Below, piece by piece: positions 1 to 64,000 of a DNA stretch of 64,000 nucleotides. The DNA comes from Pseudonocardia autotrophica. Lineage in GTDB: Bacteria; Actinomycetota; Actinomycetes; Mycobacteriales; Pseudonocardiaceae. The stretch's first letter is position 1, and every line of letters starts with the position of its first letter. The notes beneath the pieces are model-generated. The model was not told the origin of the DNA and ran no database searches. It saw nothing but the letters and a program-made list of their open reading frames with translations. The translations under genes were made by a program, and so were the position numbers. The stretch lies in assembly GCF_003945385.1 (NCBI RefSeq), contig NZ_AP018920.1, positions 3,038,001-3,102,000 of the forward strand, read 5' to 3'.

Positions 1-1069
1 CGCGGACCTGCAGCTCCGGGCCGGTCAGCTCGGTGTCACCGGCGACGAGTCGGCGTGCCCCGCCGTCGTCCACCGCCCGTACCAGCGCGCCGGACGCGGT
101 CCGGGCCGGGACGCCCGGCACGTTCTCCACCCACACCGGGTCGGTCTGCGAGTGCAGCGCGGTCGTCGCGCCGGTCCGCGGATCGACGGCGAGCACGAGC
201 ACCTCGCTCTGGTCGCGCGGCTGCACCGAGAGCAGCGGGCCGTGCGCGTCCCACCGGGCGGTCGCCAGGTACTCGTAGCCCGCGGTGTCCCAGGTGACCG
301 GGGTGCGGGCGCCGCCGGTGGTGACGATCTCCAGGCCGACGGCGGCGTTCGGGGTTCCGGCCGCCGGGTAGCGGACCTCGGCGGGGACCCGGTCGGGATG
401 CGCGGGATCGGCGATGTACCAGCGGGACACGGGGGACTCGTCGACCCGGGCGACCAGCAGCGCGGCGCCGTCGGGGGACCACCAGAAGCCGCGGGTGCGG
501 CTCATCTCCTCGGCCGCGGCGAAGTCCGGGAGCCCGTAGGAGACGTCGTCGCCCTCCGGGGTGAGCAGCGCCGTGGTGCTCCCGCCGGCGAGCTCGTGCA
601 GGTGCAGCGCCCGCTCGGCGACGAACGCGATCCGCTGCCCGGTCGGGTCGATCCGCGGGTCGACGACGGCCTCGATCCCACCGACGTCGAGCGGCCGGAC
701 GTCCGGCTCGCCGGTCAGTGAGACCGTGAAGGGCCGCCCGGACAGCGCGAACACGGCCCGCTCGACGGCGTCGTCGCAGGTGTAGCCGACCACGCCGCCG
801 GCCTGCTCACGGACGCGCTCGCGCCGGGCCCGCTCCGCGGCGGGCAGGTCCTCCTCGCCGGGCAGGCCCGGGACCTCGGCCGGATCGACGAGCAGCCGTT
901 CGACGCCGGTCCGGGCGTCGATCGACCACAGGCAGGTCACCGGATCGGTGCCGGAGCGGCTGCGCAGGAACACCACCCGCGAACCGTCCGGTGCGACGGT
1001 GAAGCCGCGCGGGACACCGAGCGAGAACCGCCTGGTGCGGGCGTGCAGACGGGGGAACGAGTCGGTCAC
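1..1069 (-). CDS. S9 family (prolyl oligopeptidase/DPP4-like) peptidase, N-terminal part
   Basis: About 356 N-terminal residues are visible; the gene runs off the left edge, so the alpha/beta-hydrolase domain with the catalytic Ser-Asp-His is not in view. The visible part is a beta-propeller-type region (blades such as [17 protein letters not shown] and [17 protein letters not shown]), as in the DPP4 N-terminal domain that gates access to the active site. The GTG start at 1069 overlaps the rnhA stop in a GTGA arrangement, so the two genes are probably co-translated. The family call rests on the propeller pattern only; another WD40/TolB-like propeller protein is possible. Confidence 0.7.
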
Positions 1070-1548
1070 GGGGTCCTCTCCGGGGTGTGCGATTCGCGGG
1101 CACGCCGGCCACCGGCCTCCGCGCAGCCCTGCGCGGCGAGCCGGTCGGCGCGTTCGTTCTCCGGGTGGCCCGAGTGGCCCTTCACCCAGAACCAGGTGAC
1201 GTCGTGCCCGCGGACGGCGGCGTCGAGCTCGCGCCACAGGTCGTCGTTCTTGACGGGTTCACCGGCGGCGGTCCGCCAGCCGCGGGTCTTCCACCGGGGC
1301 AGCCACTGGGTGATGCCGTTGCGCACGTAGGTGCTGTCGGTGTGCAGGTGCACGACGCTGCGCCGGGTCAGCACGGCCAGCGCCCGGATCGGCGCGGTGA
1401 GCTCCATCCGGTTGTTCGTGGTCGTGCCCGGCTCGCCGCCGTAGAGGTCCCGCTCGTGGGTGCCGTAGCGGAGCACCGCGCCCCAGCCGCCCGGACCCGG
1501 GTTGGGGACGCAGGCACCGTCGGTGAAGATCTCCACGACCACCGTCAC
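1066..1548 (-). CDS. rnhA: Ribonuclease HI
   Basis: 160 residues, the normal size of a single-domain RNase HI, which cleaves the RNA strand of RNA-DNA hybrids in the cytoplasm. All four metal-binding carboxylates are recognisable: Asp10 in [14 protein letters not shown], Glu49 in NRMELTAPI, Asp71 in [10 protein letters not shown] and Asp135 in ENERADRLA; the [11 protein letters not shown] loop carries the usual His. The start is GTG at 1548. There is no N-terminal hybrid-binding domain and no C-terminal phosphatase domain of the kind found in some actinobacterial RNase HI fusions. Its stop overlaps the start of the S9 peptidase gene. Confidence 0.95.
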
Positions 1549-1578
1549 GGGCCGCGACGTTATCGCCTCGGTGTCCCC

Positions 1579-2532
1579 TCAGTAGAGCCGGTACGACGCG
1601 CGGGCGGCCGTGAACCCGTGCCCGGTGCGGGCGTCCCGGCACTCGACGCCGCTGCGCCGGCTGACGCAGGTGAGGTCGCCGCGGGTCAGGTGGGTGCCGT
1701 AGTCGAGCACCGCGTCGCCGGTCGCCGCGGGTGCCGGCTCGCAGCTCGCGCGGGATCCGGCGGCCCCGCCGACGACGAGCCCGGCGTCGGTCGTGCAGTC
1801 GTCGGCCGCCCACTCCCGGCTGGTGACGTCGCAGCGGGCCTCTCCGGTGTCCATCGAGCAGGCGATGTTGCCCGACGGCGAGCTGAACGCCGCCGGATCA
1901 CCGAACCCGGCCGGATCGGCGGGCGTGCTGTCCGCGACGAGATCGGCCGGCACCACCGGCGCGGCCTGGGCCTGCGCGGACTCGGTGGGTCCGGGTCCGG
2001 TGTCGGGTCCGTCGGTGCCTGCCGTGAGCGCGCCGACCACGGCGAGCACCAGGGCCACGGCGACCGCGACGGCCGCGATCCGGTGCGGCACCCGCTCCCG
2101 GATCGAACCGGCGACGGCGCCGACCCGGCCGGTGTCGACGGTGTCGAGGGCACGGCGCCACGCCGGACGCGGCGGCGGTGCCGGCGGGTACACCGAGGGG
2201 ACGTGGGCGAGCGGTCTGCCCGGCGCGCCCGCCGCCGGGGAGACGGCGGGCCACGGCATCGGCGGGGTACGCGGACCCGGCACGGCCAGCGGACCGGTCA
2301 GCTCGACCGTTCCCGGGCCCGCGGTGCCCGGACCTGCTGTTGCCGGGCCTGCGGTTCCCGGACCCGCCGTGCCCGGGGCCTGCCCGGGCCGGAGGCCGGC
2401 CTCGGGGCGGGGCGCCTGCGGCGGGCGGGGCTGCGGTACGGACGGCCCGTCCAGCACGGTCGCGGAGGGGTGGCCGTTCCGTGCGGGGTCGGGCGGGGCG
2501 GGGGATCGGTCGTCGGCGTGGGGAGCGCTCAT
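1579..2532 (-). CDS. Proline-rich single-pass membrane protein with DUF6636-like extracytoplasmic domain
   Basis: 317 residues from the ATG at 2532. The first ~150 residues are Pro/Ala/Gly-rich and include four GTAGP-type pentapeptide repeats. A hydrophobic segment follows (RIAAVAVAVALVLAVVGALTAG, about residues 165-186). The C-terminal ~110 residues contain FSSPSGNIACSM and paired Cys residues (CDVTSREW, DDCTTDAG, ASCEPAP, LTCVSRRSGVECRD), matching the secreted actinobacterial DUF6636 pattern. The disulfide-capable domain would lie outside the membrane. Function unknown. The reading frame stays open far upstream of 2532, but that extension is antisense to the methyltransferase gene and looks random. 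Confidence 0.7.
   Translation of the reverse strand: MSAPHADDRSPAPPDPARNGHPSATVLDGPSVPQPRPPQAPRPEAGLRPGQAPGTAGPGTAGPATAGPGTAGPGTVELTGPLAVPGPRTPPMPWPAVSPAAGAPGRPLAHVPSVYPPAPPPRPAWRRALDTVDTGRVGAVAGSIRERVPHRIAAVAVAVALVLAVVGALTAGTDGPDTGPGPTESAQAQAAPVVPADLVADSTPADPAGFGDPAAFSSPSGNIACSMDTGEARCDVTSREWAADDCTTDAGLVVGGAAGSRASCEPAPAATGDAVLDYGTHLTRGDLTCVSRRSGVECRDARTGHGFTAARASYRLY
2312..2371. repeat. Four tandem 15-bp repeats
   Basis: Four imperfect 15-bp units, starting at 2312, 2327, 2342 and 2357, each close to CCCGGACCTGCGGTG. They encode the GTAGP/ATAGP pentapeptides in the N-terminal linker of the DUF6636-like membrane protein. This type of array can change length by slippage, which would only alter linker length. 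Confidence 0.75.
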
Positions 2533-2700
2533 CGGTGGTGGACCGTAGATCGGGAACGCGGCCCGGCGCAGCGGCCGATCGGAGCAGTCCCGGCAGCCGG
2601 TCGCCCCGTTACGGCGACTGCCCGCACCGGACGCCGAGCGGCCGATCGGATCGCCGGAGGGTGGGAGCCGGTCGTCGACCGGTAGTGCATCCTGACCCGC

Positions 2701-2976
2701 GTGAGCCAGGCCCTCTACGAGATCACGGTGAACGCGCTGCTCGACCGGGACCGCCCGCTCACCGCGGCGGAATGGGACGCCGCGGTCGCCCGGGTCGGCG
2801 GGAACCGGGTGCCGCAGCTGCTCGACGAGCTGGACGACGCCGGGTTGATCGCACCCGGCCTGCTGGCGCGGGCGGTACCCGAGGCATGGGCCGGAGCCGA
2901 CCTGCCGTGGGAGCGGTTGCCGGTACAGCGGTGGCGGGAGCTGTTCGCGGGGGCCGGGCTGGAGCTGCCGGGCTGA
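2701..2976 (+). CDS. Small conserved-looking hypothetical protein (91 aa)
   Basis: The GTG start at 2701 gives a 91-residue acidic, helical protein (ALYEITVNALLDRDRPLT, QLLDELDDAGLIAPGLL, LPVQRWRELFAGAGLELPG). It has no signal peptide, membrane segment or Cys. Codon use matches the neighbours (strong GC3), so it is probably a real gene. No family recognised. It stands alone between the minus-strand membrane protein and methyltransferase genes. Confidence 0.55.
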   Translation: MSQALYEITVNALLDRDRPLTAAEWDAAVARVGGNRVPQLLDELDDAGLIAPGLLARAVPEAWAGADLPWERLPVQRWRELFAGAGLELPG

Positions 2977-3008
2977 GCTGCCGGCCGCGACCGCGCGAAC
3001 GCCGGCCG

Positions 3009-3605
3009 TCAGGCGCGCAGCCGGAAGCGATACCAGCACGGCGAGGTGCGGTTCATCGGCCAGCCCAGTCCCGCTGTCTCCGCCGGTTCGACCCGGACGA
3101 GGTCCCACGCGTCCAGCGCTTCCTCGACCTCGGCGCGGGAGACCCCGCCGATCACCGACCGCAACCGGTTCGGCCCGAACGCGAGCAGCAGCAGGGTCGC
3201 GCCCGGATCGGCGAGCGCGGTCACCCCGCGGCCCTCGGCGAGCCGCTGGTCGCGGTCGAGGCACTGGAAACAGCCGATGTCGAGGAACAGGTCGAAGGTG
3301 CCCAGCCCGGCGGCGGCCAGGTCCGTGACGTCCCCGACGACGTAGCTGACGCCGGGGACGGCGCTGCGGCGGGCGGCGTCGACGGCGCTCGGCACGTTGT
3401 CGATCCCGACGACCTCCCAGCCGCGGCTCGCCAGCTCAGGGGTGAACAGGCCGCGGCCGCACCCGAGATCCAGGGCCCGGCCCGGCCGGCTGCCGCGCTC
3501 GGCGAGCTCACGGTCGAGGTGGGCTCGGGTGGCCGTCATCGTGGCCCGCCCGGAGCGCTCCCAGGGCACGATCCCGAACCGGTAGAGCCGTTCGTATCGG
3601 GTCAC
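3009..3605 (-). CDS. Class I SAM-dependent methyltransferase
   Basis: 198 residues. Motif I is clear (ALDLGCGRGLFTPEL, about residues 43-57), followed by the acidic loop EVVGIDNVPSAVDAA and motif II-like VSYVVGDVTDLAAAGLGTFDLFLDIGCF. These define a Rossmann-fold small-molecule methyltransferase of the Methyltransf_11/25 type. The aromatic N-terminus (MTRYERLYRFGIVPWERSG) and C-terminal PCWYRFRLRA are typical of small actinobacterial members related to thiopurine/tellurite methyltransferases. The substrate cannot be read from sequence. It is monocistronic, with PadR divergent 335 bp away. Confidence 0.8.
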   Translation of the reverse strand: MTRYERLYRFGIVPWERSGRATMTATRAHLDRELAERGSRPGRALDLGCGRGLFTPELASRGWEVVGIDNVPSAVDAARRSAVPGVSYVVGDVTDLAAAGLGTFDLFLDIGCFQCLDRDQRLAEGRGVTALADPGATLLLLAFGPNRLRSVIGGVSRAEVEEALDAWDLVRVEPAETAGLGWPMNRTSPCWYRFRLRA

Positions 3606-3916
3606 GATGCAGCCTCCGCATGTCGCCGCGACCGGGAGGCGAACCTACCCGGAGCGCCGGCCCACCGGTAGCGCGTCCGGCCGCGGTCTCGCACGCCTCT
3701 CGATCGTGCGAAACGCCTGCGCGACAGAACATACCGCGCACATCCGGCGTATCGGACGTAGGCGATCGGGTGGTGCGTGCGTCATCGGAATTGACGACGA
3801 GGTCGTCGGTCATGCCTGTGGCGTCGTTCGTCCGTTCGCCGGCGACATCCTCACCGGCGGCCGAGGGTCGCGTACCGAGGCGCTCGTCCAGCACGTAGGC
3901 CGGCGCGGCGGCGGCA
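3606..3916. other. Intergenic region without a visible gene
   Basis: Spacer between the methyltransferase start and the PadR operator. It is noticeably less GC-rich than its surroundings near 3700-3800. I see no convincing coding frame, RNA gene or hairpin; it probably carries the two divergent promoters. Confidence 0.5.
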
Positions 3917-3934
3917 TATTCTAGTGCTAGAATA
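3917..3934. promoter_or_regulatory. Perfect palindrome, candidate PadR operator
   Basis: TATTCTAGTGCTAGAATA has two perfect 8-bp arms around a TG centre. It ends 5 bp before the GTG start of the PadR-family gene and is a strikingly AT-rich island in this genome. PadR-type repressors usually bind such dyads in their own promoter, so autoregulation of the PadR/BtrH-like pair is the likely role. Confidence 0.75.
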
Positions 3935-3939
3935 GATAG

Positions 3940-4467
3940 GTGCAGATCACCGCCGGAGAGCTCGTCGTCCTCGGTCTGCTGGCCGAACAGCCACGCCACG
4001 GCTACGACGTCGAGCAGGTCATCGAGCAGCGCGGGATCCGCCGGTGGACCGACATCGGCTTCTCGTCGATCTACTACCTGCTGGCCAAACTCGAGAAGCG
4101 CGATCTCGTGGCCGTCGAGGCCGGCACGCGTCCGTCCGCGAAGTCCCGCCGGGTCTTCGGGATCACCGAGGAGGGGCGTCGAACCGCCGCCGACGGCGTC
4201 CGGGAACTCCTCGCGGACGCCCATACCGATCCGAGGTCCTTCCTGGCGGGCCTGGCGAACCAGGTCCTGCTGCCGCCCGACGAGGTCGACGAGGCACTGC
4301 GGGGTCGCCTCGCGGCGCTCGACGCGCGCATCGAGTCGGTGGTCTCCACCCGGGAGGCCCAGCACCCGCTCCCGCGCCATGCGCTCGAGCTCTTCTCCTA
4401 CTCGCTGTCCCAACTACGTGCGGAAAGGTCGTGGCTCGCCGAGCGGGTCCAGGTGTCCGATGAATGA
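3940..4467 (+). CDS. PadR family transcriptional regulator
   Basis: 175 residues. The N-terminal winged helix is diagnostic of PadR: ITAGELVVLGLLAEQPRHGYDVEQVIEQRG, SSIYYLLAKLEKRDLV, then the wing with KSRRVFGITEEGRRTAADGV. The C-terminal ~80 residues form the helical dimerisation domain (PadR-s4-like; LPRHALELFSYSLSQLRAERSWLAERVQ). The start is GTG at 3940, next to the palindrome at 3917-3934. The stop codon overlaps the next gene by 8 bp, so regulator and BtrH-like protein are translationally coupled, which suggests the PadR ligand is linked to that protein's chemistry. Confidence 0.88.
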   Translation: MQITAGELVVLGLLAEQPRHGYDVEQVIEQRGIRRWTDIGFSSIYYLLAKLEKRDLVAVEAGTRPSAKSRRVFGITEEGRRTAADGVRELLADAHTDPRSFLAGLANQVLLPPDEVDEALRGRLAALDARIESVVSTREAQHPLPRHALELFSYSLSQLRAERSWLAERVQVSDE

Positions 4468-5515
4468 GATGACAACCGCGGTTACCGCAGGGCCCGGGGC
4501 GGTGGTCCTGGACGGGATGCCCGCCACCGGTGGCGTCCATTGCGAGACGAGCACGCTCGGTGCGCTGCTGGAGCACGCCGGCGTGCGCCTCTCCGAGCCC
4601 ATGCTGTTCGGCCTCGGCGAGGGTCTGTCCTTCGTGTACTGGGATTCCAAGCGGCAGGCGGTGCCGTTCCTGGGCGGGCGGGTGAAACCGTTCGAGCTGA
4701 CGCAGAACCTGGCCGGTCGCCTGGGCCTGGAGCTGCGCGTCCAGGAGACGACATCGGCCCGGAAGGCCTGGAGTCAGGTGCAGGACCTGCTCGATGCGGG
4801 TGCCCCGGTCGGGTTGCAGCTCGACAGCCACGACCTGGACTACTTCACCTCGCGGGTGCACTTCGCCGGTCACGTCGTCGCGCTGTACGGCTACGACCCG
4901 GACACCGTGTACCTGCTCGACACCGAGCAGCAGGGTGGCCGGGTCAGCACCAGCCGGGAGAGCCTCGCCCGGGCACGCGCCGCGCGGGGACCGATGTCGG
5001 CGCCGCACCGGTCCTTCACCCTCGGTGCGCCAGGAGCCCCGGTCGACGTCGCGGCGGCGATCCGGCCCGCGATCGTCGGGTGCGCCGAGGAGTTCCTGTC
5101 GCCGCCGATCGCCAACGTCGGGTGCCGCGGTGTCTCGACCACGGCGAAGCGGATCGTGTCCTGGCTCGACCGTGTCGACGATCCGACACACGATCTGCCG
5201 CTGATCGCCATGCTGATGGAGCGCGGGGGCACCGGCGGGGGCCTGTTCCGGTTCCTCTACCGGGACTTCCTGACCGAGTGCCTGCCGATGCTCGACGACG
5301 GAACCTCCGCCGGCGGTGCCGGTCGCGCGACTGATCTCGTGACCGAGGGCCGTGACCTGTTCGACGAGTCGGCGCAGCTGTGGACCCGGGTGGCGGGCCT
5401 GGTCGAGAGCGCCGGCCGCACCGAGGATGCGGACCCGCTGTCCGAGGCCGCGGAGCTGGTGCACCGGATCGCCCGGATCGAGACCGCCGCGATGACCGCG
5501 CTCCGTTCCGTCTGA
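4460..5515 (+). CDS. BtrH N-terminal/DUF4872-like protein
   Basis: 351 residues from ATG 4460, chosen because it overlaps the PadR stop; upstream in-frame starts lie inside PadR. Residues ~27-45 (HCETSTLGALLEHAG, then LFGLGEGLSFVYWD) and ~110-150 (VGLQLDSHDLDYF, HFAGHVVALYGYD) match the BtrH_N fold. In butirosin biosynthesis BtrH transfers an acyl group from a carrier protein to an aminoglycoside. The fold is cysteine-peptidase-like, with Cys in HCET and His in HFAGHVVAL as plausible catalytic residues. The C-terminal half (AAAIRPAIVGCAEEFLSPPIANVG onward) fits DUF4872. No aminoglycoside or NRPS gene is nearby, so the substrate is unknown. Confidence 0.72.
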   Translation: MNEMTTAVTAGPGAVVLDGMPATGGVHCETSTLGALLEHAGVRLSEPMLFGLGEGLSFVYWDSKRQAVPFLGGRVKPFELTQNLAGRLGLELRVQETTSARKAWSQVQDLLDAGAPVGLQLDSHDLDYFTSRVHFAGHVVALYGYDPDTVYLLDTEQQGGRVSTSRESLARARAARGPMSAPHRSFTLGAPGAPVDVAAAIRPAIVGCAEEFLSPPIANVGCRGVSTTAKRIVSWLDRVDDPTHDLPLIAMLMERGGTGGGLFRFLYRDFLTECLPMLDDGTSAGGAGRATDLVTEGRDLFDESAQLWTRVAGLVESAGRTEDADPLSEAAELVHRIARIETAAMTALRSV

Positions 5516-5638
5516 GGGCCGCCCGGGATCCTGCGGCCCGGGCCGGGCTCCCATCGGCCCGGCCGTGAGCTCCCGGCTCAGCCGTGAGCTCCCGGTTCGG
5601 CCGCGCCCCCGGGCTCGGCCACTGGCTCGGCTCAGCCG

Positions 5639-6850
5639 TCAGCTCTCGGCTCCGGCGGGCGCGGCCGGGCCCAGGCCGAGCGCGGCGAGTGCCGCGCCCG
5701 ACAGCTCGGCCGCCACCGCCGGGTACCGCCTGAAGTGCGGGATCCGCGCGCAGTCGTCGATGATCGTCCTGGCGGTCGTGACCAGCGTCGCGGCGTCGGC
5801 GTCGGGGAGATCGGGGCGGGCGACGCCGAGCCAGTGCTGCCACTCCGCGAGGTGGTCGGCCTGGATGCGGTCGATCCGCTCGCGGGCCGCGTCGGGCAGG
5901 TGGAGCCGCTCGGTGCGCCAGACGGCGAGCAGATCGGTCGCCTCGAGCGCCACCCGGACGTAGCCCTCGACGAGCAGACCCAGTACGGCGTCGTCCGGGC
6001 CGGGGGTGCGCAGGGCGCGGGCGGTCTCCAGGGCCAGCCACTCGTGCAGCCGGTTGACCGCGGCGATCAGGATGTCCGCCTTGGTGTCGAAGTACCGGTA
6101 GAGGGCCGGGCCGACGACGCCGACCCGGCCGCCGATGTCGTCGATCCCGACGCCGGCGAACCCCTTGGCCCGGAACTCCTGCGCCGCGGCGGACACGAGC
6201 TGCTCGCGACGGGCGAGGGGCGCCCGGTCGGCCGCCTGCACCGGCTCGTCCGGGCCGATCGCCGCCGCTGCGTCGATCACCCGCCTGCTCGCCGCGACGA
6301 GCTCCTGGGCCAGGCGCGGGCGGGGCAGCGGGCTGTCGTAGAACCCCGCCCCGGAGATCACGCTGACGATCACCCAGCTCCGGATCTCGGTGACCGCACC
6401 GCCGAGGCTGCGCCGCATGCCGGTGAGCAGAAGCTCCTCCAGCTGCGTCGCGATCCACTGTGTCCGTCTCCGGACCAGCTGGAAGTCCTCGGCGTCGAGA
6501 TGGCGTGCCTCGCGCTGCCACAGCAGCGACAGCCGGCGGCTGTCCAGCGCGGCCTCGGTGAGCGCGATGAGTGTCGCGTCGAGGTCCCGCTGCCCGGAGG
6601 GCTGCCCGGCCAGCTCCGTGATCGTGTCGACGACGTGCTGCTGGTCCTCGAGCACGACGTGCGAGAGCAGGGCCTGCTTGTTGGCGTAGTGGCGGTAGAG
6701 AGCGCGGGCGGTGATGCCGCTCGCCTCGGCGATGTCATCCATCCGGACGCCGTGGAAGCCCCGCACGCTGAACAGCTCACCGGCATTGCGGGCGATCTCG
6801 GCCCGCCGGTTGCGGGGCCGGGGCCGCGGCGGCGCACTCGCTGCGTCCAT
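5639..6850 (-). CDS. Two-domain TetR regulator (tandem HTH)
   Basis: 403 residues, about twice a normal TetR. One TetR_N domain lies at about residues 15-60 (ELFSVRGFHGVRMDDIAEASGI then TARALYRHYANKQALL). A second lies at about 213-260 (AAAQEFRAKGFAGVGIDDIG then GPALYRYFDTKADIL), each followed by a helical ligand-binding half. The protein resembles a genetically fused heterodimer. ATG 6850 has GGAG 8 nt upstream, and that Shine-Dalgarno lies inside an inverted repeat. It is the last gene of the catabolic operon 5639-13382 and is the obvious candidate to regulate it. The frame runs on upstream of 6850, but only as antisense noise. Confidence 0.85.
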   Translation of the reverse strand: MDAASAPPRPRPRNRRAEIARNAGELFSVRGFHGVRMDDIAEASGITARALYRHYANKQALLSHVVLEDQQHVVDTITELAGQPSGQRDLDATLIALTEAALDSRRLSLLWQREARHLDAEDFQLVRRRTQWIATQLEELLLTGMRRSLGGAVTEIRSWVIVSVISGAGFYDSPLPRPRLAQELVAASRRVIDAAAAIGPDEPVQAADRAPLARREQLVSAAAQEFRAKGFAGVGIDDIGGRVGVVGPALYRYFDTKADILIAAVNRLHEWLALETARALRTPGPDDAVLGLLVEGYVRVALEATDLLAVWRTERLHLPDAARERIDRIQADHLAEWQHWLGVARPDLPDADAATLVTTARTIIDDCARIPHFRRYPAVAAELSGAALAALGLGPAAPAGAES

Positions 6851-6900
6851 GCCGTGGTCTCCTCTCGCCGCCGCCATCGTAGGGCGAGGGAGACCACGGC
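6851..6900. promoter_or_regulatory. 12-bp inverted repeat covering the TetR ribosome-binding site
   Basis: Perfect arms GCCGTGGTCTCC (6851-6862) and GGAGACCACGGC (6889-6900), 26 bp apart and immediately before the ATG of the double-TetR gene. On the transcript the arm next to the ATG contains the GGAG Shine-Dalgarno, so the hairpin could hide it; alternatively the dyad is the TetR autoregulatory operator, or a terminator of the preceding lactonase gene. No U-run follows. Confidence 0.65.
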
Positions 6901-6918
6901 CGGATCCGGGTGCCGAGC

Positions 6919-7781
6919 TCAGGCGGTGGGTACGCCGGTGTACCCGACCGACGCGACGGCGACGGCTCCGTCCGACCGGCCCTGCACGAACTCCTCCAGC
7001 GTCGTGGTGTTGCAGCTCAGGTAGAGCGTCGATCGGTCGTCGCCGCCGAACGCGCAGGCGACGGCCTGCGTCCCGGTCACGGGCACCTTGTCGGTGAGTT
7101 CGCCACCGGCGACGACGCGGTAGAAGCCGGCGTCGTCGCCCATGGTGAGCGCGTTGCCGAACCACACGCCGCCGTCGGTGTCGAGGGCGATGCCGTCGGG
7201 CATGAAGGTCTCCGGGAGCTGCGCCCAGACACGCTGGTTCGACAGGGATCCGTCGGATGCGCGGTCGTAGGCGGTGATCCGGTGCAGGAAGGTCTCCGCC
7301 AGCAGCAGCTGCCGCCCGTCGGGGGTCAGCGCCATCCCGTTGGGGAACATGACCTCCCCGTCGACCCGGTGCACGGTGCCCTGCGGATCGATGTGCGCCA
7401 GCGCCGTCGGCTTCGGGTCCTCGGTCCCGACGGCGAACCCGAAGTTGCCGACGTAGGCGTGCCCGTCCGGGGCGACGAGCAGGTCGTTGCCCGGGCCGCC
7501 GGCGACGGCGCTGAAGTCGGCGTAGCTGCTCAGCGCGCCGTCCGGGCCGATCCGCAGCACCGTCGCGTCGGCCTGGGACACCACGAGTGCGGTGCCGTCG
7601 GCCAGGAAACCCAGGCCGGACGGCGCACCCGGCACCTCGGCGACCGTCGTGGCGTCGCCGCCGGGGGAGAAGGTCAGCACCGCGCCGGTGAAGAAGTCGC
7701 TGGCCCACAATGCGCCGTCGTGCCAGCGCAGGCCTTCGAGGAACCGGTGTCCGGAGGCGAACCCGGTGTAGGTGTGCAGCT

Positions 7782-7785
<4 letters not shown>
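6919..7785 (-). CDS. SMP-30/gluconolactonase-like beta-propeller protein
   Basis: 288 residues from ATG 7785, which overlaps the ligase stop in ATGA; an alternative ATG lies 9 bp upstream. The six-bladed SMP-30/LRE pattern is visible: FLEGLRWHDGALWASDFFTG, APSGLGFLADGTALVVSQAD, GGPGNDLLVAPDGHAYVGNFGF, FPNGMALTPDGRQLLLAET and MPDGIALDTDGGVWFGNAL, with the divalent-metal Glu, Asn and Asp in the usual places. Members hydrolyse lactones. In an operon of CoA-ester oxidation this suggests ring-lactone opening of an alicyclic or terpenoid intermediate, but that is inference. Confidence 0.8.
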
Positions 7786-9376
<1,591 letters not shown>

Positions 9377-9380
<4 letters not shown>

Positions 9381-10444
9381 ATCCGCCCCTCGGGGTCCAG
9401 GAGTGCGGCACCGATCCGGTGTCGCAACTCGATCTCGTCGCCGTACCAGCCGCGCAGTGCGAGGGCGCGGCGGTAGTACCAGCTCACGTCGGTCTCGGTG
9501 GTGAAGCCCATGCCGCCGTGCAGCTGGATCGCGTCCTCGCAGACACCGACCGCGGCCTGCGCCGCGTGCGCCTTCACCGTCGAGGCCAGGAGGTCCAGCC
9601 GGGCCGTGGACGCGCCGTCGGCGTCGGCGAGGGTGGCCAGGCAGAGGTTGTGCAGGCCCGTCGAGCGGGCCGCCATGTCGGCGGCGAGGTGCTGGACGGC
9701 CTGGAACCCGCCGATCGGCCTGCCGAACTGCTCACGCCGCCCGACGTGTTCCACCGTGCGTTCGAGCGCACCCCTGGCGAGGCCGTCGAGCTCGCAGGCG
9801 AGCAGGATCCGGGACCAGGCCCGGATCCTCCCGACGAGGTCTCCGTCGGTGACGACCAGGTCGGCGCTCGCCGCGTCCAGGCGGACCCGGGCGAAGGCGG
9901 TCCCGGGATCGGCACTGCCGATCGGCTCGACGCGCACCCCGGGTGCGGCCGGGTCGACCAGGCACACCGCCGCGCCCGCGAGTACGACGAGCACGTTCGC
10001 CTGTGCGGCGAAGCGTGCGGCGGCGACGGTGCCGGTGAGCTCCCGCCCGGTCCGGGAGACCGACCCGATCTCGGCAGCCCGGTCGTCGGTGATGCCGGGA
10101 TCGACGAGTGCCGGCGGTGTCCCCGCCGGATCCGGCCCGATCTGTTCGACCAGCGCCGGGAGCAGGCTGTTCTCCAGCAGTGGTCCGATCACCAGGTGCC
10201 GCCCGTACTGCTCGAACAGCGGGCCGAGATCGGCCGGTGTGGCCCCGATCCCGCCCCGGCATTCGGCGACGGCCACCGAGTACCAGCCCAGCTCGGCGAG
10301 CTCGGCCGCGAGGCCCGCGTCCCAGCCCGAACCGGTTCCGTCCCCGCCGGGGCCGTCGCCGAGGAGCGTGCGACGCCGGTCGCAGTCGTAGCTGCGGGTC
10401 AGGTAGTCGTGCACGGTGGATGCGAGGTCGTCGTGCTCAGCCAC
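9377..10444 (-). CDS. Acyl-CoA dehydrogenase family protein (smaller partner)
   Basis: 355 residues, GTG start overlapping the previous stop by 8 bp. The C-terminal flavin domain is clear (GRREQFGRPIGGFQAVQHLAADM, and VCEDAIQLHGGMGFTTETDVSWYYRR), while the N-terminal and middle domains are short and degenerate. This is the usual sign of one half of a heterotetrameric (alpha2beta2) actinobacterial acyl-CoA dehydrogenase, such as those of steroid side-chain oxidation. The adjacent 10437-11600 gene would supply the other half. The substrate would be the CoA ester made by the 7782-9380 ligase. Confidence 0.82.
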
Positions 10445-11600
10445 GGGGCAGCCCCAGGAGTCGTTCGGCCACGATGGTGCGCTGGATCTGGGCGGAGCCG
10501 CCGTAGATGGAGGCGGCTCGCGAGTACAAGTGGTCGTGGGCCCAGCGCTCCGACCGCAGACCGGCCGGCCGGGAACCGGGCACCGCCCGCAGCGGACCCA
10601 GCAGGCCCGCGATCTCGGCGAACACGGTCTGCTCCACGTCGTTGAGCACGAGCTTGTCGACCGAGTCCAGCGGTGTCGGCCCGGTGTTCGCGAGCAGCCT
10701 GGCGGTGGTCTGCCGGGTCTGGGCGTCGAGAACCCGCATGGCGATGTGCGCCCGGCCGATCGCGGACCGGGCCCGCCCGTCGAGCGAGCCCCGGGCGCCG
10801 AGCTCGTCGACGGCGTCGTCCAGCGCCACCTCCAGCTCCACCCGGCGTCGCAGCGTCGCGGCTCCGCGCTCGCTGCCCAGGGTGTGCGTGGCGATCGCCC
10901 AGCCCTCGTTCTCCGCTCCGAGCAGGTTCTGCCGCGGCACCCGGACCTCGTCGAGGAAGACCTCGCAGAACTCCTGGTCGCCGGTCATCTGCCGGATCGG
11001 ACGGGTGGTGATCCCGGGGCTGGTCATGTCGACGAGCAGGTAGCTGATGCCGGCCTGCTTGCGCACGGCCGTGTCGGTGCGGACCAGCAACGCGCACCAC
11101 TGCGCCTGGTGAGCCCAGCTGGTCCAGATCTTCTGCCCGCTGACGAGGTAGTCGTCGCCGTCGGCGACCGCGCGGGTCCGCAGCGATGCCAGATCCGACC
11201 CGGCCTCGGGCTCGGAGAAGCCCTGGCACCAGATGTCGTCGCCGGAGAGCAGGCGGGGGAGCAGCTCGCGCCGCTGCCGGTCGGTGCCGTAGCGGTCGAT
11301 CGACGGTCCGACCACCTCGAGGCCGATCAGCCCGATCGGCTGCGGTGCCCGCGCTCGCACGAGCTCCTCGACGAACACCAGGTGATGGGCGTGGGTGAGA
11401 CCGCCACCGCCGGCCTCCCGCGACCAGGCGAGGCCGGCCCAGCCGGCCTCGAACAGGGTCCGTTGCCAGCGCCGCAGCACGGTGAACCGCGTATCGGGAT
11501 CCGGCGGGACCTCGGGTGGAGGGGTGCTCGCGAGCCAGGCCCGGGCGCGCGCCCGGAAGTCCGGCAACGACTCCGGCAGCTCCGATTCGGTGGAACTCAT
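10437..11600 (-). CDS. Acyl-CoA dehydrogenase (larger partner)
   Basis: 387 residues from ATG 11600, 4 bp after the crotonase stop. Full three-domain layout: CQGFSEPEAGSDLASLRTRA (FAD/substrate loop), YLVSGQKIWTSWAHQAQWCALLVRT, GERGAATLRRR-like region, and SIYGGSAQIQRTIVAERLLGLPRG at the end. The position of the MCAD-type catalytic Glu (YEG) is Gly here, as in heteromeric members that use another base. It introduces an alpha,beta double bond into an acyl-CoA with FAD as cofactor. It probably pairs with the 9377-10444 product. Confidence 0.85.
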   Translation of the reverse strand: MSSTESELPESLPDFRARARAWLASTPPPEVPPDPDTRFTVLRRWQRTLFEAGWAGLAWSREAGGGGLTHAHHLVFVEELVRARAPQPIGLIGLEVVGPSIDRYGTDRQRRELLPRLLSGDDIWCQGFSEPEAGSDLASLRTRAVADGDDYLVSGQKIWTSWAHQAQWCALLVRTDTAVRKQAGISYLLVDMTSPGITTRPIRQMTGDQEFCEVFLDEVRVPRQNLLGAENEGWAIATHTLGSERGAATLRRRVELEVALDDAVDELGARGSLDGRARSAIGRAHIAMRVLDAQTRQTTARLLANTGPTPLDSVDKLVLNDVEQTVFAEIAGLLGPLRAVPGSRPAGLRSERWAHDHLYSRAASIYGGSAQIQRTIVAERLLGLPRG

Positions 11601-11604
11601 CGGA

Positions 11605-12387
11605 TCACCGCCCCGTGTAGACCGGATCGCGGCGTTCGAGGAACGCGTTGACGGCCTCCTTGGAGTCCGCGTAACCCGAGAGCTCACGGGTCTTGCCCTG
11701 CTCGAACTCGTAACCGGACTTGAGGTCCTGGTACTCGATGCCGTTGAGGCTGCGCTTGGCCAGCCGGAGCGTGACCGGGCTGTGCCGGGCGATCGACCGG
11801 GCCAGCTCGCGGGCCGTGTCGAGCAGCCGGTCCTCGGTGGTGATCGTGACGATGCCGCCGTAGGGCAGCAGCTGTTCGGCGGGGTAGAGATCGCCGGTGT
11901 AGTGCATCAGCCGCACCATCCCCTGCGGGACCAGCCGCGAGAGGTGTTTCGCTCCGCCCAGCACCCCGACGTTGACCTCGGGGGTGGCGAACCGGGCGCC
12001 CTCCGCGGCGACGACGAGATCGCACGAGGCGGCGATCGCCAGGCCGGATCCCACGGCGACCCCGTGCACCGCGGCGATGACCGGGTACGGCGAGTCGTAG
12101 ATCGCCCAGAACGCCTCCCGGGCCCGGGTGAGCTGCTCCGGTGCGTTGTCCGGGTCGAGGGTCCGGAACTCGGCGAGATCGTTGCCCGCGCAGAAGTGCT
12201 TGCCCCGCCCGGCGAGCACCACCACCCGGGCCTGCGGGAGGTAGTGCTCCACGTCGCGGAAGAAGGTGTGGATCTCGCGGTAGAGCTGCTGGTCGGTCGC
12301 GTTGACCGGTGGCCGGTTCAGCCACACGGTCGCGACCGGGCCGTCGAGCTGCCAGTCGAGCAGCTGCAGATCGGTCGAAGGGGTCAC
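11605..12387 (-). CDS. Enoyl-CoA hydratase/isomerase (crotonase) family protein
   Basis: 260 residues, GTG start at 12387. Crotonase signatures: WLNRPPVNATDQQL, oxyanion-hole segment HFCAGNDLAEF, VIAAVHGVAVGSGLAIAASCDLVVA, and FATPEVNVGVLGGAKHLSRLV. Of the two hydratase glutamates, the second (ATPEV) is present and the first position (GSGLA) is Ala, so it may act as an isomerase, ring hydrolase or one-Glu hydratase. It sits between the LLM oxidoreductase and the dehydrogenase pair in a tightly packed operon. Confidence 0.83.
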   Translation of the reverse strand: MTPSTDLQLLDWQLDGPVATVWLNRPPVNATDQQLYREIHTFFRDVEHYLPQARVVVLAGRGKHFCAGNDLAEFRTLDPDNAPEQLTRAREAFWAIYDSPYPVIAAVHGVAVGSGLAIAASCDLVVAAEGARFATPEVNVGVLGGAKHLSRLVPQGMVRLMHYTGDLYPAEQLLPYGGIVTITTEDRLLDTARELARSIARHSPVTLRLAKRSLNGIEYQDLKSGYEFEQGKTRELSGYADSKEAVNAFLERRDPVYTGR

Positions 12388-12407
12388 GGTGGTCGGGTTC
12401 TCCTCGA

Positions 12408-13382
12408 TCAGCGGTGGTAGGCGGCGGCGAACGCCTCGAGCTCACGGGGGACGTCGCTGCCCGCGGGCTGGAAGTGGACCCAGTCGCATCCGGCCTTCTC
12501 CAGCTCGGCGAACCGGTCGCGCCACCGGTCACGGGTCAGCGCGAGTCCGGCCGCGGTCATCACGTCGCCGGTCACGAAGGGGCGGTCGACGTCGTTGACG
12601 CCGACCACGTGCCGATCGTGCAGCGCGATGTGACGGACGTTCTCGGGGATGTGGTCGTAGGCCGCGGCCCACACGTGTCCCTGCTCGCCGAGCAGCTCGT
12701 CGATCACCCCGTGCTCGACGGCCCAGTGCAGGAACAGACCGGCGCCGTGGCCCGCGGCGTCGATCACGCGCTCGGAGCCCGGGTCCTCGCCCTCGTCGAG
12801 GACGGTGCCGATCACCATCATCATCTGGGCGGCGAAGCCGGGTTCGGGGGCGGTGATCCGGAAGAGCTCCGCGCCGAGCTCCCGCGCGACCCGCGTGCCC
12901 TTCGGGCCCTCACCGGCGACGCCCCATCCGACCGTGATCGGCAGGGCCGGGCCGAACCGCTCGTCGGGCTGGATGAGCTGCATGAGCGCGCCCTCCCACT
13001 CGACCTGCTCCCCGCGCAGCAGCGCCCGGACGACCTCGGTGTAGTGCTGCACCTGCACCCACGGAACCGGTGGTCTGCCCATGGCCAGGCGACCGGTGAA
13101 GCCGCTTCCGACCCCGACGAGCACCCGGTCCTGGCCTGCGGTGTGCACCAGGGTGGTGATCGCCGATGCCGTGACCATCGGGTGGCGCAGGCTCGGGACG
13201 AGCACGCCGGGGCCGAGCACGATCCGGTCGGTCAGTTCCGCCGCCCGGTTCAAGATCATCCAGACGTCCGGGTACAGCGCGGGCGAGTCGTAGCACAGCG
13301 CCCTCTCGTAGCCGAGCTCCTCCGCGATGCGGATGTGCTCCGGCGTCTCCAGCGACGTGGCGAACGAGCATCCCAGCTTCAT
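12408..13382 (-). CDS. LLM-class (F420-type) oxidoreductase
   Basis: 324 residues from ATG 13382. TIM-barrel luciferase-like features: MKLGCSFATSLETPEHIRIAEELGYERALCYD, DVWMILNRAAELTDRIVLGPGVLVPSLRHPMVTASA, VLVGVGSGFTGRLAMG and PPVPWVQVQHYTEVVRALL. Actinobacterial members usually use reduced F420, and fewer use FMN; the cofactor cannot be decided here. It is the first gene of the operon 5639-13382, directly behind a promoter with TTGACA/TAACTT hexamers. The role, probably reduction or oxygenation of the growth substrate before CoA activation, is inferred. Confidence 0.82.
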   Translation of the reverse strand: MKLGCSFATSLETPEHIRIAEELGYERALCYDSPALYPDVWMILNRAAELTDRIVLGPGVLVPSLRHPMVTASAITTLVHTAGQDRVLVGVGSGFTGRLAMGRPPVPWVQVQHYTEVVRALLRGEQVEWEGALMQLIQPDERFGPALPITVGWGVAGEGPKGTRVARELGAELFRITAPEPGFAAQMMMVIGTVLDEGEDPGSERVIDAAGHGAGLFLHWAVEHGVIDELLGEQGHVWAAAYDHIPENVRHIALHDRHVVGVNDVDRPFVTGDVMTAAGLALTRDRWRDRFAELEKAGCDWVHFQPAGSDVPRELEAFAAAYHR

Positions 13383-13417
13383 TGTCGGGTCTCCCGGTCG
13401 TAGGTGTCGGGAGCTGC

Positions 13418-13446
13418 AAGTTAGGGGCGCCGGCCGCAGTGTGTCA
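13418..13446 (-). promoter_or_regulatory. Sigma70-like promoter for the LLM operon
   Basis: On the minus strand TTGACA (13446-13441) is followed after 17 bp by TAACTT (13423-13418), 36 bp before the ATG at 13382. The -35 hexamer is perfect and the spacing ideal, which is unusual in such a GC-rich genome. Confidence 0.65.
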
Positions 13447-13467
13447 ACCACGAATAACTAGTATTGA
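13442..13467. promoter_or_regulatory. GTCAA/TTGAC dyad overlapping the -35 box
   Basis: Arms GTCAA (13442-13446) and TTGAC (13463-13467) flank an AT-rich stretch with the palindrome ACTAGT (13456-13461). It overlaps the -35 hexamer of the minus-strand promoter and lies between divergent genes, so it is a good operator candidate, most simply for the operon's own two-domain TetR protein. Confidence 0.45.
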
Positions 13468-13544
13468 CCTGTCGGCTTGCTGCTCAGCGTGCTGTTGTGG
13501 CGATAATGTCCATCACTGCTCACCGGTTCGACATGGAGGTCGAC

Positions 13545-13838
13545 ATGCTCGTGCACTGCCTCACGCTCACCTTCACGGAGACGGCCGATCCCGCGGACGT
13601 CGAGGCGTTCCGGGACGCGATCGCCCGCTTGCCGAGCCAGATGGACGTTCCGTTCCGCACCCGGCAGGGGGTCGACCTCGGTGAGCGTGCGACGAACGCC
13701 GACTACGCGGTCGTCAGTGAGTTCGCGAACGCCGAGGACTTCCGGCGATACCTGATCCACCCGGCCCACCTCGCGGTGCCGCGGGAGCACGTCCGGTCCG
13801 CGCAGAGTGTTCAGTTCGTCGTCGGGGACGACGACTGA
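13545..13838 (+). CDS. Dabb-domain (stress-responsive alpha/beta barrel) protein
   Basis: 97 residues from ATG 13545, picked because GGAGG lies 5 bp upstream; further in-frame ATGs upstream would give an atypical N-terminus. MLVHCLTLTFTETADPADVEAFRDAIARLP, the YAVVSEFANAEDFRRYLIHPAHLAV block and the terminal VQFVV are the Dabb pattern of small ferredoxin-like dimers. Some members are polyketide or olivetolic-acid cyclases, others have no known activity. It is divergent from the LLM operon and shares its regulatory region, so it may be co-regulated with it. Confidence 0.8.
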   Translation: MLVHCLTLTFTETADPADVEAFRDAIARLPSQMDVPFRTRQGVDLGERATNADYAVVSEFANAEDFRRYLIHPAHLAVPREHVRSAQSVQFVVGDDD

Positions 13839-13930
13839 CCGGCTCGACGGGGCTGTGCCGAGGGGCGCTCGCGTCGTCGGGCTCGGGCCGGCCACACTCG
13901 GGGTGAGTGGGGTCCCGGGGGAGGGGGGCC

Positions 13931-14336
13931 GTGCCGGCCGCCTATGTGATCGACGTCGTCCTGCTGCTGGTGATCTCCGTGCTGTCCCACTACAGCGGGC
14001 ACCGTGCACGTGCCGGAACGCTGCTGAGGCGGAGGACTCCCGGCGGCTCGGCCGAGGCGGCCGTGGCGTCGGACGAGGCATGGCGGGTCGGCATGCGGGC
14101 GGCGGCCCCGTGGATGTTCGCGACGGCGGGTATGGGCTATGTGTTGATCCTCGTGTGCCTCGGCTGTCCGGTCCTGGCCTCGCGCCACGGGGTGGTCGAG
14201 CGGTCTCGTCATGATCTCGGTGTCGACGATCTCGATCTTCGTGCTCTGCGCTCCGGTGGTGGCCGGGCTCGTCACGGCGAACCGGGCGGCCCGAGGGGCG
14301 GGGACCGGTCGCCACCGCGGGAGTCGCGGTCGGTGA
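13931..14336 (+). pseudogene. SdpI-family-like membrane protein, frameshifted
   Basis: The GTG at 13931, behind a GGAGGGGGG ribosome-binding site, opens a frame with two membrane helices (YVIDVVLLLVISVLSHY; PWMFATAGMGYVLILVCLG). Between them is RRTPGG...ASDEAWRVGMRAAAPW, which resembles the SdpI hallmark RTP..L.SDEAW....RAAAPW. From about 14205 the homologous reading moves to another frame: MISVSTISIFVLCAPVVAGL (14211 on) is the expected third helix and ends at 14336. One indel near 14190-14210 explains the break. SdpI proteins give immunity or act as sensors; this copy is broken unless the indel is a sequencing error. Confidence 0.65.
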
Positions 14337-14916
14337 GGGATCGGGCGGCGGGCGAGCCGGAAGTAGTCGATCCGCTGAGCGTGCGGGCCCACGGCTCGTC
14401 GATGCCGGTGAGGTCGAGGGCGACGACGACGTTGTCGAGCATCCCGGCTCCGAACCACTGGCGGACGGCTGTCTCGTCCGGACCGATGAGCTCGCGGACG
14501 AGCTCGACCTGTCGTGCGTAGCACGCCCGCACCGCGTCGCCCACCAGCGGCTCGTCGGCGGCACAGTTGGCGTGCATCAGGAACATGAGCACGTCCCGGT
14601 CCTCGATCAGCGCGCCGTATGCCGTGCGGGCGACACGCAGGGCCTCCGCGGGTGACCGTGGCCCGGCGGGCTGCCGGGCGACGTGCCCGGTGAGAGCGTT
14701 CGACATGGTGTCCGAGACGAGGTCCACGGCTCCGGCGAACAGTTCCTGCTTGGTGGCGAACAGGCGGTACACGTACGGCTGTGAGATGCCGGCCCGCTCG
14801 GCGATCTCCTGCGTCGACGTCCCGTAGTAGCCCTTGCGGGCGAAGCAGGTGACGGCGGCCTCGAGAACACCTCGGCGTCGCTCGTCCCTCTTCACGGTGC
14901 TACCGGCTGCGGGCAT
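14272..14916 (-). CDS. TetR family transcriptional regulator
   Basis: 214 residues from ATG 14916; a TTG 12 bp upstream is also possible. TetR_N domain: GVLEAAVTCFARKGYYGTST, then QEIAERAGISQPYVYRLFATKQELF. The C-terminal ligand domain follows (ALIEDRDVLMFLMHANCAAD, YARQVELVRELIGPDETAVRQWFGAGMLDNVVVALDL). The last ~30 residues are low-complexity and overlap the 3' end of the SdpI-like pseudogene on the other strand. It lies 25 bp after the SnoaL-like gene in the same operon, and the dyad at 15414-15426 is a candidate target. Confidence 0.83.
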   Translation of the reverse strand: MPAAGSTVKRDERRRGVLEAAVTCFARKGYYGTSTQEIAERAGISQPYVYRLFATKQELFAGAVDLVSDTMSNALTGHVARQPAGPRSPAEALRVARTAYGALIEDRDVLMFLMHANCAADEPLVGDAVRACYARQVELVRELIGPDETAVRQWFGAGMLDNVVVALDLTGIDEPWARTLSGSTTSGSPAARSLTDRDSRGGDRSPPLGPPGSP

Positions 14917-14941
14917 GGAACCAGTCAAGCAGGCCGGCCCG

Positions 14942-15385
14942 TCACGCCCCGAAGTCCACCGCCGTCCCGGTGGGTCCCGGTCCGGGAGTGAGGGCCTCGA
15001 CGGCGACCAGCGGGTTCCAGTAGTCGACGTAGCGGGTGATCCTGCCGGTGTCGTCGGTGTACACCACGGAGATGCAGGTCTGCTCGTACGGCTTTCCGGT
15101 CGGCAGCGCCCACCCGGTCGAGCGGAACTCGGCGACTGCCCGTCGCGGGTCGACCGTGTCGTGGAACGTCAGGTCCACGAACTCGACATCGAAGGTCTCC
15201 GGGAAGCCGGACATGTGGTCGAGCAGTGCGTCCCGGCCCTGGACCCGGGCCGGGACGCCGACCGGTGCGTACGGGAACTCGATGACTCCGTCGGTGGAGA
15301 AGAGGTCGACCCACTCCTCCAGTCGGCCGGACGACAGCAGGCGCAGGTGCTCGGAGACGGCGTGCTGAGCGGGAGTTCCGGCCAT
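14942..15385 (-). CDS. SnoaL-like/NTF2-fold protein
   Basis: 147 residues. Cone-shaped NTF2-fold pattern: LRLLSSGRLEEWVDLFSTDGVIEFPYAPV, GRDALLDHMSGFPETFDVEFVDLTFHDT, CISVVYTDDTGRITRYVDYWNPLVAVEAL. The WNPL ending is common in SnoaL-like and ketosteroid-isomerase-like proteins. These act as cyclases, isomerases or hydratases on small hydrophobic molecules; which one applies here cannot be told. GAGG lies 6 nt before the ATG at 15385. It is followed by TetR, and the preceding genes encode transport and aryl-acyl-CoA metabolism on the same strand. Confidence 0.75.
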   Translation of the reverse strand: MAGTPAQHAVSEHLRLLSSGRLEEWVDLFSTDGVIEFPYAPVGVPARVQGRDALLDHMSGFPETFDVEFVDLTFHDTVDPRRAVAEFRSTGWALPTGKPYEQTCISVVYTDDTGRITRYVDYWNPLVAVEALTPGPGPTGTAVDFGA

Positions 15386-15413
15386 GGGGCACCTCGAGAG
15401 ATAGGTTAGTGGT

Positions 15414-15426
15414 TGGTCAATAACCA
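15414..15426. promoter_or_regulatory. TGGT-N5-ACCA dyad upstream of the SnoaL-like gene
   Basis: TGGTCAATAACCA lies 29-41 bp before the ATG at 15385, inside a short AT-rich patch that also contains GGTTAGTGGTT. Position and shape fit an operator for the TetR encoded in the same operon. Confidence 0.4.
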
Positions 15427-15451
15427 GATGATAGCCACTGTACGCGGGAGG

Positions 15452-16783
15452 TCACCGGGCCGCGCCCTGACGACCGCCGGCGGTCCCGGAGGTGGCGGTG
15501 ACCATCTCGACGTTCCGGGTGTCGGGCAGGCCGAGCGTGCACAGCGCACTGACCAGGCCCAGGAACGCCAGGTAGAAGCCGATGGCCGTGCTCCCGTAGG
15601 ACGCGACGAGCGCGGTGGCGACGAGCGGTGTCACCGCGCCGCCCAGCACCCCGGCGAGGTTGTAGGCCAACCCGGCCCCGGTGTAGCGGTACTGCGCGCG
15701 GAACAGCTCCGGGAGCATCGCGCCGACGGGTCCGTAGGCGATGCCGACCACCCCGAGCACCAGGCACAACCCGAGCCCGAACGACCAGACCGTGCCGATG
15801 TCGAGGATCGGGAAGGCGATCAGCCCGACGGCCACGGAGGCGAGGTTGCCGGCGAGCACGAGTCGCTTGCGCCCCCGCCGGTCCGAGGCCACCGCGCCGA
15901 TGATCGTGGTGACGGCGAAGACGGCGCCGCCGATGATGCCCAGCGCGAGCACCGTCGTCCGCGGGTGCTCCAGCACCGCGGTCCCGTACGTGGTCAGGTA
16001 GGTCACGCCGATGTAGAAGAACGCGAACACGGTCGTCGTGACGAACGCGCCGAGGAACACCTCGCGCGGCTGGCGGGTGACCGCCTCGAGCACCGGCAGC
16101 TTCGCCACCGAGCCGGACGCCTTCGTCGCCTCGAACGCGTCCGACTCCTCGATCCGGAGCCGGACGAACAGCCCCACCCCGATCAGCAGGACGCTGCCGA
16201 TGAAGGGCAGCCGCCAGCCCCAGCTGAGGAACGCCTCGTCCGACATGGTCAGCGCGGTGATCAGGAAGGTGGCGCTGGCGAGGGAGAACGCGACCGACGG
16301 CCCCAGCTGCGGGTACAGCGCGTACTTCCCGCGCTTGGCCTTGGGTGCGTTCTCCGCGGTGAGCAGCGTCGCGCCCGCCCACTCGCCGCCGACGGCGAGG
16401 CCCTGCAGGACCCGCAGGACCACCAGCAGGATCGGTGCGAGGGCGCCGATCGCGCCGGTCGAGGGCAGCAGCCCGATCGCGACGGTCGACAACCCCATGA
16501 GCAGCAACGTGGTGACCAGGGTCCGTTTCCGGCCGATCCGGTCGCCGAAGTGTCCGAACAGGACCGACCCGAACGGTCGTGCGACGAACGCGACGCCGAA
16601 GGTCGCCAGCGCCAGCAGGGTTCCCTCGGCCGCCCCCAGCTCGGGGAAGAAGACCTTGTTGAACACCAGCGCCGCGGCGGTGCCGTAGATGAAGAAGTCG
16701 TAGAACTCGATCACGGTGCCGGTCATGCTCGCGAAGGCGACACGGCTCATCGGGTTGCGCTGCGTCGCGCCGGTGGTGGTCAT
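15452..16783 (-). CDS. MFS transporter, metabolite:H+ symporter (MHS) type
   Basis: 443 residues and about 12 hydrophobic segments. MHS-type features: ASMTGTVIEFYDFFIYGTAAALVF in helix 1, the loop 2-3 motif GHFGDRIGRKRTL, LRVLQGLAVGGEWAGATLL, and SDRRGRKRLV at the mid-protein loop. Family members import organic or aromatic acids and osmolytes with protons (ShiA, ProP, KgtP, benzoate-type carriers). Its start overlaps the stop of the acyl-CoA ligase gene, so it is part of the DpgC/oxidoreductase operon and probably imports that pathway's aromatic acid substrate. Confidence 0.87.
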   Translation of the reverse strand: MTTTGATQRNPMSRVAFASMTGTVIEFYDFFIYGTAAALVFNKVFFPELGAAEGTLLALATFGVAFVARPFGSVLFGHFGDRIGRKRTLVTTLLLMGLSTVAIGLLPSTGAIGALAPILLVVLRVLQGLAVGGEWAGATLLTAENAPKAKRGKYALYPQLGPSVAFSLASATFLITALTMSDEAFLSWGWRLPFIGSVLLIGVGLFVRLRIEESDAFEATKASGSVAKLPVLEAVTRQPREVFLGAFVTTTVFAFFYIGVTYLTTYGTAVLEHPRTTVLALGIIGGAVFAVTTIIGAVASDRRGRKRLVLAGNLASVAVGLIAFPILDIGTVWSFGLGLCLVLGVVGIAYGPVGAMLPELFRAQYRYTGAGLAYNLAGVLGGAVTPLVATALVASYGSTAIGFYLAFLGLVSALCTLGLPDTRNVEMVTATSGTAGGRQGAAR

Positions 16784-18462
16784 GGTCGGGGCTCCGTAGG
16801 GATCGTCACCGCGGGGAGGTCACCGTGGCCGGTGTGGGCCGGCACGGTCGCGAGCGGCTCCGGGGAGCCGAGCTCGTCGATCGCGATCCGGCGCATCCGG
16901 AACTTCTGGATCTTTCCGCTGGCAGTGGTGGGGAAGGAGTCGGTCAGGCGCCACAGCGCCGGGATCTTGGACCGGCTGATGCGGCCCGTGCAGAACTCGA
17001 CGAGCTCGGGGACGGCGGGTTCGGCGCCGGGATTCGGCCGGACCCAGGCCATCACCTGCTCCCCGTAGTAGTCGTGCGGGACGCCGATCACCTGGGCGTC
17101 GCTGACCTGCGGATGGCCGCGCAGGACCTCCTCGATCTCGCCGGGGTGGATGTTCTCCCCGCCGCGGATGATGACGTCCTTGATCCGTCCCACCACGGTC
17201 ACGACCCCCCGCTCGTCCATGACGGCCAGGTCGCCGGTGCGCATCCAGCCCGCGGGATCGATCGCCTCGGCGGTCGCCCCGTCGTCCGCCCAGTAGCCGC
17301 GCATCACGCTGTAGCCGCGGGTGCACTGCTCGCCGGGTGTCCCGACGGGCACGACCCGGCCGGTGGCGGGGTCGACGATCGTGACCTCGATGTGCGGGGT
17401 CGGCCGTCCGACGGTGTGGTCCCGCACGTCCGGCGGGTCGTCGGGCAGCGTCTGGGTGGAGATCGGCGAGGTCTCGGTCATGCCGCACACGGTGGACAGC
17501 CGCGGGACGTGCAGCCGGTCGCGGATCGAGGCCAGCAGCTCCGGCGGGCACGGTGCGCCCCCGATCAGCCCGCCGCGCAGCGAGCCGACGTCCGAGCCGG
17601 CCAGGTCCGGGTGTTCGAGCAGCGCGCGGAACATGGTCGGCACGCCGTAGACGGCCGTGCACCGCTCGGCGACGATGCTCGCCAGCGTCAGCCGGGCGTC
17701 GAAGGGGCCCCCGGGCAGCACCAGCGCCGCACCGTGCGAGCCGGCGCCCAGCGTGCCGAGCACCATCCCGAAACAGTGGAACAGCGGTACCGGCACACAG
17801 ATCCGGTCCTGCTCGGTGAACCCTGCCTGCGCGCCGACGAGGTGGCCGTTGTTGAGCAGGTTGTGGTGGGTCAGGGTGGCGCCCTTGGGCCGGCCGGTCG
17901 TGCCGGAGGTGAACTGGATCGCCACCGGGTCGCCGGGATCGACCCGCTGCTCGGCCGCCGCGACCCCGGTGGGCTCCGCGGCGACGAACTCGGCCCAGTC
18001 CCGCTCGAAGGTCACCGCACCCTGCAGCTCGGGACACGTCGTCGCGACGTCGGCGACCAGCTCGGCGCAGTCGGTCCCGCGGTACCGCGCGGCGTGGAAG
18101 AGCAGCCGGGTGCCCGAGTGCCGCAGCGCCTGGCCGAGCTCGGCCCGCTCGTAGGTCGGGTTCAGCGCGACCAGTACCGCGCCGATGCGCGCCGCCGCGT
18201 ACTGCAGGACGACCCACTCGTGGCGGTTCGCCGCCCACACCCCGACCCGGTCGCCGTGGCCGATTCCGCGGGCCAGCAGCCCGCCCGCGACGCGGCCGGA
18301 GCTCTCCCACAGCTCGGCGTAGGACGCGCGGGTCCCGAGCTCGACGTCCACCAGCGCGGTGCGGTCGCCGCAGCGCTCGACCGTGCGGCGCAGGTTCTGC
18401 CCGATGGTCTCGTCGAGCAGCGGCCGCCGGGTGGATCCGCGCGCGTAGGACGGGCCGGTCAT
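16780..18462 (-). CDS. AMP-dependent acyl-CoA synthetase (FadD/medium-chain type)
   Basis: 560 residues, ATG 18462 overlapping the thioesterase stop. ANL motifs: IQFTSGTTGRPKGATLTHHN (~190-210), FHCFGMVLGTL, CGMTETSPIS, GWMRTGDLAVMDERGVVTVVGR and KDVIIRGGENIHPGEIEEVL, and the catalytic Lys in TTASGKIQKFRM near 520. It resembles fatty-acyl/aryl-acyl CoA synthetases. In context it gives a second entry to the pathway: a free arylacetate or related acid, imported by the neighbouring transporter, could be activated to the CoA ester used by the DpgC-like enzyme. Confidence 0.85.
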   Translation of the reverse strand: MTGPSYARGSTRRPLLDETIGQNLRRTVERCGDRTALVDVELGTRASYAELWESSGRVAGGLLARGIGHGDRVGVWAANRHEWVVLQYAAARIGAVLVALNPTYERAELGQALRHSGTRLLFHAARYRGTDCAELVADVATTCPELQGAVTFERDWAEFVAAEPTGVAAAEQRVDPGDPVAIQFTSGTTGRPKGATLTHHNLLNNGHLVGAQAGFTEQDRICVPVPLFHCFGMVLGTLGAGSHGAALVLPGGPFDARLTLASIVAERCTAVYGVPTMFRALLEHPDLAGSDVGSLRGGLIGGAPCPPELLASIRDRLHVPRLSTVCGMTETSPISTQTLPDDPPDVRDHTVGRPTPHIEVTIVDPATGRVVPVGTPGEQCTRGYSVMRGYWADDGATAEAIDPAGWMRTGDLAVMDERGVVTVVGRIKDVIIRGGENIHPGEIEEVLRGHPQVSDAQVIGVPHDYYGEQVMAWVRPNPGAEPAVPELVEFCTGRISRSKIPALWRLTDSFPTTASGKIQKFRMRRIAIDELGSPEPLATVPAHTGHGDLPAVTIPTEPRP

Positions 18463-18887
18463 CGCGGCACCCTCCCGGGCTCGGCGCCGGCCCGGGCCGC
18501 CTTCTCCCCGAGGCGGGTGCCGAACGACCCGCCGTCGACGACGAAGCGGTCGTGCCGGCCGTGCGCGATCCGCTCGACGTCGTCGAACGCCTCGACGGTC
18601 GTCGTGATCCGCCTGCGGTCGATCTCCACGACGACGGCCGTGGCCGTCACCAGCTGGCCGAGCACGGTCGGGCGCAGGTGCACGATGTCCACGGTGGACC
18701 CGACCGAGTCCTGGCCGGGCCCCAGCAGCGGGGCGACGGCGGCCGACGCCGCCTCCTCGAGCAGCCGCACCACCGACGGGGTCCCGAGGACGTGGTGACC
18801 GGCGCGCGCGACGCAGTCCGCCACCGTCACCCGGTGCTCGACGGAGCCGGGCGGGAGATCGGCGGGCGCGGGGCGCTCCGGCGGCAT
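18459..18887 (-). CDS. FlK-like (fluoroacetyl-CoA thioesterase family) hot-dog thioesterase
   Basis: 142 residues from ATG 18887, whose A overlaps the TGA of the DpgC-like gene. Hot-dog layout of the FlK family: TPSVVRLLEEAASAAVAPLL (helix with Thr and Glu at the FlK catalytic positions), STVDIVHLRPTVLGQLVTATAVVVEIDRR (central strand with the third catalytic residue, His), VEAFDDVERIAHGRHDRFVVD and FGTRLGEKAARAG. FlK hydrolyses fluoroacetyl-CoA; most homologues are of unknown substrate. Here it may release stalled or mis-activated aryl-CoA, protecting the CoA pool. Confidence 0.75.
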   Translation of the reverse strand: MPPERPAPADLPPGSVEHRVTVADCVARAGHHVLGTPSVVRLLEEAASAAVAPLLGPGQDSVGSTVDIVHLRPTVLGQLVTATAVVVEIDRRRITTTVEAFDDVERIAHGRHDRFVVDGGSFGTRLGEKAARAGAEPGRVPR

Positions 18888-20236
18888 CACTTCACACCGC
18901 CCCGGCGCTTCGGGTCCCACGCCGCCTCCAGGTTGCGGATGATGGCGGGCGAGTACATGCACCGCGCCTGGCCGATGGCCAGGTTCGCCATGTAGTGCCG
19001 GAAGGTCTCCAGCGGTTCGGCGGCGACCCGGATCTGGGTGCGGTTGGCGTTGACGCCCACGTGCCCGGTGGCCGTCAACGCGTCCACGGCGTTCGCGATG
19101 GCCGCCTGCATGCCCTCCTCGTCGACCACCAGGTCGTCGACGATCTGGCGGCCCTCGGGGGAGTCGACGTAGATGTCGCGGTTGAAGAAGATCCCCTGGC
19201 GGGCGACCTTCTCGCCGACGAAGCGCGGCAGGCGCATGTTGCCGCAGCCGGGCAGGAACCCCTCGCGGCGCGCCGGCAGGTTCACATATGCGCCGGAGCG
19301 GGCGACGACCCGGTCCATGACCAGCAGGAACTGGCAGCCGCCTCCGATCGCGAAGGTGTCGACGGCGGCGATCCACGGCTTCTCGTGCCGGCGCTCGACG
19401 ACCGACACCCGGCCGTCGCCCAGCGAGTGCCCCCGGAACCACTTGGTGATCAGGCCCAGCTCGCGCTCGATGAAGAACTCGATCAGCGAGACCTCGCCGT
19501 GGTAGAGCCGGGTGAGGTTGACCCCGGCGTCGAATACCCGCCGTCCCAAGTACTTCGGGTGCCGGGACTCGGCTCCGCGGAGCACGCCGATGTCGATCCG
19601 GTCGTCGAGCAGGATCAGGTCGGTCGCGATCTCCATGGCGCGGGTGGACTCGTCGTCCTCGGCGTTGAGGTACTTGTGGTGCTGGATCGTCAGGTGCCCG
19701 ACGTTGCCGCGGCGTTCCACCAGGCTGGTGCCCAGGTCCACGCGGTCGGTGCGGCGCAGCTCGTCGAGCAGCTCGAGTGCCTCCGGCAGCGGCTGCGCCA
19801 TCGCGTGCATGAGGTGGTGCCCGGCGACCGGGTCGTCGAGGACGTGGGAGATCAGGATGCCCTGGTCCTGCTCCCAGCCCTCCTTGTCCTTCTGCGGGTG
19901 GGTCCGCTCCTCGGCGATCCGTTCCCGGGTGGGCACCAGGCCGGGGACGAGATCGGCCGCGGCGTAGGCCAGCTCGGCGACGCGCAGTGTCCGGGTGCGG
20001 CCGTCGGTGAGGGTGTCGTACAGGGCGGCGACGTGCACCGCGAGGTAGTCCTCGCGGGCGGCGCGGCCCCGGTCGAGGATCGCCGACGCGGCCGCCTGCT
20101 GCTGCTCGGTGCGCTCCGGGCGGGCGGGGAGGCCGGCCAGCTCGCCGTCGAGGTCGGCGAACAGCTCGGAGACCAGGGCGGTGTCCTTGTCGAGGTCTCG
20201 GGTCAGCTGGATCGGGCTGGCTGGGGTGTCGGCCAT
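18887..20236 (-). CDS. DpgC-like cofactor-independent arylacetyl-CoA dioxygenase
   Basis: 449 residues, much longer than a plain crotonase because of a ~200-residue helical N-terminal domain, as in DpgC of glycopeptide biosynthesis. DpgC converts 3,5-dihydroxyphenylacetyl-CoA and O2 to 3,5-dihydroxyphenylglyoxylate and CoA without metal or flavin. DpgC-type blocks: NAEDDESTRAMEIATDLILL (~191), SRHPKYLGRRVFDAGVNLTR (~224), EKPWIAAVDTFAIGGGCQFL (~285-304, GGGCQ at 298-302) and LPARREGFLPGCGNMRLPRF (~318-337). No dpgA, dpgB, dpgD or NRPS gene is present. Its start lies 1 bp after the oxidoreductase stop. An enoyl-CoA hydratase-like role is the alternative. Confidence 0.82.
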   Translation of the reverse strand: MADTPASPIQLTRDLDKDTALVSELFADLDGELAGLPARPERTEQQQAAASAILDRGRAAREDYLAVHVAALYDTLTDGRTRTLRVAELAYAAADLVPGLVPTRERIAEERTHPQKDKEGWEQDQGILISHVLDDPVAGHHLMHAMAQPLPEALELLDELRRTDRVDLGTSLVERRGNVGHLTIQHHKYLNAEDDESTRAMEIATDLILLDDRIDIGVLRGAESRHPKYLGRRVFDAGVNLTRLYHGEVSLIEFFIERELGLITKWFRGHSLGDGRVSVVERRHEKPWIAAVDTFAIGGGCQFLLVMDRVVARSGAYVNLPARREGFLPGCGNMRLPRFVGEKVARQGIFFNRDIYVDSPEGRQIVDDLVVDEEGMQAAIANAVDALTATGHVGVNANRTQIRVAAEPLETFRHYMANLAIGQARCMYSPAIIRNLEAAWDPKRRGGVK

Positions 20237-20237
20237 G

Positions 20238-23200
20238 TCAGCGCTCCGTCTGTGTCAGCAGGGGAAGGGACAGGGTGTTGTGCAGCCGGCCGCGCAGGAC
20301 CTCCGCACGCTCGCGGGCCTCGGCGGCCGAGCGCAGCTTGATGTCCTCGTAGCCGCGGATGCCCTCCGGCAGCCGGGCGATGTCCAGGACGGCGGCCTTG
20401 TTCTGCAGCTTCAGCGCGTCCATCGCCGTCCGGACGAGGTCGGTGTACCAGTCGACGAGGCTGCGCTCCTCGACGCGGACCCGGTCGCGGCCGAACGGGT
20501 CCCACGCGGTGCCGCGCACCCGCTTGAGCCGGCTCAGCACGGCGAACACCGGATCGGCCACCCGGGCCGGCAGTGCGATCTTGTTCGTCATGCCCATCGC
20601 GCGCAGCATCGGCGGATGCAGGTGGTAGGAGATCCGCACCGGTCCGGCGAAGCGGCCCGACGCCCGCTGCTCCCGGCTCGCCCGCAGGTGTAGGCGGGCG
20701 ACCTCGTACTCGTCCTTGTAGGCCATGAGCGTGTGCAGGTTGCGGATCACCTCGCGGGTGATCGGCAGGCCGGCGGGTCCGCCCGTGCGCTCCCGTTCGC
20801 GTCGCGCGACGTCGCACACCACGTCGACGTAGCGGCCGGCGTACGCGGTGTCCTGGTAGGCGATCAGCTCGCCGATCCGCACCGCCAGCAGCCGCCGGTC
20901 CTCCTCGGCCAGGTCCGCGACCCGGGCGACGAGCGCGTCGTAACCGCCGCGGTCGCGGGCGGGCAGCCGGTCGCGGGCGTGCGCACGTTCCTGCTCGGCG
21001 TCGCGGGGCGGCGGCGAGACCAGCGCGGCGACCCGGGCCGGGTCGGCCACGGCGAGCCGCCCGTAGCGGAACGCCTGCCGGTTCTGCTCCCGGGCCGTGC
21101 CGTTGAGCCGGATCGCCTCCTCGATCGCCTCCGACGAGATCGGGAGCAGCCCCGCCTGGTAGGCGGCGCCGACGGCCACCATGTTCGTGGCCATGTAGTC
21201 GCCGAACACGGTCTCGGCGACGGCACGGGCGTCCACGGCGACGGTCCGGGCGGCGAACCGGGAGATGGTGTCGACCATCGGGTCGACCGGCACGTCGAGC
21301 CGGCTGTTGCGGATCATCTCGCCGCTGGGCAGCAGCCCCGAGTTGACCAGGGCCGCGGTGTGCTCGGGTGAGCAGCGGTCCAGGTTGACCGGATCCGCCG
21401 CGGCCATCGCGTCGACGGCCAGGTAGAGGTCCGCCCGGCCGACGCCGACCTTGTTCGAGTCGGTCCGCTGTCCGCGCGGGCTCAGCACCAGGCTGCTCAG
21501 CACGGCGCCCCACTTCTGTGCGGCCCCGGTCTGGTCGTAGCTGACCGCCTCGGCCCCGTCCACGAGCGCGGCCCAGGCCAGCATCGAGTTCAGGGTGAGC
21601 ACGCCGGTGCCGCCGACGCCCGGCACGAAGACGTGGTAGGGCCGGTCCAGCGGCGGACGGTCCGGCTCGGGCACCGCGTCGGCCCCGAGGGGGGTGTAGG
21701 CCGGGGTCGCGAAGCCCTCCTCGCTGTGCACGGTGAGGAAGGACGGGCAATCGCCTTTGAGACACGAGTGGTCCTGGTTGCAGGACGACTGGTGGACGGT
21801 GGTCTTCGGCCCGAACTCGGTGTCGCTCTTGTGCAGCGACATGCAGTTGGTGACCTCGCCGCAGTCGCCGCAGTTCTCGCAGACGTCCTCGTTGATCATC
21901 ACGAAGGTGGTCGCCTTGGGCGCGGTGCCCCGTTTCCGGCGACGGCGGCGCTCGTTCGCGCACTCACCGTCGTAGAGGAAGATCGTGACGCCGTCGGTCC
22001 GCTCGAGCTCGGCGAGCACGTCCTGGACCTCCCCGGCGGTGTGCACCGAGGCGATGGCGGGCAGGTCCGCCCGGCGGTAGACGGCCGGGTCCTCGGCCAC
22101 GATGCCGATCTTCGTGACGCCTTCCAGGGCGAGCAGGTGGGCCAGCTTCGGGACCTCGGACCGGCCGATCGGCTCCTGGGCGCCGGTGTTGGCGACCGCG
22201 CCGTTGTAGAGGATCCGGTAGGTCATCGACACGCCCGCGGCGATCGACCAGCGGATGCTCAGGTAGCTGGAGTGGAACAGGCTGCCGTCGCCCTGGTTCT
22301 GGATCACGTGCTTCATGTCGGTGAACGGGCTGAGCCCGATCCACCCGACGCCCTCACCACCGAGCGGGAAGGTGGCGTCGATCCGGCGTTCGGGCTGTTC
22401 CATCACCGCCGCGAAGATGTGGCAGCCCGGTGCGCCCCAGGCCACCTGGCCCTCGCTCACGACCGTGGAGACGTTGTGCGGGCAGCCCGAGCAGTAGTTC
22501 GGCGAGCGCTTCGAGGTCGAGGAGTAGTCGCGTTCCCGCACCGCGGTGAGCTCCTCGGTGCGCCGGTCGAGCACGATCTGCTCGCGCAGGCGGGGGCGCA
22601 GCAGCGGGGCGAGCCCCACCGCGACGGCATCGGCGTCGAGGCTGCCGTACTCGGCGAAGCGCACCCGGCCCTCCAGATCGCGCTTGCCGTGCACCCGCGG
22701 CGCCGCGGCCGTGTTGCAGAGGGCGACCTTGACCGCGTCCTCCAGGATCGGGCGCTTCTCCTCCACGACGACGACCTCGTCGAGACCCCGGGTTGCCTCG
22801 CGGACGAAGGCGGAGTCCAGCGGATAGATCGCACCGATCTTGATCAGCCGGACACCCGCCGCCCGCAGGTCGTCGGTGCCGATGCCGAGATCGCGCAACG
22901 CCTGCAGGGTGTCGGCGTAGCTCTTGCCCGCGGTCAGCAGCCCGAGGGTGTCGTGCTCGCCGCGCACCGGGATCCGGTCGAGCCCGTTGGCCTGCGCGTA
23001 GGCCGTGGCCGCCGGCTGGCGCTCGGTGAACACGTGCCGCTCGGTCTCCACGACCGACCCGGGGAAGAACGCGTGGTCCTGCCACTTGCGGAACGGGCGC
23101 CCGTCGATCTCGAACTCGGGGGTGACGATCGCGGGCCCCTCCGGGGTGAGATCGACCGTCTGACCGCCGTCGCAGAGCTGACCGATCAGCTTCATCGCGA

Positions 23201-23825
23201 CCCAGCAGCCCGAGTAGCGGGACATGCCCACCGCGTGCGCCGAGTAGCTCAGGAACTCCTCGACCGAGGAGGGGTAGAGCACCGGGATCCCGGCGTGGGC
23301 GAAGGCGTACTCCTGCTCGTAGGGCAGCGACGAGCTCTTCGCCTCGTGGTCCTCGCCGGAGAGCACGACCACCGCACCGTGCCGGGTGGTCCCGGCGAAG
23401 TTCCCGTGCCGCAGCGAGTCGCCGGCGCGGTCGAGCCCCGGGCCCTTGCCGTACCAGAATCCGGTGACGCCGTCGTAGCGGCTGTGCGGGTAGCGCTCCA
23501 GCAGCTGGGTGCCCATCAGGGCCGCGGCGGCGAGTTCCTCGTTCTGGCCCATCCGGTGGACGATGTGGTGCTCGTCGAGCAGCTCGCGGTTCTGCTGCAG
23601 CGTGAGGTCGTAGCCGCCGAGCGGGGAACCGGGGAACCCGGTGATGAACCCACCGGTGCGCAGGCCCGCACGCCGGTCCCGGCGTGCCTGGTCCAGCGGT
23701 GCGCGGACGAGCGCCTGGACTCCGGTGAGGAAGGTCCTGCCGCTCTCGAGCCGGAACCGGTCGCCCAGCGAGACGGTGCCCGCCTGGAGCGGCGTCTCGA
23801 TGCGGCCGGCATCGACTGTCGTCAT
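20238..23825 (-). CDS. Indolepyruvate:ferredoxin oxidoreductase family protein (fused, long form)
   Basis: 1195 residues from ATG 23825. These enzymes oxidatively decarboxylate aromatic 2-oxo acids (indole-, phenyl-, hydroxyphenylpyruvate) to arylacetyl-CoA. Domains: pyrimidine-binding part with GGFITGFPGSPLGGYDL (~58-75); TPP-binding part from CSGCPHNVS (~447) through NQGDGSLFHSSYLS (~510); a Cys-rich iron-sulfur segment CENCGDCGEVTNC to CLKGDCP (~645-690); gamma-like domain FVPGVGGTGVLTLNSMLAWAA (~730); and a DUF6537-like C-terminus. It heads a five-gene overlapping operon. The frame stays open far upstream, but the ATG follows an operator-like dyad. Confidence 0.9.
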   Translation of the reverse strand: MTTVDAGRIETPLQAGTVSLGDRFRLESGRTFLTGVQALVRAPLDQARRDRRAGLRTGGFITGFPGSPLGGYDLTLQQNRELLDEHHIVHRMGQNEELAAAALMGTQLLERYPHSRYDGVTGFWYGKGPGLDRAGDSLRHGNFAGTTRHGAVVVLSGEDHEAKSSSLPYEQEYAFAHAGIPVLYPSSVEEFLSYSAHAVGMSRYSGCWVAMKLIGQLCDGGQTVDLTPEGPAIVTPEFEIDGRPFRKWQDHAFFPGSVVETERHVFTERQPAATAYAQANGLDRIPVRGEHDTLGLLTAGKSYADTLQALRDLGIGTDDLRAAGVRLIKIGAIYPLDSAFVREATRGLDEVVVVEEKRPILEDAVKVALCNTAAAPRVHGKRDLEGRVRFAEYGSLDADAVAVGLAPLLRPRLREQIVLDRRTEELTAVRERDYSSTSKRSPNYCSGCPHNVSTVVSEGQVAWGAPGCHIFAAVMEQPERRIDATFPLGGEGVGWIGLSPFTDMKHVIQNQGDGSLFHSSYLSIRWSIAAGVSMTYRILYNGAVANTGAQEPIGRSEVPKLAHLLALEGVTKIGIVAEDPAVYRRADLPAIASVHTAGEVQDVLAELERTDGVTIFLYDGECANERRRRRKRGTAPKATTFVMINEDVCENCGDCGEVTNCMSLHKSDTEFGPKTTVHQSSCNQDHSCLKGDCPSFLTVHSEEGFATPAYTPLGADAVPEPDRPPLDRPYHVFVPGVGGTGVLTLNSMLAWAALVDGAEAVSYDQTGAAQKWGAVLSSLVLSPRGQRTDSNKVGVGRADLYLAVDAMAAADPVNLDRCSPEHTAALVNSGLLPSGEMIRNSRLDVPVDPMVDTISRFAARTVAVDARAVAETVFGDYMATNMVAVGAAYQAGLLPISSEAIEEAIRLNGTAREQNRQAFRYGRLAVADPARVAALVSPPPRDAEQERAHARDRLPARDRGGYDALVARVADLAEEDRRLLAVRIGELIAYQDTAYAGRYVDVVCDVARRERERTGGPAGLPITREVIRNLHTLMAYKDEYEVARLHLRASREQRASGRFAGPVRISYHLHPPMLRAMGMTNKIALPARVADPVFAVLSRLKRVRGTAWDPFGRDRVRVEERSLVDWYTDLVRTAMDALKLQNKAAVLDIARLPEGIRGYEDIKLRSAAEARERAEVLRGRLHNTLSLPLLTQTER

Positions 23826-23882
23826 GAGTGCTCCACGTCGTCGTCGGTGCGGACGAGCGAAGACTGACGACTCCGGGCGATC

Positions 23883-23908
23883 CGATCGGTAACGCGTGAT
23901 ACCGATCG
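23883..23908. promoter_or_regulatory. Perfect 9-bp inverted repeat in the oxidoreductase promoter region
   Basis: CGATCGGTA (23883-23891) and TACCGATCG (23900-23908) are perfect arms 8 bp apart, 58 bp upstream of the oxidoreductase ATG and 24 bp past the Crp/Fnr stop. It is a strong candidate operator, either for the adjacent Crp/Fnr protein (a GGTA-N8-TACC core) or for another dimeric regulator. Confidence 0.65.
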
Positions 23909-23932
23909 ACGGGATTTCCGGCCGGACGGAGG

Positions 23933-24661
23933 TCAGGGGCGGTAGCCACCGGCGACCGCGCGCAGCGCGGCCAGGTCGGGGACGATGATCTCCCGGCCCC
24001 GGCGGAGGACGAGCCCCTCGCCGATCAGGCGGGCGAGCTCCCGGCTCAGGGTCACCCGGGTGACGCCGAGGATCAGGGCGAGCTCGTCGAGCGAGTACCG
24101 GGTGCGCAGTCGGACTCCCTCGGTGCAGCGCACCCCGTAGGCCTCGACGAGGTGATCGAGGATGAGGGCGACCCGGCCGCGGGCCGGCAGGCCGTCGGCG
24201 GCGATGTGCATCGCGAAGAGCCGCGCCTTCCGCGAGATCCGCCGCGTGATCTCCATCAGGATCTCCGGCTCGCGCCGGCCCGCCTCGAGCACCGCGCGGC
24301 GGCTCACGGCCACCAGACGGCTGTCGACGGTGGCCACGCAGGAGGCGTAGCGGGGGAGCCCGTCGAAGCACGTCGACTCCCCGATGCCCGCGCCCGGTTC
24401 GGCGTAGGACAGCACGCGCTCGGAACCGTCGGCGCGGGTCAGGTAGATGCGCAGCCGGCCCTCGATCACCTGGTAGAAGTAGTCGGACAGGGAGCCCTGC
24501 CGGTAGACGAACTCGCCGGCCCGGAAGCGGCGGGCCTCGCCCAGCGAGGCGATCTGCTGGGCGATCGAGGGCTCCTCGGTCAGCAGGAACGGCGAGGTGA
24601 TCGACACCGCCGCCGGCCGCGCCACTCCGACGAGGACGTGTGGATCACGCTGCTGTGACAT
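23933..24661 (-). CDS. Crp/Fnr family transcriptional regulator
   Basis: 242 residues from ATG 24661, chosen because GGGGG precedes it; two earlier ATGs (24694, 24709) have no ribosome-binding site and lie within a regulatory motif. The cyclic-nucleotide-binding-type domain (FRAGEFVYRQGSLSDYFYQVIEGRLRIYLTR, VLSYAEPGAGIGESTCFDG) is followed by an HTH_Crp domain (TRYSLDELALILGVTRVTLSRELARLIGEGLVLRRGREIIV). There is no N-terminal Cys cluster, so it is not an FNR-type iron-sulfur sensor. It sits directly before the oxidoreductase/DpgC operon and is a likely regulator of it. Confidence 0.87.
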   Translation of the reverse strand: MSQQRDPHVLVGVARPAAVSITSPFLLTEEPSIAQQIASLGEARRFRAGEFVYRQGSLSDYFYQVIEGRLRIYLTRADGSERVLSYAEPGAGIGESTCFDGLPRYASCVATVDSRLVAVSRRAVLEAGRREPEILMEITRRISRKARLFAMHIAADGLPARGRVALILDHLVEAYGVRCTEGVRLRTRYSLDELALILGVTRVTLSRELARLIGEGLVLRRGREIIVPDLAALRAVAGGYRP

Positions 24662-24690
24662 GGGGCCCCCGGCGTCGTCGACGGACGCCG

Positions 24691-24713
24691 TCATCGTACT
24701 AGCGCTCATTAGT
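24691..24713 (-). promoter_or_regulatory. Regulon motif copy 1 (upstream of Crp/Fnr gene)
   Basis: On the minus strand the site reads ACTAATGAGCGCTAGTACGA, with ACTA/TAGT ends forming a 16-bp imperfect dyad (24698-24713). It lies 30-52 bp before the chosen Crp/Fnr start and has the same orientation relative to its gene as the three related sites at 28261-28280, 28403-28422 and 30191-30210. Confidence 0.6.
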
Positions 24714-24766
24714 CGTCGGCGACCCTCGCGCGCCACCGGTGCGGGCCGGGCTCGGAGCGGCGGGGA

Positions 24767-24803
24767 GGGTGTGTGGTCGGAGTTCGCTCACGAGGTGAGC
24801 GGT
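24767..24803. repeat. 37-bp direct repeat, copy 1
   Basis: It begins GGGTGTGTGGTCGGAGTTCG and ends in the dyad CGCTCAC-GAG-GTGAGCG plus GT. It matches the copy at 24871-24907 at 35 of 37 positions; both differences fall in the loop of the dyad. It lies in the gene-free space between the Crp/Fnr and decarboxylase genes. Confidence 0.85.
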
Positions 24804-24870
24804 TCCCGTCGACAGACGGGTCCCCCGGCGCCCGGGTGGGGCGGGCGTCGAGGGGCCGGGTGGCTCCGGG

Positions 24871-24907
24871 GGGTGTGTGGTCGGAGTTCGCTCACCTGGT
24901 GAGCGGT
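24871..24907. repeat. 37-bp direct repeat, copy 2
   Basis: Second copy, 104 bp downstream of the first. Its dyad is slightly longer (CGCTCACC-T-GGTGAGCG, 8-bp arms). The substitutions sit in the loop while the arms are kept, which suggests the hairpin or dyad matters. Confidence 0.85.
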
Positions 24908-24997
24908 CTTCGGCTGGGGGGCCTGAGACCGCGGGACCGCGCCGGCGATCGGGTGCACCGGTGAGAGCGTGTTGTGACACCTCAGGCGCTCAGGCGC

Positions 24998-26404
24998 TCA
25001 GGCACGCGACAGCTCGGCGAGGCGGTCGACGATCGCGTCGATGTCGGCCCGGGTCGTGCGGTGGTTGGTGATGCAGACCCGGATCCCGTGCGCACCGCCG
25101 ACGACCGCCGGGCCCAGCAGGGCGGTGCCCTCCTCGGCGAGCCGGGCCAGCAGCGTCGTGTGCTCCGGCCCCGACAGTCCCGGCAGGCGGATGCAGACGG
25201 CGGTCAGGGTCACCGGCGCCATCAGCTCCAGACCCGGCTCGGCCGTGACCCGCCTGCCCAGGTGCCCGGCGAGCTCCAGCATTCCGGTCAGCGCCGATCC
25301 GAACGCGTCGGTGCCGAACGTCCGCAGCGCCGCCCAGATCTTGAGGGCCTTGAAGCTGCGGGACAGCTGCGGGCCGTGGTCCATGTAGTCGTGCATCAGT
25401 GGGTCCTGCGCGACGGTGAGGTACGACGAGGAGTAGGCGTAGGCCGCGCGCAGCGTCGCGGCGTCGCGCACGAGCAGGCAGCCCGCCTCCAGCGGGGCGA
25501 ACAGCAGCTTGTGGGGATCCAGGGCGACGGAGTCGGCGCGGCGGATCTCGCGGAACATCTCCGCGACCGGCTCGGCGAGGACGAACAACGCGCCGTACGC
25601 CCCGTCGACGTGCAGCCACAGGTCCTCGGCCTCGGCGAGATCGGCGATCTCACCGAGCGGGTCGACCGATCCGGTGGTCACCGTTCCGGCGGTGGCGACG
25701 ACGCAGAACGGTTCGAGGCCGGCCGCGCGGTCCGCCCGTACAGCCTCGGCCAGCAGATCGACGCGCATCCGCAGGCGATCGTCGGTCGGGATGTGCCGCA
25801 CGTGGTCCAGCCCGATGCCGAGAATCCCCGCCGCCTTGTCGACGCACCGGTGCGCCTCGGCGGAGGTGTAGAGCACCAGGGGCGCGCGGCCGGCCTGCAG
25901 GCCCGTCGCCCGGAAGTCCGGCCGGCGGGCGTGCAGCGCGACGGTCAGGGCGTTGAGCGTGGCGATCGAGCCCCCACCGGTGAGGATCCCGCCCGCGCGC
26001 TCCTGGTCGAACCCGAACCGGCTCGCCAGCCAGCCGATCACGGTTCGCTCGATCACGCTGGCCGCGGGGGAGAGCTGCCAGAAGTTGCAGTTCTGGTTCA
26101 GGGTGGCCGCGACCGCCTCGGCGTAGGCGGCGATCCCGGTGGGCGGCCCGAGGACGTAGGCGAGGAACCGCGGGTGCGACACCGCGGTCGAGTTGGGGAC
26201 GATGCGCTCGTCGAGATCGCGGAAGAAGCCCTCCACGCCGGTACCGGTGGCCGGGAACCCCTCGTGCATCAGCTCCTGCAGGGTGTCCCGGTCGATCTCG
26301 GGGACGATCGGCGTGTCGTCCAGGTTCCGCTCGTACCCGTCCAGGAACCGGGCGAGCAGATCGTTCGCCCGGCGGCGCTCGGCGTCGTCGAGAATCAGGC
26401 TCAT
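24998..26404 (-). CDS. PLP-dependent aromatic-L-amino-acid decarboxylase family
   Basis: 468 residues from ATG 26404. Group II decarboxylase features: FPATGTGVEGFFRDLDERIVPNSTAVSHPRFLAYV, GGILTGGGSIATLNAL, VLYTSAEAHRCVDKAAGILG, LWLHVDGAYGALFVLAEPV (Asp for the PLP nitrogen), and DSVALDPHKLLFAPLEAGCLLV with the Schiff-base Lys near residue 298. These enzymes decarboxylate Tyr, Trp, Phe or Dopa; some plant relatives are aldehyde synthases. It is divergent from an Lrp/AsnC gene and next to the arylpyruvate oxidoreductase region, which fits aromatic amino-acid turnover. Confidence 0.87.
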   Translation of the reverse strand: MSLILDDAERRRANDLLARFLDGYERNLDDTPIVPEIDRDTLQELMHEGFPATGTGVEGFFRDLDERIVPNSTAVSHPRFLAYVLGPPTGIAAYAEAVAATLNQNCNFWQLSPAASVIERTVIGWLASRFGFDQERAGGILTGGGSIATLNALTVALHARRPDFRATGLQAGRAPLVLYTSAEAHRCVDKAAGILGIGLDHVRHIPTDDRLRMRVDLLAEAVRADRAAGLEPFCVVATAGTVTTGSVDPLGEIADLAEAEDLWLHVDGAYGALFVLAEPVAEMFREIRRADSVALDPHKLLFAPLEAGCLLVRDAATLRAAYAYSSSYLTVAQDPLMHDYMDHGPQLSRSFKALKIWAALRTFGTDAFGSALTGMLELAGHLGRRVTAEPGLELMAPVTLTAVCIRLPGLSGPEHTTLLARLAEEGTALLGPAVVGGAHGIRVCITNHRTTRADIDAIVDRLAELSRA

Positions 26405-26514
26405 CGTCACTCCCCGTGCAGCTCGCTGTCGTGCGGGGTCGATGTTATGTGCGTTATCGGGGTGGATGGTGCCGACTTCTGCCCCGACACCCCGCGCCGA
26501 TAGCATCATCTGCC

Positions 26515-26973
26515 ATGGATCGGATCGATCACGCAATCCTCGATCATCTCGTCGCGGACGGCCGGATCTCCAACGCCGAACTGGCCCAGCGGGTCGGGCT
26601 GTCCCCGTCGCCGTGCCTGCGGCGGGTCCGGGCCCTGGAGGACGCCGGAGTCGTCACCGGTTATCACGCGGCGGTGAACCAGGCGGCGCTCGGCCGCGGC
26701 CTCCGCCTGCTGGTCCACGTCGACATGGCCGATCAGCGACGCGACACCGTCCAGGCCTTCGAGGCGGCCGTGGGGGAAGTGGACGAGATCGTCGGCTGCC
26801 GGCGCATGTTCGGGAACCCGGACTACCTGCTCGACGTCGCGGTCAGCGGGTTCGAGGCCTACGAGCAGCTGTACATGGAACGCCTGACCGCGCTGCCCGG
26901 CGTCGCGACGACCACGTCGCAGATCATCATGAAGGTGGTCAAGCAGTCCCCGGGGCACTCACCGCTGCGCTGA
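26515..26973 (+). CDS. Lrp/AsnC family transcriptional regulator
   Basis: 152 residues from ATG 26515. The N-terminal AsnC-type winged helix (MDRIDHAILDHLVADGRISN, AELAQRVGLSPSPCLRRVRALEDAGVVTGY) is followed by a RAM effector domain (LLVHVDMADQRRDTVQAFEAAV, VDEIVGCRRMFGNPDYLLDVAVSGFEAYEQ). Family members sense amino acids. It is divergently transcribed from the aromatic amino-acid decarboxylase across 110 bp and is the likely controller of that gene, with an aromatic amino acid as plausible effector. Confidence 0.92.
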   Translation: MDRIDHAILDHLVADGRISNAELAQRVGLSPSPCLRRVRALEDAGVVTGYHAAVNQAALGRGLRLLVHVDMADQRRDTVQAFEAAVGEVDEIVGCRRMFGNPDYLLDVAVSGFEAYEQLYMERLTALPGVATTTSQIIMKVVKQSPGHSPLR

Positions 26974-27003
26974 GCGCGCCACCCGCCCCCGCGACGGCCG
27001 GGC

Positions 27004-27594
27004 TCAGCTCGACCGTGCTCCGACGATGCTCAGGGCGAACTCGGTGTACTCCCGGGCGACCTGCTCGGGTGTGATCGGGCCGTCGTCGGAGTACCAGCGG
27101 GCGATGCTGACGCACATCTCGCGGATGGCGAACGAGGCCAGCGCGGGGGAGTCGACCGAGAACCGCCCGGCCGCCATCCCGTCGGCGATGATCGAACGGA
27201 GTGCGTGCTCGTGCTCGCGGCGCAGGTCCTGCATGGCCGAGCGCGCGGGCTCGGCCAGGCTCGAGGTGTCCCGGTTGACCACGATCGCCTCCCGGCGGTG
27301 CGTCGCGTGCCGGCGGGAGTACACCAGGACGGCGTGGTAGAGCCGGTCCAGTGGATCGTCCCGTCCTTCGGTGGCGCGCCGGAAGTCGTCGAGCACGCCG
27401 CGGACGGTGTCCCCGACGATCGTCTCCAGGAGCTCGTGCTTGGACCGCATGTGGTTGTAGAGGCTCGGTGTGCGGACCTCGAGCACCTCGGCGATCTGGC
27501 TCAGCGCGGTGCCGTGGTAGCCGCGCTCGGCGAACAGGGTCAGCGCGGCATCGACGACGGCCGCGTTGCTCACGCTCTCCCGCGCGGCCGTCAC
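27004..27594 (-). CDS. TetR family regulator (tandem paralogue B)
   Basis: 196 residues, GTG start at 27594 overlapping the stop of the upstream TetR gene (GTGA). HTH: AALTLFAERGYHGTALSQIAEVL then EVRTPSLYNHMRSKHELLETIVG. The C-terminal domain (YSRRHATHRREAIVVNRDTSSL, and FAIREMCVSIARWYSDDGPITPEQVAREYTEFAL) is collinear with the neighbouring paralogue at 27591-28208. A recent tandem duplication is likely. The pair may act as a heterodimer or on overlapping targets; the motif at 28261-28280 lies upstream of both. Confidence 0.9.
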   Translation of the reverse strand: MTAARESVSNAAVVDAALTLFAERGYHGTALSQIAEVLEVRTPSLYNHMRSKHELLETIVGDTVRGVLDDFRRATEGRDDPLDRLYHAVLVYSRRHATHRREAIVVNRDTSSLAEPARSAMQDLRREHEHALRSIIADGMAAGRFSVDSPALASFAIREMCVSIARWYSDDGPITPEQVAREYTEFALSIVGARSS

Positions 27595-28208
27595 GGGCGG
27601 AACCTCACGACCCGCAGGGCGAACTCCGCGTACTCGTCGGCGACCTGTTCGGCGGTCCGGGGCCCGTCCTCCCGGAACCAGCGGGCGATGCTGACGCTCA
27701 TCTCCAGGATCGCGAAGGACGCCAGTCCGGCGTTGCCGACCGAGAACGAACCGTCCTCGATGCCGCGGGAGATGACGGCGCGGACCGCGGTCTCGTGGTC
27801 GCGGCGCCGTTGGCGCATCCGGCTCAGCGCCGGTTCCGGCAGGCTCGTGGTGTCCCGGTTGACCACGAGCGCCTCGCGGCGGTGGGTGGCGTGGCGCCGG
27901 GCGTAGACCCGGACCGCGGCGCGCAGCTGGTCGGCGGGGGTGTCGAGACCGGCGACGGCCTCGTCGAACTCGGCGTGCACGTCGTCGAGGGTCCGCCCCA
28001 CGAGGGTCTCCAGCAGCTCCTGTTTGGACGACATGTGGTTGTAGAGGCTCGGGGTGCGCACCCCGAGCGCGGCGGCGACCTGGCTGACGGCGGTGCCGTG
28101 GTAGCCACGCTCGGCGAACAGGGTCAGTGCCGCGTCGAGGACCGATTCGGTGGTGACGGCCGTCCGATCGGTCCGTGGCCCGCTGCGTCGCACATCGGCT
28201 GGCGCCAT
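27591..28208 (-). CDS. TetR family regulator (tandem paralogue A)
   Basis: 205 residues from ATG 28208; a GTG 9 bp upstream is possible but has its Shine-Dalgarno too close. HTH: AALTLFAERGYHGTAVSQVAAAL then GVRTPSLYNHMSSKQELLETLVG. The ligand domain (YARRHATHRREALVVNRDTTSLPEP, FAILEMSVSIARWFREDGPRTAEQVADEYAEFAL) closely matches paralogue B. The HATHRRE/VVNRDT segment recurs in TetR proteins of actinobacterial acyl-CoA catabolism (KstR2/FadR-like); this is recall of a pattern, not a search. Gene B follows with overlapping codons. Confidence 0.9.
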   Translation of the reverse strand: MAPADVRRSGPRTDRTAVTTESVLDAALTLFAERGYHGTAVSQVAAALGVRTPSLYNHMSSKQELLETLVGRTLDDVHAEFDEAVAGLDTPADQLRAAVRVYARRHATHRREALVVNRDTTSLPEPALSRMRQRRRDHETAVRAVISRGIEDGSFSVGNAGLASFAILEMSVSIARWFREDGPRTAEQVADEYAEFALRVVRFRP

Positions 28209-28260
28209 GTCCACCACCTCGGATCTGTCGGGTGCTGCCGGTCGGCCGGGGTCTCGCCGC

Positions 28261-28280
28261 TCATGCTAACGCCGGCTAGT
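28261..28280 (-). promoter_or_regulatory. Regulon motif copy 2 (upstream of the TetR pair)
   Basis: The minus strand reads ACTAGCCGGCGTTAGCATGA. It is the most divergent of the four copies but keeps ACTA, GCGTTAG and the terminal GA, and lies 53-72 bp upstream of ATG 28208. This position suits TetR autoregulation. Confidence 0.5.
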
Positions 28281-28402
28281 TTCGCGGCCCCGACGCCCGC
28301 GCGCTCCCCATGCGCCGGGACGGGCGGCCGACTCCGTGACGCCGTGCCTGCGGTGCAGGGGATTGCCGACCCCCGGCCGGGAGTCTACGTTGTCGAACGT
28401 CA

Positions 28403-28422
28403 ACTTATGAGCGTTAGCTAGT
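28403..28422 (+). promoter_or_regulatory. Regulon motif copy 3 (upstream of acyl-CoA ligase)
   Basis: ACTTATGAGCGTTAGCTAGT matches copy 4 (30191-30210) at 17 of 20 positions. It lies ~165 bp before the ligase ATG, so transcription probably starts close to this site, leaving a long leader. Confidence 0.6.
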
Positions 28423-28587
28423 CGACGCGGCCTGTCGCCACCTCGACGGGCCTCGTGTCTGCGGGCGGGAACGGGCTCCCGGACCGGCCTCGGTGCCGGC
28501 GGGGCCGCGCGCCCTCCGGCGCAGCGCGTCGCCCGGCCCCTGCGCGCCCGCTGACCGGGGCACGACCGGGAAGGAAGGAGTGCATCG

Positions 28588-30135
28588 ATGCTGAGGACCG
28601 AGTACATCGCCACCGTGGCGGAGCTGATGGCGGTCCACGAGGCGGCCCGGCCCGAACGGATCGCCTTCGCCGACGACGACCGCACGATCACCTACGGCGC
28701 ACTGGCCCGCACGACCGCGCGGCTGGCCGGTCACATGCAGGAACTCGGGATCGAGCCCGGCGACCGCGTCCTGCTCCACCTCGACAACCGGGTCGAGGTC
28801 GCCGAGTCGTACCTCGCGATCCCGCGCACCGGCGCCGTCGCCGTCTGCGCGAACCCGCAGGCCGCCCCCGCGGAGGTCGCTCACATTCTGGCCGACAGCG
28901 GCGCGCGGATCGTCGTCACCGATCCCGAACGCCTGCCGGTGGTGCGCGAGCTGGCGGCCGGGGCGGATCTGCTCGCGGTGATCGTGGTCGGCGGGGCGGC
29001 CGCTGCCGGCGAACTCGGCTACGCCGATCTCGTCGGTGCCGACGCCGCGCAGCCGCCCCGGGACTGCCTGGGGCTCGACGACGTCGCCTGGATGCTCTAC
29101 ACGTCGGGCACCACCGGCCGCCCGAAGGGCGTGTACCTCACCCAGCGCGGGTGCTTCTGGGTGGTCGCCGCCTGCTGGGCGCCGATCGCCGGCCTCGGCC
29201 CGGACGACGTGGTGCTGAGCGCGCTGCCGCTGTTCCACTCCTACGCGCTCGTGCTGTGCGTGCTCGGGGTGTTCGCCGTCGGTGCGAGCGAGCGGATCCT
29301 GCCGCGGTTCTCGGTGTCCGACGTCGCCGCCCGGTTGTCCGGTGGACCGGAGGGCGACGTGACCGTGTTCCCGGGCGTCCCGACGATGTTCCACTACCTG
29401 CTCGACCGGGTCGGCGACCGCGGATTGGAGGCCCCGGCACTGCGGCTCTGCGTGTCCGCCGGCGCGATCCTGGCGGCCTCGGTCACCGAGAGGTTCGAGG
29501 CCGCGTTCGGGGTCCCGCTGCTCGACGGCTACGGGATCACCGAGACCTCGACCATGGTCACGATGAACTGGCCGACGGGGACCCGGGTGATGGGCTCCTG
29601 CGGACTGCCGCTGCCGGGGCTGACCGTGCGGCTCGTGGATCCGGGGACCGGCACGGACGTCGGCCATGGGGAGGAGGGGGAGCTGTGGGTGCAGGGACCG
29701 AACGTCACCCCCGGCTACCACGACCTGCCGGAGGCGACCGCCGCCGTGCTCGTCGACGGCTGGTACCGCACCGGCGACCTGGGCCGCCGCGACACCCACG
29801 GCTACCTGCGGATCAGCGGCCGGACCAAGGAGCTGATCATCCGGGGCGGGGAGAACATCTATCCGGCCGAGGTCGAGGAGGCGCTGGCGGGCGCCGTGGG
29901 TGTGCAGGACGTCGCGGTCGTCGGGGTCCCGCATCCACAGCTCGGCGAGGTGCCGGTCGCCTTCGTGGTCCCCGCCGGGCCGGAGCCGCTCGATCACGCC
30001 GCGGTCCTGGACTCGGCACGTGGGCGGCTCTCGTCGTTCAAGGTTCCCGACCGGCTGGTCGAATGCCGGACCATTCCGCGCACCGGCTCCGGCAAGATCC
30101 TCCGTTTCCGGCTCCGGCAGCAGCTCGGCGGCTGA
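28588..30135 (+). CDS. AMP-dependent acyl-CoA ligase
   Basis: 515 residues; AAGGAG lies 8 nt before the ATG. ANL motifs: MLYTSGTTGRPKGVYLTQRG (~170-190), LFHSYALVLCVL, DGYGITETSTMVTMNWPTG (~312), DGWYRTGDLGRRDTHGYLRISGR then KELIIRGGENIYPAEVEEAL (~390-432), and the catalytic Lys in RTGSGKILRFRL near 503. It belongs with the ligases that activate benzoate-like or short acids. Regulon-motif sites lie on both sides of it, so it is likely co-regulated with the Mo-hydroxylase operon and would supply its CoA thioester. Substrate unknown. Confidence 0.85.
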   Translation: MLRTEYIATVAELMAVHEAARPERIAFADDDRTITYGALARTTARLAGHMQELGIEPGDRVLLHLDNRVEVAESYLAIPRTGAVAVCANPQAAPAEVAHILADSGARIVVTDPERLPVVRELAAGADLLAVIVVGGAAAAGELGYADLVGADAAQPPRDCLGLDDVAWMLYTSGTTGRPKGVYLTQRGCFWVVAACWAPIAGLGPDDVVLSALPLFHSYALVLCVLGVFAVGASERILPRFSVSDVAARLSGGPEGDVTVFPGVPTMFHYLLDRVGDRGLEAPALRLCVSAGAILAASVTERFEAAFGVPLLDGYGITETSTMVTMNWPTGTRVMGSCGLPLPGLTVRLVDPGTGTDVGHGEEGELWVQGPNVTPGYHDLPEATAAVLVDGWYRTGDLGRRDTHGYLRISGRTKELIIRGGENIYPAEVEEALAGAVGVQDVAVVGVPHPQLGEVPVAFVVPAGPEPLDHAAVLDSARGRLSSFKVPDRLVECRTIPRTGSGKILRFRLRQQLGG

Positions 30136-30190
30136 GTCCGTCGCGGTGACCCGAGCCGGGTTGGCCTGGAGCCGACCATGTCCTACAGTG

Positions 30191-30210
30191 ACTAAAGAGC
30201 GTTAGTTAGT
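30191..30210 (+). promoter_or_regulatory. Regulon motif copy 4 (upstream of the Mo-hydroxylase operon)
   Basis: ACTAAAGAGCGTTAGTTAGT, with an internal ACTAA-N6-TTAGT dyad. It ends 14 bp before the ATG of the CoxG-like gene, just before its Shine-Dalgarno (AAGGAG), so a bound protein would block transcription or initiation directly. Confidence 0.65.
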
Positions 30211-30224
30211 AAGGAGCGCGCAGG

Positions 30225-31073
30225 ATGGACCTGACGCACACGTTCACCGTCTCCGAGCCCGTGGACCGGGCCTGGGCGGTGATCACAGATCTCGAACGGG
30301 TCGCCCCGTGCCTGCCCGGCGCGACGATGCTGGGCGTCGACGGCGAGGCCTACCGCGGCGCCGTCGCGGTGAAGGTCGGACCGGTGACCGCCCGCTACGA
30401 GGGCATCGCCCGGTTCACCGAGCGCGACGACGCGGCGCGCCACGCCGTCATCCGGGCCGAGGGGCGCGACGTCGGCGGTCAGGGCAACGCCGCCGCGACC
30501 ATCGACATCCGGCTGCGCGAGCAGGGCTCCGGTACCGAGGTCGCCGTCGTGACCGACCTCGATCTCGCCGGGCGGGTCGCCCAGTTCGGCCGAGGCGTGA
30601 TCTCCGACGTCAGCAGCAAGCTGATCGGCCGGTTCGCCCGCCGGCTCGAGGCGGAGATGGCCGGCGGCTCCACCGGTGGCAGCGCCGTCGACCCGGCCGT
30701 CGACCCGGCCGCCGACCCGGCCGCCGACGGCCGAGCCGGAGCCGGTGACGGTACTGCCGGCCGGGCCGGAGCCGCGCCGGGCGTCCCGGCACCGACGGTG
30801 ACCGGACCGGCGCAGCGGCGTGCACCGCAGGAGGCCGAGCCACTCGATCTACTCGCCACCGGCGGCGGCGTCGTCGGGGCGGTCGTCGGGTCGCTGGCCC
30901 GGCGGCACGCGCTTCCCCTCGGCACCGCCCTGCTCGGGCTCGTGCTCGGAGTGCTCGTCGGGCGCGCCCGGCGGCGCCCGGGCCCGCCACGCCACGCCGG
31001 GCAGGCGGGAGCGCCGGTCCTCCAGCTCGTCCTGCCCGGCACCCACATCCGTCTCCCGGAGGAGAGCCGATGA
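30225..31073 (+). CDS. CoxG-like SRPBCC protein with membrane anchor
   Basis: 282 residues. Residues 1-145 are a CoxG-type SRPBCC domain (MDLTHTFTVSEPVDRAWAVI, LERVAPCLPGATMLGVDGEAYRGAVAVKVGPVTARYEG, VVTDLDLAGRVAQFGRGVI). A Pro/Ala linker with PAVDPAADPAAD repeats follows, then a hydrophobic segment (LPLGTALLGLVLGVLVG, ~226-242). CoxG-type proteins tie molybdenum hydroxylases to the membrane and help their maturation or electron transfer. It is the first gene of the 30225-39697 operon; its stop overlaps the ALDH start. Confidence 0.85.
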   Translation: MDLTHTFTVSEPVDRAWAVITDLERVAPCLPGATMLGVDGEAYRGAVAVKVGPVTARYEGIARFTERDDAARHAVIRAEGRDVGGQGNAAATIDIRLREQGSGTEVAVVTDLDLAGRVAQFGRGVISDVSSKLIGRFARRLEAEMAGGSTGGSAVDPAVDPAADPAADGRAGAGDGTAGRAGAAPGVPAPTVTGPAQRRAPQEAEPLDLLATGGGVVGAVVGSLARRHALPLGTALLGLVLGVLVGRARRRPGPPRHAGQAGAPVLQLVLPGTHIRLPEESR

Positions 31074-32491
31074 CCGACATCGCCCAGCAGGACGTCCTGC
31101 GCGAGCCCCACCTCTACATCGGCGGGCAGTGGACCGCCGGCCGCGGAGCCGATCTCGAGGTCGAGAACCCCGCCACCGAGCAGATCACCGGCGTGGTCAC
31201 CCAGGCCGGCGCCGAGGACGTCGGGTCGGCGGTCGCCGCCGCGCGCGAGGCGTTCGACGGATGGGCCACGACGCCGGTGGGGGAGCGGGCCGCGGTGCTG
31301 CGCCGGGCCCGGGACATCCTCGCCGACCGGGCCGACGAGCTCGCGACGATCATCAACCGGGAACAGGGCTCGCCGCCGAAGCCGGCCCGCGCCCTGCACG
31401 TCGACGTCCCGATCGCCGTCGTCGACGCCACCCTCGACGCGCTGGAGAGGTTCCCCTTCCGCAGCGAGCTCGGGAACTCGATCGTGCTGCGCGAACCGGT
31501 CGGCGTCGTCGGCGCGATCACGCCGTGGAACCTGCCCCTGCACCAGGTCGTGGTGAAGGTCGTCCCCGCGCTGGCCGCCGGTGCGACCGTGGTGCTCAAG
31601 CCGGCCGGGCTCACCCCGCTGGCCGCCTTCGCTCTCGCCAGGGCCTTCGACGACGCCGGCCTCCCGCCGGGCGTGTTCAACCTGGTCCCGGGCAGTGGCC
31701 GGGTCGTCGGCGACCTCCTGGCCCGCCACCCGGGCGTCGACCAGGTGTCGTTCACCGGATCGACCCCGGTCGGCCGGACGATCGCCGCGGCCGCCGCGGA
31801 GACCGTCAAGTGCGTCACCCTGGAGCTCGGTGGCAAGTCCGCCTCGGTCGTCCTGGCCGATGCGACCGACGACCAGCTCGCGACGGCGGTGAAGGTGACC
31901 GTCGCGAACTGCTTCCTCAACGGGGGCCAGACCTGCACGGCGCTGTCGCGTCTCGTCGTACCCCGGGAGCGGCTCGCCGAGGTGGAGGAGCTCGCCGCCG
32001 CGGCCGCCGCGAAGTACACCCCGGGCGGGCGCCTCGGCCCACTGATCTCCGCCGGGCAGCGCAAGGAGGTCGAGTCGTTCCTCGTCCCCGGTGCGGGCGG
32101 CGACCGGGCGGTCACGGTGACCGGGGACGTCGACCTGCCGGACCGCGGGCACTGGGTCGTCCCGACCGTCGTCTCCCGGGTCGATCCGGACTCGCGCCTC
32201 GCGCAGGACGAGGTCTTCGGCCCGGTCCTGTCGATCCTCGCCGCCGACTCCGACGACGACGCCGTCCGGATCGCCAACCACAGCATCTACGGCCTCGGTG
32301 GCGCGGTGTGGGGCGGCGACGGCACCGCACTCGCCGTCGCCGGGCGGCTGCGCACCGGCCAGGTCGACGTCAACGGCGGTGGGTTCAACCCCGCAGCGCC
32401 GTTCGGCGGCTACAAGCAGTCCGGTGTCGGGCGGGAGATCGGTGAGCACGGCATCGCCGACGTGTGCGAGACCAAGGCGGTGCAGCGATGA
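31070..32491 (+). CDS. NAD(P)-dependent aldehyde dehydrogenase
   Basis: 473 residues, ATGA overlap with the CoxG-like gene. Typical ALDH motifs: PWNLPLHQVVVKVVPALAAG (~145), FTGSTPVGRTIA (~226), catalytic Glu in LELGGKS (~248), catalytic Cys in NGGQTCTA (~286) and EVFGPVLSIL (~382). It oxidises an aldehyde to the acid. With the adjacent alcohol dehydrogenase it would convert an alcohol to a carboxylate within this catabolic operon. Chain length and ring type of the substrate are unknown. Confidence 0.92.
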   Translation: MTDIAQQDVLREPHLYIGGQWTAGRGADLEVENPATEQITGVVTQAGAEDVGSAVAAAREAFDGWATTPVGERAAVLRRARDILADRADELATIINREQGSPPKPARALHVDVPIAVVDATLDALERFPFRSELGNSIVLREPVGVVGAITPWNLPLHQVVVKVVPALAAGATVVLKPAGLTPLAAFALARAFDDAGLPPGVFNLVPGSGRVVGDLLARHPGVDQVSFTGSTPVGRTIAAAAAETVKCVTLELGGKSASVVLADATDDQLATAVKVTVANCFLNGGQTCTALSRLVVPRERLAEVEELAAAAAAKYTPGGRLGPLISAGQRKEVESFLVPGAGGDRAVTVTGDVDLPDRGHWVVPTVVSRVDPDSRLAQDEVFGPVLSILAADSDDDAVRIANHSIYGLGGAVWGGDGTALAVAGRLRTGQVDVNGGGFNPAAPFGGYKQSGVGREIGEHGIADVCETKAVQR

Positions 32492-33633
32492 GCGCCCGGA
32501 CTGCCGCGGTGGACCGGTCCGAGGCCGGATTCCCGCACCGGACACGGGCCGCGGTGCTGCGCGAGGTCGGTACGCCGATGGTCGTCGAGACCATCCGGCT
32601 CCGGGCGGTCGGCAGCACAGACGTCCGGGTCCGCATCGACCGGACCGGCGTCTGCCACTCCGACCTGTCCCTGGCCAACGGCACGCTCGGCCAGCCGTTG
32701 CCCGCCGTCCTCGGGCACGAGGCCTGCGGCACCGTGGTCGAGACCGGTTCCGCGGTGACCGACCTGGCGCCGGGGCAGCGGGTCATCCTGCTGTGGATCA
32801 CCCCCTGCCGGGAGTGCTTCGCCTGCACCCACGGGCAGCCGCACCTGTGCGAGAGCGGCTCGTCGCGGGCGGGGGAGCCGTACGCGCTGACCGAGGACGA
32901 CCTGCCGGTCCATCCGGGCCTGACCGTCGGCTCGTTCGCCGAGCAGACCGTCCTGCCCCGCGCCGCCGTCGTACCGGTGCCGGACGACATCGACACCGTC
33001 GACGCCGCGCTCCTCGGGTGCGCGGTGACCACCGGCGTCGGCGCGGTCACCCACACCGCTCGCGTCGAGCAGGGGGCGTCGGTCCTGGTCATCGGGCTCG
33101 GCGGGGTCGGGCTGTCGGTGCTGCAGGGCGCGCGGCTCGCCGGCGCCGGGACGGTGATCGCGGTGGACCGCAACCCGGACAAGGCCGAGCTCGCCTCCGC
33201 CGCCGGGGCGACCCACTTCGTGCCCGCGGACGAGGGGACCAGGAAGGCGGTCCGGTCGCTGACCGGGGGCCGCGGCGCCGATCACGCCTTCGACTGCGTG
33301 GGCTCGTCGCGCACGATCCGGGACATGTGGTCGCTCACCCGCCGGGGCGGGACCGCCACGGTCGTCGGGATCGGCGCGAAGGACGACCTGGTCTCGTTCT
33401 CCGCGCTGGAGCTGTTCCACTTCGCCCGCACCCTGCGCGGTTGCGTCGCCGGTTCGGTCGACGCGGCGACGGAGATGCCCACGTTCTTCGAGTGGGTCCG
33501 CACCGGGCAGCTCGACCTGCGCGGTCTGGTCACCGGTCACGGCCCGCTCGAGTCGGTCGGCGACGCCCTCGCCGAACTCGAGGCCGGCCGCGGGGTCCGC
33601 ACCCTGCTCACCCCGGGCGGTGACGGCGCATGA
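32488..33633 (+). CDS. Zinc-dependent alcohol dehydrogenase (MDR family)
   Basis: 381 residues from ATG 32488, overlapping the ALDH stop in ATGA. Catalytic zinc ligands: Cys in TGVCHSDLSLANG and the GHE motif in VLGHEACGTVVE. Structural zinc site: the four Cys of PCRECFACTHGQPHLCE. Rossmann motif: GLGGVGLSVLQGARLAGAGTVIAVDRN. It belongs to the class III/benzyl-alcohol-dehydrogenase-like group that uses NAD+, or in some actinobacteria a tightly bound nicotinamide with an external acceptor. It probably works with the neighbouring ALDH. Confidence 0.9.
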   Translation: MSARTAAVDRSEAGFPHRTRAAVLREVGTPMVVETIRLRAVGSTDVRVRIDRTGVCHSDLSLANGTLGQPLPAVLGHEACGTVVETGSAVTDLAPGQRVILLWITPCRECFACTHGQPHLCESGSSRAGEPYALTEDDLPVHPGLTVGSFAEQTVLPRAAVVPVPDDIDTVDAALLGCAVTTGVGAVTHTARVEQGASVLVIGLGGVGLSVLQGARLAGAGTVIAVDRNPDKAELASAAGATHFVPADEGTRKAVRSLTGGRGADHAFDCVGSSRTIRDMWSLTRRGGTATVVGIGAKDDLVSFSALELFHFARTLRGCVAGSVDAATEMPTFFEWVRTGQLDLRGLVTGHGPLESVGDALAELEAGRGVRTLLTPGGDGA

Positions 33634-34427
33634 AGATCGGCACGATCCAGGTCCTCCCGGTGCTCGACGGCACCGGGCGGGAACCGGCCGCCGAGGTGCT
33701 GACCCGGCCCGGCGTCCCGGACGCCTGGGCCTGTCACGGCGACCAGCTCGACGAGCACGGCACGCTGCACCTCGACCTCGGCGGGTTCCTGGTCCGCACC
33801 GGCGACCGGACGGTACTGGTCGACGCCGGCGTCGGCACCATCGACAACGGCCGGTACGCCGGCGGACGGTTCCTCGACTCGCTGCACGGCCACGGCGTCG
33901 CCCCCGAGGACGTCACCGACGTCGTGTTCACCCACCTGCACTTCGACCACGTGGGCTGGGCCACGCGCAAGGGCGCGATCGTCTTCCCGAACGCGACCTA
34001 CCGGGTCCACGAGGCGGACTGGGCACACTTCGTCGACTCCCCGGACGCCGAACCGGGCGCCGTCCGCAAGCTCACGCCGCTGACCGAGCGGCTCGAGACC
34101 TTCGGCGCCGACACCGTGCTCGCCCCCGGTCTCAGCACGCGGCACACCCCCGGCCACACCCCCGGGTCCACCGTCGTGGTGGTGGCCGACGGCGACGAGC
34201 GCGCGTTGCTGCTCGGCGACGTCGTGCACTCGGTGGTCGAGCTGCACGAGCGCGACTGGGAGGCGGTCTTCGACGTCGACCCGGTCGCCGCCCGCGCGGT
34301 CCGCAACGCCGTCGCCGACGAGGTCGCGGACTCCACCGACGTCGTCGTCGGCGCCCACTTCCCGGGGCTGCGGTTCGGCCGGGTCGTCACCGCCTTCGGC
34401 AACCGCACCTTCCAGCAGATCGTCTAG
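33630..34427 (+). CDS. MBL-fold metallo-hydrolase
   Basis: 265 residues, ATGA overlap with the ADH gene. Metallo-beta-lactamase motifs: LVDAGVGTID, THLHFDHVGWA (HxHxDH), HTPGHTPGSTVVVVADG and LLGDVVHSVVE, with a terminal His in VVGAHFPGLRFG. It is related to quorum-lactonase/AttM-like and other soluble dinuclear-zinc hydrolases of small esters, lactones or thioesters. In this operon it could open a lactone or cleave a CoA thioester; the sequence does not decide. Confidence 0.85.
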   Translation: MKIGTIQVLPVLDGTGREPAAEVLTRPGVPDAWACHGDQLDEHGTLHLDLGGFLVRTGDRTVLVDAGVGTIDNGRYAGGRFLDSLHGHGVAPEDVTDVVFTHLHFDHVGWATRKGAIVFPNATYRVHEADWAHFVDSPDAEPGAVRKLTPLTERLETFGADTVLAPGLSTRHTPGHTPGSTVVVVADGDERALLLGDVVHSVVELHERDWEAVFDVDPVAARAVRNAVADEVADSTDVVVGAHFPGLRFGRVVTAFGNRTFQQIV

Positions 34428-34436
34428 GAGCACCTC

Positions 34437-35201
34437 ATGGATCTTCAGCTCACCGGGACGAACGTCCTGATCAGCGGCGCGGGCCAGGGGCTGGGTCGCG
34501 CCCTCGGCCTCGGGTTCGCCGCGGAGGGCGCCAACGTCGCCTTCCACTACCACTCCTCCGCCGAGGGGGCCGAGAAGTCCGCGGCCGAGGCCGCCGAGCT
34601 CGGCGTCCGGTCCATCGCCGTGGGCGGGGACCTGCGCGACGCCGACGCGGTCGCCGCCATCGTGGCGCGCACCGAGGACGAGCTCGGCCCGATCTGCGTG
34701 CTGGTCAACAACTCCGCCGTGACGAAGAAGCAGCGTTTCCTGGAGTCGACGCCGCAGGACTGGGCGCCGCAGGTCGACGTGACGGTCACCGGCACCCTGC
34801 AGCTCACCCACGCGGTGGCCACCCGGATGGCCGAGCGCGAGGCCGGGTCGATCGTGAACCTGATGGGCGACTCCGGGCGGGTGGGCGAGTCGGGACTGCT
34901 GGTGACCGCGACCGCGCGCTCCACGACCGTCGGCCTGACCCGGTCGCTGGCCAAGGAGCTGGCCCGGCACAAGATCCGCGCGAACGCGGTGTCGCTGGCC
35001 CTGGTGCGCACCGACAACTTCGACGCCCACGCCGGCACCCCGGAGGCGGACACGATGAAGAAGATCCTCTCCGCCTACCCGCTGCGCCGGTTCGGCCACC
35101 CCGACGACATCACCCCCATGGTGCTGCTGCTCGCCTCACCGCTGTCGTCCTGGACGACCGGGCAGGTCGTGTCGGTCAACGGCGGCTATGCGATGCCCTG
35201 A
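34437..35201 (+). CDS. SDR-family protein lacking the catalytic Tyr-Lys-Ser
   Basis: 254 residues. The Rossmann N-terminus is intact (NVLISGAGQGLGRALGLGFAAEG, then VLVNNSAV), and the tail has HPDDITPMVLLLASPLSSWTTGQVVSVNGGYAMP as in FabG-like SDRs. However, where the YxxxK motif should stand (before GLTRSLAKEL) the protein reads TATAR, so Tyr is Thr and Lys is Arg; the Ser position in IVNLMGDSGRVG is Gly. Classical SDR reduction is therefore unlikely. It may bind nucleotide structurally, use other chemistry, or be decaying. The 9-bp gap to the MBL gene keeps it in the operon. Confidence 0.8.
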   Translation: MDLQLTGTNVLISGAGQGLGRALGLGFAAEGANVAFHYHSSAEGAEKSAAEAAELGVRSIAVGGDLRDADAVAAIVARTEDELGPICVLVNNSAVTKKQRFLESTPQDWAPQVDVTVTGTLQLTHAVATRMAEREAGSIVNLMGDSGRVGESGLLVTATARSTTVGLTRSLAKELARHKIRANAVSLALVRTDNFDAHAGTPEADTMKKILSAYPLRRFGHPDDITPMVLLLASPLSSWTTGQVVSVNGGYAMP

Positions 35202-35237
35202 CCGGACGGATCCGGCACGCTGCAGCGAGGAGGACCG

Positions 35238-37619
35238 ATGAGTGAGGACACCGTGGTCGACGAGGACAGCGTGGTCGTCGAGGACAGCGCCGTCGACGAG
35301 AACACCACCCGGGCCGGCTCCCTGGGCCGCAACGTGCGGCGCAAGGAGGACCACCGGCTGATCACCGGGCACGGCCGGTTCGTGACCGACGTCGAGCTGC
35401 CGCGGATGCGGCACGTGGCGTTCCTGCGCAGCCCCTACGGCCACGCCCGGATCACCGGTACCGACACCGCGGCCGCCCGCGAGGCCGGGTTCGGGGTCTT
35501 CACCGGCGCCGACTTCGCCCACGTCGAGCTGCGCGCGCAGTCCGCGCTGCCCTCCTACGTCGAGACCGCTCAGCCGGTACTGGCCCACGAGAAGGTCCGG
35601 TTCGCCGGCGAGGCGGTGGCGGCCGTCGTCGCCGGGGACCGGTACCGGGCCGAGGACGGCCTGGAACTCGTCACGGTCGACTACGAGCCGCTGGCTCCGA
35701 CGGTCTGTGCCTGGGAGACGCCGTCGGCACCCGTGCACGCCGAGGCACCGGACAACGTCCTGCTCGAGCGGACCTTCGACACCGGCGGCGTCGACGACGT
35801 CCTGGCCTCCGCCGCGGTCGTCGTCGAGCGGGAGCTGACCACCAACCGGCACGCGGGCAACCCGATGGAGTGCCGTGCCGGGGTCGCCGTGTGGGACGCC
35901 GCGGACGGCAAGCTGACGTTCTGGAACGGCACCCAGGTCCCGCACATCGCCCGCAACATGATCGCGGAGCTGATGGGTCTGCCCGAGAGCAAGGTCCGGG
36001 TGATCGCCCCCGACGTCGGCGGCGGGTTCGGCGTGAAGGCGGTGCTCTACCCGGAGGACCTCGCGCTGTGCCTGATGGCCCGGGAGATGCCGGGCATCCC
36101 GCTGAAGTGGGTCGAGGACCGGGCCGAGCACCTGCTCGCCGCGACCCACGCCCGCGACCACCGGTACCTGATGACGGCCGCATTCGACGCCGGCGGGACG
36201 CTCCTGGCCGTCGACGCGGACGTGACCTGCAACGTCGGTGCCTACTCGGTGTACCCGTGGACGGCCGGCATCGAGCCGCTGATGGCCGGTGGGCTGCTCT
36301 CCGGGCCGTACCGGCTGGATCACTACCGGTGCACCGTCCGTGGTGTCGCGACGAACACGGCGCCGTCGGGGCCCTACCGGGGTGTCGCGCGCCCGGCGAG
36401 CGTGTTCGCGATGGAGACGATGTTCGACGCGGCGGCGGCGCAGCTGGGCATCGACGCGATCGAGATCCGCCGCCGCAACCTGATCACTCCGGACGACGTC
36501 CCCTACCGGATGCCGTCCCGGCTCATCGACGACTCCGGCCACTACGGCGAGTGCCTCGACAAGGCCCTCGAGGCCCTGGACTACGACGCCGTCCGTGCCG
36601 AGCAACGCCGCCGCCGGGAGAGCGGCGGGTCCCCGATCGGGATCGGGGTCGCCGTCTACAACGAGCTCACCGGGCTGGGCCGGGCCGCCAGCGCCGGACC
36701 CCGGATGCCGTTCCGGACCGGCCACGACGCCTGCACCGTGCGGGTCAACCCGGACGGCGGGGTCACCGTCCTGTCCGGGGTGACCTCACAGGGTCAGGGG
36801 CTCGAGACCACGGTCGCCCAGATCGTCGCCGACGCCGTCGGCGTCCGGTACGAGGACGTCGAGGTCCGCATCGGCGACACCGACGAGTCCCTGTGGGGTT
36901 TCGGCGCGTTCTCCTCCCGCCAGGCGGTGATCGGCGGGGGAGCCGCGCACAACACCGGCACCGCGGTGCGGAAGAAGATCATCACGCTCGCCGCCGGACT
37001 GATCGAGGCGGCCGAGGCGGACCTGCGGATCGCCGACGGCGAGATCTATGTCGTCGGGGACACGAAGCCGCAGATCACCGTCGCCGAGGTCGCGCGGGTC
37101 GCCTACCTGGAGTCGAACCGCCTTCCGGACGGGATCGAGCCCGGCCTCGATGCGACGACCTTCTACGACCCGATCCGCGGCGCGTTCGCGGCGGGGGCGC
37201 AGGTCGCCGCGATCGAGGTCGACCGGGCCACCGGCGAGCTGCGGATCCTGTCCTACGTCTGCGTCGAGGACGCCGGCCGCGCCCTGCACCCGCAGATCGT
37301 CGACGGGCAGATCGCCGGCTCGATCGCCCAGGGCATCGGGGGTGCGCTCTACGAGCATCTCGTCTACGACGACGACGGGAACCTCTCGACCGGGACGCTG
37401 CTGGACTACCTCATGCCCACCAGCGCCGAGGTCCCCGACATGGTCATCGGCCACGTCTCGCGGCCGGCCGCGAACCCGCTCGGGGTCCGGGGAGTGGGTG
37501 AGGGCGGAACACTCGGCCCGAACGCGGTACTCGCCGGGGCGCTGCGCGATGCGCTGGGGATCGAGGTCGACGAGCTGCCGGTCAGCCCGGCGCGGGTCTG
37601 GAAGGAGCTCCAGCGATGA
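35238..37619 (+). CDS. Molybdenum hydroxylase large subunit (xanthine dehydrogenase/CoxL family)
   Basis: 793 residues, start ATG 35238; the first ~25 residues are an acidic non-conserved lead. Ald_Xan_dh_C domains 1 and 2 are clear: NVRRKEDHRLITGHGRFVTDV, KVRFAGEAVAAVVAGD, DVGGGFGVKAVLYPEDLALC, SGPYRGVARPASVFAMETMFD, and near the end GVRGVGEGGTLGPNAVLAGAL with the catalytic Glu. The CO-dehydrogenase loop AYRCSFR is absent (GPYRGVARP instead), so this is a carbon hydroxylase for an aromatic, N-heterocyclic or aldehyde substrate, with Mo-pterin cofactor. Confidence 0.9.
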   Translation: MSEDTVVDEDSVVVEDSAVDENTTRAGSLGRNVRRKEDHRLITGHGRFVTDVELPRMRHVAFLRSPYGHARITGTDTAAAREAGFGVFTGADFAHVELRAQSALPSYVETAQPVLAHEKVRFAGEAVAAVVAGDRYRAEDGLELVTVDYEPLAPTVCAWETPSAPVHAEAPDNVLLERTFDTGGVDDVLASAAVVVERELTTNRHAGNPMECRAGVAVWDAADGKLTFWNGTQVPHIARNMIAELMGLPESKVRVIAPDVGGGFGVKAVLYPEDLALCLMAREMPGIPLKWVEDRAEHLLAATHARDHRYLMTAAFDAGGTLLAVDADVTCNVGAYSVYPWTAGIEPLMAGGLLSGPYRLDHYRCTVRGVATNTAPSGPYRGVARPASVFAMETMFDAAAAQLGIDAIEIRRRNLITPDDVPYRMPSRLIDDSGHYGECLDKALEALDYDAVRAEQRRRRESGGSPIGIGVAVYNELTGLGRAASAGPRMPFRTGHDACTVRVNPDGGVTVLSGVTSQGQGLETTVAQIVADAVGVRYEDVEVRIGDTDESLWGFGAFSSRQAVIGGGAAHNTGTAVRKKIITLAAGLIEAAEADLRIADGEIYVVGDTKPQITVAEVARVAYLESNRLPDGIEPGLDATTFYDPIRGAFAAGAQVAAIEVDRATGELRILSYVCVEDAGRALHPQIVDGQIAGSIAQGIGGALYEHLVYDDDGNLSTGTLLDYLMPTSAEVPDMVIGHVSRPAANPLGVRGVGEGGTLGPNAVLAGALRDALGIEVDELPVSPARVWKELQR

Positions 37620-38347
37620 TCGAACTCTCCTGGCGCGGCCGCGTCGCGGTGCTGACCCTCGACCGGCCGGACAAGCACAACGCCCTCACCGCCGAGCTGT
37701 GCGAGCGGATCCGGACCGCCGTGGCGTCGGCGGCGCAGGCCCGCGCTCTCGTGCTCACCGGCAACGGCCGGAGCTTCTGTTCGGGCGCCGACCTCGACGA
37801 GGTGCACACCGCCGGGTTCCGCGACGAGCTCTACCGGATGTTGCACGCCGTCACCGCCGCGCCGGTTCCGGTCGTCGCCGCCGTGCACGGTGCCGCGATC
37901 GGGGCCGGTACCCAGCTGGCGATCGCGGCCGACCTGCGCGTGGTGAGCCCCGCGGCACGCTTCGCCGTGCCCACGGCCCGGATCGGACTGGCCGTCGATC
38001 CCTGGACGATCAGGCGGCTCGCGCTGCTGGCCGGTCACGGCGCCGCACGCCGGATGCTGCTGGCCTGCGACCCGATCGACGCCGACGCCGCGCTGGCCTG
38101 CGGACTCGCCGACCGGCCGGGCGACCTCGACGACGCCCTGGACTGGGCGGCCGGCATGGCCGACCTGGCACCGCTGACCGTCGGCTACACGAAGCGAGTA
38201 CTCGGCGAGGTGTTCGAGCCCGGCCTCGCCGGTGATGTCGCCACCGAGCTCGACGCCGCCTTCGAGGCCTGCTGGGCCAGCGGCGACTTCGCCGAGGGGC
38301 GCCTCTCCCGCGCGGAGAAGCGCCCGCCGGTGTTCCGAGGGAGATGA
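37616..38347 (+). CDS. Crotonase-family protein inside the Mo-hydroxylase operon
   Basis: 243 residues, ATGA overlap with the large-subunit gene. Crotonase fold: LTLDRPDKHNALTAELCERI, oxyanion segment SFCSGADLDEV, VVAAVHGAAIGAGTQLAIAADLRVV and FAVPTARIGLAVDPWTIRRLALL. Both hydratase glutamates are replaced (GTQLA has Gln; VPTAR has Thr), so simple enoyl-CoA hydration is doubtful; isomerase, hydrolase or ring-cleaving activity is possible. Its position between large and medium subunit genes implies the hydroxylase acts in a CoA-thioester pathway. Confidence 0.83.
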   Translation: MIELSWRGRVAVLTLDRPDKHNALTAELCERIRTAVASAAQARALVLTGNGRSFCSGADLDEVHTAGFRDELYRMLHAVTAAPVPVVAAVHGAAIGAGTQLAIAADLRVVSPAARFAVPTARIGLAVDPWTIRRLALLAGHGAARRMLLACDPIDADAALACGLADRPGDLDDALDWAAGMADLAPLTVGYTKRVLGEVFEPGLAGDVATELDAAFEACWASGDFAEGRLSRAEKRPPVFRGR

Positions 38348-38351
38348 GCAC

Positions 38352-39176
38352 ATGAAGTGCGCCCCGTTCGACTACGTCCGCGCGGCCAGCGTCGAGGAGA
38401 CCGTGAAGGTCCTCGGCGAGGCCGATGGCGACGGCAAGATCCTCGCCGGCGGGCAGAGCCTGGTCCCGGTGCTCGCGCTCCGGATGGCCCGTCCCGCGGT
38501 GCTGGTCGACGTCAACCGGATCCCGGGTCTGTCGTCGATCCGCCGGATCGACGACACCGTCGAGGTCGGCGCCACCGTGCGGCACAGCCGGCTCGCCGAG
38601 CAGACCGAGCACCCGCTCCTCGCCGAGGCCGCCCGCTGGATTGGGCACACCGCGATCCGGTCCCGCGGGACGGCCGGCGGCAGCATCGCCCACGCCGACC
38701 CCTCGGCCGAGTTACCGGTCGTCGCTGTCGCCACCGGTGCGACGGTGACCGTGACCGGGCCGCGGGGGTCCCGCGACGTCGACGCCGAGGAGCTGTTCGT
38801 GGGTGCCTTGACGACCTCCATCGAGGAGGACGAGATGATCACCGCGATCCGGTTCCCACAACCGGACCGGTGGGGCTTCGCCGAGTTCGCCCGCCGGCAC
38901 GGCGACTTCGCCCTGGTGACCGCCGTCGTCACCGAGGTGCGTGGCCGGCCCCGGATCACCTTCGGCGGCGTCGGGTCGGTCCCGCAACGCGCCGCCGCCG
39001 CCGAGCAGGCACTCGCCGACCGGCGGCCCGCGGCCGAGATCGCGCACATCGCGGCCGAGGAGATCGAGCCGACCGCGGACCTGCACGGCTCGGTCGAGTT
39101 CCGCCGCGCGATCGCCACCGAGATGACCCGCCGCGCGCTCGCGCAGTTCGATTCCGTCCGGGAGCAGAGCCGATGA
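38352..39176 (+). CDS. Molybdenum hydroxylase FAD-binding (medium, CoxM-like) subunit
   Basis: 274 residues, start ATG 38352. FAD-binding motifs of the family: KILAGGQSLVPVLALRMARP (~30-49) and TAIRSRGTAGGSIAHADPSAELP (~100-122), followed by the CO_deh_flav_C domain (FAEFARRHGDFALVTAVV, RITFGGVGSVPQRA). It passes electrons from the iron-sulfur subunit to the acceptor. It lies immediately before the small-subunit gene with an ATGA overlap. Confidence 0.92.
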   Translation: MKCAPFDYVRAASVEETVKVLGEADGDGKILAGGQSLVPVLALRMARPAVLVDVNRIPGLSSIRRIDDTVEVGATVRHSRLAEQTEHPLLAEAARWIGHTAIRSRGTAGGSIAHADPSAELPVVAVATGATVTVTGPRGSRDVDAEELFVGALTTSIEEDEMITAIRFPQPDRWGFAEFARRHGDFALVTAVVTEVRGRPRITFGGVGSVPQRAAAAEQALADRRPAAEIAHIAAEEIEPTADLHGSVEFRRAIATEMTRRALAQFDSVREQSR

Positions 39177-39697
39177 AGATCAGCTTCAGTGTCAACGGCG
39201 AGCGGGCCGACCTCGACGTCGAACCCCGCCGCACCCTCGCCGACGCGCTGCGTGAGGACTGCGGCCTGACCGGGACCCACCTCGGCTGCGAGCACGGCGT
39301 CTGCGGCGCGTGCACGATCCTCGTCGACGGCGAACCGGTGCGGGCGTGCCTGATGTTCGCCGTCCAGGCCGACGGGGCCTCGGTCAGCACCGTCGAGGGC
39401 CTGCAGGGCACCGACGGTGAGCTGCATCCGGTGCAGGAGGCGTTCGTGGCCTGCCACGGGCTGCAGTGCGGGTTCTGCACACCGGGAATGCTGATGTCGG
39501 CCTGTCACCTGCTCGACACGAGACCCGACGCCGATCGGGAGACCATCCGCGCCGAGATGTCGGGCAACATCTGCCGGTGCACGGGCTACCAGGGCATCGT
39601 CGCCGCGGTCGAGCGTGCCCGCGCCGACATGCGGGACCCGGCGGGGCCAGGGGAGGGGCCGGTGCATCCGTGGGAGGTCACGTTCTCCGAGGAGTGA
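39173..39697 (+). CDS. Molybdenum hydroxylase 2Fe-2S (small, CoxS-like) subunit
   Basis: 174 residues. The N-terminal plant-type ferredoxin domain has LGCEHGVCGACTILVDGEPVRAC (~40-62). The C-terminal four-helix 2Fe-2S domain has GLQCGFCTPGMLMSA (~99-113) and GNICRCTGYQGIV (~131-143). All eight cluster cysteines are present. It completes the three-subunit enzyme and ends the operon; a weak hairpin follows at 39727-39757. Confidence 0.95.
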   Translation: MKISFSVNGERADLDVEPRRTLADALREDCGLTGTHLGCEHGVCGACTILVDGEPVRACLMFAVQADGASVSTVEGLQGTDGELHPVQEAFVACHGLQCGFCTPGMLMSACHLLDTRPDADRETIRAEMSGNICRCTGYQGIVAAVERARADMRDPAGPGEGPVHPWEVTFSEE

Positions 39698-39726
39698 CCG
39701 ATCGGTGCGGCGGTGTGGGCGGAGAT

Positions 39727-39757
39727 CGGCCTGGCGGCAGGGTCTCCCTCCAGGCCG
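39727..39757 (+). terminator. Hairpin after the Mo-hydroxylase operon
   Basis: CGGCCTGG (39727-39734) pairs perfectly with CCAGGCCG (39750-39757) across a 15-nt loop, 29 bp after the small-subunit stop. There is no U-run, so termination would be weak or Rho-assisted. Confidence 0.4.
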
Positions 39758-39866
39758 TGCGCGGTCCTGAACCTCGGCACCGGCCTGGTCCACCGGGGCG
39801 GGGTGTATCCGCTGGTGACTACGCCGGGCGCGCCGACGTTCGGTTCCGGTGGGGCAAGTCGAGGGG

Positions 39867-40240
39867 TCAGGTCTGGCCGGAGGTGAGCTGACTGGCCCGC
39901 TGGTGGGACACCCCGAGGACCGTACCCAGGTCGCGAATGGACAGCCCTCGTGCTTCAGGGCGACGGCGGCGGCCCGCAGTTCCTCCGCGGCGCCGGTGCG
40001 GGCGCCGGCCTCGACCTCGCGGAGCCGAGCGACCTCGTCGAGGTGGGCGCGGATCGGGGCCGGCAGCACGACGGTGACGGACAGCTCGACGTCGGTCTCG
40101 CCGGTCATGATGTCGATCAGGTCGAGCGCCATCGGCTCGACCTCGCTCAGGGTGCGGGCCTGGGTGGTCCGGTCGACCTCCGGCACGTGCACCATCCACG
40201 CGTCCTCGGCGCGCGTGACGAGCGCCGTGTAGCGGCTCAC
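39867..40240 (-). pseudogene. HicB-like antitoxin with C-terminal HTH, broken by a frameshift
   Basis: From GTG 40240 the frame reads SRYTALVTRAEDAWMVHVPEVDRTTQARTL-type HicB sequence through a helical stretch ending LRAAAVALKHEG, then turns to nonsense. One frame over, LSIRDLGTVLGVSHQRASQL (an HTH) continues to a stop at 39867. Restoring one G in the G-run at 39945-39947 joins them as KHEGLSIRD. Intact relatives in actinobacteria have this N-terminal HicB-like plus C-terminal HTH layout and usually lack a HicA partner; none is seen here. Confidence 0.72.
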
Positions 40241-40307
40241 TCCCACCACCCCTGTCCCAGCTCGGGCTCGCACTGCTTGTAGACCGGGTCATGCTGCCGC
40301 GGTGCGT

Positions 40308-40350
40308 TTCGCGTGATGGGATGAGTAACGCATCGCGCTTTCGTTTTTTT
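40308..40350 (+). terminator. Possible weak terminator with T7 tract
   Basis: An imperfect CGC/GCG plus GATG/CATC stem (within 40308-40336) is followed by TTTCGTTTTTTT (40339-40350), an exceptional T-run for this genome. It could stop read-through from the left, or simply be the AT-rich promoter of the next gene. Confidence 0.25.
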
Positions 40351-40392
40351 CGTTTGGCGGTACGATAGATGCTGGCGGAGAGGGGAAGCGCC

Positions 40393-40854
40393 ATGGCAAC
40401 TTTGTACGACAGAACGGTACTGCCACCAGAGGAGCCGGAGCCGCTACACCGCATGGTCGAAGCGATGCGGACGGCGGACGGGCCGGCGACGCTGCTCGGC
40501 CCTGACGACGTGAAGTGGGAACTGCCGGCGGAGGCGTATCGAGTGTTGAGGGAGGTGCTGGAGGCGATGGCGGACGGACTCGCGATCACGGTCGTGCCGC
40601 AGCACACCCGCCTGACGACGCAGGAGGCAGCCGACATGCTCGGCATCTCCCGCCCGACCCTGGTCAAGCTGCTCGGCGACGGGGAGATCCCGTACGAGCA
40701 GCGTGGCCGTCATCGGCGCGTGTTGCTCACCGACGTTCTCGACTACCAGCAGCGGGCGCGTGTCGAGCAGAAGAAGCAGCTCGACGACCTGGTCAGCGAG
40801 GCTGCAGAGCACGACCTGTACACCTCTACCGCTACACCGCGGCCCACCCGATAG
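40393..40854 (+). CDS. Excisionase/MerR-type HTH protein, probable antitoxin of the PIN toxin
   Basis: 153 residues from ATG 40393, which has GAGGGGA upstream; an ATG at 40369 is also in frame. The central HTH of the excisionase type reads RLTTQEAADMLGISRPTLVKLLGDGEIPYEQRG, then RHRRVLLTDVLDYQQRARVEQ (~72-120), and the tail is acidic and probably flexible. In this arrangement such proteins are the DNA-binding antitoxins of PIN-domain toxins, whose gene follows 12 bp later. TACGAT at 40361-40366 may be its -10 box. Confidence 0.8.
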   Translation: MATLYDRTVLPPEEPEPLHRMVEAMRTADGPATLLGPDDVKWELPAEAYRVLREVLEAMADGLAITVVPQHTRLTTQEAADMLGISRPTLVKLLGDGEIPYEQRGRHRRVLLTDVLDYQQRARVEQKKQLDDLVSEAAEHDLYTSTATPRPTR

Positions 40855-40866
40855 GCGACGATCGCG

Positions 40867-41469
40867 TTGGCGTTCCCGGCCCTGCTCGACACCTGTGTGC
40901 TGTTCCCGCAGTACCTCACCGACACCCTGCTCACGCAGGCGTCGGCGAAGACATTTCGACCTCTGTGGTCCCGCGGGATCCTGGACGAGCTGGGCCTGGC
41001 GCTCGAACACAACACGTCCATGACCAGCGAGCAGATCCAGCACCGGCTGGATCGCATGCGCACCGCGTTCCCGGACGCCGAGGTCACCGGCTACGAGCAC
41101 CTGGTCGACGGTTTGACCTGCGATCCGAAAGACCGGCACGTGCTGGCCGCCGCGGTCCGGGCGAACGCGGAGGTGCTGGTAACGGCCAACCTGAAGGACT
41201 TCCCGGAGCACTCGACCAAGTCGTTCGATCTCAGAGTGGTCAGCCCGGACGATTTCCTGCTCGATCAGCTCGACCTCTACCCGGCTCCGGTCCTGCACTG
41301 CCTGGAGGAACAGGTCGACAGGTACGTCGCGGTGCACGGTCCAGCGACGGTGTCAGAGCTGTGCACGGCGCTGGACCGGGCCGGCGTGCCGAAGTTCGCG
41401 GCCGAGGTGCGGCGCAACCCTCTCTGCCAAGATCACCTGAGACAGGTTGAAGTCAGCGGTTCACAGTAG
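40867..41469 (+). CDS. PIN-domain ribonuclease toxin; 3' end supplied by the IS terminus
   Basis: 200 residues, start TTG 40867. The PIN core is complete: FPALLDTCVLFPQYLTDTLL (first Asp), SRGILDELGLAL (Glu) and CDPKDRHVLAAAVRANAEVLVTANLKDFP (central Asp pair). The long C-terminal helix ends FAAEVRRNPLCQ, as in family members of ~190 residues. The last 11 codons (LRQVEVSGSQ and stop) lie beyond 41438, inside the left end of the IS3 element, so the native C-terminus was replaced. The toxin is probably still active because only the tip changed. Confidence 0.82.
   Translation: MAFPALLDTCVLFPQYLTDTLLTQASAKTFRPLWSRGILDELGLALEHNTSMTSEQIQHRLDRMRTAFPDAEVTGYEHLVDGLTCDPKDRHVLAAAVRANAEVLVTANLKDFPEHSTKSFDLRVVSPDDFLLDQLDLYPAPVLHCLEEQVDRYVAVHGPATVSELCTALDRAGVPKFAAEVRRNPLCQDHLRQVEVSGSQ
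41438..41450. repeat. IS left terminal inverted repeat
   Basis: TGAGACAGGTTGA. It matches the right end except for one extra G. It also encodes the first residues of the altered C-terminus of the PIN toxin. Confidence 0.75.
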
Positions 41470-41490
41470 AGGGCGTGATCGGAGATCCTG

Positions 41491-41967
41491 GTGCTCGTGT
41501 CATCGGAGGAGCGTCGCGGTGCGGGGGCCGGCAGCAGCGGGTCGACGGCGTCGTCGTCGGGTCCGCGGTCGGCTGGTGGTCCGTCGCCGCGTCCGTCGCG
41601 TAGGTCGTTCAGCGCGGAATACAAGCTGGCGATCGTCGCGGAGTATGAGAACGCGCCGAACGGTGAGAAGGGCGCGGTCCTGCGCCGGGAGGGCCTGTAT
41701 TCGTCGCACGTGATCGAGTGGACCCGGGCCCGGGACGTCGGCGCGCTGGAGGGCGTAGCCGATTCGAGGCGGTCGGCGAAACGTCCGAAGCGGTCGGCGG
41801 AGGCGGCCGAGTTGGAACGGCTCCGGGCCCGGAACGCGAAACTCGAATCCGACCTGACGAAGACGCGGACCGCGTTGGACATCATGGGAAAAGCGCACGC
41901 GCTCTTGGAGCAGCTGTCCGAGAGCGCGGACGACCAGGAACCACCGGCGCCGCGGAAGCGGCGTTGA
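41491..41967 (+). CDS. IS3-family transposase OrfA (DNA-binding)
   Basis: 158 residues. After a Ser/Gly-rich start comes the HTH_Tnp_1-type domain (RRSFSAEYKLAIVAEYENAPNGEKGAVLRREGLYSSHVIEWTRARD, ~residues 37-80). A leucine-rich coiled coil follows (AELERLRARNAKLESDLTKTRTALDIMGKAHALLEQL, ~108-145). It binds the IS ends and, in other IS3 elements, represses transposition. The frameshift heptamer lies at codons for Gly-Lys near residue 133; its own stop overlaps a TTG start for OrfB. Confidence 0.9.
   Translation: MLVSSEERRGAGAGSSGSTASSSGPRSAGGPSPRPSRRSFSAEYKLAIVAEYENAPNGEKGAVLRREGLYSSHVIEWTRARDVGALEGVADSRRSAKRPKRSAEAAELERLRARNAKLESDLTKTRTALDIMGKAHALLEQLSESADDQEPPAPRKRR
41886..41892 (+). promoter_or_regulatory. 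Programmed -1 ribosomal frameshift site
   Basis: G GGA AAA in the OrfA frame (GGA codon 41887-41889, AAA codon 41890-41892) is a canonical X XXY YYZ slippery heptamer. A -1 slip continues in the OrfB frame (SARALGAAVRER...), giving the OrfAB transposase. It lies where OrfA's coiled coil ends, as in other IS3 elements. Confidence 0.85.
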
Positions 41968-42974
41968 ACGGCGCGTTCACCGAGTTGCGCGCCGCTGAGG
42001 TGTCGATCAAGGCGGCGTGCGCGTTGACCGGTCGGTCGCGGGCCACGCACTACCGCCGCGCCGACCCGGCGGGGGTGACGCTCGGGCCGCTGCACGGCCC
42101 GCACCGTGCGCGCCGGCTCCCGCCCTCGACGATCACCGACGACGAGCGTGCCGCCGTGCTCGCGCTGCTGAACTCCGAGGACTACCGGGATCTGGCCATT
42201 CCGCAGGTGTGGGCCCGGGAGCTCGACGAGGGCCGGTGGTGGTGCTCGCAGTCGAGCATGTACCGGATCGCCCGCGCAGCGGGTCAGAACCGGGAACGGC
42301 GCGCCCAGGCCACGCATCCGCCGCGGGTGCGCCCGGAGCTGGTCGCTCATGGCCCGAGCGAGGTGTGGTCGTGGGACATCACCGCGCTGAAGGGCCCGCG
42401 GAAGGGCGAGTGGTACAAGCTGTATGTGGTGCTCGACATCTTCTCCCGCTACGTAGTCGGATGGCTCGCCGCGAACGCTGAGGATGCCGTCGTGGCGAAG
42501 GATTTCCTCGCCGACGCAGTCGCCCGCAACCACGTCATCCCGCAGACGATTCATGCCGACCGGGGCGGGTCGATGACCTCGAAACCGGTATCGGAGCTGA
42601 TGGTCGATCTCGGTATCTGCCGGTCACATTCCCGGCCGCAGTGCTCGAATGACAACCCGTTCTCCGAGGCGCAGTTCAAGACGCTGAAGTACGTGCCGGA
42701 CTTCCCGGACCGGTTCGGCTCGCTCGCTGATGCCCGCGCGTTCTGCGAGCGGTTCTTCGAGCACTACAACCACGAGCATCGGCACTCCGGCATCGGCATG
42801 CACACCCCGGCGTCGATCCACTTCGACACCGCGACCGAGGTCCGGGCTCAGCGTCAGACCGTCCTCGACCGCGCACACGCCCAGTATCCCGAGCGATTCA
42901 GTCGCCGGCCCAGCCCGCCGCGCCTGCCCGAGCAGGCGTGGATCAATCAACCCGTCCTACAGCCAACTCAGTAA
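41964..42974 (+). CDS. IS3-family transposase OrfB (integrase domain)
   Basis: Open in the -1 frame relative to OrfA and expressed mainly as an OrfAB fusion after the heptamer at 41886-41892; a TTG at 41964 overlapping the OrfA stop could give OrfB alone (~336 residues). The HTH_21-like part (TELRAAEVSIKAACALTGRSRATHYRRAD) is followed by an rve integrase core with DDE residues: Asp in VWSWDITALKGP, Asp in TIHADRGGSMTSKPV and Glu in NPFSEAQFKTLKY. The C-terminus FEHYNHEHRHSGIGMHTPASIH is typical. No internal stop is present. Confidence 0.92.
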   Translation: MNGAFTELRAAEVSIKAACALTGRSRATHYRRADPAGVTLGPLHGPHRARRLPPSTITDDERAAVLALLNSEDYRDLAIPQVWARELDEGRWWCSQSSMYRIARAAGQNRERRAQATHPPRVRPELVAHGPSEVWSWDITALKGPRKGEWYKLYVVLDIFSRYVVGWLAANAEDAVVAKDFLADAVARNHVIPQTIHADRGGSMTSKPVSELMVDLGICRSHSRPQCSNDNPFSEAQFKTLKYVPDFPDRFGSLADARAFCERFFEHYNHEHRHSGIGMHTPASIHFDTATEVRAQRQTVLDRAHAQYPERFSRRPSPPRLPEQAWINQPVLQPTQ

Positions 42975-42976
42975 GA

Positions 42977-42988
42977 TCAACTGTCTCA
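42977..42988. repeat. IS right terminal inverted repeat
   Basis: TCAACTGTCTCA, the complement of TGAGACAGTTGA. It lies 3 bp after the OrfB stop. Confidence 0.75.
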
Positions 42989-43112
42989 GTTGACTTGACA
43001 GCTACCGCAACGTACGCCGCAGCTGACTACGGCCGCGCCCGGTCCCCGGCGTCAGGCGGCCAACCGTTGCCCTCGTCGGCCCGGTCGAAGACCAGCGTGC
43101 CGTCTGCAGGCG

Positions 43113-43961
43113 GTGAACGCGGCCCGCCCACGTGCCGACTACGCGGAGGTCGCCCGGCTGCTGCCGTCGCTGGTCCCGGATCTGCACGCGCACCTGCCGG
43201 GTCCGCACCGTGCTCCGGCGCTGTCCGGCCTGGTCGATGCCTACACCGCTGCCCGGGTTGCGGCGAAGGCGCTGGCCGGTCCGGACCTCGCTCAGGTGGC
43301 GTCGCGGCACATCAGTGACGCCGCCGCGGCGCTGTCGGGGCCGGAGTGGGAGGGCCTGGCCGCGTGGTCGCGGGTCCAGGCGATCGCGCAGGCGTCCCGG
43401 TCGCGGGCGTACGCGGTCGCGACCCGCACGGCGACAGAGATCGGTGGCTGTCTCGATCAGGGCCCGGTCGCGCAGGTGTACGGCTCGCTGCACCTGACGG
43501 CGTCGCTGGCCGCGATGGCGCTGGGTCGCCCGGACACGGCGCAGGATCACGTGGCCGAGGCGGCAGAGGTGGCGGCTCGGGCGGGTGTGGTGGGCCCCGG
43601 GCACGGTCGGCTGTGGTTCGGCACCGCGCAGGTGGACATCTGGCGGACGACGTTGGCTGTGGAGCAGGGCGAGCCCGCGCGGGCGGTGGAGATCGCGCGT
43701 GGGATCGACCCGTCGGCGATGCCGGAGTCGCCGAGTCGCCAGTCGTCGTGGTGGACCGATGTGGGCCGGGCGCTGGCGATGCAGCGCAGGTCGGAGGATG
43801 CGGTGCGGGCGTTCATGCGCGCCGAGTCGCTCGCGCCGCAGCGGCTCCGATCGGATGTGTTCGCGCGCGAGGTGACCGCGGATCTGTTGCGGCGTGCTCG
43901 GCGGGAGGCGGGCGGCCGGGAGCTGCGCGGGCTGGCGTTCCGGATGGGGATGGCCGCGTAG
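43113..43961 (+). pseudogene. C-terminal part of a TPR/XRE-type regulator, HTH missing
   Basis: The 282-codon frame (GTG 43113) matches the helical-repeat C-terminal half of the large XRE-family regulators common in actinomycetes: NAARPRADYAEVARLLPSLVPDLHAHL, VYGSLHLTASLAAMALGRPDTAQDHVAEAAEVAARAG, GRLWFGTAQVDIWRTTLAVE, SWWTDVGRALA and DVFAREVTADLLRRARREAGGRELRGLAFRMGMA. These proteins normally begin with ~100 residues of HTH that are absent; the IS element ends 124 bp upstream. The gene is probably a 5'-truncated remnant left by that insertion or a linked deletion. Confidence 0.7.
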
Positions 43962-44053
43962 CCGGTCGGACTCCGACGCTGGTCGGCACCGCCCGCCGAC
44001 GGGTCCGCACGATGCGGACACCCTCCCGCCGCAGGTTCATAGGGTCCCCTCCC

Positions 44054-44332
44054 ATGCCTCCAGCACAGCGAGACGGACCGATCCACGAAGTCGCCGACGA
44101 TGTCGCGGTCGAGTTCCTGCTCGCCCAGCCCGGGCTGCTCGCCGTCGTGCTCGCCGAGCACGTCGACGACGGCACCCGCCACTGCAGGTCCTGTCCCGGG
44201 CCCCAGTCCGGCCGGCGTCGCCGGCCGTGCAACGTGCGGTTGCTCGCGGCCCGCTCGGAGCGCGTTCGGGTGGCCCGCGCGGAGCGCGTTCGGGTGGCGG
44301 GGGCGGCCGAGCCGGGCGCCGCCGCTCGGTAG
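44054..44332 (+). CDS. Small hypothetical protein (92 aa)
   Basis: ATG 44054. VADDVAVEFLLAQPGLLAVVLAEHVDDGTRHCRSC is followed by Arg-rich sequence ending in a duplicated SERVRVARAERVRVAGA. Small proteins with a VEFLL.QPG..AVVLAEH..DGTGHC...C pattern often follow XRE-type regulator genes in actinomycetes, as here; function unknown. The CxxC-type tail may bind metal. The 3' end contains two short tandem duplications (44258-44275/44281-44298 and 44312-44330/44333-44350), so the terminus may have drifted. Confidence 0.5.
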   Translation: MPPAQRDGPIHEVADDVAVEFLLAQPGLLAVVLAEHVDDGTRHCRSCPGPQSGRRRRPCNVRLLAARSERVRVARAERVRVAGAAEPGAAAR

Positions 44333-44471
44333 CCGGCGCCGCCGCTCGGTGCGTCCGTGCGCGAGGCCGCCGGCGCGGCTCGCCGTGCCTCCGGCCGCAG
44401 ATCGACGAGGACCGCCACCCTGACGGCATGAGCGCGAGCACCGACGCCCGCCGCGACGGCCCGGTGACCGA

Positions 44472-45053
44472 CTAACGCGAAGGCTTCGTCGAGTACGGAT
44501 ACCCCGGATCCGACGTCTGCTGCCACGATCCGTACAGCTTGTAGGCCGACTCGGTCTCGATCAGACGGTCGGCCATCTCCACTGAGTCACATGACGTCGG
44601 AGCGCCGGAGGTGACGCACCACTCGATAGCCGTCTCGAAGGAGAGCCGCGGTGTCGACCAGTGCCGTTTCAGATCAGGCGGACGGTGGAGATGCGGGCCC
44701 GTCACGGAGCTGTTGCCTTCCGGGTGCCAGTGCATCCGCCAGAGGTGTGTGCCGTTGGGGTCGCGGAAGGTGTACCAATAGCCCCGGGTCGTAACTCGGA
44801 ACGGTCCTTCGCCGGTGTCGTGCCGCGCGGGGTCGGTGTCGACGATCTCGAAGTTCATGCTGGCGGTGAAGGTCCCCACATCTGCCCAGCTGGTGCCCGC
44901 TCCGCTGTTCAGCTCCCAGGCGTAGAGCAGGCCCTTGCGGTACGTGCCGCGGCGGCTGACGGTGATCTGGTTGTGTCCCGCGAGCACCGACACGGCCTTG
45001 CGGAGCGGATCGAGGAAGCTGGTGACCGCGTGCTGCTCGGTCCGTCCTGGCAC
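44472..45053 (-). CDS. Hypothetical protein of a two-gene pair (193 aa)
   Basis: Alpha/beta-looking soluble protein with no signal peptide. Notable is a His-rich central block (WRMHWHPEGNSSVTGPHLHRPPDLKRHW, ~ residues 111-140) preceded by RGTYRKGLLYAWELNS and FRVTTRGYWYTFRDPNG, and followed by RLSFETAIEWCV. The HWHP/PHLH histidines could be catalytic or metal-binding. No family recognised. It lies 26 bp after the 72-residue gene on the same strand, suggesting a functional pair in this island. Confidence 0.6.
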   Translation of the reverse strand: MPGRTEQHAVTSFLDPLRKAVSVLAGHNQITVSRRGTYRKGLLYAWELNSGAGTSWADVGTFTASMNFEIVDTDPARHDTGEGPFRVTTRGYWYTFRDPNGTHLWRMHWHPEGNSSVTGPHLHRPPDLKRHWSTPRLSFETAIEWCVTSGAPTSCDSVEMADRLIETESAYKLYGSWQQTSDPGYPYSTKPSR

Positions 45054-45079
45054 TGGTGTTCAGCTCGATGGGCCGGTGC

Positions 45080-45298
45080 TCAGCGAACGAAGGGCAGTGC
45101 ACCGACGACCTCGGCGAGTCCGTCGACGTCGTCGACGTCGACACCCTCGTAGTCGCCGGCGTCCCAACGGGCGAGGAAGTCGGCACCGCTGATACCGAGT
45201 TCCCGCCGCGTGACGCGGTCGAACACTGCCTCGGCGTCCTGCTTGGTGTCGGTCTCGGACACTCCAGGGTCATGGGACGTGATGTGGCGGCTCGGCAT
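45080..45298 (-). CDS. Small acidic protein of the two-gene pair (72 aa), antitoxin-like
   Basis: MPSRHITSHDPGVSETDTKQ, then AEAVFDRVTRRELGISGADFLARWDAGDYEGVDVDDVDGLAEVVGALPFVR. The small, acidic shape with a RxELG.SG.xFL.RWDAGxY core is what one sees in short proteins encoded just before the HWHP/PHLH-type partner in actinobacteria. Size, charge and order resemble an antitoxin, but no toxin or antitoxin family is recognised. It is the first gene of the pair. Confidence 0.6.
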   Translation of the reverse strand: MPSRHITSHDPGVSETDTKQDAEAVFDRVTRRELGISGADFLARWDAGDYEGVDVDDVDGLAEVVGALPFVR

Positions 45299-45516
45299 GG
45301 CGGCTGCCTCTCGGTGGCGGTGTTTTCCTCACTGTGCCATGACCGTCCGACAGGAACTCGTCGGCGTTGCCGGATCGCAAAGTGGAATCGCGTCGCAGGC
45401 CTCGGTCCGGAATCTGGTCGGCAGCTCTGGACCTGAACGCGGCCGTCCGAAAACGATCGCCTGTGAGGCGGCCACGATGTCCGGTCACGGCCCCGGCGGT
45501 CTGCTCCCGACAGCCG

Positions 45517-45549
45517 TCGGGGCCGCCCACATGACGTAGGCGGCCCCGA
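45517..45549 (-). terminator. Strong hairpin after the MBL hydrolase gene
   Basis: TCGGGGCCGCC (45517-45527) and GGCGGCCCCGA (45539-45549) form an 11-bp perfect GC stem with an 11-nt loop, 22 bp past the stop at 45572. There is no U-run, the usual I-shaped actinobacterial style. The rest of 45299-45571 shows no gene. Confidence 0.6.
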
Positions 45550-45571
45550 ACGCGGACGGTGTGACGAGCGG

Positions 45572-46246
45572 TTACCAGCCGCGCGACTTCCACTCCGGCA
45601 GACCCGGGCGCTGCTCGCCGATCGTCGAGTCGTCGCCGTGGCCGGGGTAGAACCAGGTGTCGTCGGGCAAGGTGTCGAAGACCCGCTCCTCCAGATCACC
45701 GAGCAGCTGCACGTTGTCCTCGGCGGACCAGGTCTTGCCCGGCCCGCCGGGGAAGAGGCTGTCACCGGTGAACAGGTGCGGCCGGTCGGCGCCGCGGTAG
45801 AGCAGCGCGATCGAGCCGGGGGTGTGCCCGCGCAGGTGGATGACCTCCAGCTCGATCTCGCCGAAGGTGATCCGGTCGCCGTGCCCGACCAGCTCGTCCA
45901 TCGGCGCGGGGAGCTCGGGGGCGTCGTCCGGGTGGGCGATCAGCCGGGGCTCGAACATCCCGGCGATCGCGCCGAGTGCCTGCCAGTGGTCGTGGTGCCG
46001 GTGCGTCGTCACCAGGTGCCGCAGGTCGGGACGCTCGTCGGTGGCACCGATCAGGTCCGCGATCCGGGCGGGCTCGGCGGCGGCGTCGATCAGCAGCGCC
46101 TCACCCGAGGCCTTGCAGACGAGCAGGTAGGAGTTGTTGTCCATCTCGCCGACCGAGATCTTGCTGATGCTAAGCCGGTCCAGGTCGCGGCGGATGGCGG
46201 CGCCGCCGGGATCGGTGTGACCGGTGTAGTTCTCCAGGACGTCCAC
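45572..46246 (-). CDS. MBL-fold hydrolase (glyoxalase II-like)
   Basis: 224 residues from GTG 46246. Metal-binding set: [12 protein letters not shown] (HxHxDH), His in [14 protein letters not shown], Asp in [13 protein letters not shown] and the terminal [14 protein letters not shown]. The preceding [29 protein letters not shown] is typical of hydroxyacylglutathione-hydrolase-like proteins; in actinomycetes the physiological thiol would be mycothiol. It is regularly found next to uvrA in actinomycete chromosomes, as here (divergent, 273 bp apart). Confidence 0.88.
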
Positions 46247-46519
46247 GTCGCGAGGGTAGCGGCCGGTGCCGGCCGCCGCCGTGGGGTGAGCCCGCCGGTC
46301 TCTCGTGGGGCCCGCCCGACGCCCGCCGGGGGCGGTCCCCCGAGCGTCCGGTCGAACATGCGTACGAGTATGGTGCCTCGCGTACCGACCGGCGCGTGTC
46401 GGCGTGCATCCACCGAGGAACAGCCGCTGCGACGCCCGCTCGCCGCGTTCCTGTCGGGGGTGCGGCCTAGCATCGGATACCGGAATGGGACGACCCTCGC
46501 CAGCCAGGAGGCGCGCATC

Positions 46520-49500
46520 GTGAGCGACCACAGCACCGACCGCCCGGACATCGGCGGCACCCTGTCCCCGGGTGCGTCGCCGGTCCCCAGCGGTCCACGG
46601 CTGGTCGTCCGCGGCGCCCGCGAGCACAACCTGCAGGGCGTCGACATCGACCTGCCCCGCGACAGCATGATCGTGTTCACCGGGCTGTCCGGTTCCGGCA
46701 AGTCCAGCCTGGCGTTCGACACGATCTTCGCCGAGGGCCAGCGCCGATACGTCGAGTCGCTCTCGGCGTACGCGCGGCAGTTCCTCGGGCAGATGGACAA
46801 GCCCGATGTCGACTTCATCGAGGGGCTCTCGCCCGCGGTCTCGATCGACCAGAAGTCGACCAACCGCAACCCGCGGTCGACGGTCGGCACGATCACCGAG
46901 ATCCACGACTACCTGCGGCTGCTCTACGCCCGGGCCGGCATCCCGCACTGCCCGCAGTGCGGCGAGCGGATCGAGAAGCAGACCCCTCAGCAGATCGTCG
47001 ACCAGGTGCTGGAGATGGAGCAGGGCAGCCGGTTCCAGGTGCTCGCCCCGGTCGTCCGCACCCGCAAGGGCGAGTTCGTCGACCTGTTCTCCACCCTGCA
47101 GTCGCAGGGCTACGCGCGGGTGCTGGTCGACGGCACCGTGCACCAGCTCGCGGATCCGCCGAAGCTGAAGAAGCAGGAGAAGCACGACATCTCGGTGGTC
47201 GTCGACCGGCTCTCGGTCAAGGCGACGGCCAAGCAGCGGCTCACCGACTCGGTCGAGACCGCGCTGCGCCTCGCCGACGGTCTCGTCGTGCTCGACTTCG
47301 TGGATCTCCCGGCCGACGACCCGGGCCGCGAGCGGCGCTTCTCCGAGCGGATGGCCTGCCCGAACGGGCACACGATCGCGGTCGACGATCTCGAGCCGCG
47401 CACCTTCTCCTTCAACTCGCCCTACGGCGCCTGCCCGGCCTGCACCGGTCTCGGCATCAAGAAGGAGGTCGATCCGGAGCTCGTCGTCCCCGACCCGGAT
47501 CGCTCCCTGGAAGACGGCGCGATCGCACCGTGGTCGGCCGGGCACAACGCCGAGTACTTCGGCCGGCTGCTGTCCGGATTGTCGAAGGCGATCGGGTTCC
47601 GGATGGACACCCCGTGGCGCAAGCTGCCGGCCGCCGCGCAGAAGGCGGTGCTGCAGGGCAGCGACGACCAGGTGCACGTCCGGTACCGCAACCGGTACGG
47701 CCGGGAGCGCTCGTACTACGCCAGCTTCGAGGGCGTCATGCCGTTCCTGGAGCGGCGCCTCGAGCAGACCGAGTCGGAGTCGCAGCGCGAGCGCTACGAG
47801 GGCTACATGCGCGACATCCCGTGCCCGGCGTGCGGTGGTTCGCGGCTGCGGCCCGAGGTCCTCTCGGTCACGATGCCGCACCGCGACCTGGGGGAGCGGT
47901 CCATCGCCCAGGTCTCGAACATGTCGGTCGCGGAGTGCTCGCACTTCCTCAACGGCATGGTGCTCGACGACCGGCAGGCGATGATCGCCGGCGCGGTGCT
48001 CAAGGAGATCCAGGCCCGCCTGGGGTTCCTGCTCGACGTCGGGCTCGAGTACCTGTCGCTGGACCGGGCCGCCGGGACACTGTCCGGTGGCGAGGCGCAG
48101 CGGATCCGGTTGGCCACGCAGATCGGGTCCGGGCTGGTCGGGGTGCTCTACGTGCTCGACGAGCCGTCGATCGGACTGCACCAGCGGGACAACCGCCGGC
48201 TGATCGACACCCTGACCCGGCTGCGCGACCTGGGCAACACGCTGATCGTCGTCGAGCACGACGAGGACACCATCCGGGCCTGCGACTGGGCGGTCGACAT
48301 CGGCCCGGGCGCCGGTGAGCACGGCGGGCACATCGTGCACTCCGGCCCGGTCGCCGAGCTGGAGTCGCACGACACCTCGCTGACCGGCGCCTACCTGTCC
48401 GGCCGCCGGTCGATCCCGCTGCCGGAGCGCCGCGAGCTCGACCACTCCCGCAAGCTGTCGATCATCGGTGCGCGCGAGCACAACCTGCGCGGGATCGACG
48501 TCGACATCCCGCTCGGCGGGCTGGTGTCGATCACCGGGGTGTCCGGGTCCGGCAAGTCCACGCTGATCAACGACATCCTGGCCACCGTCCTGGCGAACCG
48601 GCTGAACGGTGCCCGCCAGGTCCCGGGCAGGCACACCCGGATCAACGGCATCGACGAGCTCGACAAGCTCGTGCGGGTCGACCAGTCGCCGATCGGCCGT
48701 ACGCCGCGATCCAACCCGGCCACCTACACCGGCGTGTGGGACAAGGTGCGGAAGCTGTTCGCCGCGACCACCGAGGCGAAGGTCCGCGGCTATGCCGAGG
48801 GCCGGTTCTCCTTCAACGTCAAGGGCGGCCGCTGCGAGGCGTGCACCGGCGACGGCACCATCAAGATCGAGATGAACTTCCTGCCCGACGTCTACGTCCC
48901 CTGCGAGGTCTGCAAGGGCGCCCGGTACAACCGGGAGACCCTCGAGGTCCACTACAAGGGCAAGACCGTCGCCGACGTCCTCGACATGCCGATCGAGGAG
49001 GCCGCCGAGTTCTTCGAGCCGATCACCTCGATCGCCCGCTACCTGCGGACCCTGGTCGACGTCGGCCTCGGCTACGTCCGGCTCGGGCAGCCGGCCCCGA
49101 CCCTGTCCGGCGGTGAGGCGCAGCGGGTGAAGCTGGCCAGTGAGCTGCAGAAGCGCAGCAACGGCCGGACCGTCTACATCCTCGACGAGCCGACCACCGG
49201 ACTGCACTTCGAGGACATCCGCAAGCTCCTGGCGGTGATCCAGGGCCTGGTCGACAAGGGCAACACGGTGATCGTCATCGAGCACAACCTCGATGTCATC
49301 AAGACCTCCGACTGGATCATCGACATGGGCCCCGAGGGCGGTTCCGGTGGCGGCACGGTCGTCGCCCAGGGCACCCCCGAGCAGGTCGCGGCCCACCCGG
49401 AGAGCCACACCGGCACGTTCCTGCGTGATCTCGTGACCCCGGACGCCACACCGGCCAAGCCGGCGCGCCGGCGCACCGCGGCCGCGTCGAAGGCCACGAA

Positions 49501-49561
49501 GGGCGCGGCGGCCACCACCCCGGCCGTCTCCCGGCGGCGGGCCGCCTCCGCGGCGAGCTGA
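46520..49561 (+). CDS. uvrA: Excinuclease ABC subunit A
   Basis: 1013 residues, GTG start 46520 with AGGAGG 8 nt upstream; the frame is open further upstream but that part is antisense to the MBL gene. UvrA is the damage-scanning ATPase of nucleotide excision repair. First Walker [10 protein letters not shown] (~54), [11 protein letters not shown] zinc motif, signature [18 protein letters not shown] (~520), second Walker [11 protein letters not shown] (~672), the C-terminal zinc module [27 protein letters not shown] split across ~771-797, and [15 protein letters not shown] (~865). The Ala/Lys/Arg-rich tail after ~970 is longer than usual. Confidence 0.97.
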
Positions 49562-49941
49562 GCGGCGGGAACGACGCGGCGGTGCGGGCCACGGGGCCGC
49601 GCCGTATGCGACGGCCACGCCGCAGACCTGCAGGTCCGGGCGCGACGCGGTCGGCGGTAGGCTGTCCGCGGTCGCTGCCGGTCCGGTGTGGGGCCCCGCC
49701 CGGCCGGTTCCGGGCCGGGCTGATACTCTCGGGAATGCGACCACCCGGGATCGCGTTGATTCGTGTATTCCGGGCGTCAAGTGGAGCCCCGCTCCCACCC
49801 TCGCCGTGATCGTAGCGGCGTCCGGGTCCATGGTCCGGCTTCGTGGCACTGGTGTGCCACTGGCCGATCAACGGGTCTTCGCTTGTCGTCGCCGGCGCAA
49901 ACGCAGGTAGTAGCGACACAGCGAGTTACTCAGGAGACCCC
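49562..49941 (+). promoter_or_regulatory. infC leader region
   Basis: 380 bp with no credible gene. It contains the palindrome GACCTGCAGGTC (49625-49636) and a hairpin GTGGCAC-TGGT-GTGCCAC (49843-49860), then an A/C-rich stretch leading to the AGGAG ribosome-binding site at 49932-49936. The length suggests a promoter and a regulated leader for the infC-rpmI-rplT operon, whose autoregulation by L20 or IF3 is known in other bacteria. Confidence 0.45.
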
Positions 49942-50514
49942 ATCAGCACAGAGCCCCGCATCAACGACCGCATCCGCGTGCCCGAGGTCCGTCTCGTCGG
50001 CCCGAACGGTGAGCAGGTCGGAATCGTGCGCATCGAGGACGCCCTGCGGCTGGCCCAGGACGCCGATCTCGACCTCGTCGAGGTCGCCGGCCAGGCCCGC
50101 CCGCCGGTCTGCAAGCTCATGGACTACGGCAAGTTCAAGTACGAGAGCGCGCAGAAGGCCCGGGAGTCCCGGCGCAACCAGCAGCTCACCGTGATCAAGG
50201 AGCAGAAGCTCCGGCCGAAGATCGACAAGCACGACTACGAGACGAAGCGCGGTCACGTCATCCGCTTCCTCGAAGGCGGCAACAAGGTCAAGGTCACGAT
50301 CATGTTCCGTGGTCGCGAGCAGTCCCGTCCCGAGCTGGGCTACCGGCTGCTGCAGCGACTGGCCGAGGACATCGGTGACCTCGCGGTGGTCGAGGCCGCA
50401 CCGAAACAGGACGGTCGCAATATGACGATGGTGCTCGCGCCGACCAAGAAGCCGGTGCAGCGCAAGTCCACGGCCGCCGCCACCACCGACGCCCCGGCCG
50501 AGGTCGAGGCGTGA
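49942..50514 (+). CDS. infC: Translation initiation factor IF-3, probable ATC start
   Basis: 190 residues if started at ATC 49942, which has AGGAG 5 bp upstream and gives the expected N-terminus [20 protein letters not shown]. Upstream in-frame starts would add ~33 non-conserved residues with no ribosome-binding site. Rare AUU/AUC/AUA starts in infC are well known and make synthesis sensitive to IF-3 itself. The two domains are clear: [22 protein letters not shown] to [13 protein letters not shown] (N), and [38 protein letters not shown] (C), with a short Ala/Thr tail. Confidence 0.95.
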
Positions 50515-50517
50515 GGT

Positions 50518-50544
50518 CTCCCCACCCGGTGCGCGGGTGGGGAG
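50518..50544 (+). terminator. Hairpin between infC and rpmI
   Basis: CTCCCCACCC (50518-50527) and GGGTGGGGAG (50535-50544) form a perfect 10-bp stem with a 7-nt loop, starting 3 bp after the infC stop. It may attenuate transcription into rpmI-rplT or be an L20 recognition or processing site; there is no U-run. Confidence 0.6.
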
Positions 50545-50604
50545 GACACGCAGTACCCGCAACGACCCCCGGTCCGCCGGGGGCCGACACCGAACGGATT
50601 CGTC

Positions 50605-50799
50605 ATGCCGAAGAACAAGACGCACAAGGGGACCGCGAAGCGGATCCGCACCACCGGCTCCGGCAAGCTGCTGCGTCAGCAGGCCGGCCTGCGGCACCGC
50701 CTGGAGGTCAAGTCCCGCAAGGAGAAGCGTGACCTGTCGGGCGTGGTCGAGGTGGCCAAGCCGGACGTGAAGCGCGTCAAGAAGCTTCTCGGTCGCTGA
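50605..50799 (+). CDS. rpmI: 50S ribosomal protein L35
   Basis: 64 residues, the normal length. MPKNKTHKGTAKRIRTTGSGKL and the Lys/Arg-rich tail KPDVKRVKKLLGR are diagnostic. It belongs to the conserved infC-rpmI-rplT cluster, 90 bp after infC and 77 bp before rplT. Confidence 0.97.
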   Translation: MPKNKTHKGTAKRIRTTGSGKLLRQQAGLRHRLEVKSRKEKRDLSGVVEVAKPDVKRVKKLLGR

Positions 50800-50876
50800 C
50801 TTTCCGCCCCCTTTTTCTGAACTCCGGCGACCCGCGCCCCGCGTAGGACGTCGCCGCACCACCCCAGGAGATACCC

Positions 50877-51260
50877 ATGGCACGCGTGAAGCGCGCGGTG
50901 AACGCCCAGAAGAAGCGGCGCACCACGCTGGAGTCGGCCGCCGGCTACCGCGGGCAGCGGTCGCGTCTGTACCGCAAGGCCAAGGAGCAGATGCTCCACT
51001 CCATGAACTACGCCTACCGGGACCGTCGCGCGCGCAAGGGCGACTTCCGGCAGCTGTGGATCACCCGGATCAACGCCGCGGCCCGCGCCAACGACATGAC
51101 CTACAACCGCTTCGTGCAGGGCCTCAAGGCCGCCGGGGTGGAGGTCGACCGCAAGAACCTGGCCGAGATCGCCGTGAGCGACCCGGCCGCGTTCGCCGCG
51201 CTGGTCAAGATCGCCAAGGAGAACCTGCCGTCGGGCACCGAGCAGGGCTCCGCGGCCTGA
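50877..51260 (+). CDS. rplT: 50S ribosomal protein L20
   Basis: 127 residues. [40 protein letters not shown] and [50 protein letters not shown] are the L20 pattern. L20 is an early 23S assembly protein and, in several phyla, the repressor of its own operon. The ribosome-binding site AGGAG precedes the ATG. Confidence 0.97.
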
Positions 51261-51261
51261 G

Positions 51262-52131
51262 GTGATCCACAGCGGCTCCGGTGAGGGCTCGACGCCCGGT
51301 ACCGAGCGCACCCCGCGCGTCGCAGCAGCCCGCAAGCTGCTGCGTCGCGCCGGGCGCGATCGGTCCGGGCGTTTCCTCGTCGAAGGGGCGCAGGCCGTCC
51401 GGGAAGCGCTCGCCGCGGGCCCGGTGCACGAGGTGTTCGTCACCGCCGAGGCCGCCGAGCGTCATCCGGAGCTGGTCGACGCAGCCCGGACGGGCGGCGC
51501 CCGCGTCCTGTTCGTCACCGAGCGGGCCGCGGCCGGGTTGTCCGGCACGGTCACCCCGCAGGGCCTGGTCGCGGTCTGCGACCTGATCGACGTGCCGGTC
51601 GCCGAGGCGCTCGCCGGTGCCCCCGGCTTCGTGACGGTGTGCGCGGGGATCTCCGATCCCGGCAACGTCGGCACCGTGATCCGGGTCGCCGACGCGGCCG
51701 GCTGCGACGCCGTCCTGCTCGCCGGTGACACCGTCGACCCACACAACGGCAAGGCCGTCCGGGCGTCCACCGGCAGTGTGTTCCACCTGCCACTGGCCCG
51801 GGACCGGGACGCGGCCGGTGTGCTGGCGACCTGCCGGGCCGCCGGCCTGACCACGCTGGTGGCCGACGGCCGCGGCGAACTCGACCTGCACGACCCGGCG
51901 ACGACACCGCTGCTCGCCGGACCGGTCGCCTGGGTGCTCGGCAGTGAGGCGCACGGTGCCGGGCCGGAGCTGCTGGCCGCCGCCGACCACCGCGTCCGGG
52001 TGCCGATCCACGGCCGGGCGGAGTCGCTCAACCTGGCGACCGCCGCGGCGATCTGCCTGTACGCGACGGTCGGTGCCCGGGCCGGTGTCGCCCCCGCGCC
52101 GAACCGCCCGACCGGTGTCGCCGGAGCCTGA
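51262..52131 (+). CDS. SpoU/TrmH-family RNA 2'-O-methyltransferase
   Basis: 289 residues, GTG start 51262, one base after the rplT stop. The N-terminal substrate-binding domain (AARKLLRRAGRDRSGRFLVEGAQAVREALAAG) is followed by the SPOUT knot: motif 1 ISDPGNVGTVIRVADAAG, motif 2 WVLGSEAHGAGPELL, motif 3 RVPIHGRAESLNLATAAAICLY. It methylates the ribose of a 23S rRNA or tRNA nucleotide; the target is not determinable. This position after rplT and before pheS is standard in actinomycetes. Confidence 0.92.
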   Translation: MIHSGSGEGSTPGTERTPRVAAARKLLRRAGRDRSGRFLVEGAQAVREALAAGPVHEVFVTAEAAERHPELVDAARTGGARVLFVTERAAAGLSGTVTPQGLVAVCDLIDVPVAEALAGAPGFVTVCAGISDPGNVGTVIRVADAAGCDAVLLAGDTVDPHNGKAVRASTGSVFHLPLARDRDAAGVLATCRAAGLTTLVADGRGELDLHDPATTPLLAGPVAWVLGSEAHGAGPELLAAADHRVRVPIHGRAESLNLATAAAICLYATVGARAGVAPAPNRPTGVAGA

Positions 52132-53262
<1,131 letters not shown>

Positions 53263-53294
53263 GACACGACCTTCCGACCGAGGAGTTCTGAGCA

Positions 53295-55826
53295 GTGCGA
53301 GTGTCCGCGTCCTGGCTCGCCCGGCACATCGACCCGGCGGCGCTGCCGGCGCGTCCCGAGGACATCGGGGACGCGTTCGTCCGGGTCGGGCTGGAGGTCG
53401 AGGAGATCCACCCGGCCCCCGAGATCACCGGGCCGCTGACCGTCGCGCGGGTGGCCGAGATCGAGGAGCTGACCGACTTCAAGAAGCCGATCCGGTACTG
53501 CCGGGTCGACTTCGAGGAGCAGGGTGACGGCAGCGTCCGGCACCGCTACGTGATCTGCGGCGCGCAGAACTTCGTGGTCGGTGACCTGGTCGTCGTCACC
53601 GAGCCGGGCGCGGTGCTGCCGGGTGGCTTCGCCATCGCCCGGCGGGAGACCTACGGCCGCATCTCCGACGGGATGATCGCCTCGGCGAAGGAGCTCGGGC
53701 TCGGTACCGACCACGCCGGGATCCTGGTGCTGCCGCCCGGCACCGCCGAGCCCGGTGCCGACGCGCTCGACGTGCTCGGCCTGGCCGAGCCGGTCGTCGA
53801 GCTGGCCGTCACCCCGGACCGCGGGTACTGCTTCGCCGTCCGCGGCCTGGCCCGCGAGCTCGCGACCTCGCTCGATCTCGACTACACCGACCCGGCCGGG
53901 CGGGTCGGTGTCCCGGCCGCCGACGGCGACGCCTGGCCGGTCCGGATCACCGACACCGAGGGCTGCGCGCGGTTCGTCGTCCGCCGGGTGGACGGCGTCG
54001 ACCCGGCCGCACCCAGCCCCTGGTGGATGCAGCGCGCGCTGCTCTCCGCCGGGATGCGGCCGATCTCGCTGATCGTCGACGTCACCAACTTCGTGATGCT
54101 CGACCTGGGCCAGCCGCTGCACGGCTACGACGCCTCCCGGGTGTCCGGCACGATCGAGGTCCGCCGGGCGGTGGCGGGGGAGAAGCTGGAGACCCTCGAC
54201 GGGCAGACCCGCGTGCTCGATCCCGACGACCTGCTGATCACCGACGACTCCGGCCCGATCGGGCTGGCCGGCGTGATGGGCGGAGCCTCGACCGAGATCC
54301 CGGATGCCGCCGACCTCGCGGAGGCGGGCGACGGCGCCCGGGTGGACGTGCTGATCGAGGCCGCGCACTTCGCGTCGCCGGTGATCGCCCGGGCGGCCCG
54401 GCGGCACAAGTTGCCCAGCGAGGCGTCCCGCCGGTTCGAGCGGGTCGTCGATCCGGCGCTGCCGCCGGTCGCCGCCGAGCGTGCCGCGCAGCTGCTGGTC
54501 GAGCTGGGCGGTGGGACACTCGCCGGCGGTCGCACCGACGAGGGCGGGATCCCGCCGGTTGCGCCGGTCCGGATGCCGCTGTCGCTGCCCGACCGGGTCG
54601 CCGGGGTGGCCTACCCGCGTGGTGCAACGGTCCGGCGGCTGAGCCAGGTCGGCTGCACGGTCGAGCTGGACACCGGAGCCGATGGCCAGGGCGTCGTCGT
54701 GGCGACCCCGCCGACCTGGCGTCCGGACCTGCGGATGGCCGCCGACCTGGTGGAGGAGGTGCTGCGCCTGGAGGGTTACGACACGATCCCCTCGGTGCTG
54801 CCCACCGCGCCGGCCGGTCGCGGTCTGACCCCGGCCCAGCTGCGGCGCCGCGCGGTGTCCCGGGCGCTGGCCGAGTCGGGCCACGTCGAGGTGCTGCCGT
54901 TCCCGTTCGTCGCCGACACCGTGTGGAACGATCTCGGACTGGCCGTCGACGACGACCGGCGGCGCACCGTCGCGGTGACCAACCCGCTCGACGCGGAGCG
55001 CTCCCGGCTCACCACCACACTGCTGCCGGGACTGCTGGACATGCTGGTGCGCAACCGGTCTCGCGGCAGCGAGGATCTGGCGCTGTACACGATCGCGCAG
55101 GTCGTCGCGCCGCAGGAGAAGCCGCAGGCGATGCCGGACCCGGCCGTCACCGGCCGTCCGTCCGACGAGGAGTACGCGGCGATCCGGGCGGCACTGCCCG
55201 CGCAGCCACTGCACGTGGGCGTGGTGCTGGCCGGGAACCGGGAGCCGCGCGGCTGGTGGGGCGCCGGCCGGCCGGCGACCTGGGAGGACGCCGTCGAGGC
55301 CGCCCGGCTGATCGGCGCTGCGGCCGGGGTGGAACTGCGCCCGCGCCGCGCCGAGCGGGCACCGTGGCATCCCGGCCGATGTGCCGAGCTGGTCGTCGCC
55401 GCGACCGGGACGGTCGTCGGGCACGCCGGTGAGCTGCACCCGAAGGTCGTGGAGGCGTTCGGGCTGCCCGCCCGCACCGCGGCCGCCGAGATCGACCTGG
55501 ACGCGATCGAGCTGCGGGAGAACCTGCCGGTGCCGCGGGTGTCGGCGTTCCCGCCGGTCGCGGTCGACGTCGCGCTGGTCGCGGATCTGGGGGTGCCCGC
55601 GGCGGATCTCGCCGAGGCGCTCACCGCGGGCGCCGGGGAGCTGCTGGAGTCGGTGCGGCTGTTCGACGTCTACACCGGTGACCAGGTCGGCGACGGAAAG
55701 CGGTCGCTGGCGTTCTCGTTGCGGCTGCGCGCCGGCGACCGGACGCTGACCGGCGAGGAGGCCAACGCCGCCCGGGACGCCGCGGTCGCCGAGGCCGGTA
55801 CCCGGCACGGGGCCGTCCTGCGCTGA
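53295..55826 (+). CDS. pheT: Phenylalanyl-tRNA synthetase beta subunit
   Basis: 843 residues, GTG start 53295 with GAGGAG upstream. The tRNA-binding OB domain (LTVARVAEIEELTDFKKPIRYCRVDF, GAQNFVVGDLVVV) is followed by the B3/B4 editing region (MISLIVDVTNFVMLDLGQPLHGYDA-like block at ~255-280), the B5 domain, a catalytic-core-like domain, and the C-terminal anticodon-binding ferredoxin-like domain (FPPVAVDVALVADLGVPAADLAEAL to LTGEEANAARDAAVAEA). Complete. Confidence 0.97.
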   Translation: MRVSASWLARHIDPAALPARPEDIGDAFVRVGLEVEEIHPAPEITGPLTVARVAEIEELTDFKKPIRYCRVDFEEQGDGSVRHRYVICGAQNFVVGDLVVVTEPGAVLPGGFAIARRETYGRISDGMIASAKELGLGTDHAGILVLPPGTAEPGADALDVLGLAEPVVELAVTPDRGYCFAVRGLARELATSLDLDYTDPAGRVGVPAADGDAWPVRITDTEGCARFVVRRVDGVDPAAPSPWWMQRALLSAGMRPISLIVDVTNFVMLDLGQPLHGYDASRVSGTIEVRRAVAGEKLETLDGQTRVLDPDDLLITDDSGPIGLAGVMGGASTEIPDAADLAEAGDGARVDVLIEAAHFASPVIARAARRHKLPSEASRRFERVVDPALPPVAAERAAQLLVELGGGTLAGGRTDEGGIPPVAPVRMPLSLPDRVAGVAYPRGATVRRLSQVGCTVELDTGADGQGVVVATPPTWRPDLRMAADLVEEVLRLEGYDTIPSVLPTAPAGRGLTPAQLRRRAVSRALAESGHVEVLPFPFVADTVWNDLGLAVDDDRRRTVAVTNPLDAERSRLTTTLLPGLLDMLVRNRSRGSEDLALYTIAQVVAPQEKPQAMPDPAVTGRPSDEEYAAIRAALPAQPLHVGVVLAGNREPRGWWGAGRPATWEDAVEAARLIGAAAGVELRPRRAERAPWHPGRCAELVVAATGTVVGHAGELHPKVVEAFGLPARTAAAEIDLDAIELRENLPVPRVSAFPPVAVDVALVADLGVPAADLAEALTAGAGELLESVRLFDVYTGDQVGDGKRSLAFSLRLRAGDRTLTGEEANAARDAAVAEAGTRHGAVLR

Positions 55827-55858
55827 CCGCGCCCGCCTACGCCGCGTCGGCGGGTGGA

Positions 55859-55875
55859 GAGATGAGCCTTACCTT
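55859..55875. promoter_or_regulatory. DtxR/IdeR-type iron box
   Basis: The minus strand reads AAGGTAAGGCTCATCTC, which agrees with the TAGGTTAGGCTAACCTA consensus at 12 of 17 positions. It lies 33 bp upstream of the siderophore-binding lipoprotein gene, where iron-loaded IdeR would repress it. Confidence 0.6.
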
Positions 55876-55908
55876 GCTTCCGGGCGGGGTGGTTGATGTG
55901 CTGCGGGG

Positions 55909-56871
55909 ATGATCAGTTCGCTTGTTTCCACCCCGGTCTGTGCAGCCACTCGCCGGGAGTTCCTCGCCGTGCTCGCCGGCGCCGGGCTGCTGACCGCCTG
56001 CGGCCCCGGCACCGCCCGGAGCGGGCCGGGAGCCGACCGGGTCGTCGAGACGGCGGAGGGGCCGGTCACCGTGCCGGTACGTCCGCAGCGGGTGGTCACC
56101 CTCGGGGCGGCGCTGGCCGGGCATCTCACGTCGGTCGGGCTGGTCCCGGTGGGCGCGCAGGAGGGGCACGAGGAGTGGCTCGGCGCCTACGCGGGTGAGC
56201 TCCCCGAGGGCACCGACATCGACGGGATCGCCACGGTCGGGCTGGCCGACGCCCCGAACCTGGAGACGATCGTCGGGCTCGATCCCGAGCTCGTCCTGAT
56301 CGAGCGGTCGGCGGGGGAGCACATCCGCGAGCTGTCCGCGATCGCGCCGACCGTCGTCGTGGACCGGCCGTCGAATGCGGCCTGGAAGGCGGCGTTCGAT
56401 GCGACCGTCGGTGCGGCCGACCGGGAGGCCGAGGCCGAGCAGGTCCGGGAGCGGTACCGGGCGGCGCTGGCCGCCGTGCCCGACGCGGCCCGTGAGCGGT
56501 CGGTGACGTTCCTGCGCGGGCAGGGCGACGGTGCGTTCCGGATCGACGGCTCCGGCGCGTTCGGCGGGAGCGTGGCCGCGGAGGCCGGGCTCACGGTGCG
56601 CGACGGCGCCGGGCGCGGCGAGCCGTCCGAGCACGGCTACATCGGCTTCAGCATCGAGGAGCTGATGGTCGCCGACGGTGATCTGCTGGTGGTGCCCGAC
56701 CGGGCAGGCGGTCCGAGCAGCGTCGAGAACCTGATGGCGAACCCGCTCTGGGAGCGGCTGCCCGCGGTACGGGCCGGTCGGGTGCTCAGCCTGCCCAACG
56801 CCGTCTACAACGGCGGCACCTATCTCGGGGCCGAGCTGCTGCTCCGTGAGCTGACCGCGGCACTGCGCTGA
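55909..56871 (+). CDS. Iron-siderophore ABC transporter substrate-binding lipoprotein
   Basis: 320 residues. TRREFLAVLAGAGLLTACGPG combines a twin-arginine motif with a lipobox (LTAC, Cys ~28), so export via Tat and lipid anchoring are likely. The FecB/FhuD-type fold is visible: VTVPVRPQRVVTLGAALAGHLTSVGLVPVGAQ, NLETIVGLDPELVLIERSAGEHIRELSAIAPTVVVDRP, NPLWERLPAVRAGRVLSL. It captures a ferric siderophore outside the membrane. No permease or ATPase gene is adjacent, so it relies on components elsewhere. An IdeR-like box precedes it. Confidence 0.88.
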   Translation: MISSLVSTPVCAATRREFLAVLAGAGLLTACGPGTARSGPGADRVVETAEGPVTVPVRPQRVVTLGAALAGHLTSVGLVPVGAQEGHEEWLGAYAGELPEGTDIDGIATVGLADAPNLETIVGLDPELVLIERSAGEHIRELSAIAPTVVVDRPSNAAWKAAFDATVGAADREAEAEQVRERYRAALAAVPDAARERSVTFLRGQGDGAFRIDGSGAFGGSVAAEAGLTVRDGAGRGEPSEHGYIGFSIEELMVADGDLLVVPDRAGGPSSVENLMANPLWERLPAVRAGRVLSLPNAVYNGGTYLGAELLLRELTAALR

Positions 56872-56878
56872 GAGCCGG

Positions 56879-57712
56879 TCACCGGTCGCGGGCCGCGACG
56901 GCGGTCCGCAACCGGTCGATCGACTCCTCCCGGGACAGCAGCGGGCAGGTCGCGCAGTACACCTCGCCGTGCACCCGGGACTTGTAGTAGAGGCAGCACA
57001 CGGCACGCCTGCGGAACAGCTCGACGGTGCCCTCGTGCTCGATCTCGAGCCAGTCCGGCCGCAGCCGCAGCTGCCGGATCCCGGTGTCGCCCAAGGTCGC
57101 CTCGACCTCGGCACGGGCCGGCGGGAGCTGCCCGCTCGCCCGCCCCGACATCACGAACCCGTTGCCCAGCCGGTCGGCGATCACCTGCCACAGCGGCCGC
57201 CGCCCGCGCCGGGACAGCGCCACCGCGGTCTCGACGACCGGTGCGAACGACTCGTAGGTCCACTCCACCAGCCGGGTGCGCAGCTGCTCGCGATCCGGCA
57301 CCGTCTCGGTGCCCGCCGCGCCGGCCAGCGGATCATCGGGTAGCACCAGCAGGACGGTGCCCGGGTCGAGGACCAGCAGCGGTGCCGTCCGGGCACCGCC
57401 GGTGCCGGTCACGAACCACATCCGGGCCGGATCGGGCACCGGGACCCGCCCGGACCGGAACAGCAACTCCGCGGGGACGCCCGCGGCCGGCCCGGCCAGC
57501 CGGGCCAGCAGGGTCTGCGCGGCGAGTGCGGAGCCGCCGTCGAGCTCGGCGTCCATGGCCGCGATCGCGCTGCCGAGCACGTCGGCGCCGGCCAGATCGG
57601 CCAGGCTGGGGCCGGGCCGCTCACCGGGGCTTCCCACCCGCACCGGCCAGTGCGGGGAGGTCCCCGGGGTGTCCGCGATGGCGGTGGACAGGGGAGAGGA
57701 CGTGCTGGTCAC
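56879..57712 (-). CDS. FhuF-like ferric-siderophore reductase (2Fe-2S)
   Basis: 277 residues, GTG start 57712. The C-terminal motif CCLYYKSRVHGEVYCATCP (~ residues 246-264) is the unusual CC-x(10-12)-CxxC iron-sulfur ligand set of FhuF, which reduces Fe(III) in siderophores to release iron in the cytoplasm. The rest is the FhuF N-terminal helical domain (WTYESFAPVVETAVAL, PLWQVIADRLGNGFVMSGRASG). It converges with the siderophore-binding lipoprotein gene, 7 bp apart, and forms a functional unit with it. Confidence 0.85.
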   Translation of the reverse strand: MTSTSSPLSTAIADTPGTSPHWPVRVGSPGERPGPSLADLAGADVLGSAIAAMDAELDGGSALAAQTLLARLAGPAAGVPAELLFRSGRVPVPDPARMWFVTGTGGARTAPLLVLDPGTVLLVLPDDPLAGAAGTETVPDREQLRTRLVEWTYESFAPVVETAVALSRRGRRPLWQVIADRLGNGFVMSGRASGQLPPARAEVEATLGDTGIRQLRLRPDWLEIEHEGTVELFRRRAVCCLYYKSRVHGEVYCATCPLLSREESIDRLRTAVAARDR

Positions 57713-57763
57713 GAGGATGATCGTAAGCCCAGGCCACGGGTGACGCGGGTCGCACCGAGCGTC

Positions 57764-57781
57764 ACAGTCAACGCTGACTGT
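57764..57781. promoter_or_regulatory. ACAGTCA-N4-TGACTGT operator candidate
   Basis: Perfect 7-bp arms around ACGC, 66 bp upstream of the thiolase GTG. This is the likely operator of the TetR regulator encoded as the last gene of the thiolase operon (60963-61595). It is also 52 bp upstream of the divergent FhuF-like gene. Confidence 0.6.
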
Positions 57782-57847
57782 TTTCTGCTAGCGTCCCGGA
57801 CAGAGGCGCCGACGGCGCCTCGGTGACCACCCGAGGGAGCGTGGGAC

Positions 57848-58996
57848 GTGCGAGATGCAGTCATCGTCGAGGCCGTGCGGAGCCCGGTGGGGCGGCGCAA
57901 GGGCGGACTGGCCGGGGTGCACCCGACCGATCTCTCGGCCCACGTCCTGCGGAGCCTGGTCGAGCGGGCCGGGATCGACCCGGCGCAGATCGACGACGTC
58001 GTCTGGGGCTGTGTGTCCCAGGCCGGCGAGCAGACCTTCGACATCGGCCGCAGTGCCGCGCTGGCGGCCGGGTTCCCGGAGACCGTCACCGGGGTGACCG
58101 TCGACCGCCAGTGTGGATCCAGCCAGCAGTCGGTGCACTTCGCCGCCGCCGGGCTGATCGCCGGGCAGTACGACGTCGCCGTCGCCGGTGGTGTCGAGTC
58201 GATGACCCGGGTGCCGATGGGTGCGGCGATGATGGACCAGAACCCGTTCGGCGAGGCGTTCATGGAGCGCTACGGCTCGTTCCCGAACCAGGGCGTCGGC
58301 GCCGAGATGATCGCCGAGAAGTGGGGCTTCTCGCGCACCCGGCTCGACGAGTTCGCGCTGCTCTCGCACGACCGCGCGGCCGCCGCGCAGGACGCGGGCC
58401 GCTTCGAGGGCCAGATCGCCCCGCTCGCCGGGGTGGGCGCCGACGAGGGCATCCGCCGCGGCGGCACGCTGGAGAGCCTGGGCCAGCTCAAGACGGTGTT
58501 CAAGGACGCCGACCAGGGCGGGGTCATCCACGCGGGCAACTCCTCGCAGATCTCCGACGGCTCGGCCGCGCTGCTGATGACGACCAGCGAGAAGGCCCGC
58601 GAGCTCGGCCTGACCCCGATCGCCCGGGTGCACACCGCGGTGCTCGCCGGCGCCGACCCGGTGATCATGCTGACCGCGCCGATCCCGGCGACCGAGAAGG
58701 CGCTCAAGCGCTCCGGGCTGTCGCTGTCCGACATCGGCGCGTTCGAGGTCAACGAGGCCTTCGCGCCGGTCCCGCTCGCCTGGCTGGCCGACATCGCCGC
58801 CGACGACGCCGGGATCGCCGAGCGCATGAACCCGCTGGGCGGTGCGATCGCGCTCGGCCACCCGCTCGGCGGCTCCGGTGCCCGGATCATGACGACCCTG
58901 ATCCACCACATGCGCGACAACGGCATCCGCTACGGCCTGCAGACCATGTGCGAGGGCGGCGGACAGGCGAACGCCACCATCCTCGAACTGCTGTAG
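57848..58996 (+). CDS. Thiolase (acetyl-CoA C-acyltransferase)
   Basis: 382 residues, GTG start 57848. Catalytic residues: nucleophilic Cys in [16 protein letters not shown] (~88), His in [21 protein letters not shown] (~337) and the second Cys in [17 protein letters not shown] (~367). [17 protein letters not shown] is also typical. It performs the thiolytic last step of a beta-oxidation cycle (or the reverse condensation). First gene of an operon with an HSD10-like SDR, acyl-CoA dehydrogenase and TetR, a complete-cycle set lacking only the hydratase. Confidence 0.93.
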
Positions 58997-59030
58997 AACG
59001 CTTCCCCAGAGAACACCAGAAGGGACACAG

Positions 59031-59792
59031 ATGGACATCAACGGAGCCGTCGCCGTCGTCACCGGCGGGGCGTCCGGCCTCGGCCTGGCCACCACCGAGC
59101 GGTTCGTGGAGGCCGGCGCCAAGGTCGTGATCATCGACCTGCCGTCGTCGCAGGGTGAGGCGGTCGCCGACAAGCTGGGCGACGCCGTCCGGTTCGTCGC
59201 CGCGGACGTCACCGACGAGGCACAGGTCGGCGCCGCGCTGGACGCCGCTGAGGAGCTCGGCACGCTGCGCGTCGCCGTCAACTGTGCGGGGATCGGCGAC
59301 GCGGCCAAGACCTACGGCAAGAAGGGTGCGTTCCCGCTGGCCGGGTTCACCAAGGTCGTCACGGTCAACCTGATCGGCACGTTCAACGTGATCCGGCTGG
59401 CCGCCGAGCGGATCGCGAAGTCGGAGCCGATCGACGGCGACCGCGGCGTCGTGATCAACACCGCCTCGGTGGCGGCGTTCGAGGGCCAGATCGGGCAGGC
59501 CGCCTACTCGGCGTCCAAGGGCGGCATCGTCGGCATGACCCTGCCGATCGCGCGTGACCTCGCCGATCTGGGCATCCGGGTGTGCACCATCGCCCCGGGG
59601 CTGTTCGAGACCCCGCTGCTGGCCGGGCTGCCCGAGGACGTCAAGGCCTCGCTGGGCCGGCAGGCGCCGCACCCGTCGCGGTTGGGGCAGCCCGCCGAGT
59701 ACGCGAAGCTGGCCGCGCACATCGTGGAGAACCCGATGCTCAACGGCGAGACGATCCGCCTCGACGGCGCGATCCGGATGCAGCCCCGCTAG
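59031..59792 (+). CDS. SDR, 3-hydroxyacyl-CoA dehydrogenase type-2 (HSD10-like)
   Basis: 253 residues. NAD motif [17 protein letters not shown] (~9-25), [10 protein letters not shown] (Asp after beta-2, favouring NAD), NCAGIG, catalytic Ser in [15 protein letters not shown], and [22 protein letters not shown] with Tyr and Lys near 162-166. The [16 protein letters not shown] block is characteristic of 17beta-HSD10-like enzymes that oxidise short, branched or steroid 3-hydroxyacyl-CoA. It provides the third beta-oxidation step between the thiolase and dehydrogenase genes. Confidence 0.9.
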
Positions 59793-59802
59793 GAGGCCCG
59801 CG

Positions 59803-60954
59803 ATGAGGCGCACGCTGTACGAGTCCGACCATGAGGACTTCCGGGAGGCGTTCCGGTCGTTCATCGAGAAGGAGATCGTCCCGCACGAGCCGCAGTGGGA
59901 GCGCGACGGGATCGTCCCCCGTGAGCTGTTCACCACGGCCGGGGCGAACGGTTTCCTCGGGATCGACGTGCCCGAGACCTACGGTGGCGGTGGGGTGCCG
60001 GACTTCCGGTTCAACGCCGTCATCGCCGAGGAGCTCATGCGCTCGGGCGCCGCGGCGGCCGGGCTGGGGCTGACCCTGCACAACGACATCGTGCTGCCCT
60101 ACCTGCTCGCCTACTGCTCCGAGGAGCAGAAGCAGCGGTGGCTCCCCGGCGTCGTGGACGGGTCCCTAATCCTGGCCATCGCGATGACCGAGCCGGGCAT
60201 CGGCTCGGACCTGGCGTCGATGTCGACGACCGCGATCCGGGACGGCGACCACTACGTCGTCAACGGGGCGAAGACGTTCATCACCAACGGCATCAACGCC
60301 GACCTGGTGATCGTCGCGGTGAAGACCGACCCGTCCCAGAAGCACAAGGGCATGAGCCTGCTCGTGGTGGAGCGGGGGATGGCCGGCTTCGAGCGCGGCC
60401 GGAACCTGGACAAGCTGGGCCAGCACGCGCAGGACACCGCCGAGCTGTCGTTCACCGACGTGCGGGTGCCGGTGGCGAACCTGCTCGGGCCGGAGGAGGG
60501 CCAGGGGTTCACCCAGCTGGTCAGCAACCTGCCCCAGGAGCGGCTGTCGATCGGGATCGCAGCGGTCGCCGCGGCCCGCACGGCGCTGGGCCACACGCTC
60601 GACTACGTCAAGGAGCGCAAGGCGTTCGGCTCGCCGATCGGGTCGTTCCAGAACTCGAAGTTCGTGCTCGCGGAGCTGGACACCGAGATCGACATCGCCG
60701 AGCACTACGTCGACGACTGCGTGCGCGCGCTGAACGCGGGCGAGCTGACCGCCGTCGACGCCTCCAAGGCGAAGTACTGGTGCACCGAGCTGCAGGGCAG
60801 GGTCGTGGACCGGTGCCTGCAGCTGCACGGTGGCTACGGCTACATGACCGAGTACCCGATCGCGAAGGCCTACGCCGACGCGCGGATCACCCGGATCTAC
60901 GGCGGAACCACCGAGATCATGAAGGAGGTCATCGGCCGGGGTCTGGGACTCTAG
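59803..60954 (+). CDS. Acyl-CoA dehydrogenase (FadE type)
   Basis: 383 residues from ATG 59803, with AGGAGG before it; upstream frame extension lies in the SDR gene. Standard motifs: FLGIDVPETYGGGGVPDFRF, ILAIAMTEPGIGSDLASMST, HYVVNGAKTFITNGINADL, KERKAFGSPIGSFQNSKFVLAEL and LQLHGGYGYMTEYPIAKAYADARITRIYGGTTEIMKEVIGR. Full-length and homomeric-looking, unlike the pair at 9377-11600. It carries out the first oxidation of the cycle. Confidence 0.92.
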   Translation: MRRTLYESDHEDFREAFRSFIEKEIVPHEPQWERDGIVPRELFTTAGANGFLGIDVPETYGGGGVPDFRFNAVIAEELMRSGAAAAGLGLTLHNDIVLPYLLAYCSEEQKQRWLPGVVDGSLILAIAMTEPGIGSDLASMSTTAIRDGDHYVVNGAKTFITNGINADLVIVAVKTDPSQKHKGMSLLVVERGMAGFERGRNLDKLGQHAQDTAELSFTDVRVPVANLLGPEEGQGFTQLVSNLPQERLSIGIAAVAAARTALGHTLDYVKERKAFGSPIGSFQNSKFVLAELDTEIDIAEHYVDDCVRALNAGELTAVDASKAKYWCTELQGRVVDRCLQLHGGYGYMTEYPIAKAYADARITRIYGGTTEIMKEVIGRGLGL

Positions 60955-60962
60955 GCTGCACC

Positions 60963-61595
60963 ATGACCTCCGAACGGAGTGCCACGACCAGGACCCGGGC
61001 GCAGCGGTCGCAGGACAGCCGCGCCCGGATCCTGGACGCCGCGGTGGCCTGCCTGATCGAGGGCGGCTACTCGGGTTCGACGACGCTGATCATCCAGTCC
61101 GAGGCCGCGGTGTCCCGGGGCAGGCTGCTGCACCACTTCCCGTCCCGGGACCGGCTGCTGGTCGCCGCGGCGCAGCACCTCGCGGTGAAACGGGTCGCGG
61201 ACACCGAGCAGCGGGTCCGCCGGGTGGTCGAGCAGAGCCCGCCGTCCGACGTGTTCGAGCGCGCGGACCGGGTGATCGAGCTGCTCTGGGAGAGCTTCTC
61301 CGAGCCGCACTTCTGGGCGGCGGTGGAGCTGTGGACGGCGGCCCGGGTGAACTCCGAGATCGCCGATGCGCTGCGGCCGGAGGAGAAGCGGCTCGGCGCC
61401 GCGATCCGGGCGTCGATGGCCCGGATGTTCGGCGACGAGCTGGCCTCGCATCCGCGGTTCAAGCAGCTGCGCGATCTGCTGCTCACCTCGATGCGCGGGA
61501 CGTCGATGACCTACACGTTCGACCGGCGCGATCCCCGTGAGGACGCGATGATCGACCAGTGGAAGGACCTGGTCCGGCTGCTCCTGGCCGGATGA
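60963..61595 (+). CDS. TetR family transcriptional regulator
   Basis: 210 residues from ATG 60963. HTH: ILDAAVACLIEGGYSGSTTLIIQSEAAVSRGRLLHHFPSRDRLLVAAAQHLA in the first 70 residues. The C-terminal helical domain (FERADRVIELLWESFSEPHFWAAVELWTAARVNSE) carries the FWAAVELW..ARt pattern seen in regulators of acyl-CoA metabolism. Last gene of the thiolase operon; the dyad at 57764-57781 is its probable operator. Confidence 0.88.
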   Translation: MTSERSATTRTRAQRSQDSRARILDAAVACLIEGGYSGSTTLIIQSEAAVSRGRLLHHFPSRDRLLVAAAQHLAVKRVADTEQRVRRVVEQSPPSDVFERADRVIELLWESFSEPHFWAAVELWTAARVNSEIADALRPEEKRLGAAIRASMARMFGDELASHPRFKQLRDLLLTSMRGTSMTYTFDRRDPREDAMIDQWKDLVRLLLAG

Positions 61596-61608
61596 GGCAC
61601 GGCCGGGT

Positions 61609-62967
61609 TCAGACCCCGCCGGTGCCCAGGTGCAGCCCGAACGGCGGGGTGGCGGTCCCGGGGTGCCGGGCCGCTTCCGGATGCCGGACGCGGACCTGGT
61701 CGCGGCCACCGCGCTTGGCCTCGTAGAGGGCCGCGTCGGCGGCGGCGAGCAGCGCGTCGAGCTTGCCGCTGTGCTCGCAGGAGGTGGCCACCCCGATCGA
61801 CACCGACAGCCCGCCGACCCGCCCGGCGGTCGCGGTGTCGACCTCCAGGGCCCGGACGCTGCGCCGGATCCGTTCGGCGACCTCGCGGGCCCGGCCGAAC
61901 ACGACGTCGTCGGGGCGCAGACCACCGAGCGCGACGACGAACTCCTCCCCGCCGAACCGGCCGGCCAGGTCGTCGTCGCGGACCTCCGCGGTGAGCACGG
62001 AGGCGACGGCCCGCAGCACGTCGTCACCGGCGAGATGGCCGTGCCGGTCGTTGACCGCCTTGAAGTGATCGAGATCGAGCAGCAGGACCGCGGTCGCGCG
62101 CTCGGTGCGTGCGCACTGCTCGATCATCTGCTGGGCGCGCCAGCGCCAGGCGGAGGGATTGAGCAGACCGGTCTTGGTGTCGGTGTCCACCTGATTCTCG
62201 AGCTGGCGGACCAGGGTCGTCTGCTCCAGGACCAGCAGTGGGAGGACGGCCAGCAGCGCCAGCCACGGTGAGGTGTTGTCGATGATCACCGCGACCAGCC
62301 CGCCGAGCGAGAGCGATGCGAGCTCCAGCAGGAACTCCGCGCCCAGCAGGACGGACAGGAACCGGGTGCCCGGCCGGGTCAACCGGACCGCGCAGGCCAC
62401 GAGCAGCGTGCTGACCACGGAGTAGCCGAGCAGCGCGACGAGCACGACGGTCGCGCCGCCCGGGTCGCTGCCGGCCGGCGCCAGGATCTCGGCGGCGTAT
62501 CGGATCGCGCCGACCGTGCACACCGCCAGCAGCACGGTCGCGGCGCTGAACAGGTGCCGGTGCGCGGGCGTTCCCGCGGCCCGGGCGACCCGCAGGTAGC
62601 GGTGGGTGTGCACGGCGACGACGACCGCGACGGCGAGCACCGGCGGCAGCAGCAGGGCCCCGCAGAACGTCCAGACCGATGTCATGTCGACGTGCTGGTT
62701 GCGGGCGACCCGGCGCCGGGTCCGTTCGCAGTGCAGCGACAGCTCGGTGTGTGCGACGGGGACCAGGCTCAGCAGGCCGGCGAGCAGCAGCTGCTCGCCG
62801 GTGGGTACCGGAGCGCGCAGCACGCAGGCGACGAGCAGACCGACGGCCAGCACGTCGACGGAGAGGATGAACACCAGTGCGGCAGGCGGGAGCGCACCGA
62901 TCTGCCACGACCGGAACGGGAATCGACGCCGTCCGGCGCGCGGTGGCATCGCCTGGTGAGAACTCAC
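61609..62967 (-). CDS. Membrane-anchored diguanylate cyclase (GGDEF)
   Basis: 452 residues from GTG 62967; an ATG at 62949 is an alternative. About 6-8 hydrophobic helices in the first ~270 residues (PAALVFILSVDVLAVGLLVACV, VWTFCGALLLPPVLAVAVVVAV, PWLALLAVLPLLVL) precede the GGDEF domain: DTDTKTGLLNPSAWRWRA, AVLLLDLDHFKAVNDRHGHLAGDDVLR and RFGGEEFVVAL. The active-site GGEEF is intact, and RDDD five residues before it is the RxxD inhibitory site. It makes c-di-GMP with product feedback. No EAL domain is present. Confidence 0.88.
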   Translation of the reverse strand: MSSHQAMPPRAGRRRFPFRSWQIGALPPAALVFILSVDVLAVGLLVACVLRAPVPTGEQLLLAGLLSLVPVAHTELSLHCERTRRRVARNQHVDMTSVWTFCGALLLPPVLAVAVVVAVHTHRYLRVARAAGTPAHRHLFSAATVLLAVCTVGAIRYAAEILAPAGSDPGGATVVLVALLGYSVVSTLLVACAVRLTRPGTRFLSVLLGAEFLLELASLSLGGLVAVIIDNTSPWLALLAVLPLLVLEQTTLVRQLENQVDTDTKTGLLNPSAWRWRAQQMIEQCARTERATAVLLLDLDHFKAVNDRHGHLAGDDVLRAVASVLTAEVRDDDLAGRFGGEEFVVALGGLRPDDVVFGRAREVAERIRRSVRALEVDTATAGRVGGLSVSIGVATSCEHSGKLDALLAAADAALYEAKRGGRDQVRVRHPEAARHPGTATPPFGLHLGTGGV

Positions 62968-63229
62968 CTGCTCACCCGCCCGTCCGTCCGTGGCCGATCG
63001 GGGAGAGGCTAGCGCCGGGTACGGAGCTGCTCCGCGATCATCGTCGCGATGGCCGGTCCGCACGGTGAACGGTGCGATCGGGTCGGCAGGCGCCTTAGGG
63101 GTTCGTCAATTCGTGACCCTGGGTCATGCGTTCATCGGGATGGGTGTGCCCGACTGCGCCGAACGAGGTCGACGGGAGGGGCGTTCGTCGCTGGAGGGCG
63201 ACGGCCGGATCGTCGGTGTCACGGGATCG
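62968..63229. other. Intergenic region with a perfect palindrome
   Basis: No gene is apparent between the cyclase start and the crotonase terminator. TGACCC-T-GGGTCA (63114-63126) is a perfect 13-bp palindrome about 150 bp upstream of the cyclase start and is a possible operator. Confidence 0.4.
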
Positions 63230-63263
63230 GCGGGTCCGGCCACGGACGGGTGGCCGGACCCGC
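63230..63263 (-). terminator. Strong intrinsic-type hairpin after the crotonase gene
   Basis: GCGGGTCCGGCCAC (63230-63243) and GTGGCCGGACCCGC (63250-63263) form a perfect 14-bp stem with a 6-nt loop, 19 bp past the stop at 63283. It has no U-run, the common actinobacterial I-shaped form. Confidence 0.75.
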
Positions 63264-63282
63264 GGGATCCGGGTGTACGGGA

Positions 63283-64000
63283 TCAGCGGTTGCGCCACTG
63301 CGGGCTGCGCCGCTCGCCGAACGCGGCGACCCCCTCCCGGAAGTCCTCGCTGCCGTACACCCGGGAGAGCAGGTCCTCGGCGGGATCGAGGCCGGCCGCC
63401 CCGCCCACCCGCCGGTCCAGCTCCTTGAGTGCGGCCAGGGTCAGCGGAGCGCCCGCGGCGATCCGGCCGACCACGTCGGCGACCTTGGCCTCCAGTTCGT
63501 CGGCGGGGACGACGGCGTGCACGAACCCGGCGGTGGCCGCGTCATCGGCGGTCAGCAGGGTCGCGGTCAGCAGCATCGCCATGGTCCGTCCGGCGCCGAG
63601 CCGGTCGCGCAGCCGGTGCACCGTCGCCGGGGTGATCACATTGCCGAGCGTGCGGGCGATCGGGACGCCGAAGCGGGCGTCCTCGGTCGCGACCAGGACG
63701 TCGCAGCAGGCGGCGATGGACAGCCCCCCGCCGATCGCCGGGCCCTCGACGACGCCGACCACCGGCACCCGGACCGCGAGCAGCGCCTCGACCACCGCGC
63801 CGATGCGGCGCTCGTAGGCGATGCCGTCGTCGCCGTCGCGGAACCCGGCGAACTGGCCGATGTCGGTGCCGGCGGCGAACGAGCCGCCGGCACCGCGGAC
63901 CACGACCACCCGCAGATCGGGATCGTCGTTCGCGGCGGTGCTCAGCCGCTGCAGCTCGTCGTACATCCGCCAGGTCAGCGCGTTGCGCCGGCGGGGGTTG
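63283..64000 (-). CDS. Crotonase-family (enoyl-CoA hydratase/isomerase) protein, N-terminus outside window
   Basis: 239 codons are visible; the start lies beyond the right edge (NPRRRNALTWRMYDELQRL precedes the first internal Met). Fold markers: VVVRGAGGSFAAGTDIGQF (oxyanion segment), VVGVVEGPAIGGGLSIAACCDVLVA and FGVPIARTLGNVITPATVHRL. Both hydratase glutamates are replaced (GGLSI has Ser; VPIAR has Ile), so an isomerase or hydrolase activity is more likely than hydration. A strong terminator follows. Confidence 0.85.
   Translation of the reverse strand, partial: NPRRRNALTWRMYDELQRLSTAANDDPDLRVVVVRGAGGSFAAGTDIGQFAGFRDGDDGIAYERRIGAVVEALLAVRVPVVGVVEGPAIGGGLSIAACCDVLVATEDARFGVPIARTLGNVITPATVHRLRDRLGAGRTMAMLLTATLLTADDAATAGFVHAVVPADELEAKVADVVGRIAAGAPLTLAALKELDRRVGGAAGLDPAEDLLSRVYGSEDFREGVAAFGERRSPQWRNR

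Follow-up and report, generated by a model that had tools for sequence, protein, structure and literature searches.

A DpgC-like dioxygenase homologue in a candidate operon for aerobic alpha-oxidation of arylacetic acids in Pseudonocardia autotrophica

Our results point, with a likelihood that we place slightly above even, to a five-gene operon of Pseudonocardia autotrophica as the determinant of aerobic arylacetic acid alpha-oxidation, in which a fused 2-oxoacid:ferredoxin oxidoreductase (KOR) would act after a DpgC-like dioxygenase. The operon lies in a stretch of 64,000 nt, hereafter the window (assembly GCF_003945385.1, contig NZ_AP018920.1, positions 3,038,001-3,102,000, forward strand), to which all coordinates refer unless otherwise indicated. 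The original prediction, according to which the KOR would supply the dioxygenase with arylacetyl-CoA, was partly supported.

In the proposed pathway, a symporter of the MHS type would take up the acid (ArCH2COOH), and an AMP-forming ligase would convert it into ArCH2CO-CoA; the DpgC-like enzyme would turn ArCH2CO-CoA and O2 into ArCOCOOH and CoA, without metal or cofactor, and the KOR would yield ArCO-CoA from ArCOCOOH by oxidative decarboxylation, with ferredoxin or some other acceptor taking up the two electrons. The resulting aroyl-CoA would enter the Box benzoyl-CoA epoxidation pathway or, alternatively, be hydrolysed to the free aryl carboxylate by a FlK-type thioesterase, whose role may otherwise be the hydrolysis of stalled arylacetyl-CoA. 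The net effect would be an aryl side chain shortened by one carbon. We infer each of these catalytic steps, the direction of the KOR, the role of the FlK-type protein and the aryl group, which would be that of phenylacetate where Box genes or a true PaaK adjoin; the substrate of the window organism is possibly a ring-substituted arylacetate, given that its genome carries Paa genes too.

Organization of the operon and flanking genes

The five open reading frames are all encoded on the minus strand (15452..23825) and contain no internal stops. In their order along the operon, they correspond to the KOR, of the indolepyruvate oxidoreductase family (1195 aa, 20238..23825; PRK13030), the predicted DpgC-like cofactor-free dioxygenase (449 aa, 18887..20236; Foldseek and active-site residues), the FlK-type hotdog thioesterase (143 aa, 18459..18890; PF22636), the AMP-forming acyl/aryl-CoA ligase (560 aa, 16780..18462; PF00501 and PF13193), and the MHS-type metabolite:H+ symporter (443 aa, 15452..16783; TIGR00883). 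The intergenic gaps are +1, -4, -4 and -4 bp, which confirms the original description of genes joined by gaps or overlaps of at most 4 bp, and the operon is real.

The FlK-type protein scored 98.9 bits against PF22636, over the gathering cut-off of 27, and its T37/E45/H71 aligned with T42/E50/H76 of FlK, which we take to be the catalytic Thr/Glu/His. An FlK gene is also placed between the dioxygenase and ligase genes in four other loci (L027, L028, L033 and L034; L numbers designate the loci compared). The symporter reached 396.9 bits against TIGR00883, below the cut-off of 443.45, its second-best model being the shikimate transporter (335.8 bits; cut-off 538).

A Crp/Fnr-type regulator (23933..24736, minus strand, start codon uncertain; PF00027 and PF13545) ends 107 bp upstream of the KOR, and each of the eight Actinomycetota relatives carrying the KOR-dioxygenase pair (L009-L014, L023 and L177) has such a gene upstream of its KOR; its product is the probable regulator of the operon. 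A PLP-dependent decarboxylase (24998..26536, minus strand, start codon uncertain), for which the best NCBIfam model was NF052646 with 214.2 bits, far under the cut-off of 900, is by our reading of the aromatic-amino-acid type and a candidate pathway neighbour, being linked to the dioxygenase locus in L011, L012 and L023. Another candidate pathway neighbour is an island on the plus strand (28588..39697), pieces of which lie near the dioxygenase in L009, L010, L012-L016 and L023. It starts with a ligase, CoxG, an aldehyde dehydrogenase, a Zn-ADH, an MBL-fold protein and an SDR, continues with a CODH-like molybdenum hydroxylase large subunit and an enoyl-CoA hydratase, and ends with two frames resembling FAD and 2Fe-2S subunits, assigned by reading alone.

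The oxidoreductase, its neighbours and the order of the reactions

The KOR scored 1221.4 bits against PRK13030 (subfamily cut-off 816) and was also over the cut-off of PRK13029 (1072.3 versus 952), with 107 bits against TIGR03336, the indolepyruvate ferredoxin oxidoreductase alpha equivalog, below the required 650.9. PadG (NF045764, phenylglyoxylate dehydrogenase) was absent among the 18 families listed for this protein at E 0.001, and a sequence search of the PDB gave no match at E 1e-5. GDGS and Cys-rich motifs are present, which we take to be the ThDP and Fe-S motifs, respectively.

This KOR is tied to the dioxygenase homologue: KORs of at least 79% identity occur in 7 of 62 Pseudonocardia genomes, exactly those with the dioxygenase, and other KORs of the genus reached at most 46% identity among the matches listed. 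In the KOR tree, built without second copies and one short row, the dioxygenase-linked KORs of Actinomycetota and Myxococcota share one side of a branch with support 100/99; this grouping is partly a sampling result, because all unlinked rows came from genomes with a DpgC relative, and the co-occurrence counts are the fairer test. Furthermore, a survey for the same neighbourhood, which the original prediction had proposed as a check, revealed the KOR-dioxygenase adjacency in 10 other genome records (L009-L014, L023, L035, L037 and L177), and this recurrence indicates that the arrangement is not due to chance. L009 and L010 carry identical dioxygenases; in L023 the frames are broken in that assembly, with KOR pieces upstream of the dioxygenase, and this locus was not scored as KOR-adjacent in the neighbour tally described below. 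The Myxococcota loci L035 and L037 display KOR-DpgC operons, with gaps of 13 and 11 bp, that no ligase adjoins, and in L015 and L016, both close relatives, no KOR adjoins the dioxygenase. The companion genes are less constant than the pair: the FlK match is missing in L013 and L177, an insertion separates FlK and ligase in L011, and the symporter match is missing in L011, L013 and L177.

The neighbour tally comprised 84 loci of clade 2, i.e., the dioxygenase homologues beside, and separate from, glycopeptide-type DpgC, with second copies (L009, L166, L167, L174 and L178), five glycopeptide-clade loci (L051, L060, L079, L083 and L086) and short-flank loci omitted. In 24 of these loci, the dioxygenase has a FadD- or PaaK-type ligase no more than 700 bp away: the FadD type in 16, on the same strand, and the PaaK type in 8 (same strand in 5, opposite strand in 3). 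None of the probed genes was found within 10 kb in 42 of the 84, 20 of them on sequence of at least 16 kb, and the Reyranella- and betaproteobacteria-type homologues displayed no common neighbour theme.

Box genes are linked to the dioxygenase in three clade-2 loci. BoxD, BoxB and BoxC lie beside the KOR-DpgC pair in L037 (675.1, 790.6 and 749.4 bits), and BoxB and BoxC in L035 (773.8 and 751.2 bits), all over curated cut-offs; in the proteobacterial contig L036, a BoxB fragment, PaaK (663.1 bits; cut-off 646.3) and DpgC follow on one strand, with a ribosomal protein L9 gene downstream. Probing the dioxygenase loci gave BoxB together with BoxC in L035, in L037 and in the second copies of both, BoxB alone in L036, and a weak BoxC match (28%) in L097. 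A PaaK over the cut-off also adjoins the dioxygenase in L042 and L061; of the six PaaK-type neighbours scored, the other three, in L022, L031 and L173, were below it. In L042, the dioxygenase is flanked by PaaK on one side and, on the other, by a DNA-repair gene (HhH-GPD), with which the L049 gene clusters.

No BoxB or BoxC was found inside the window; the single BoxB of the genome (G000:C1:1422680; 764.3 bits, cut-off 499.1) belongs to a separate Box site (L093) more than 1.6 Mb from the operon, and a BoxC homologue with 49% identity to that of L037 is encoded in the same genome. As BoxB was present in 18 of 18 genus genomes examined that have no dioxygenase, its presence within the genus says nothing, and it was dropped as evidence. 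Among the dioxygenase-bearing genomes, 11 of the 41 examined gave no BoxB beyond weak matches.

We place the KOR after the dioxygenase because the operon has its own ligase and Box genes, which consume benzoyl-CoA, stand beside the Myxococcota KOR-DpgC pairs; the two observations agree better with a KOR making aroyl-CoA from arylglyoxylate. The order originally predicted, in which the KOR would convert an arylpyruvate into arylacetyl-CoA, and DpgC would then produce an arylglyoxylate with its fate elsewhere, is less probable; we include here its hybrid form, a promiscuous KOR acting on both arylpyruvate, to give arylacetyl-CoA, and arylglyoxylate, to give aroyl-CoA. The name of the family, indolepyruvate oxidoreductase, agrees with such an order, as does a split IorA near the dioxygenase in L058, which surpasses the equivalog cut-off (704.2 versus 650.9 bits), and the missing ligase in L035 and L037 favours a KOR making arylacetyl-CoA, against our proposal. 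Likewise, in the Streptomyces NRPS cluster of L094, 2-oxoacid (PDH) dehydrogenase E1 alpha/beta and an aminotransferase accompany DpgC, suggesting a sequence from arylpyruvate through arylacetyl-CoA and arylglyoxylate to arylglycine, and the 2-oxoacid enzyme of this cluster is better read as upstream of DpgC. However, the window operon has a ligase and a transporter of its own and no aminotransferase among its five genes, and a KOR acting first would leave the Box genes beside KOR-DpgC unexplained. Also counted against our proposal were the frequency of Box linkage (3/84), the 42 loci devoid of probed genes, the 11 dioxygenase-bearing genomes with at most weak BoxB matches, the three PaaK-type neighbours under the cut-off, the two close relatives lacking an adjoining KOR and the L094 context.

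The dioxygenase homologue as a relative of DpgC

Against NF042432, the DpgC equivalog, the dioxygenase homologue (18887..20236) scored 436.6 bits, below the cut-off of 530, and by its sequence it is a relative of DpgC rather than an equivalog match. In a tree of 79 sequences (34 of the 113 rows of the residue table omitted), a branch with support 100 separates it from glycopeptide DpgC. Structural comparison of its model with DpgC, another of the checks proposed, gave a matching fold: the top Foldseek matches were PDB 2np9 and 4ylh, both DpgC, with TM values of 0.85-0.87 over 424-426 columns, and the predicted fold spans the full length of the protein, N-terminal helical domain included. Non-DpgC proteins had TM values of 0.47 or less among the 50 matches listed, and the assignment as a plain enoyl-CoA hydratase was rejected, the DpgC match being far above any hydratase among them. 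The model is poor at residues 322-342 (pLDDT <50), so little was gained at the active-site loop.

Using DpgC numbering, which was checked against the PDB entry titles R254K, A319C and V425T, the window protein keeps E189, R254, E255, G295, G296, Q299, A319, E322 and P326, and carries the substitutions I235V, Y258L, A298C, I324F, I325L and V425I. We take E189, R254, E255, Q299 and the G295-G296 loop to be catalytic or substrate positions of DpgC, I324 to be an O2-pocket position, and 324 and 298 to be near the O2 or thioester site. Most catalytic residues of DpgC are retained, although the presumed pocket position 324 is Phe, and the gene pair recurs in other genomes; as far as these two points were examined, the outcomes named as refuting the original prediction were not observed. 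The residue table, excluding rows with stops, with fewer than 330 aligned query residues or from second copies, revealed E189, R254 and Q299 conserved in 111, 112 and 113 of 113 sequences compared. In its 82 clade-2 rows (against 31 others, labels being set by neighbours and similarity and not by the tree), position 255 varies between Glu (36) and Asp (40), and 63 rows have Ile at position 324, against 19 with Phe.

If the homologue had lost O2 chemistry and were instead a hydratase or a CoA thioesterase, its operon would be an ordinary one for arylacetate or fatty-acid catabolism. We consider this unlikely: the score below the equivalog cut-off, the replacements I324F and A298C, and the name 'thioesterase DpgC' given to relatives by some databases are in its favour, but the best structural matches are DpgC, with a query TM of up to 0.87, the E189, R254 and Q299 positions are nearly invariant, and FlK would presumably make a second thioesterase in this operon superfluous. 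The two replacements, together with the poor model at 322-342, were also counted against the proposed pathway. The mechanism is a further argument against it: phenylacetyl-CoA may be a hard substrate, since DpgC leans on an activated dihydroxyphenyl ring. DpgC is reported to use neither a charged residue nor a water molecule as the base (PMC10138960).

Neither the DpgA nor the DpgB probe matched within 10 kb of the window dioxygenase, in agreement with the original prediction, and glycopeptide-type biosynthesis was ruled out on this basis. As for DpgD, the enoyl-CoA hydratase at 11605-12387 scored 116.5 bits against a cut-off of 400, and no DpgD model was listed at E 1e-40 for that at 37616-38347. 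A DpgC-type step on arylacetyl-CoA outside the DpgA/B context is supported as a prediction, with a ligase in the operon and a conserved neighbourhood.

Relationship to known systems

The window protein has in common with DpgC, the (3,5-dihydroxyphenyl)acetyl-CoA 1,2-dioxygenase encoded in clusters for glycopeptides, kendomycin and venemycin (PDB 2NP9 and 4YLH), its length, its predicted fold, and the E189/R254/E255/Q299 set with the G295-G296 loop. It differs in its score below the NF042432 cut-off, its position across the fully supported branch, and its Cys298, Leu258 and Phe324, and its gene is joined to those of a ligase, a KOR and a transporter, with no DpgA/B nearby.

Phenylacetate is subjected to anaerobic alpha-oxidation in Thauera and Aromatoleum by PadJ, PadBCD and PadEFGHI. 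If our proposal is correct, the operon would encode the oxygen-using counterpart of this route, which would share with it the intermediates (arylacetyl-CoA, then arylglyoxylate and CoA, then aroyl-CoA) and have a last step likewise performed by a 2-oxoacid:acceptor oxidoreductase. In contrast to the Pad route, the oxidation would rely on O2 and a crotonase-fold enzyme instead of a molybdenum enzyme, the KOR is a fused protein of the indolepyruvate family instead of PadEFGHI, and the predicted sink is Box instead of benzoyl-CoA reductase. To our knowledge, this breakdown logic is otherwise known only from oxygen-free bacteria with quite different enzymes.

The aerobic, CoA-dependent catabolism of arylacetates by the Paa pathway attacks the ring and not the side chain. 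True PaaK ligases adjoin some clade-2 dioxygenases, and the window genome has two PaaA/PaaC-family genes (PF05138) over the Pfam cut-off at G000:C1:37-39 kb, outside both operon and window, ruling out that Paa is missing and replaced by the operon; the originally suggested bypass of Paa is thus only partly apt, a side-chain route being proposed alongside these genes. The aroyl-CoA would probably be received by the Box pathway, whose genes are close to the dioxygenase in L035, L036 and L037 and missing from the window.

We give an even chance to the broader reading in which an aerobic 'phenylglyoxylate route' operates in a widespread clade beside DpgC: O2 would oxidize the side chain of arylacetyl-CoA without metal or cofactor, and a dedicated 2-oxoacid oxidoreductase would lead on to benzoyl-CoA and Box. 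If so, phenylacetate-type compounds would gain a further aerobic fate, the textbook pathways of arylacetate and benzoyl-CoA would be joined through a cofactor-free dioxygenase, and a function would be assigned to a clade whose members now bear mixed database labels, among those listed 'enoyl-CoA hydratase/isomerase family protein', 'thioesterase DpgC' and '(3,5-dihydroxyphenyl)acetyl-CoA 1,2-dioxygenase'. This would also suggest that antibiotic-biosynthesis and catabolic enzymes diverged from a common arylacetyl-CoA oxygenase. We know of no earlier catabolic use of DpgC chemistry, as judged from a limited literature search, and the pathway may already be in print.

The formation of 3,5-dihydroxybenzoate by VemC/VemE/VemF (Ken) likewise combines a DpgC-type enzyme with the removal of one carbon from arylglyoxylate, and differs in being biosynthetic and in its proposed ThDP decarboxylase, yielding an aldehyde, followed by a dehydrogenase, without CoA (PMC5132015). 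That the window operon is itself a biosynthetic fragment, supplying a natural product with arylglyoxylate or arylglycine, is very improbable: the known DpgC works in the biosynthesis of arylglycine or dihydroxybenzoate (PMC5132015; PMC11727664), and NRPS and aminotransferase genes neighbour it in L094, as do DegT aminotransferases the dioxygenase in L018-L021, but DpgA/B matches near the operon and an aminotransferase within it are absent, no frame in the window exceeds 1377 aa among the gene calls, the large unannotated frame at 45638-49561 had no match to ligase probes even at E 10, and an uptake symporter and a ligase are present, with some relatives beside Box and PaaK genes.

Operon structure and the DpgC-like dioxygenase

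As originally predicted, reading frames and family models place five genes on the minus strand of the window, encoding a fused 2-oxoacid:ferredoxin oxidoreductase (KOR; 20238-23825), a DpgC-like dioxygenase (18887-20236), an FlK-type thioesterase (18459-18890), an AMP-ligase (16780-18462) and an MHS symporter (15452-16783), with successive gaps of +1, -4, -4 and -4 bp. The anatomy, families, conservation and linkage of this operon are direct observations, and its upstream side lies 107 bp from the end of a Crp-type regulator gene. The host genome (7.5 Mb, two contigs) contains one full-length dioxygenase match and 11 partial ones (27-36% identity), and named relatives 80-90% identical to the window dioxygenase occur in Pseudonocardia, Amycolatopsis and Actinomycetospora.

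The DpgC-type fold that had been anticipated was recovered by Foldseek, the top matches of the dioxygenase model being DpgC entries 4ylh and 2np9 (query TM-score 0.85-0.87), with non-DpgC proteins reaching at most 0.47 among the 50 matches listed. In DpgC numbering (chain position minus 2, consistent with PDB titles R254K, A319C and V425T), the window protein retains E189, R254, E255, G295, G296, Q299, A319, E322 and P326, and carries the substitutions I235V, Y258L, A298C, I324F, I325L and V425I. In DpgC, E189, R254, E255 and Q299 presumably hold the substrate, and we take I324 to line the O2 pocket.

The protein scored 436.6 bits, under the NCBIfam DpgC cut-off of 530 bits. In a 79-row tree supported by SH-aLRT values rather than bootstrap, one branch (SH-aLRT 100) sets 20 glycopeptide-type rows (15 with DpgA/B, three with PDH, two unlabelled) apart from 58 others plus the window protein, here named clade 2; both would be sister clades if the midpoint root holds. 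Cys298 is present in 81 of 82 clade-2 rows (Phe in locus L025) versus 0/31 glycopeptide-type rows, labelled in this comparison by neighbours and similarity. Within clade 2, DpgA/B-type neighbours were found at L168, a long branch of unsure placement, and L043 has a weak DpgA-probe match (27%). The protein is therefore named DpgC-like and not DpgC. In a limited literature search, the portions of the sources consulted described DpgC in biosynthesis or mechanism only (PMC5132015, PMC11727664, PMC10548524, PMC10138960).

Association of the KOR with the dioxygenase

On sequence evidence, the KOR belongs with the dioxygenase. The latter was found in 7 of 62 genomes of the genus (E 1e-60), and KORs at least 79% identical were found in the same seven, one of them in pieces; all remaining genus KORs listed at E 1e-150 showed at most 46% identity, and the single second KOR of the host genome, 44%. 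The random-draw chance of this agreement, about 2e-9, is illustrative only, given linkage and shared descent. A survey for the same neighbourhood, suggested as a check in the original prediction, recovered the KOR-dioxygenase operon in two MAGs, L035 and L037, both Myxococcota (gaps of 13 and 11 bp). In the KOR tree, a branch with support 100/99 sets the dioxygenase-linked KORs apart, a grouping that is partly a sampling result, as the unlinked rows all come from genomes with a DpgC relative.

In one assembly only, that of Pseudonocardia sp. CNS-004 (L023, 5601-15077), the matches to KOR, dioxygenase, ligase and symporter are each fragmented; our guess is that sequencing errors are more likely than decay.

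Other 2-oxoacid enzymes were found near dioxygenase relatives. Split IorA/IorB lie near the relative at L028, and at L058 (3171-8770) a betaproteobacterial DpgC relative has upstream of it IorA as well as KorABC, the alpha, beta and gamma subunits of a further 2-oxoacid:acceptor oxidoreductase. PDH-probe matches occur within 10 kb of the dioxygenase at L022, L026, L027, L029, L070 and L081; the two checked against the PDH E1-alpha model, L022 and L029, scored 280.5 and 276.4, under the cut-off of 411.35. PDH E1-alpha/beta are present at the glycopeptide-side loci L079, L086 and L094, where the DpgA probe gave no match. At L094 (7929-13969), an annotated Streptomyces NRPS locus, a DpgC relative is accompanied by MbtH, an aminotransferase and the E1 alpha and beta subunits of a 2-oxoacid dehydrogenase, possibly a mixed route from arylpyruvate to arylglycine.

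Box genes and the proposed order of reactions

The reactions of the operon enzymes are proposed from family membership and gene neighbourhood. At L037, the KOR-dioxygenase pair is convergent, across 454 bp, with BoxD-, BoxB- and BoxC-type genes, which scored 675.1, 790.6 and 749.4 against curated cut-offs of 444, 499.1 and 712.3, respectively. At L035, BoxB and BoxC (773.8 and 751.2 bits) start 2143 bp past the dioxygenase on the opposite strand. At L036, three genes follow one another head to tail on a single strand: a fragment of BoxB at the edge of the contig (385.2 bits across its 250 residues), then PaaK, then the dioxygenase. The Box substrate is benzoyl-CoA. In the anaerobic Pad pathway, phenylglyoxylate is formed and then converted into benzoyl-CoA by a 2-oxoacid:acceptor oxidoreductase. 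By the same logic, the dioxygenase would yield phenylglyoxylate, which the KOR, itself a 2-oxoacid:acceptor oxidoreductase, would turn into benzoyl-CoA. We therefore propose that the KOR acts after the dioxygenase, since the Box genes beside the pair use the exact product of that order. The original prediction had the KOR upstream, supplying arylacetyl-CoA from arylpyruvate; this order, or one KOR serving both steps, fits the finding of no ligase next to the pair at L035 and L037, but the Box linkage favours a downstream KOR, and we consider the upstream order less likely.

BoxB exceeded the cut-off in 27 of 41 genomes with a clade-2 dioxygenase (the other 14 comprising three with broken or partial matches and 11 with none or weak ones), in 18/18 same-genus genomes lacking the dioxygenase and in 0/14 control genomes. 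Because those 18 dioxygenase-free genomes all carry BoxB, its mere presence has no weight, and only physical linkage, seen in 3/84 clade-2 loci, is informative.

Ligase neighbours, distribution and flanking genes

A FadD-type ligase on the same strand lies within 700 bp of the dioxygenase in 16 of the 84 clade-2 loci, and eight loci have one of PaaK type within that distance (five same strand, three opposite). Three of six PaaK-type neighbours tested, those of L036, L042 and L061, passed the equivalog cut-off for phenylacetate-CoA ligase, those of L022, L031 and L173 falling under it; where it is passed, the dioxygenase substrate is likely phenylacetyl-CoA. This reading is weakened by the 42/84 loci where no probed gene was found within 10 kb; of these, 20 offered at least 16 kb of sequence. 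FlK matches adjoin the dioxygenase in 10/84 loci, the order dioxygenase-FlK-ligase recurring at L027, L028, L033 and L034, and the window homologue retains Thr/Glu/His, which we take to be the FlK catalytic set.

Alignment-based phylum surveys (E 1e-80) found relatives, glycopeptide-type members included, in 4/195 Myxococcota genomes, 11/400 Chloroflexota, 4/396 of the window's phylum and 3/398 of that of L028, counts that may be low, as at most eight candidates per genome were scored in Myxococcota and four in the others. Within the family of the window, a relative (E 1e-60) occurs in 20 of 150 genomes; of the 20 loci considered there besides the window and the L095 genome, 18 have DpgA next to the dioxygenase.

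In Streptomyces loci L018-L021, a clade-2-type dioxygenase adjoins a ligase and, on the opposite strand, a DegT-type aminotransferase gene, and L019 has a frame of 3206 aa upstream. At L044, L056, L065 and L071, genes for an acyl-CoA dehydrogenase and for a two-component system neighbour the dioxygenase relative; their families were read at L056 and assigned by clustering at the others. Neither a ligase nor a KOR was matched within 10 kb at these loci. Beside the operon, window positions 24998-39697 carry regulator genes, one AsnC-like (by reading) and two TetR, together with genes for a decarboxylase, a second AMP-ligase, CoxG, aldehyde and alcohol dehydrogenases, MBL-fold and SDR proteins, an enoyl-CoA hydratase and a molybdenum hydroxylase of CODH-like type; Pseudonocardia, Amycolatopsis and, without KOR, Actinomycetospora have parts of this set close to the dioxygenase. 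Just past this island, at 40369-42974, a transposase-like frame and two paired genes, one DNA-binding (excisionase-like) and one PIN-like, all assigned by reading only, suggest a mobile-element border.
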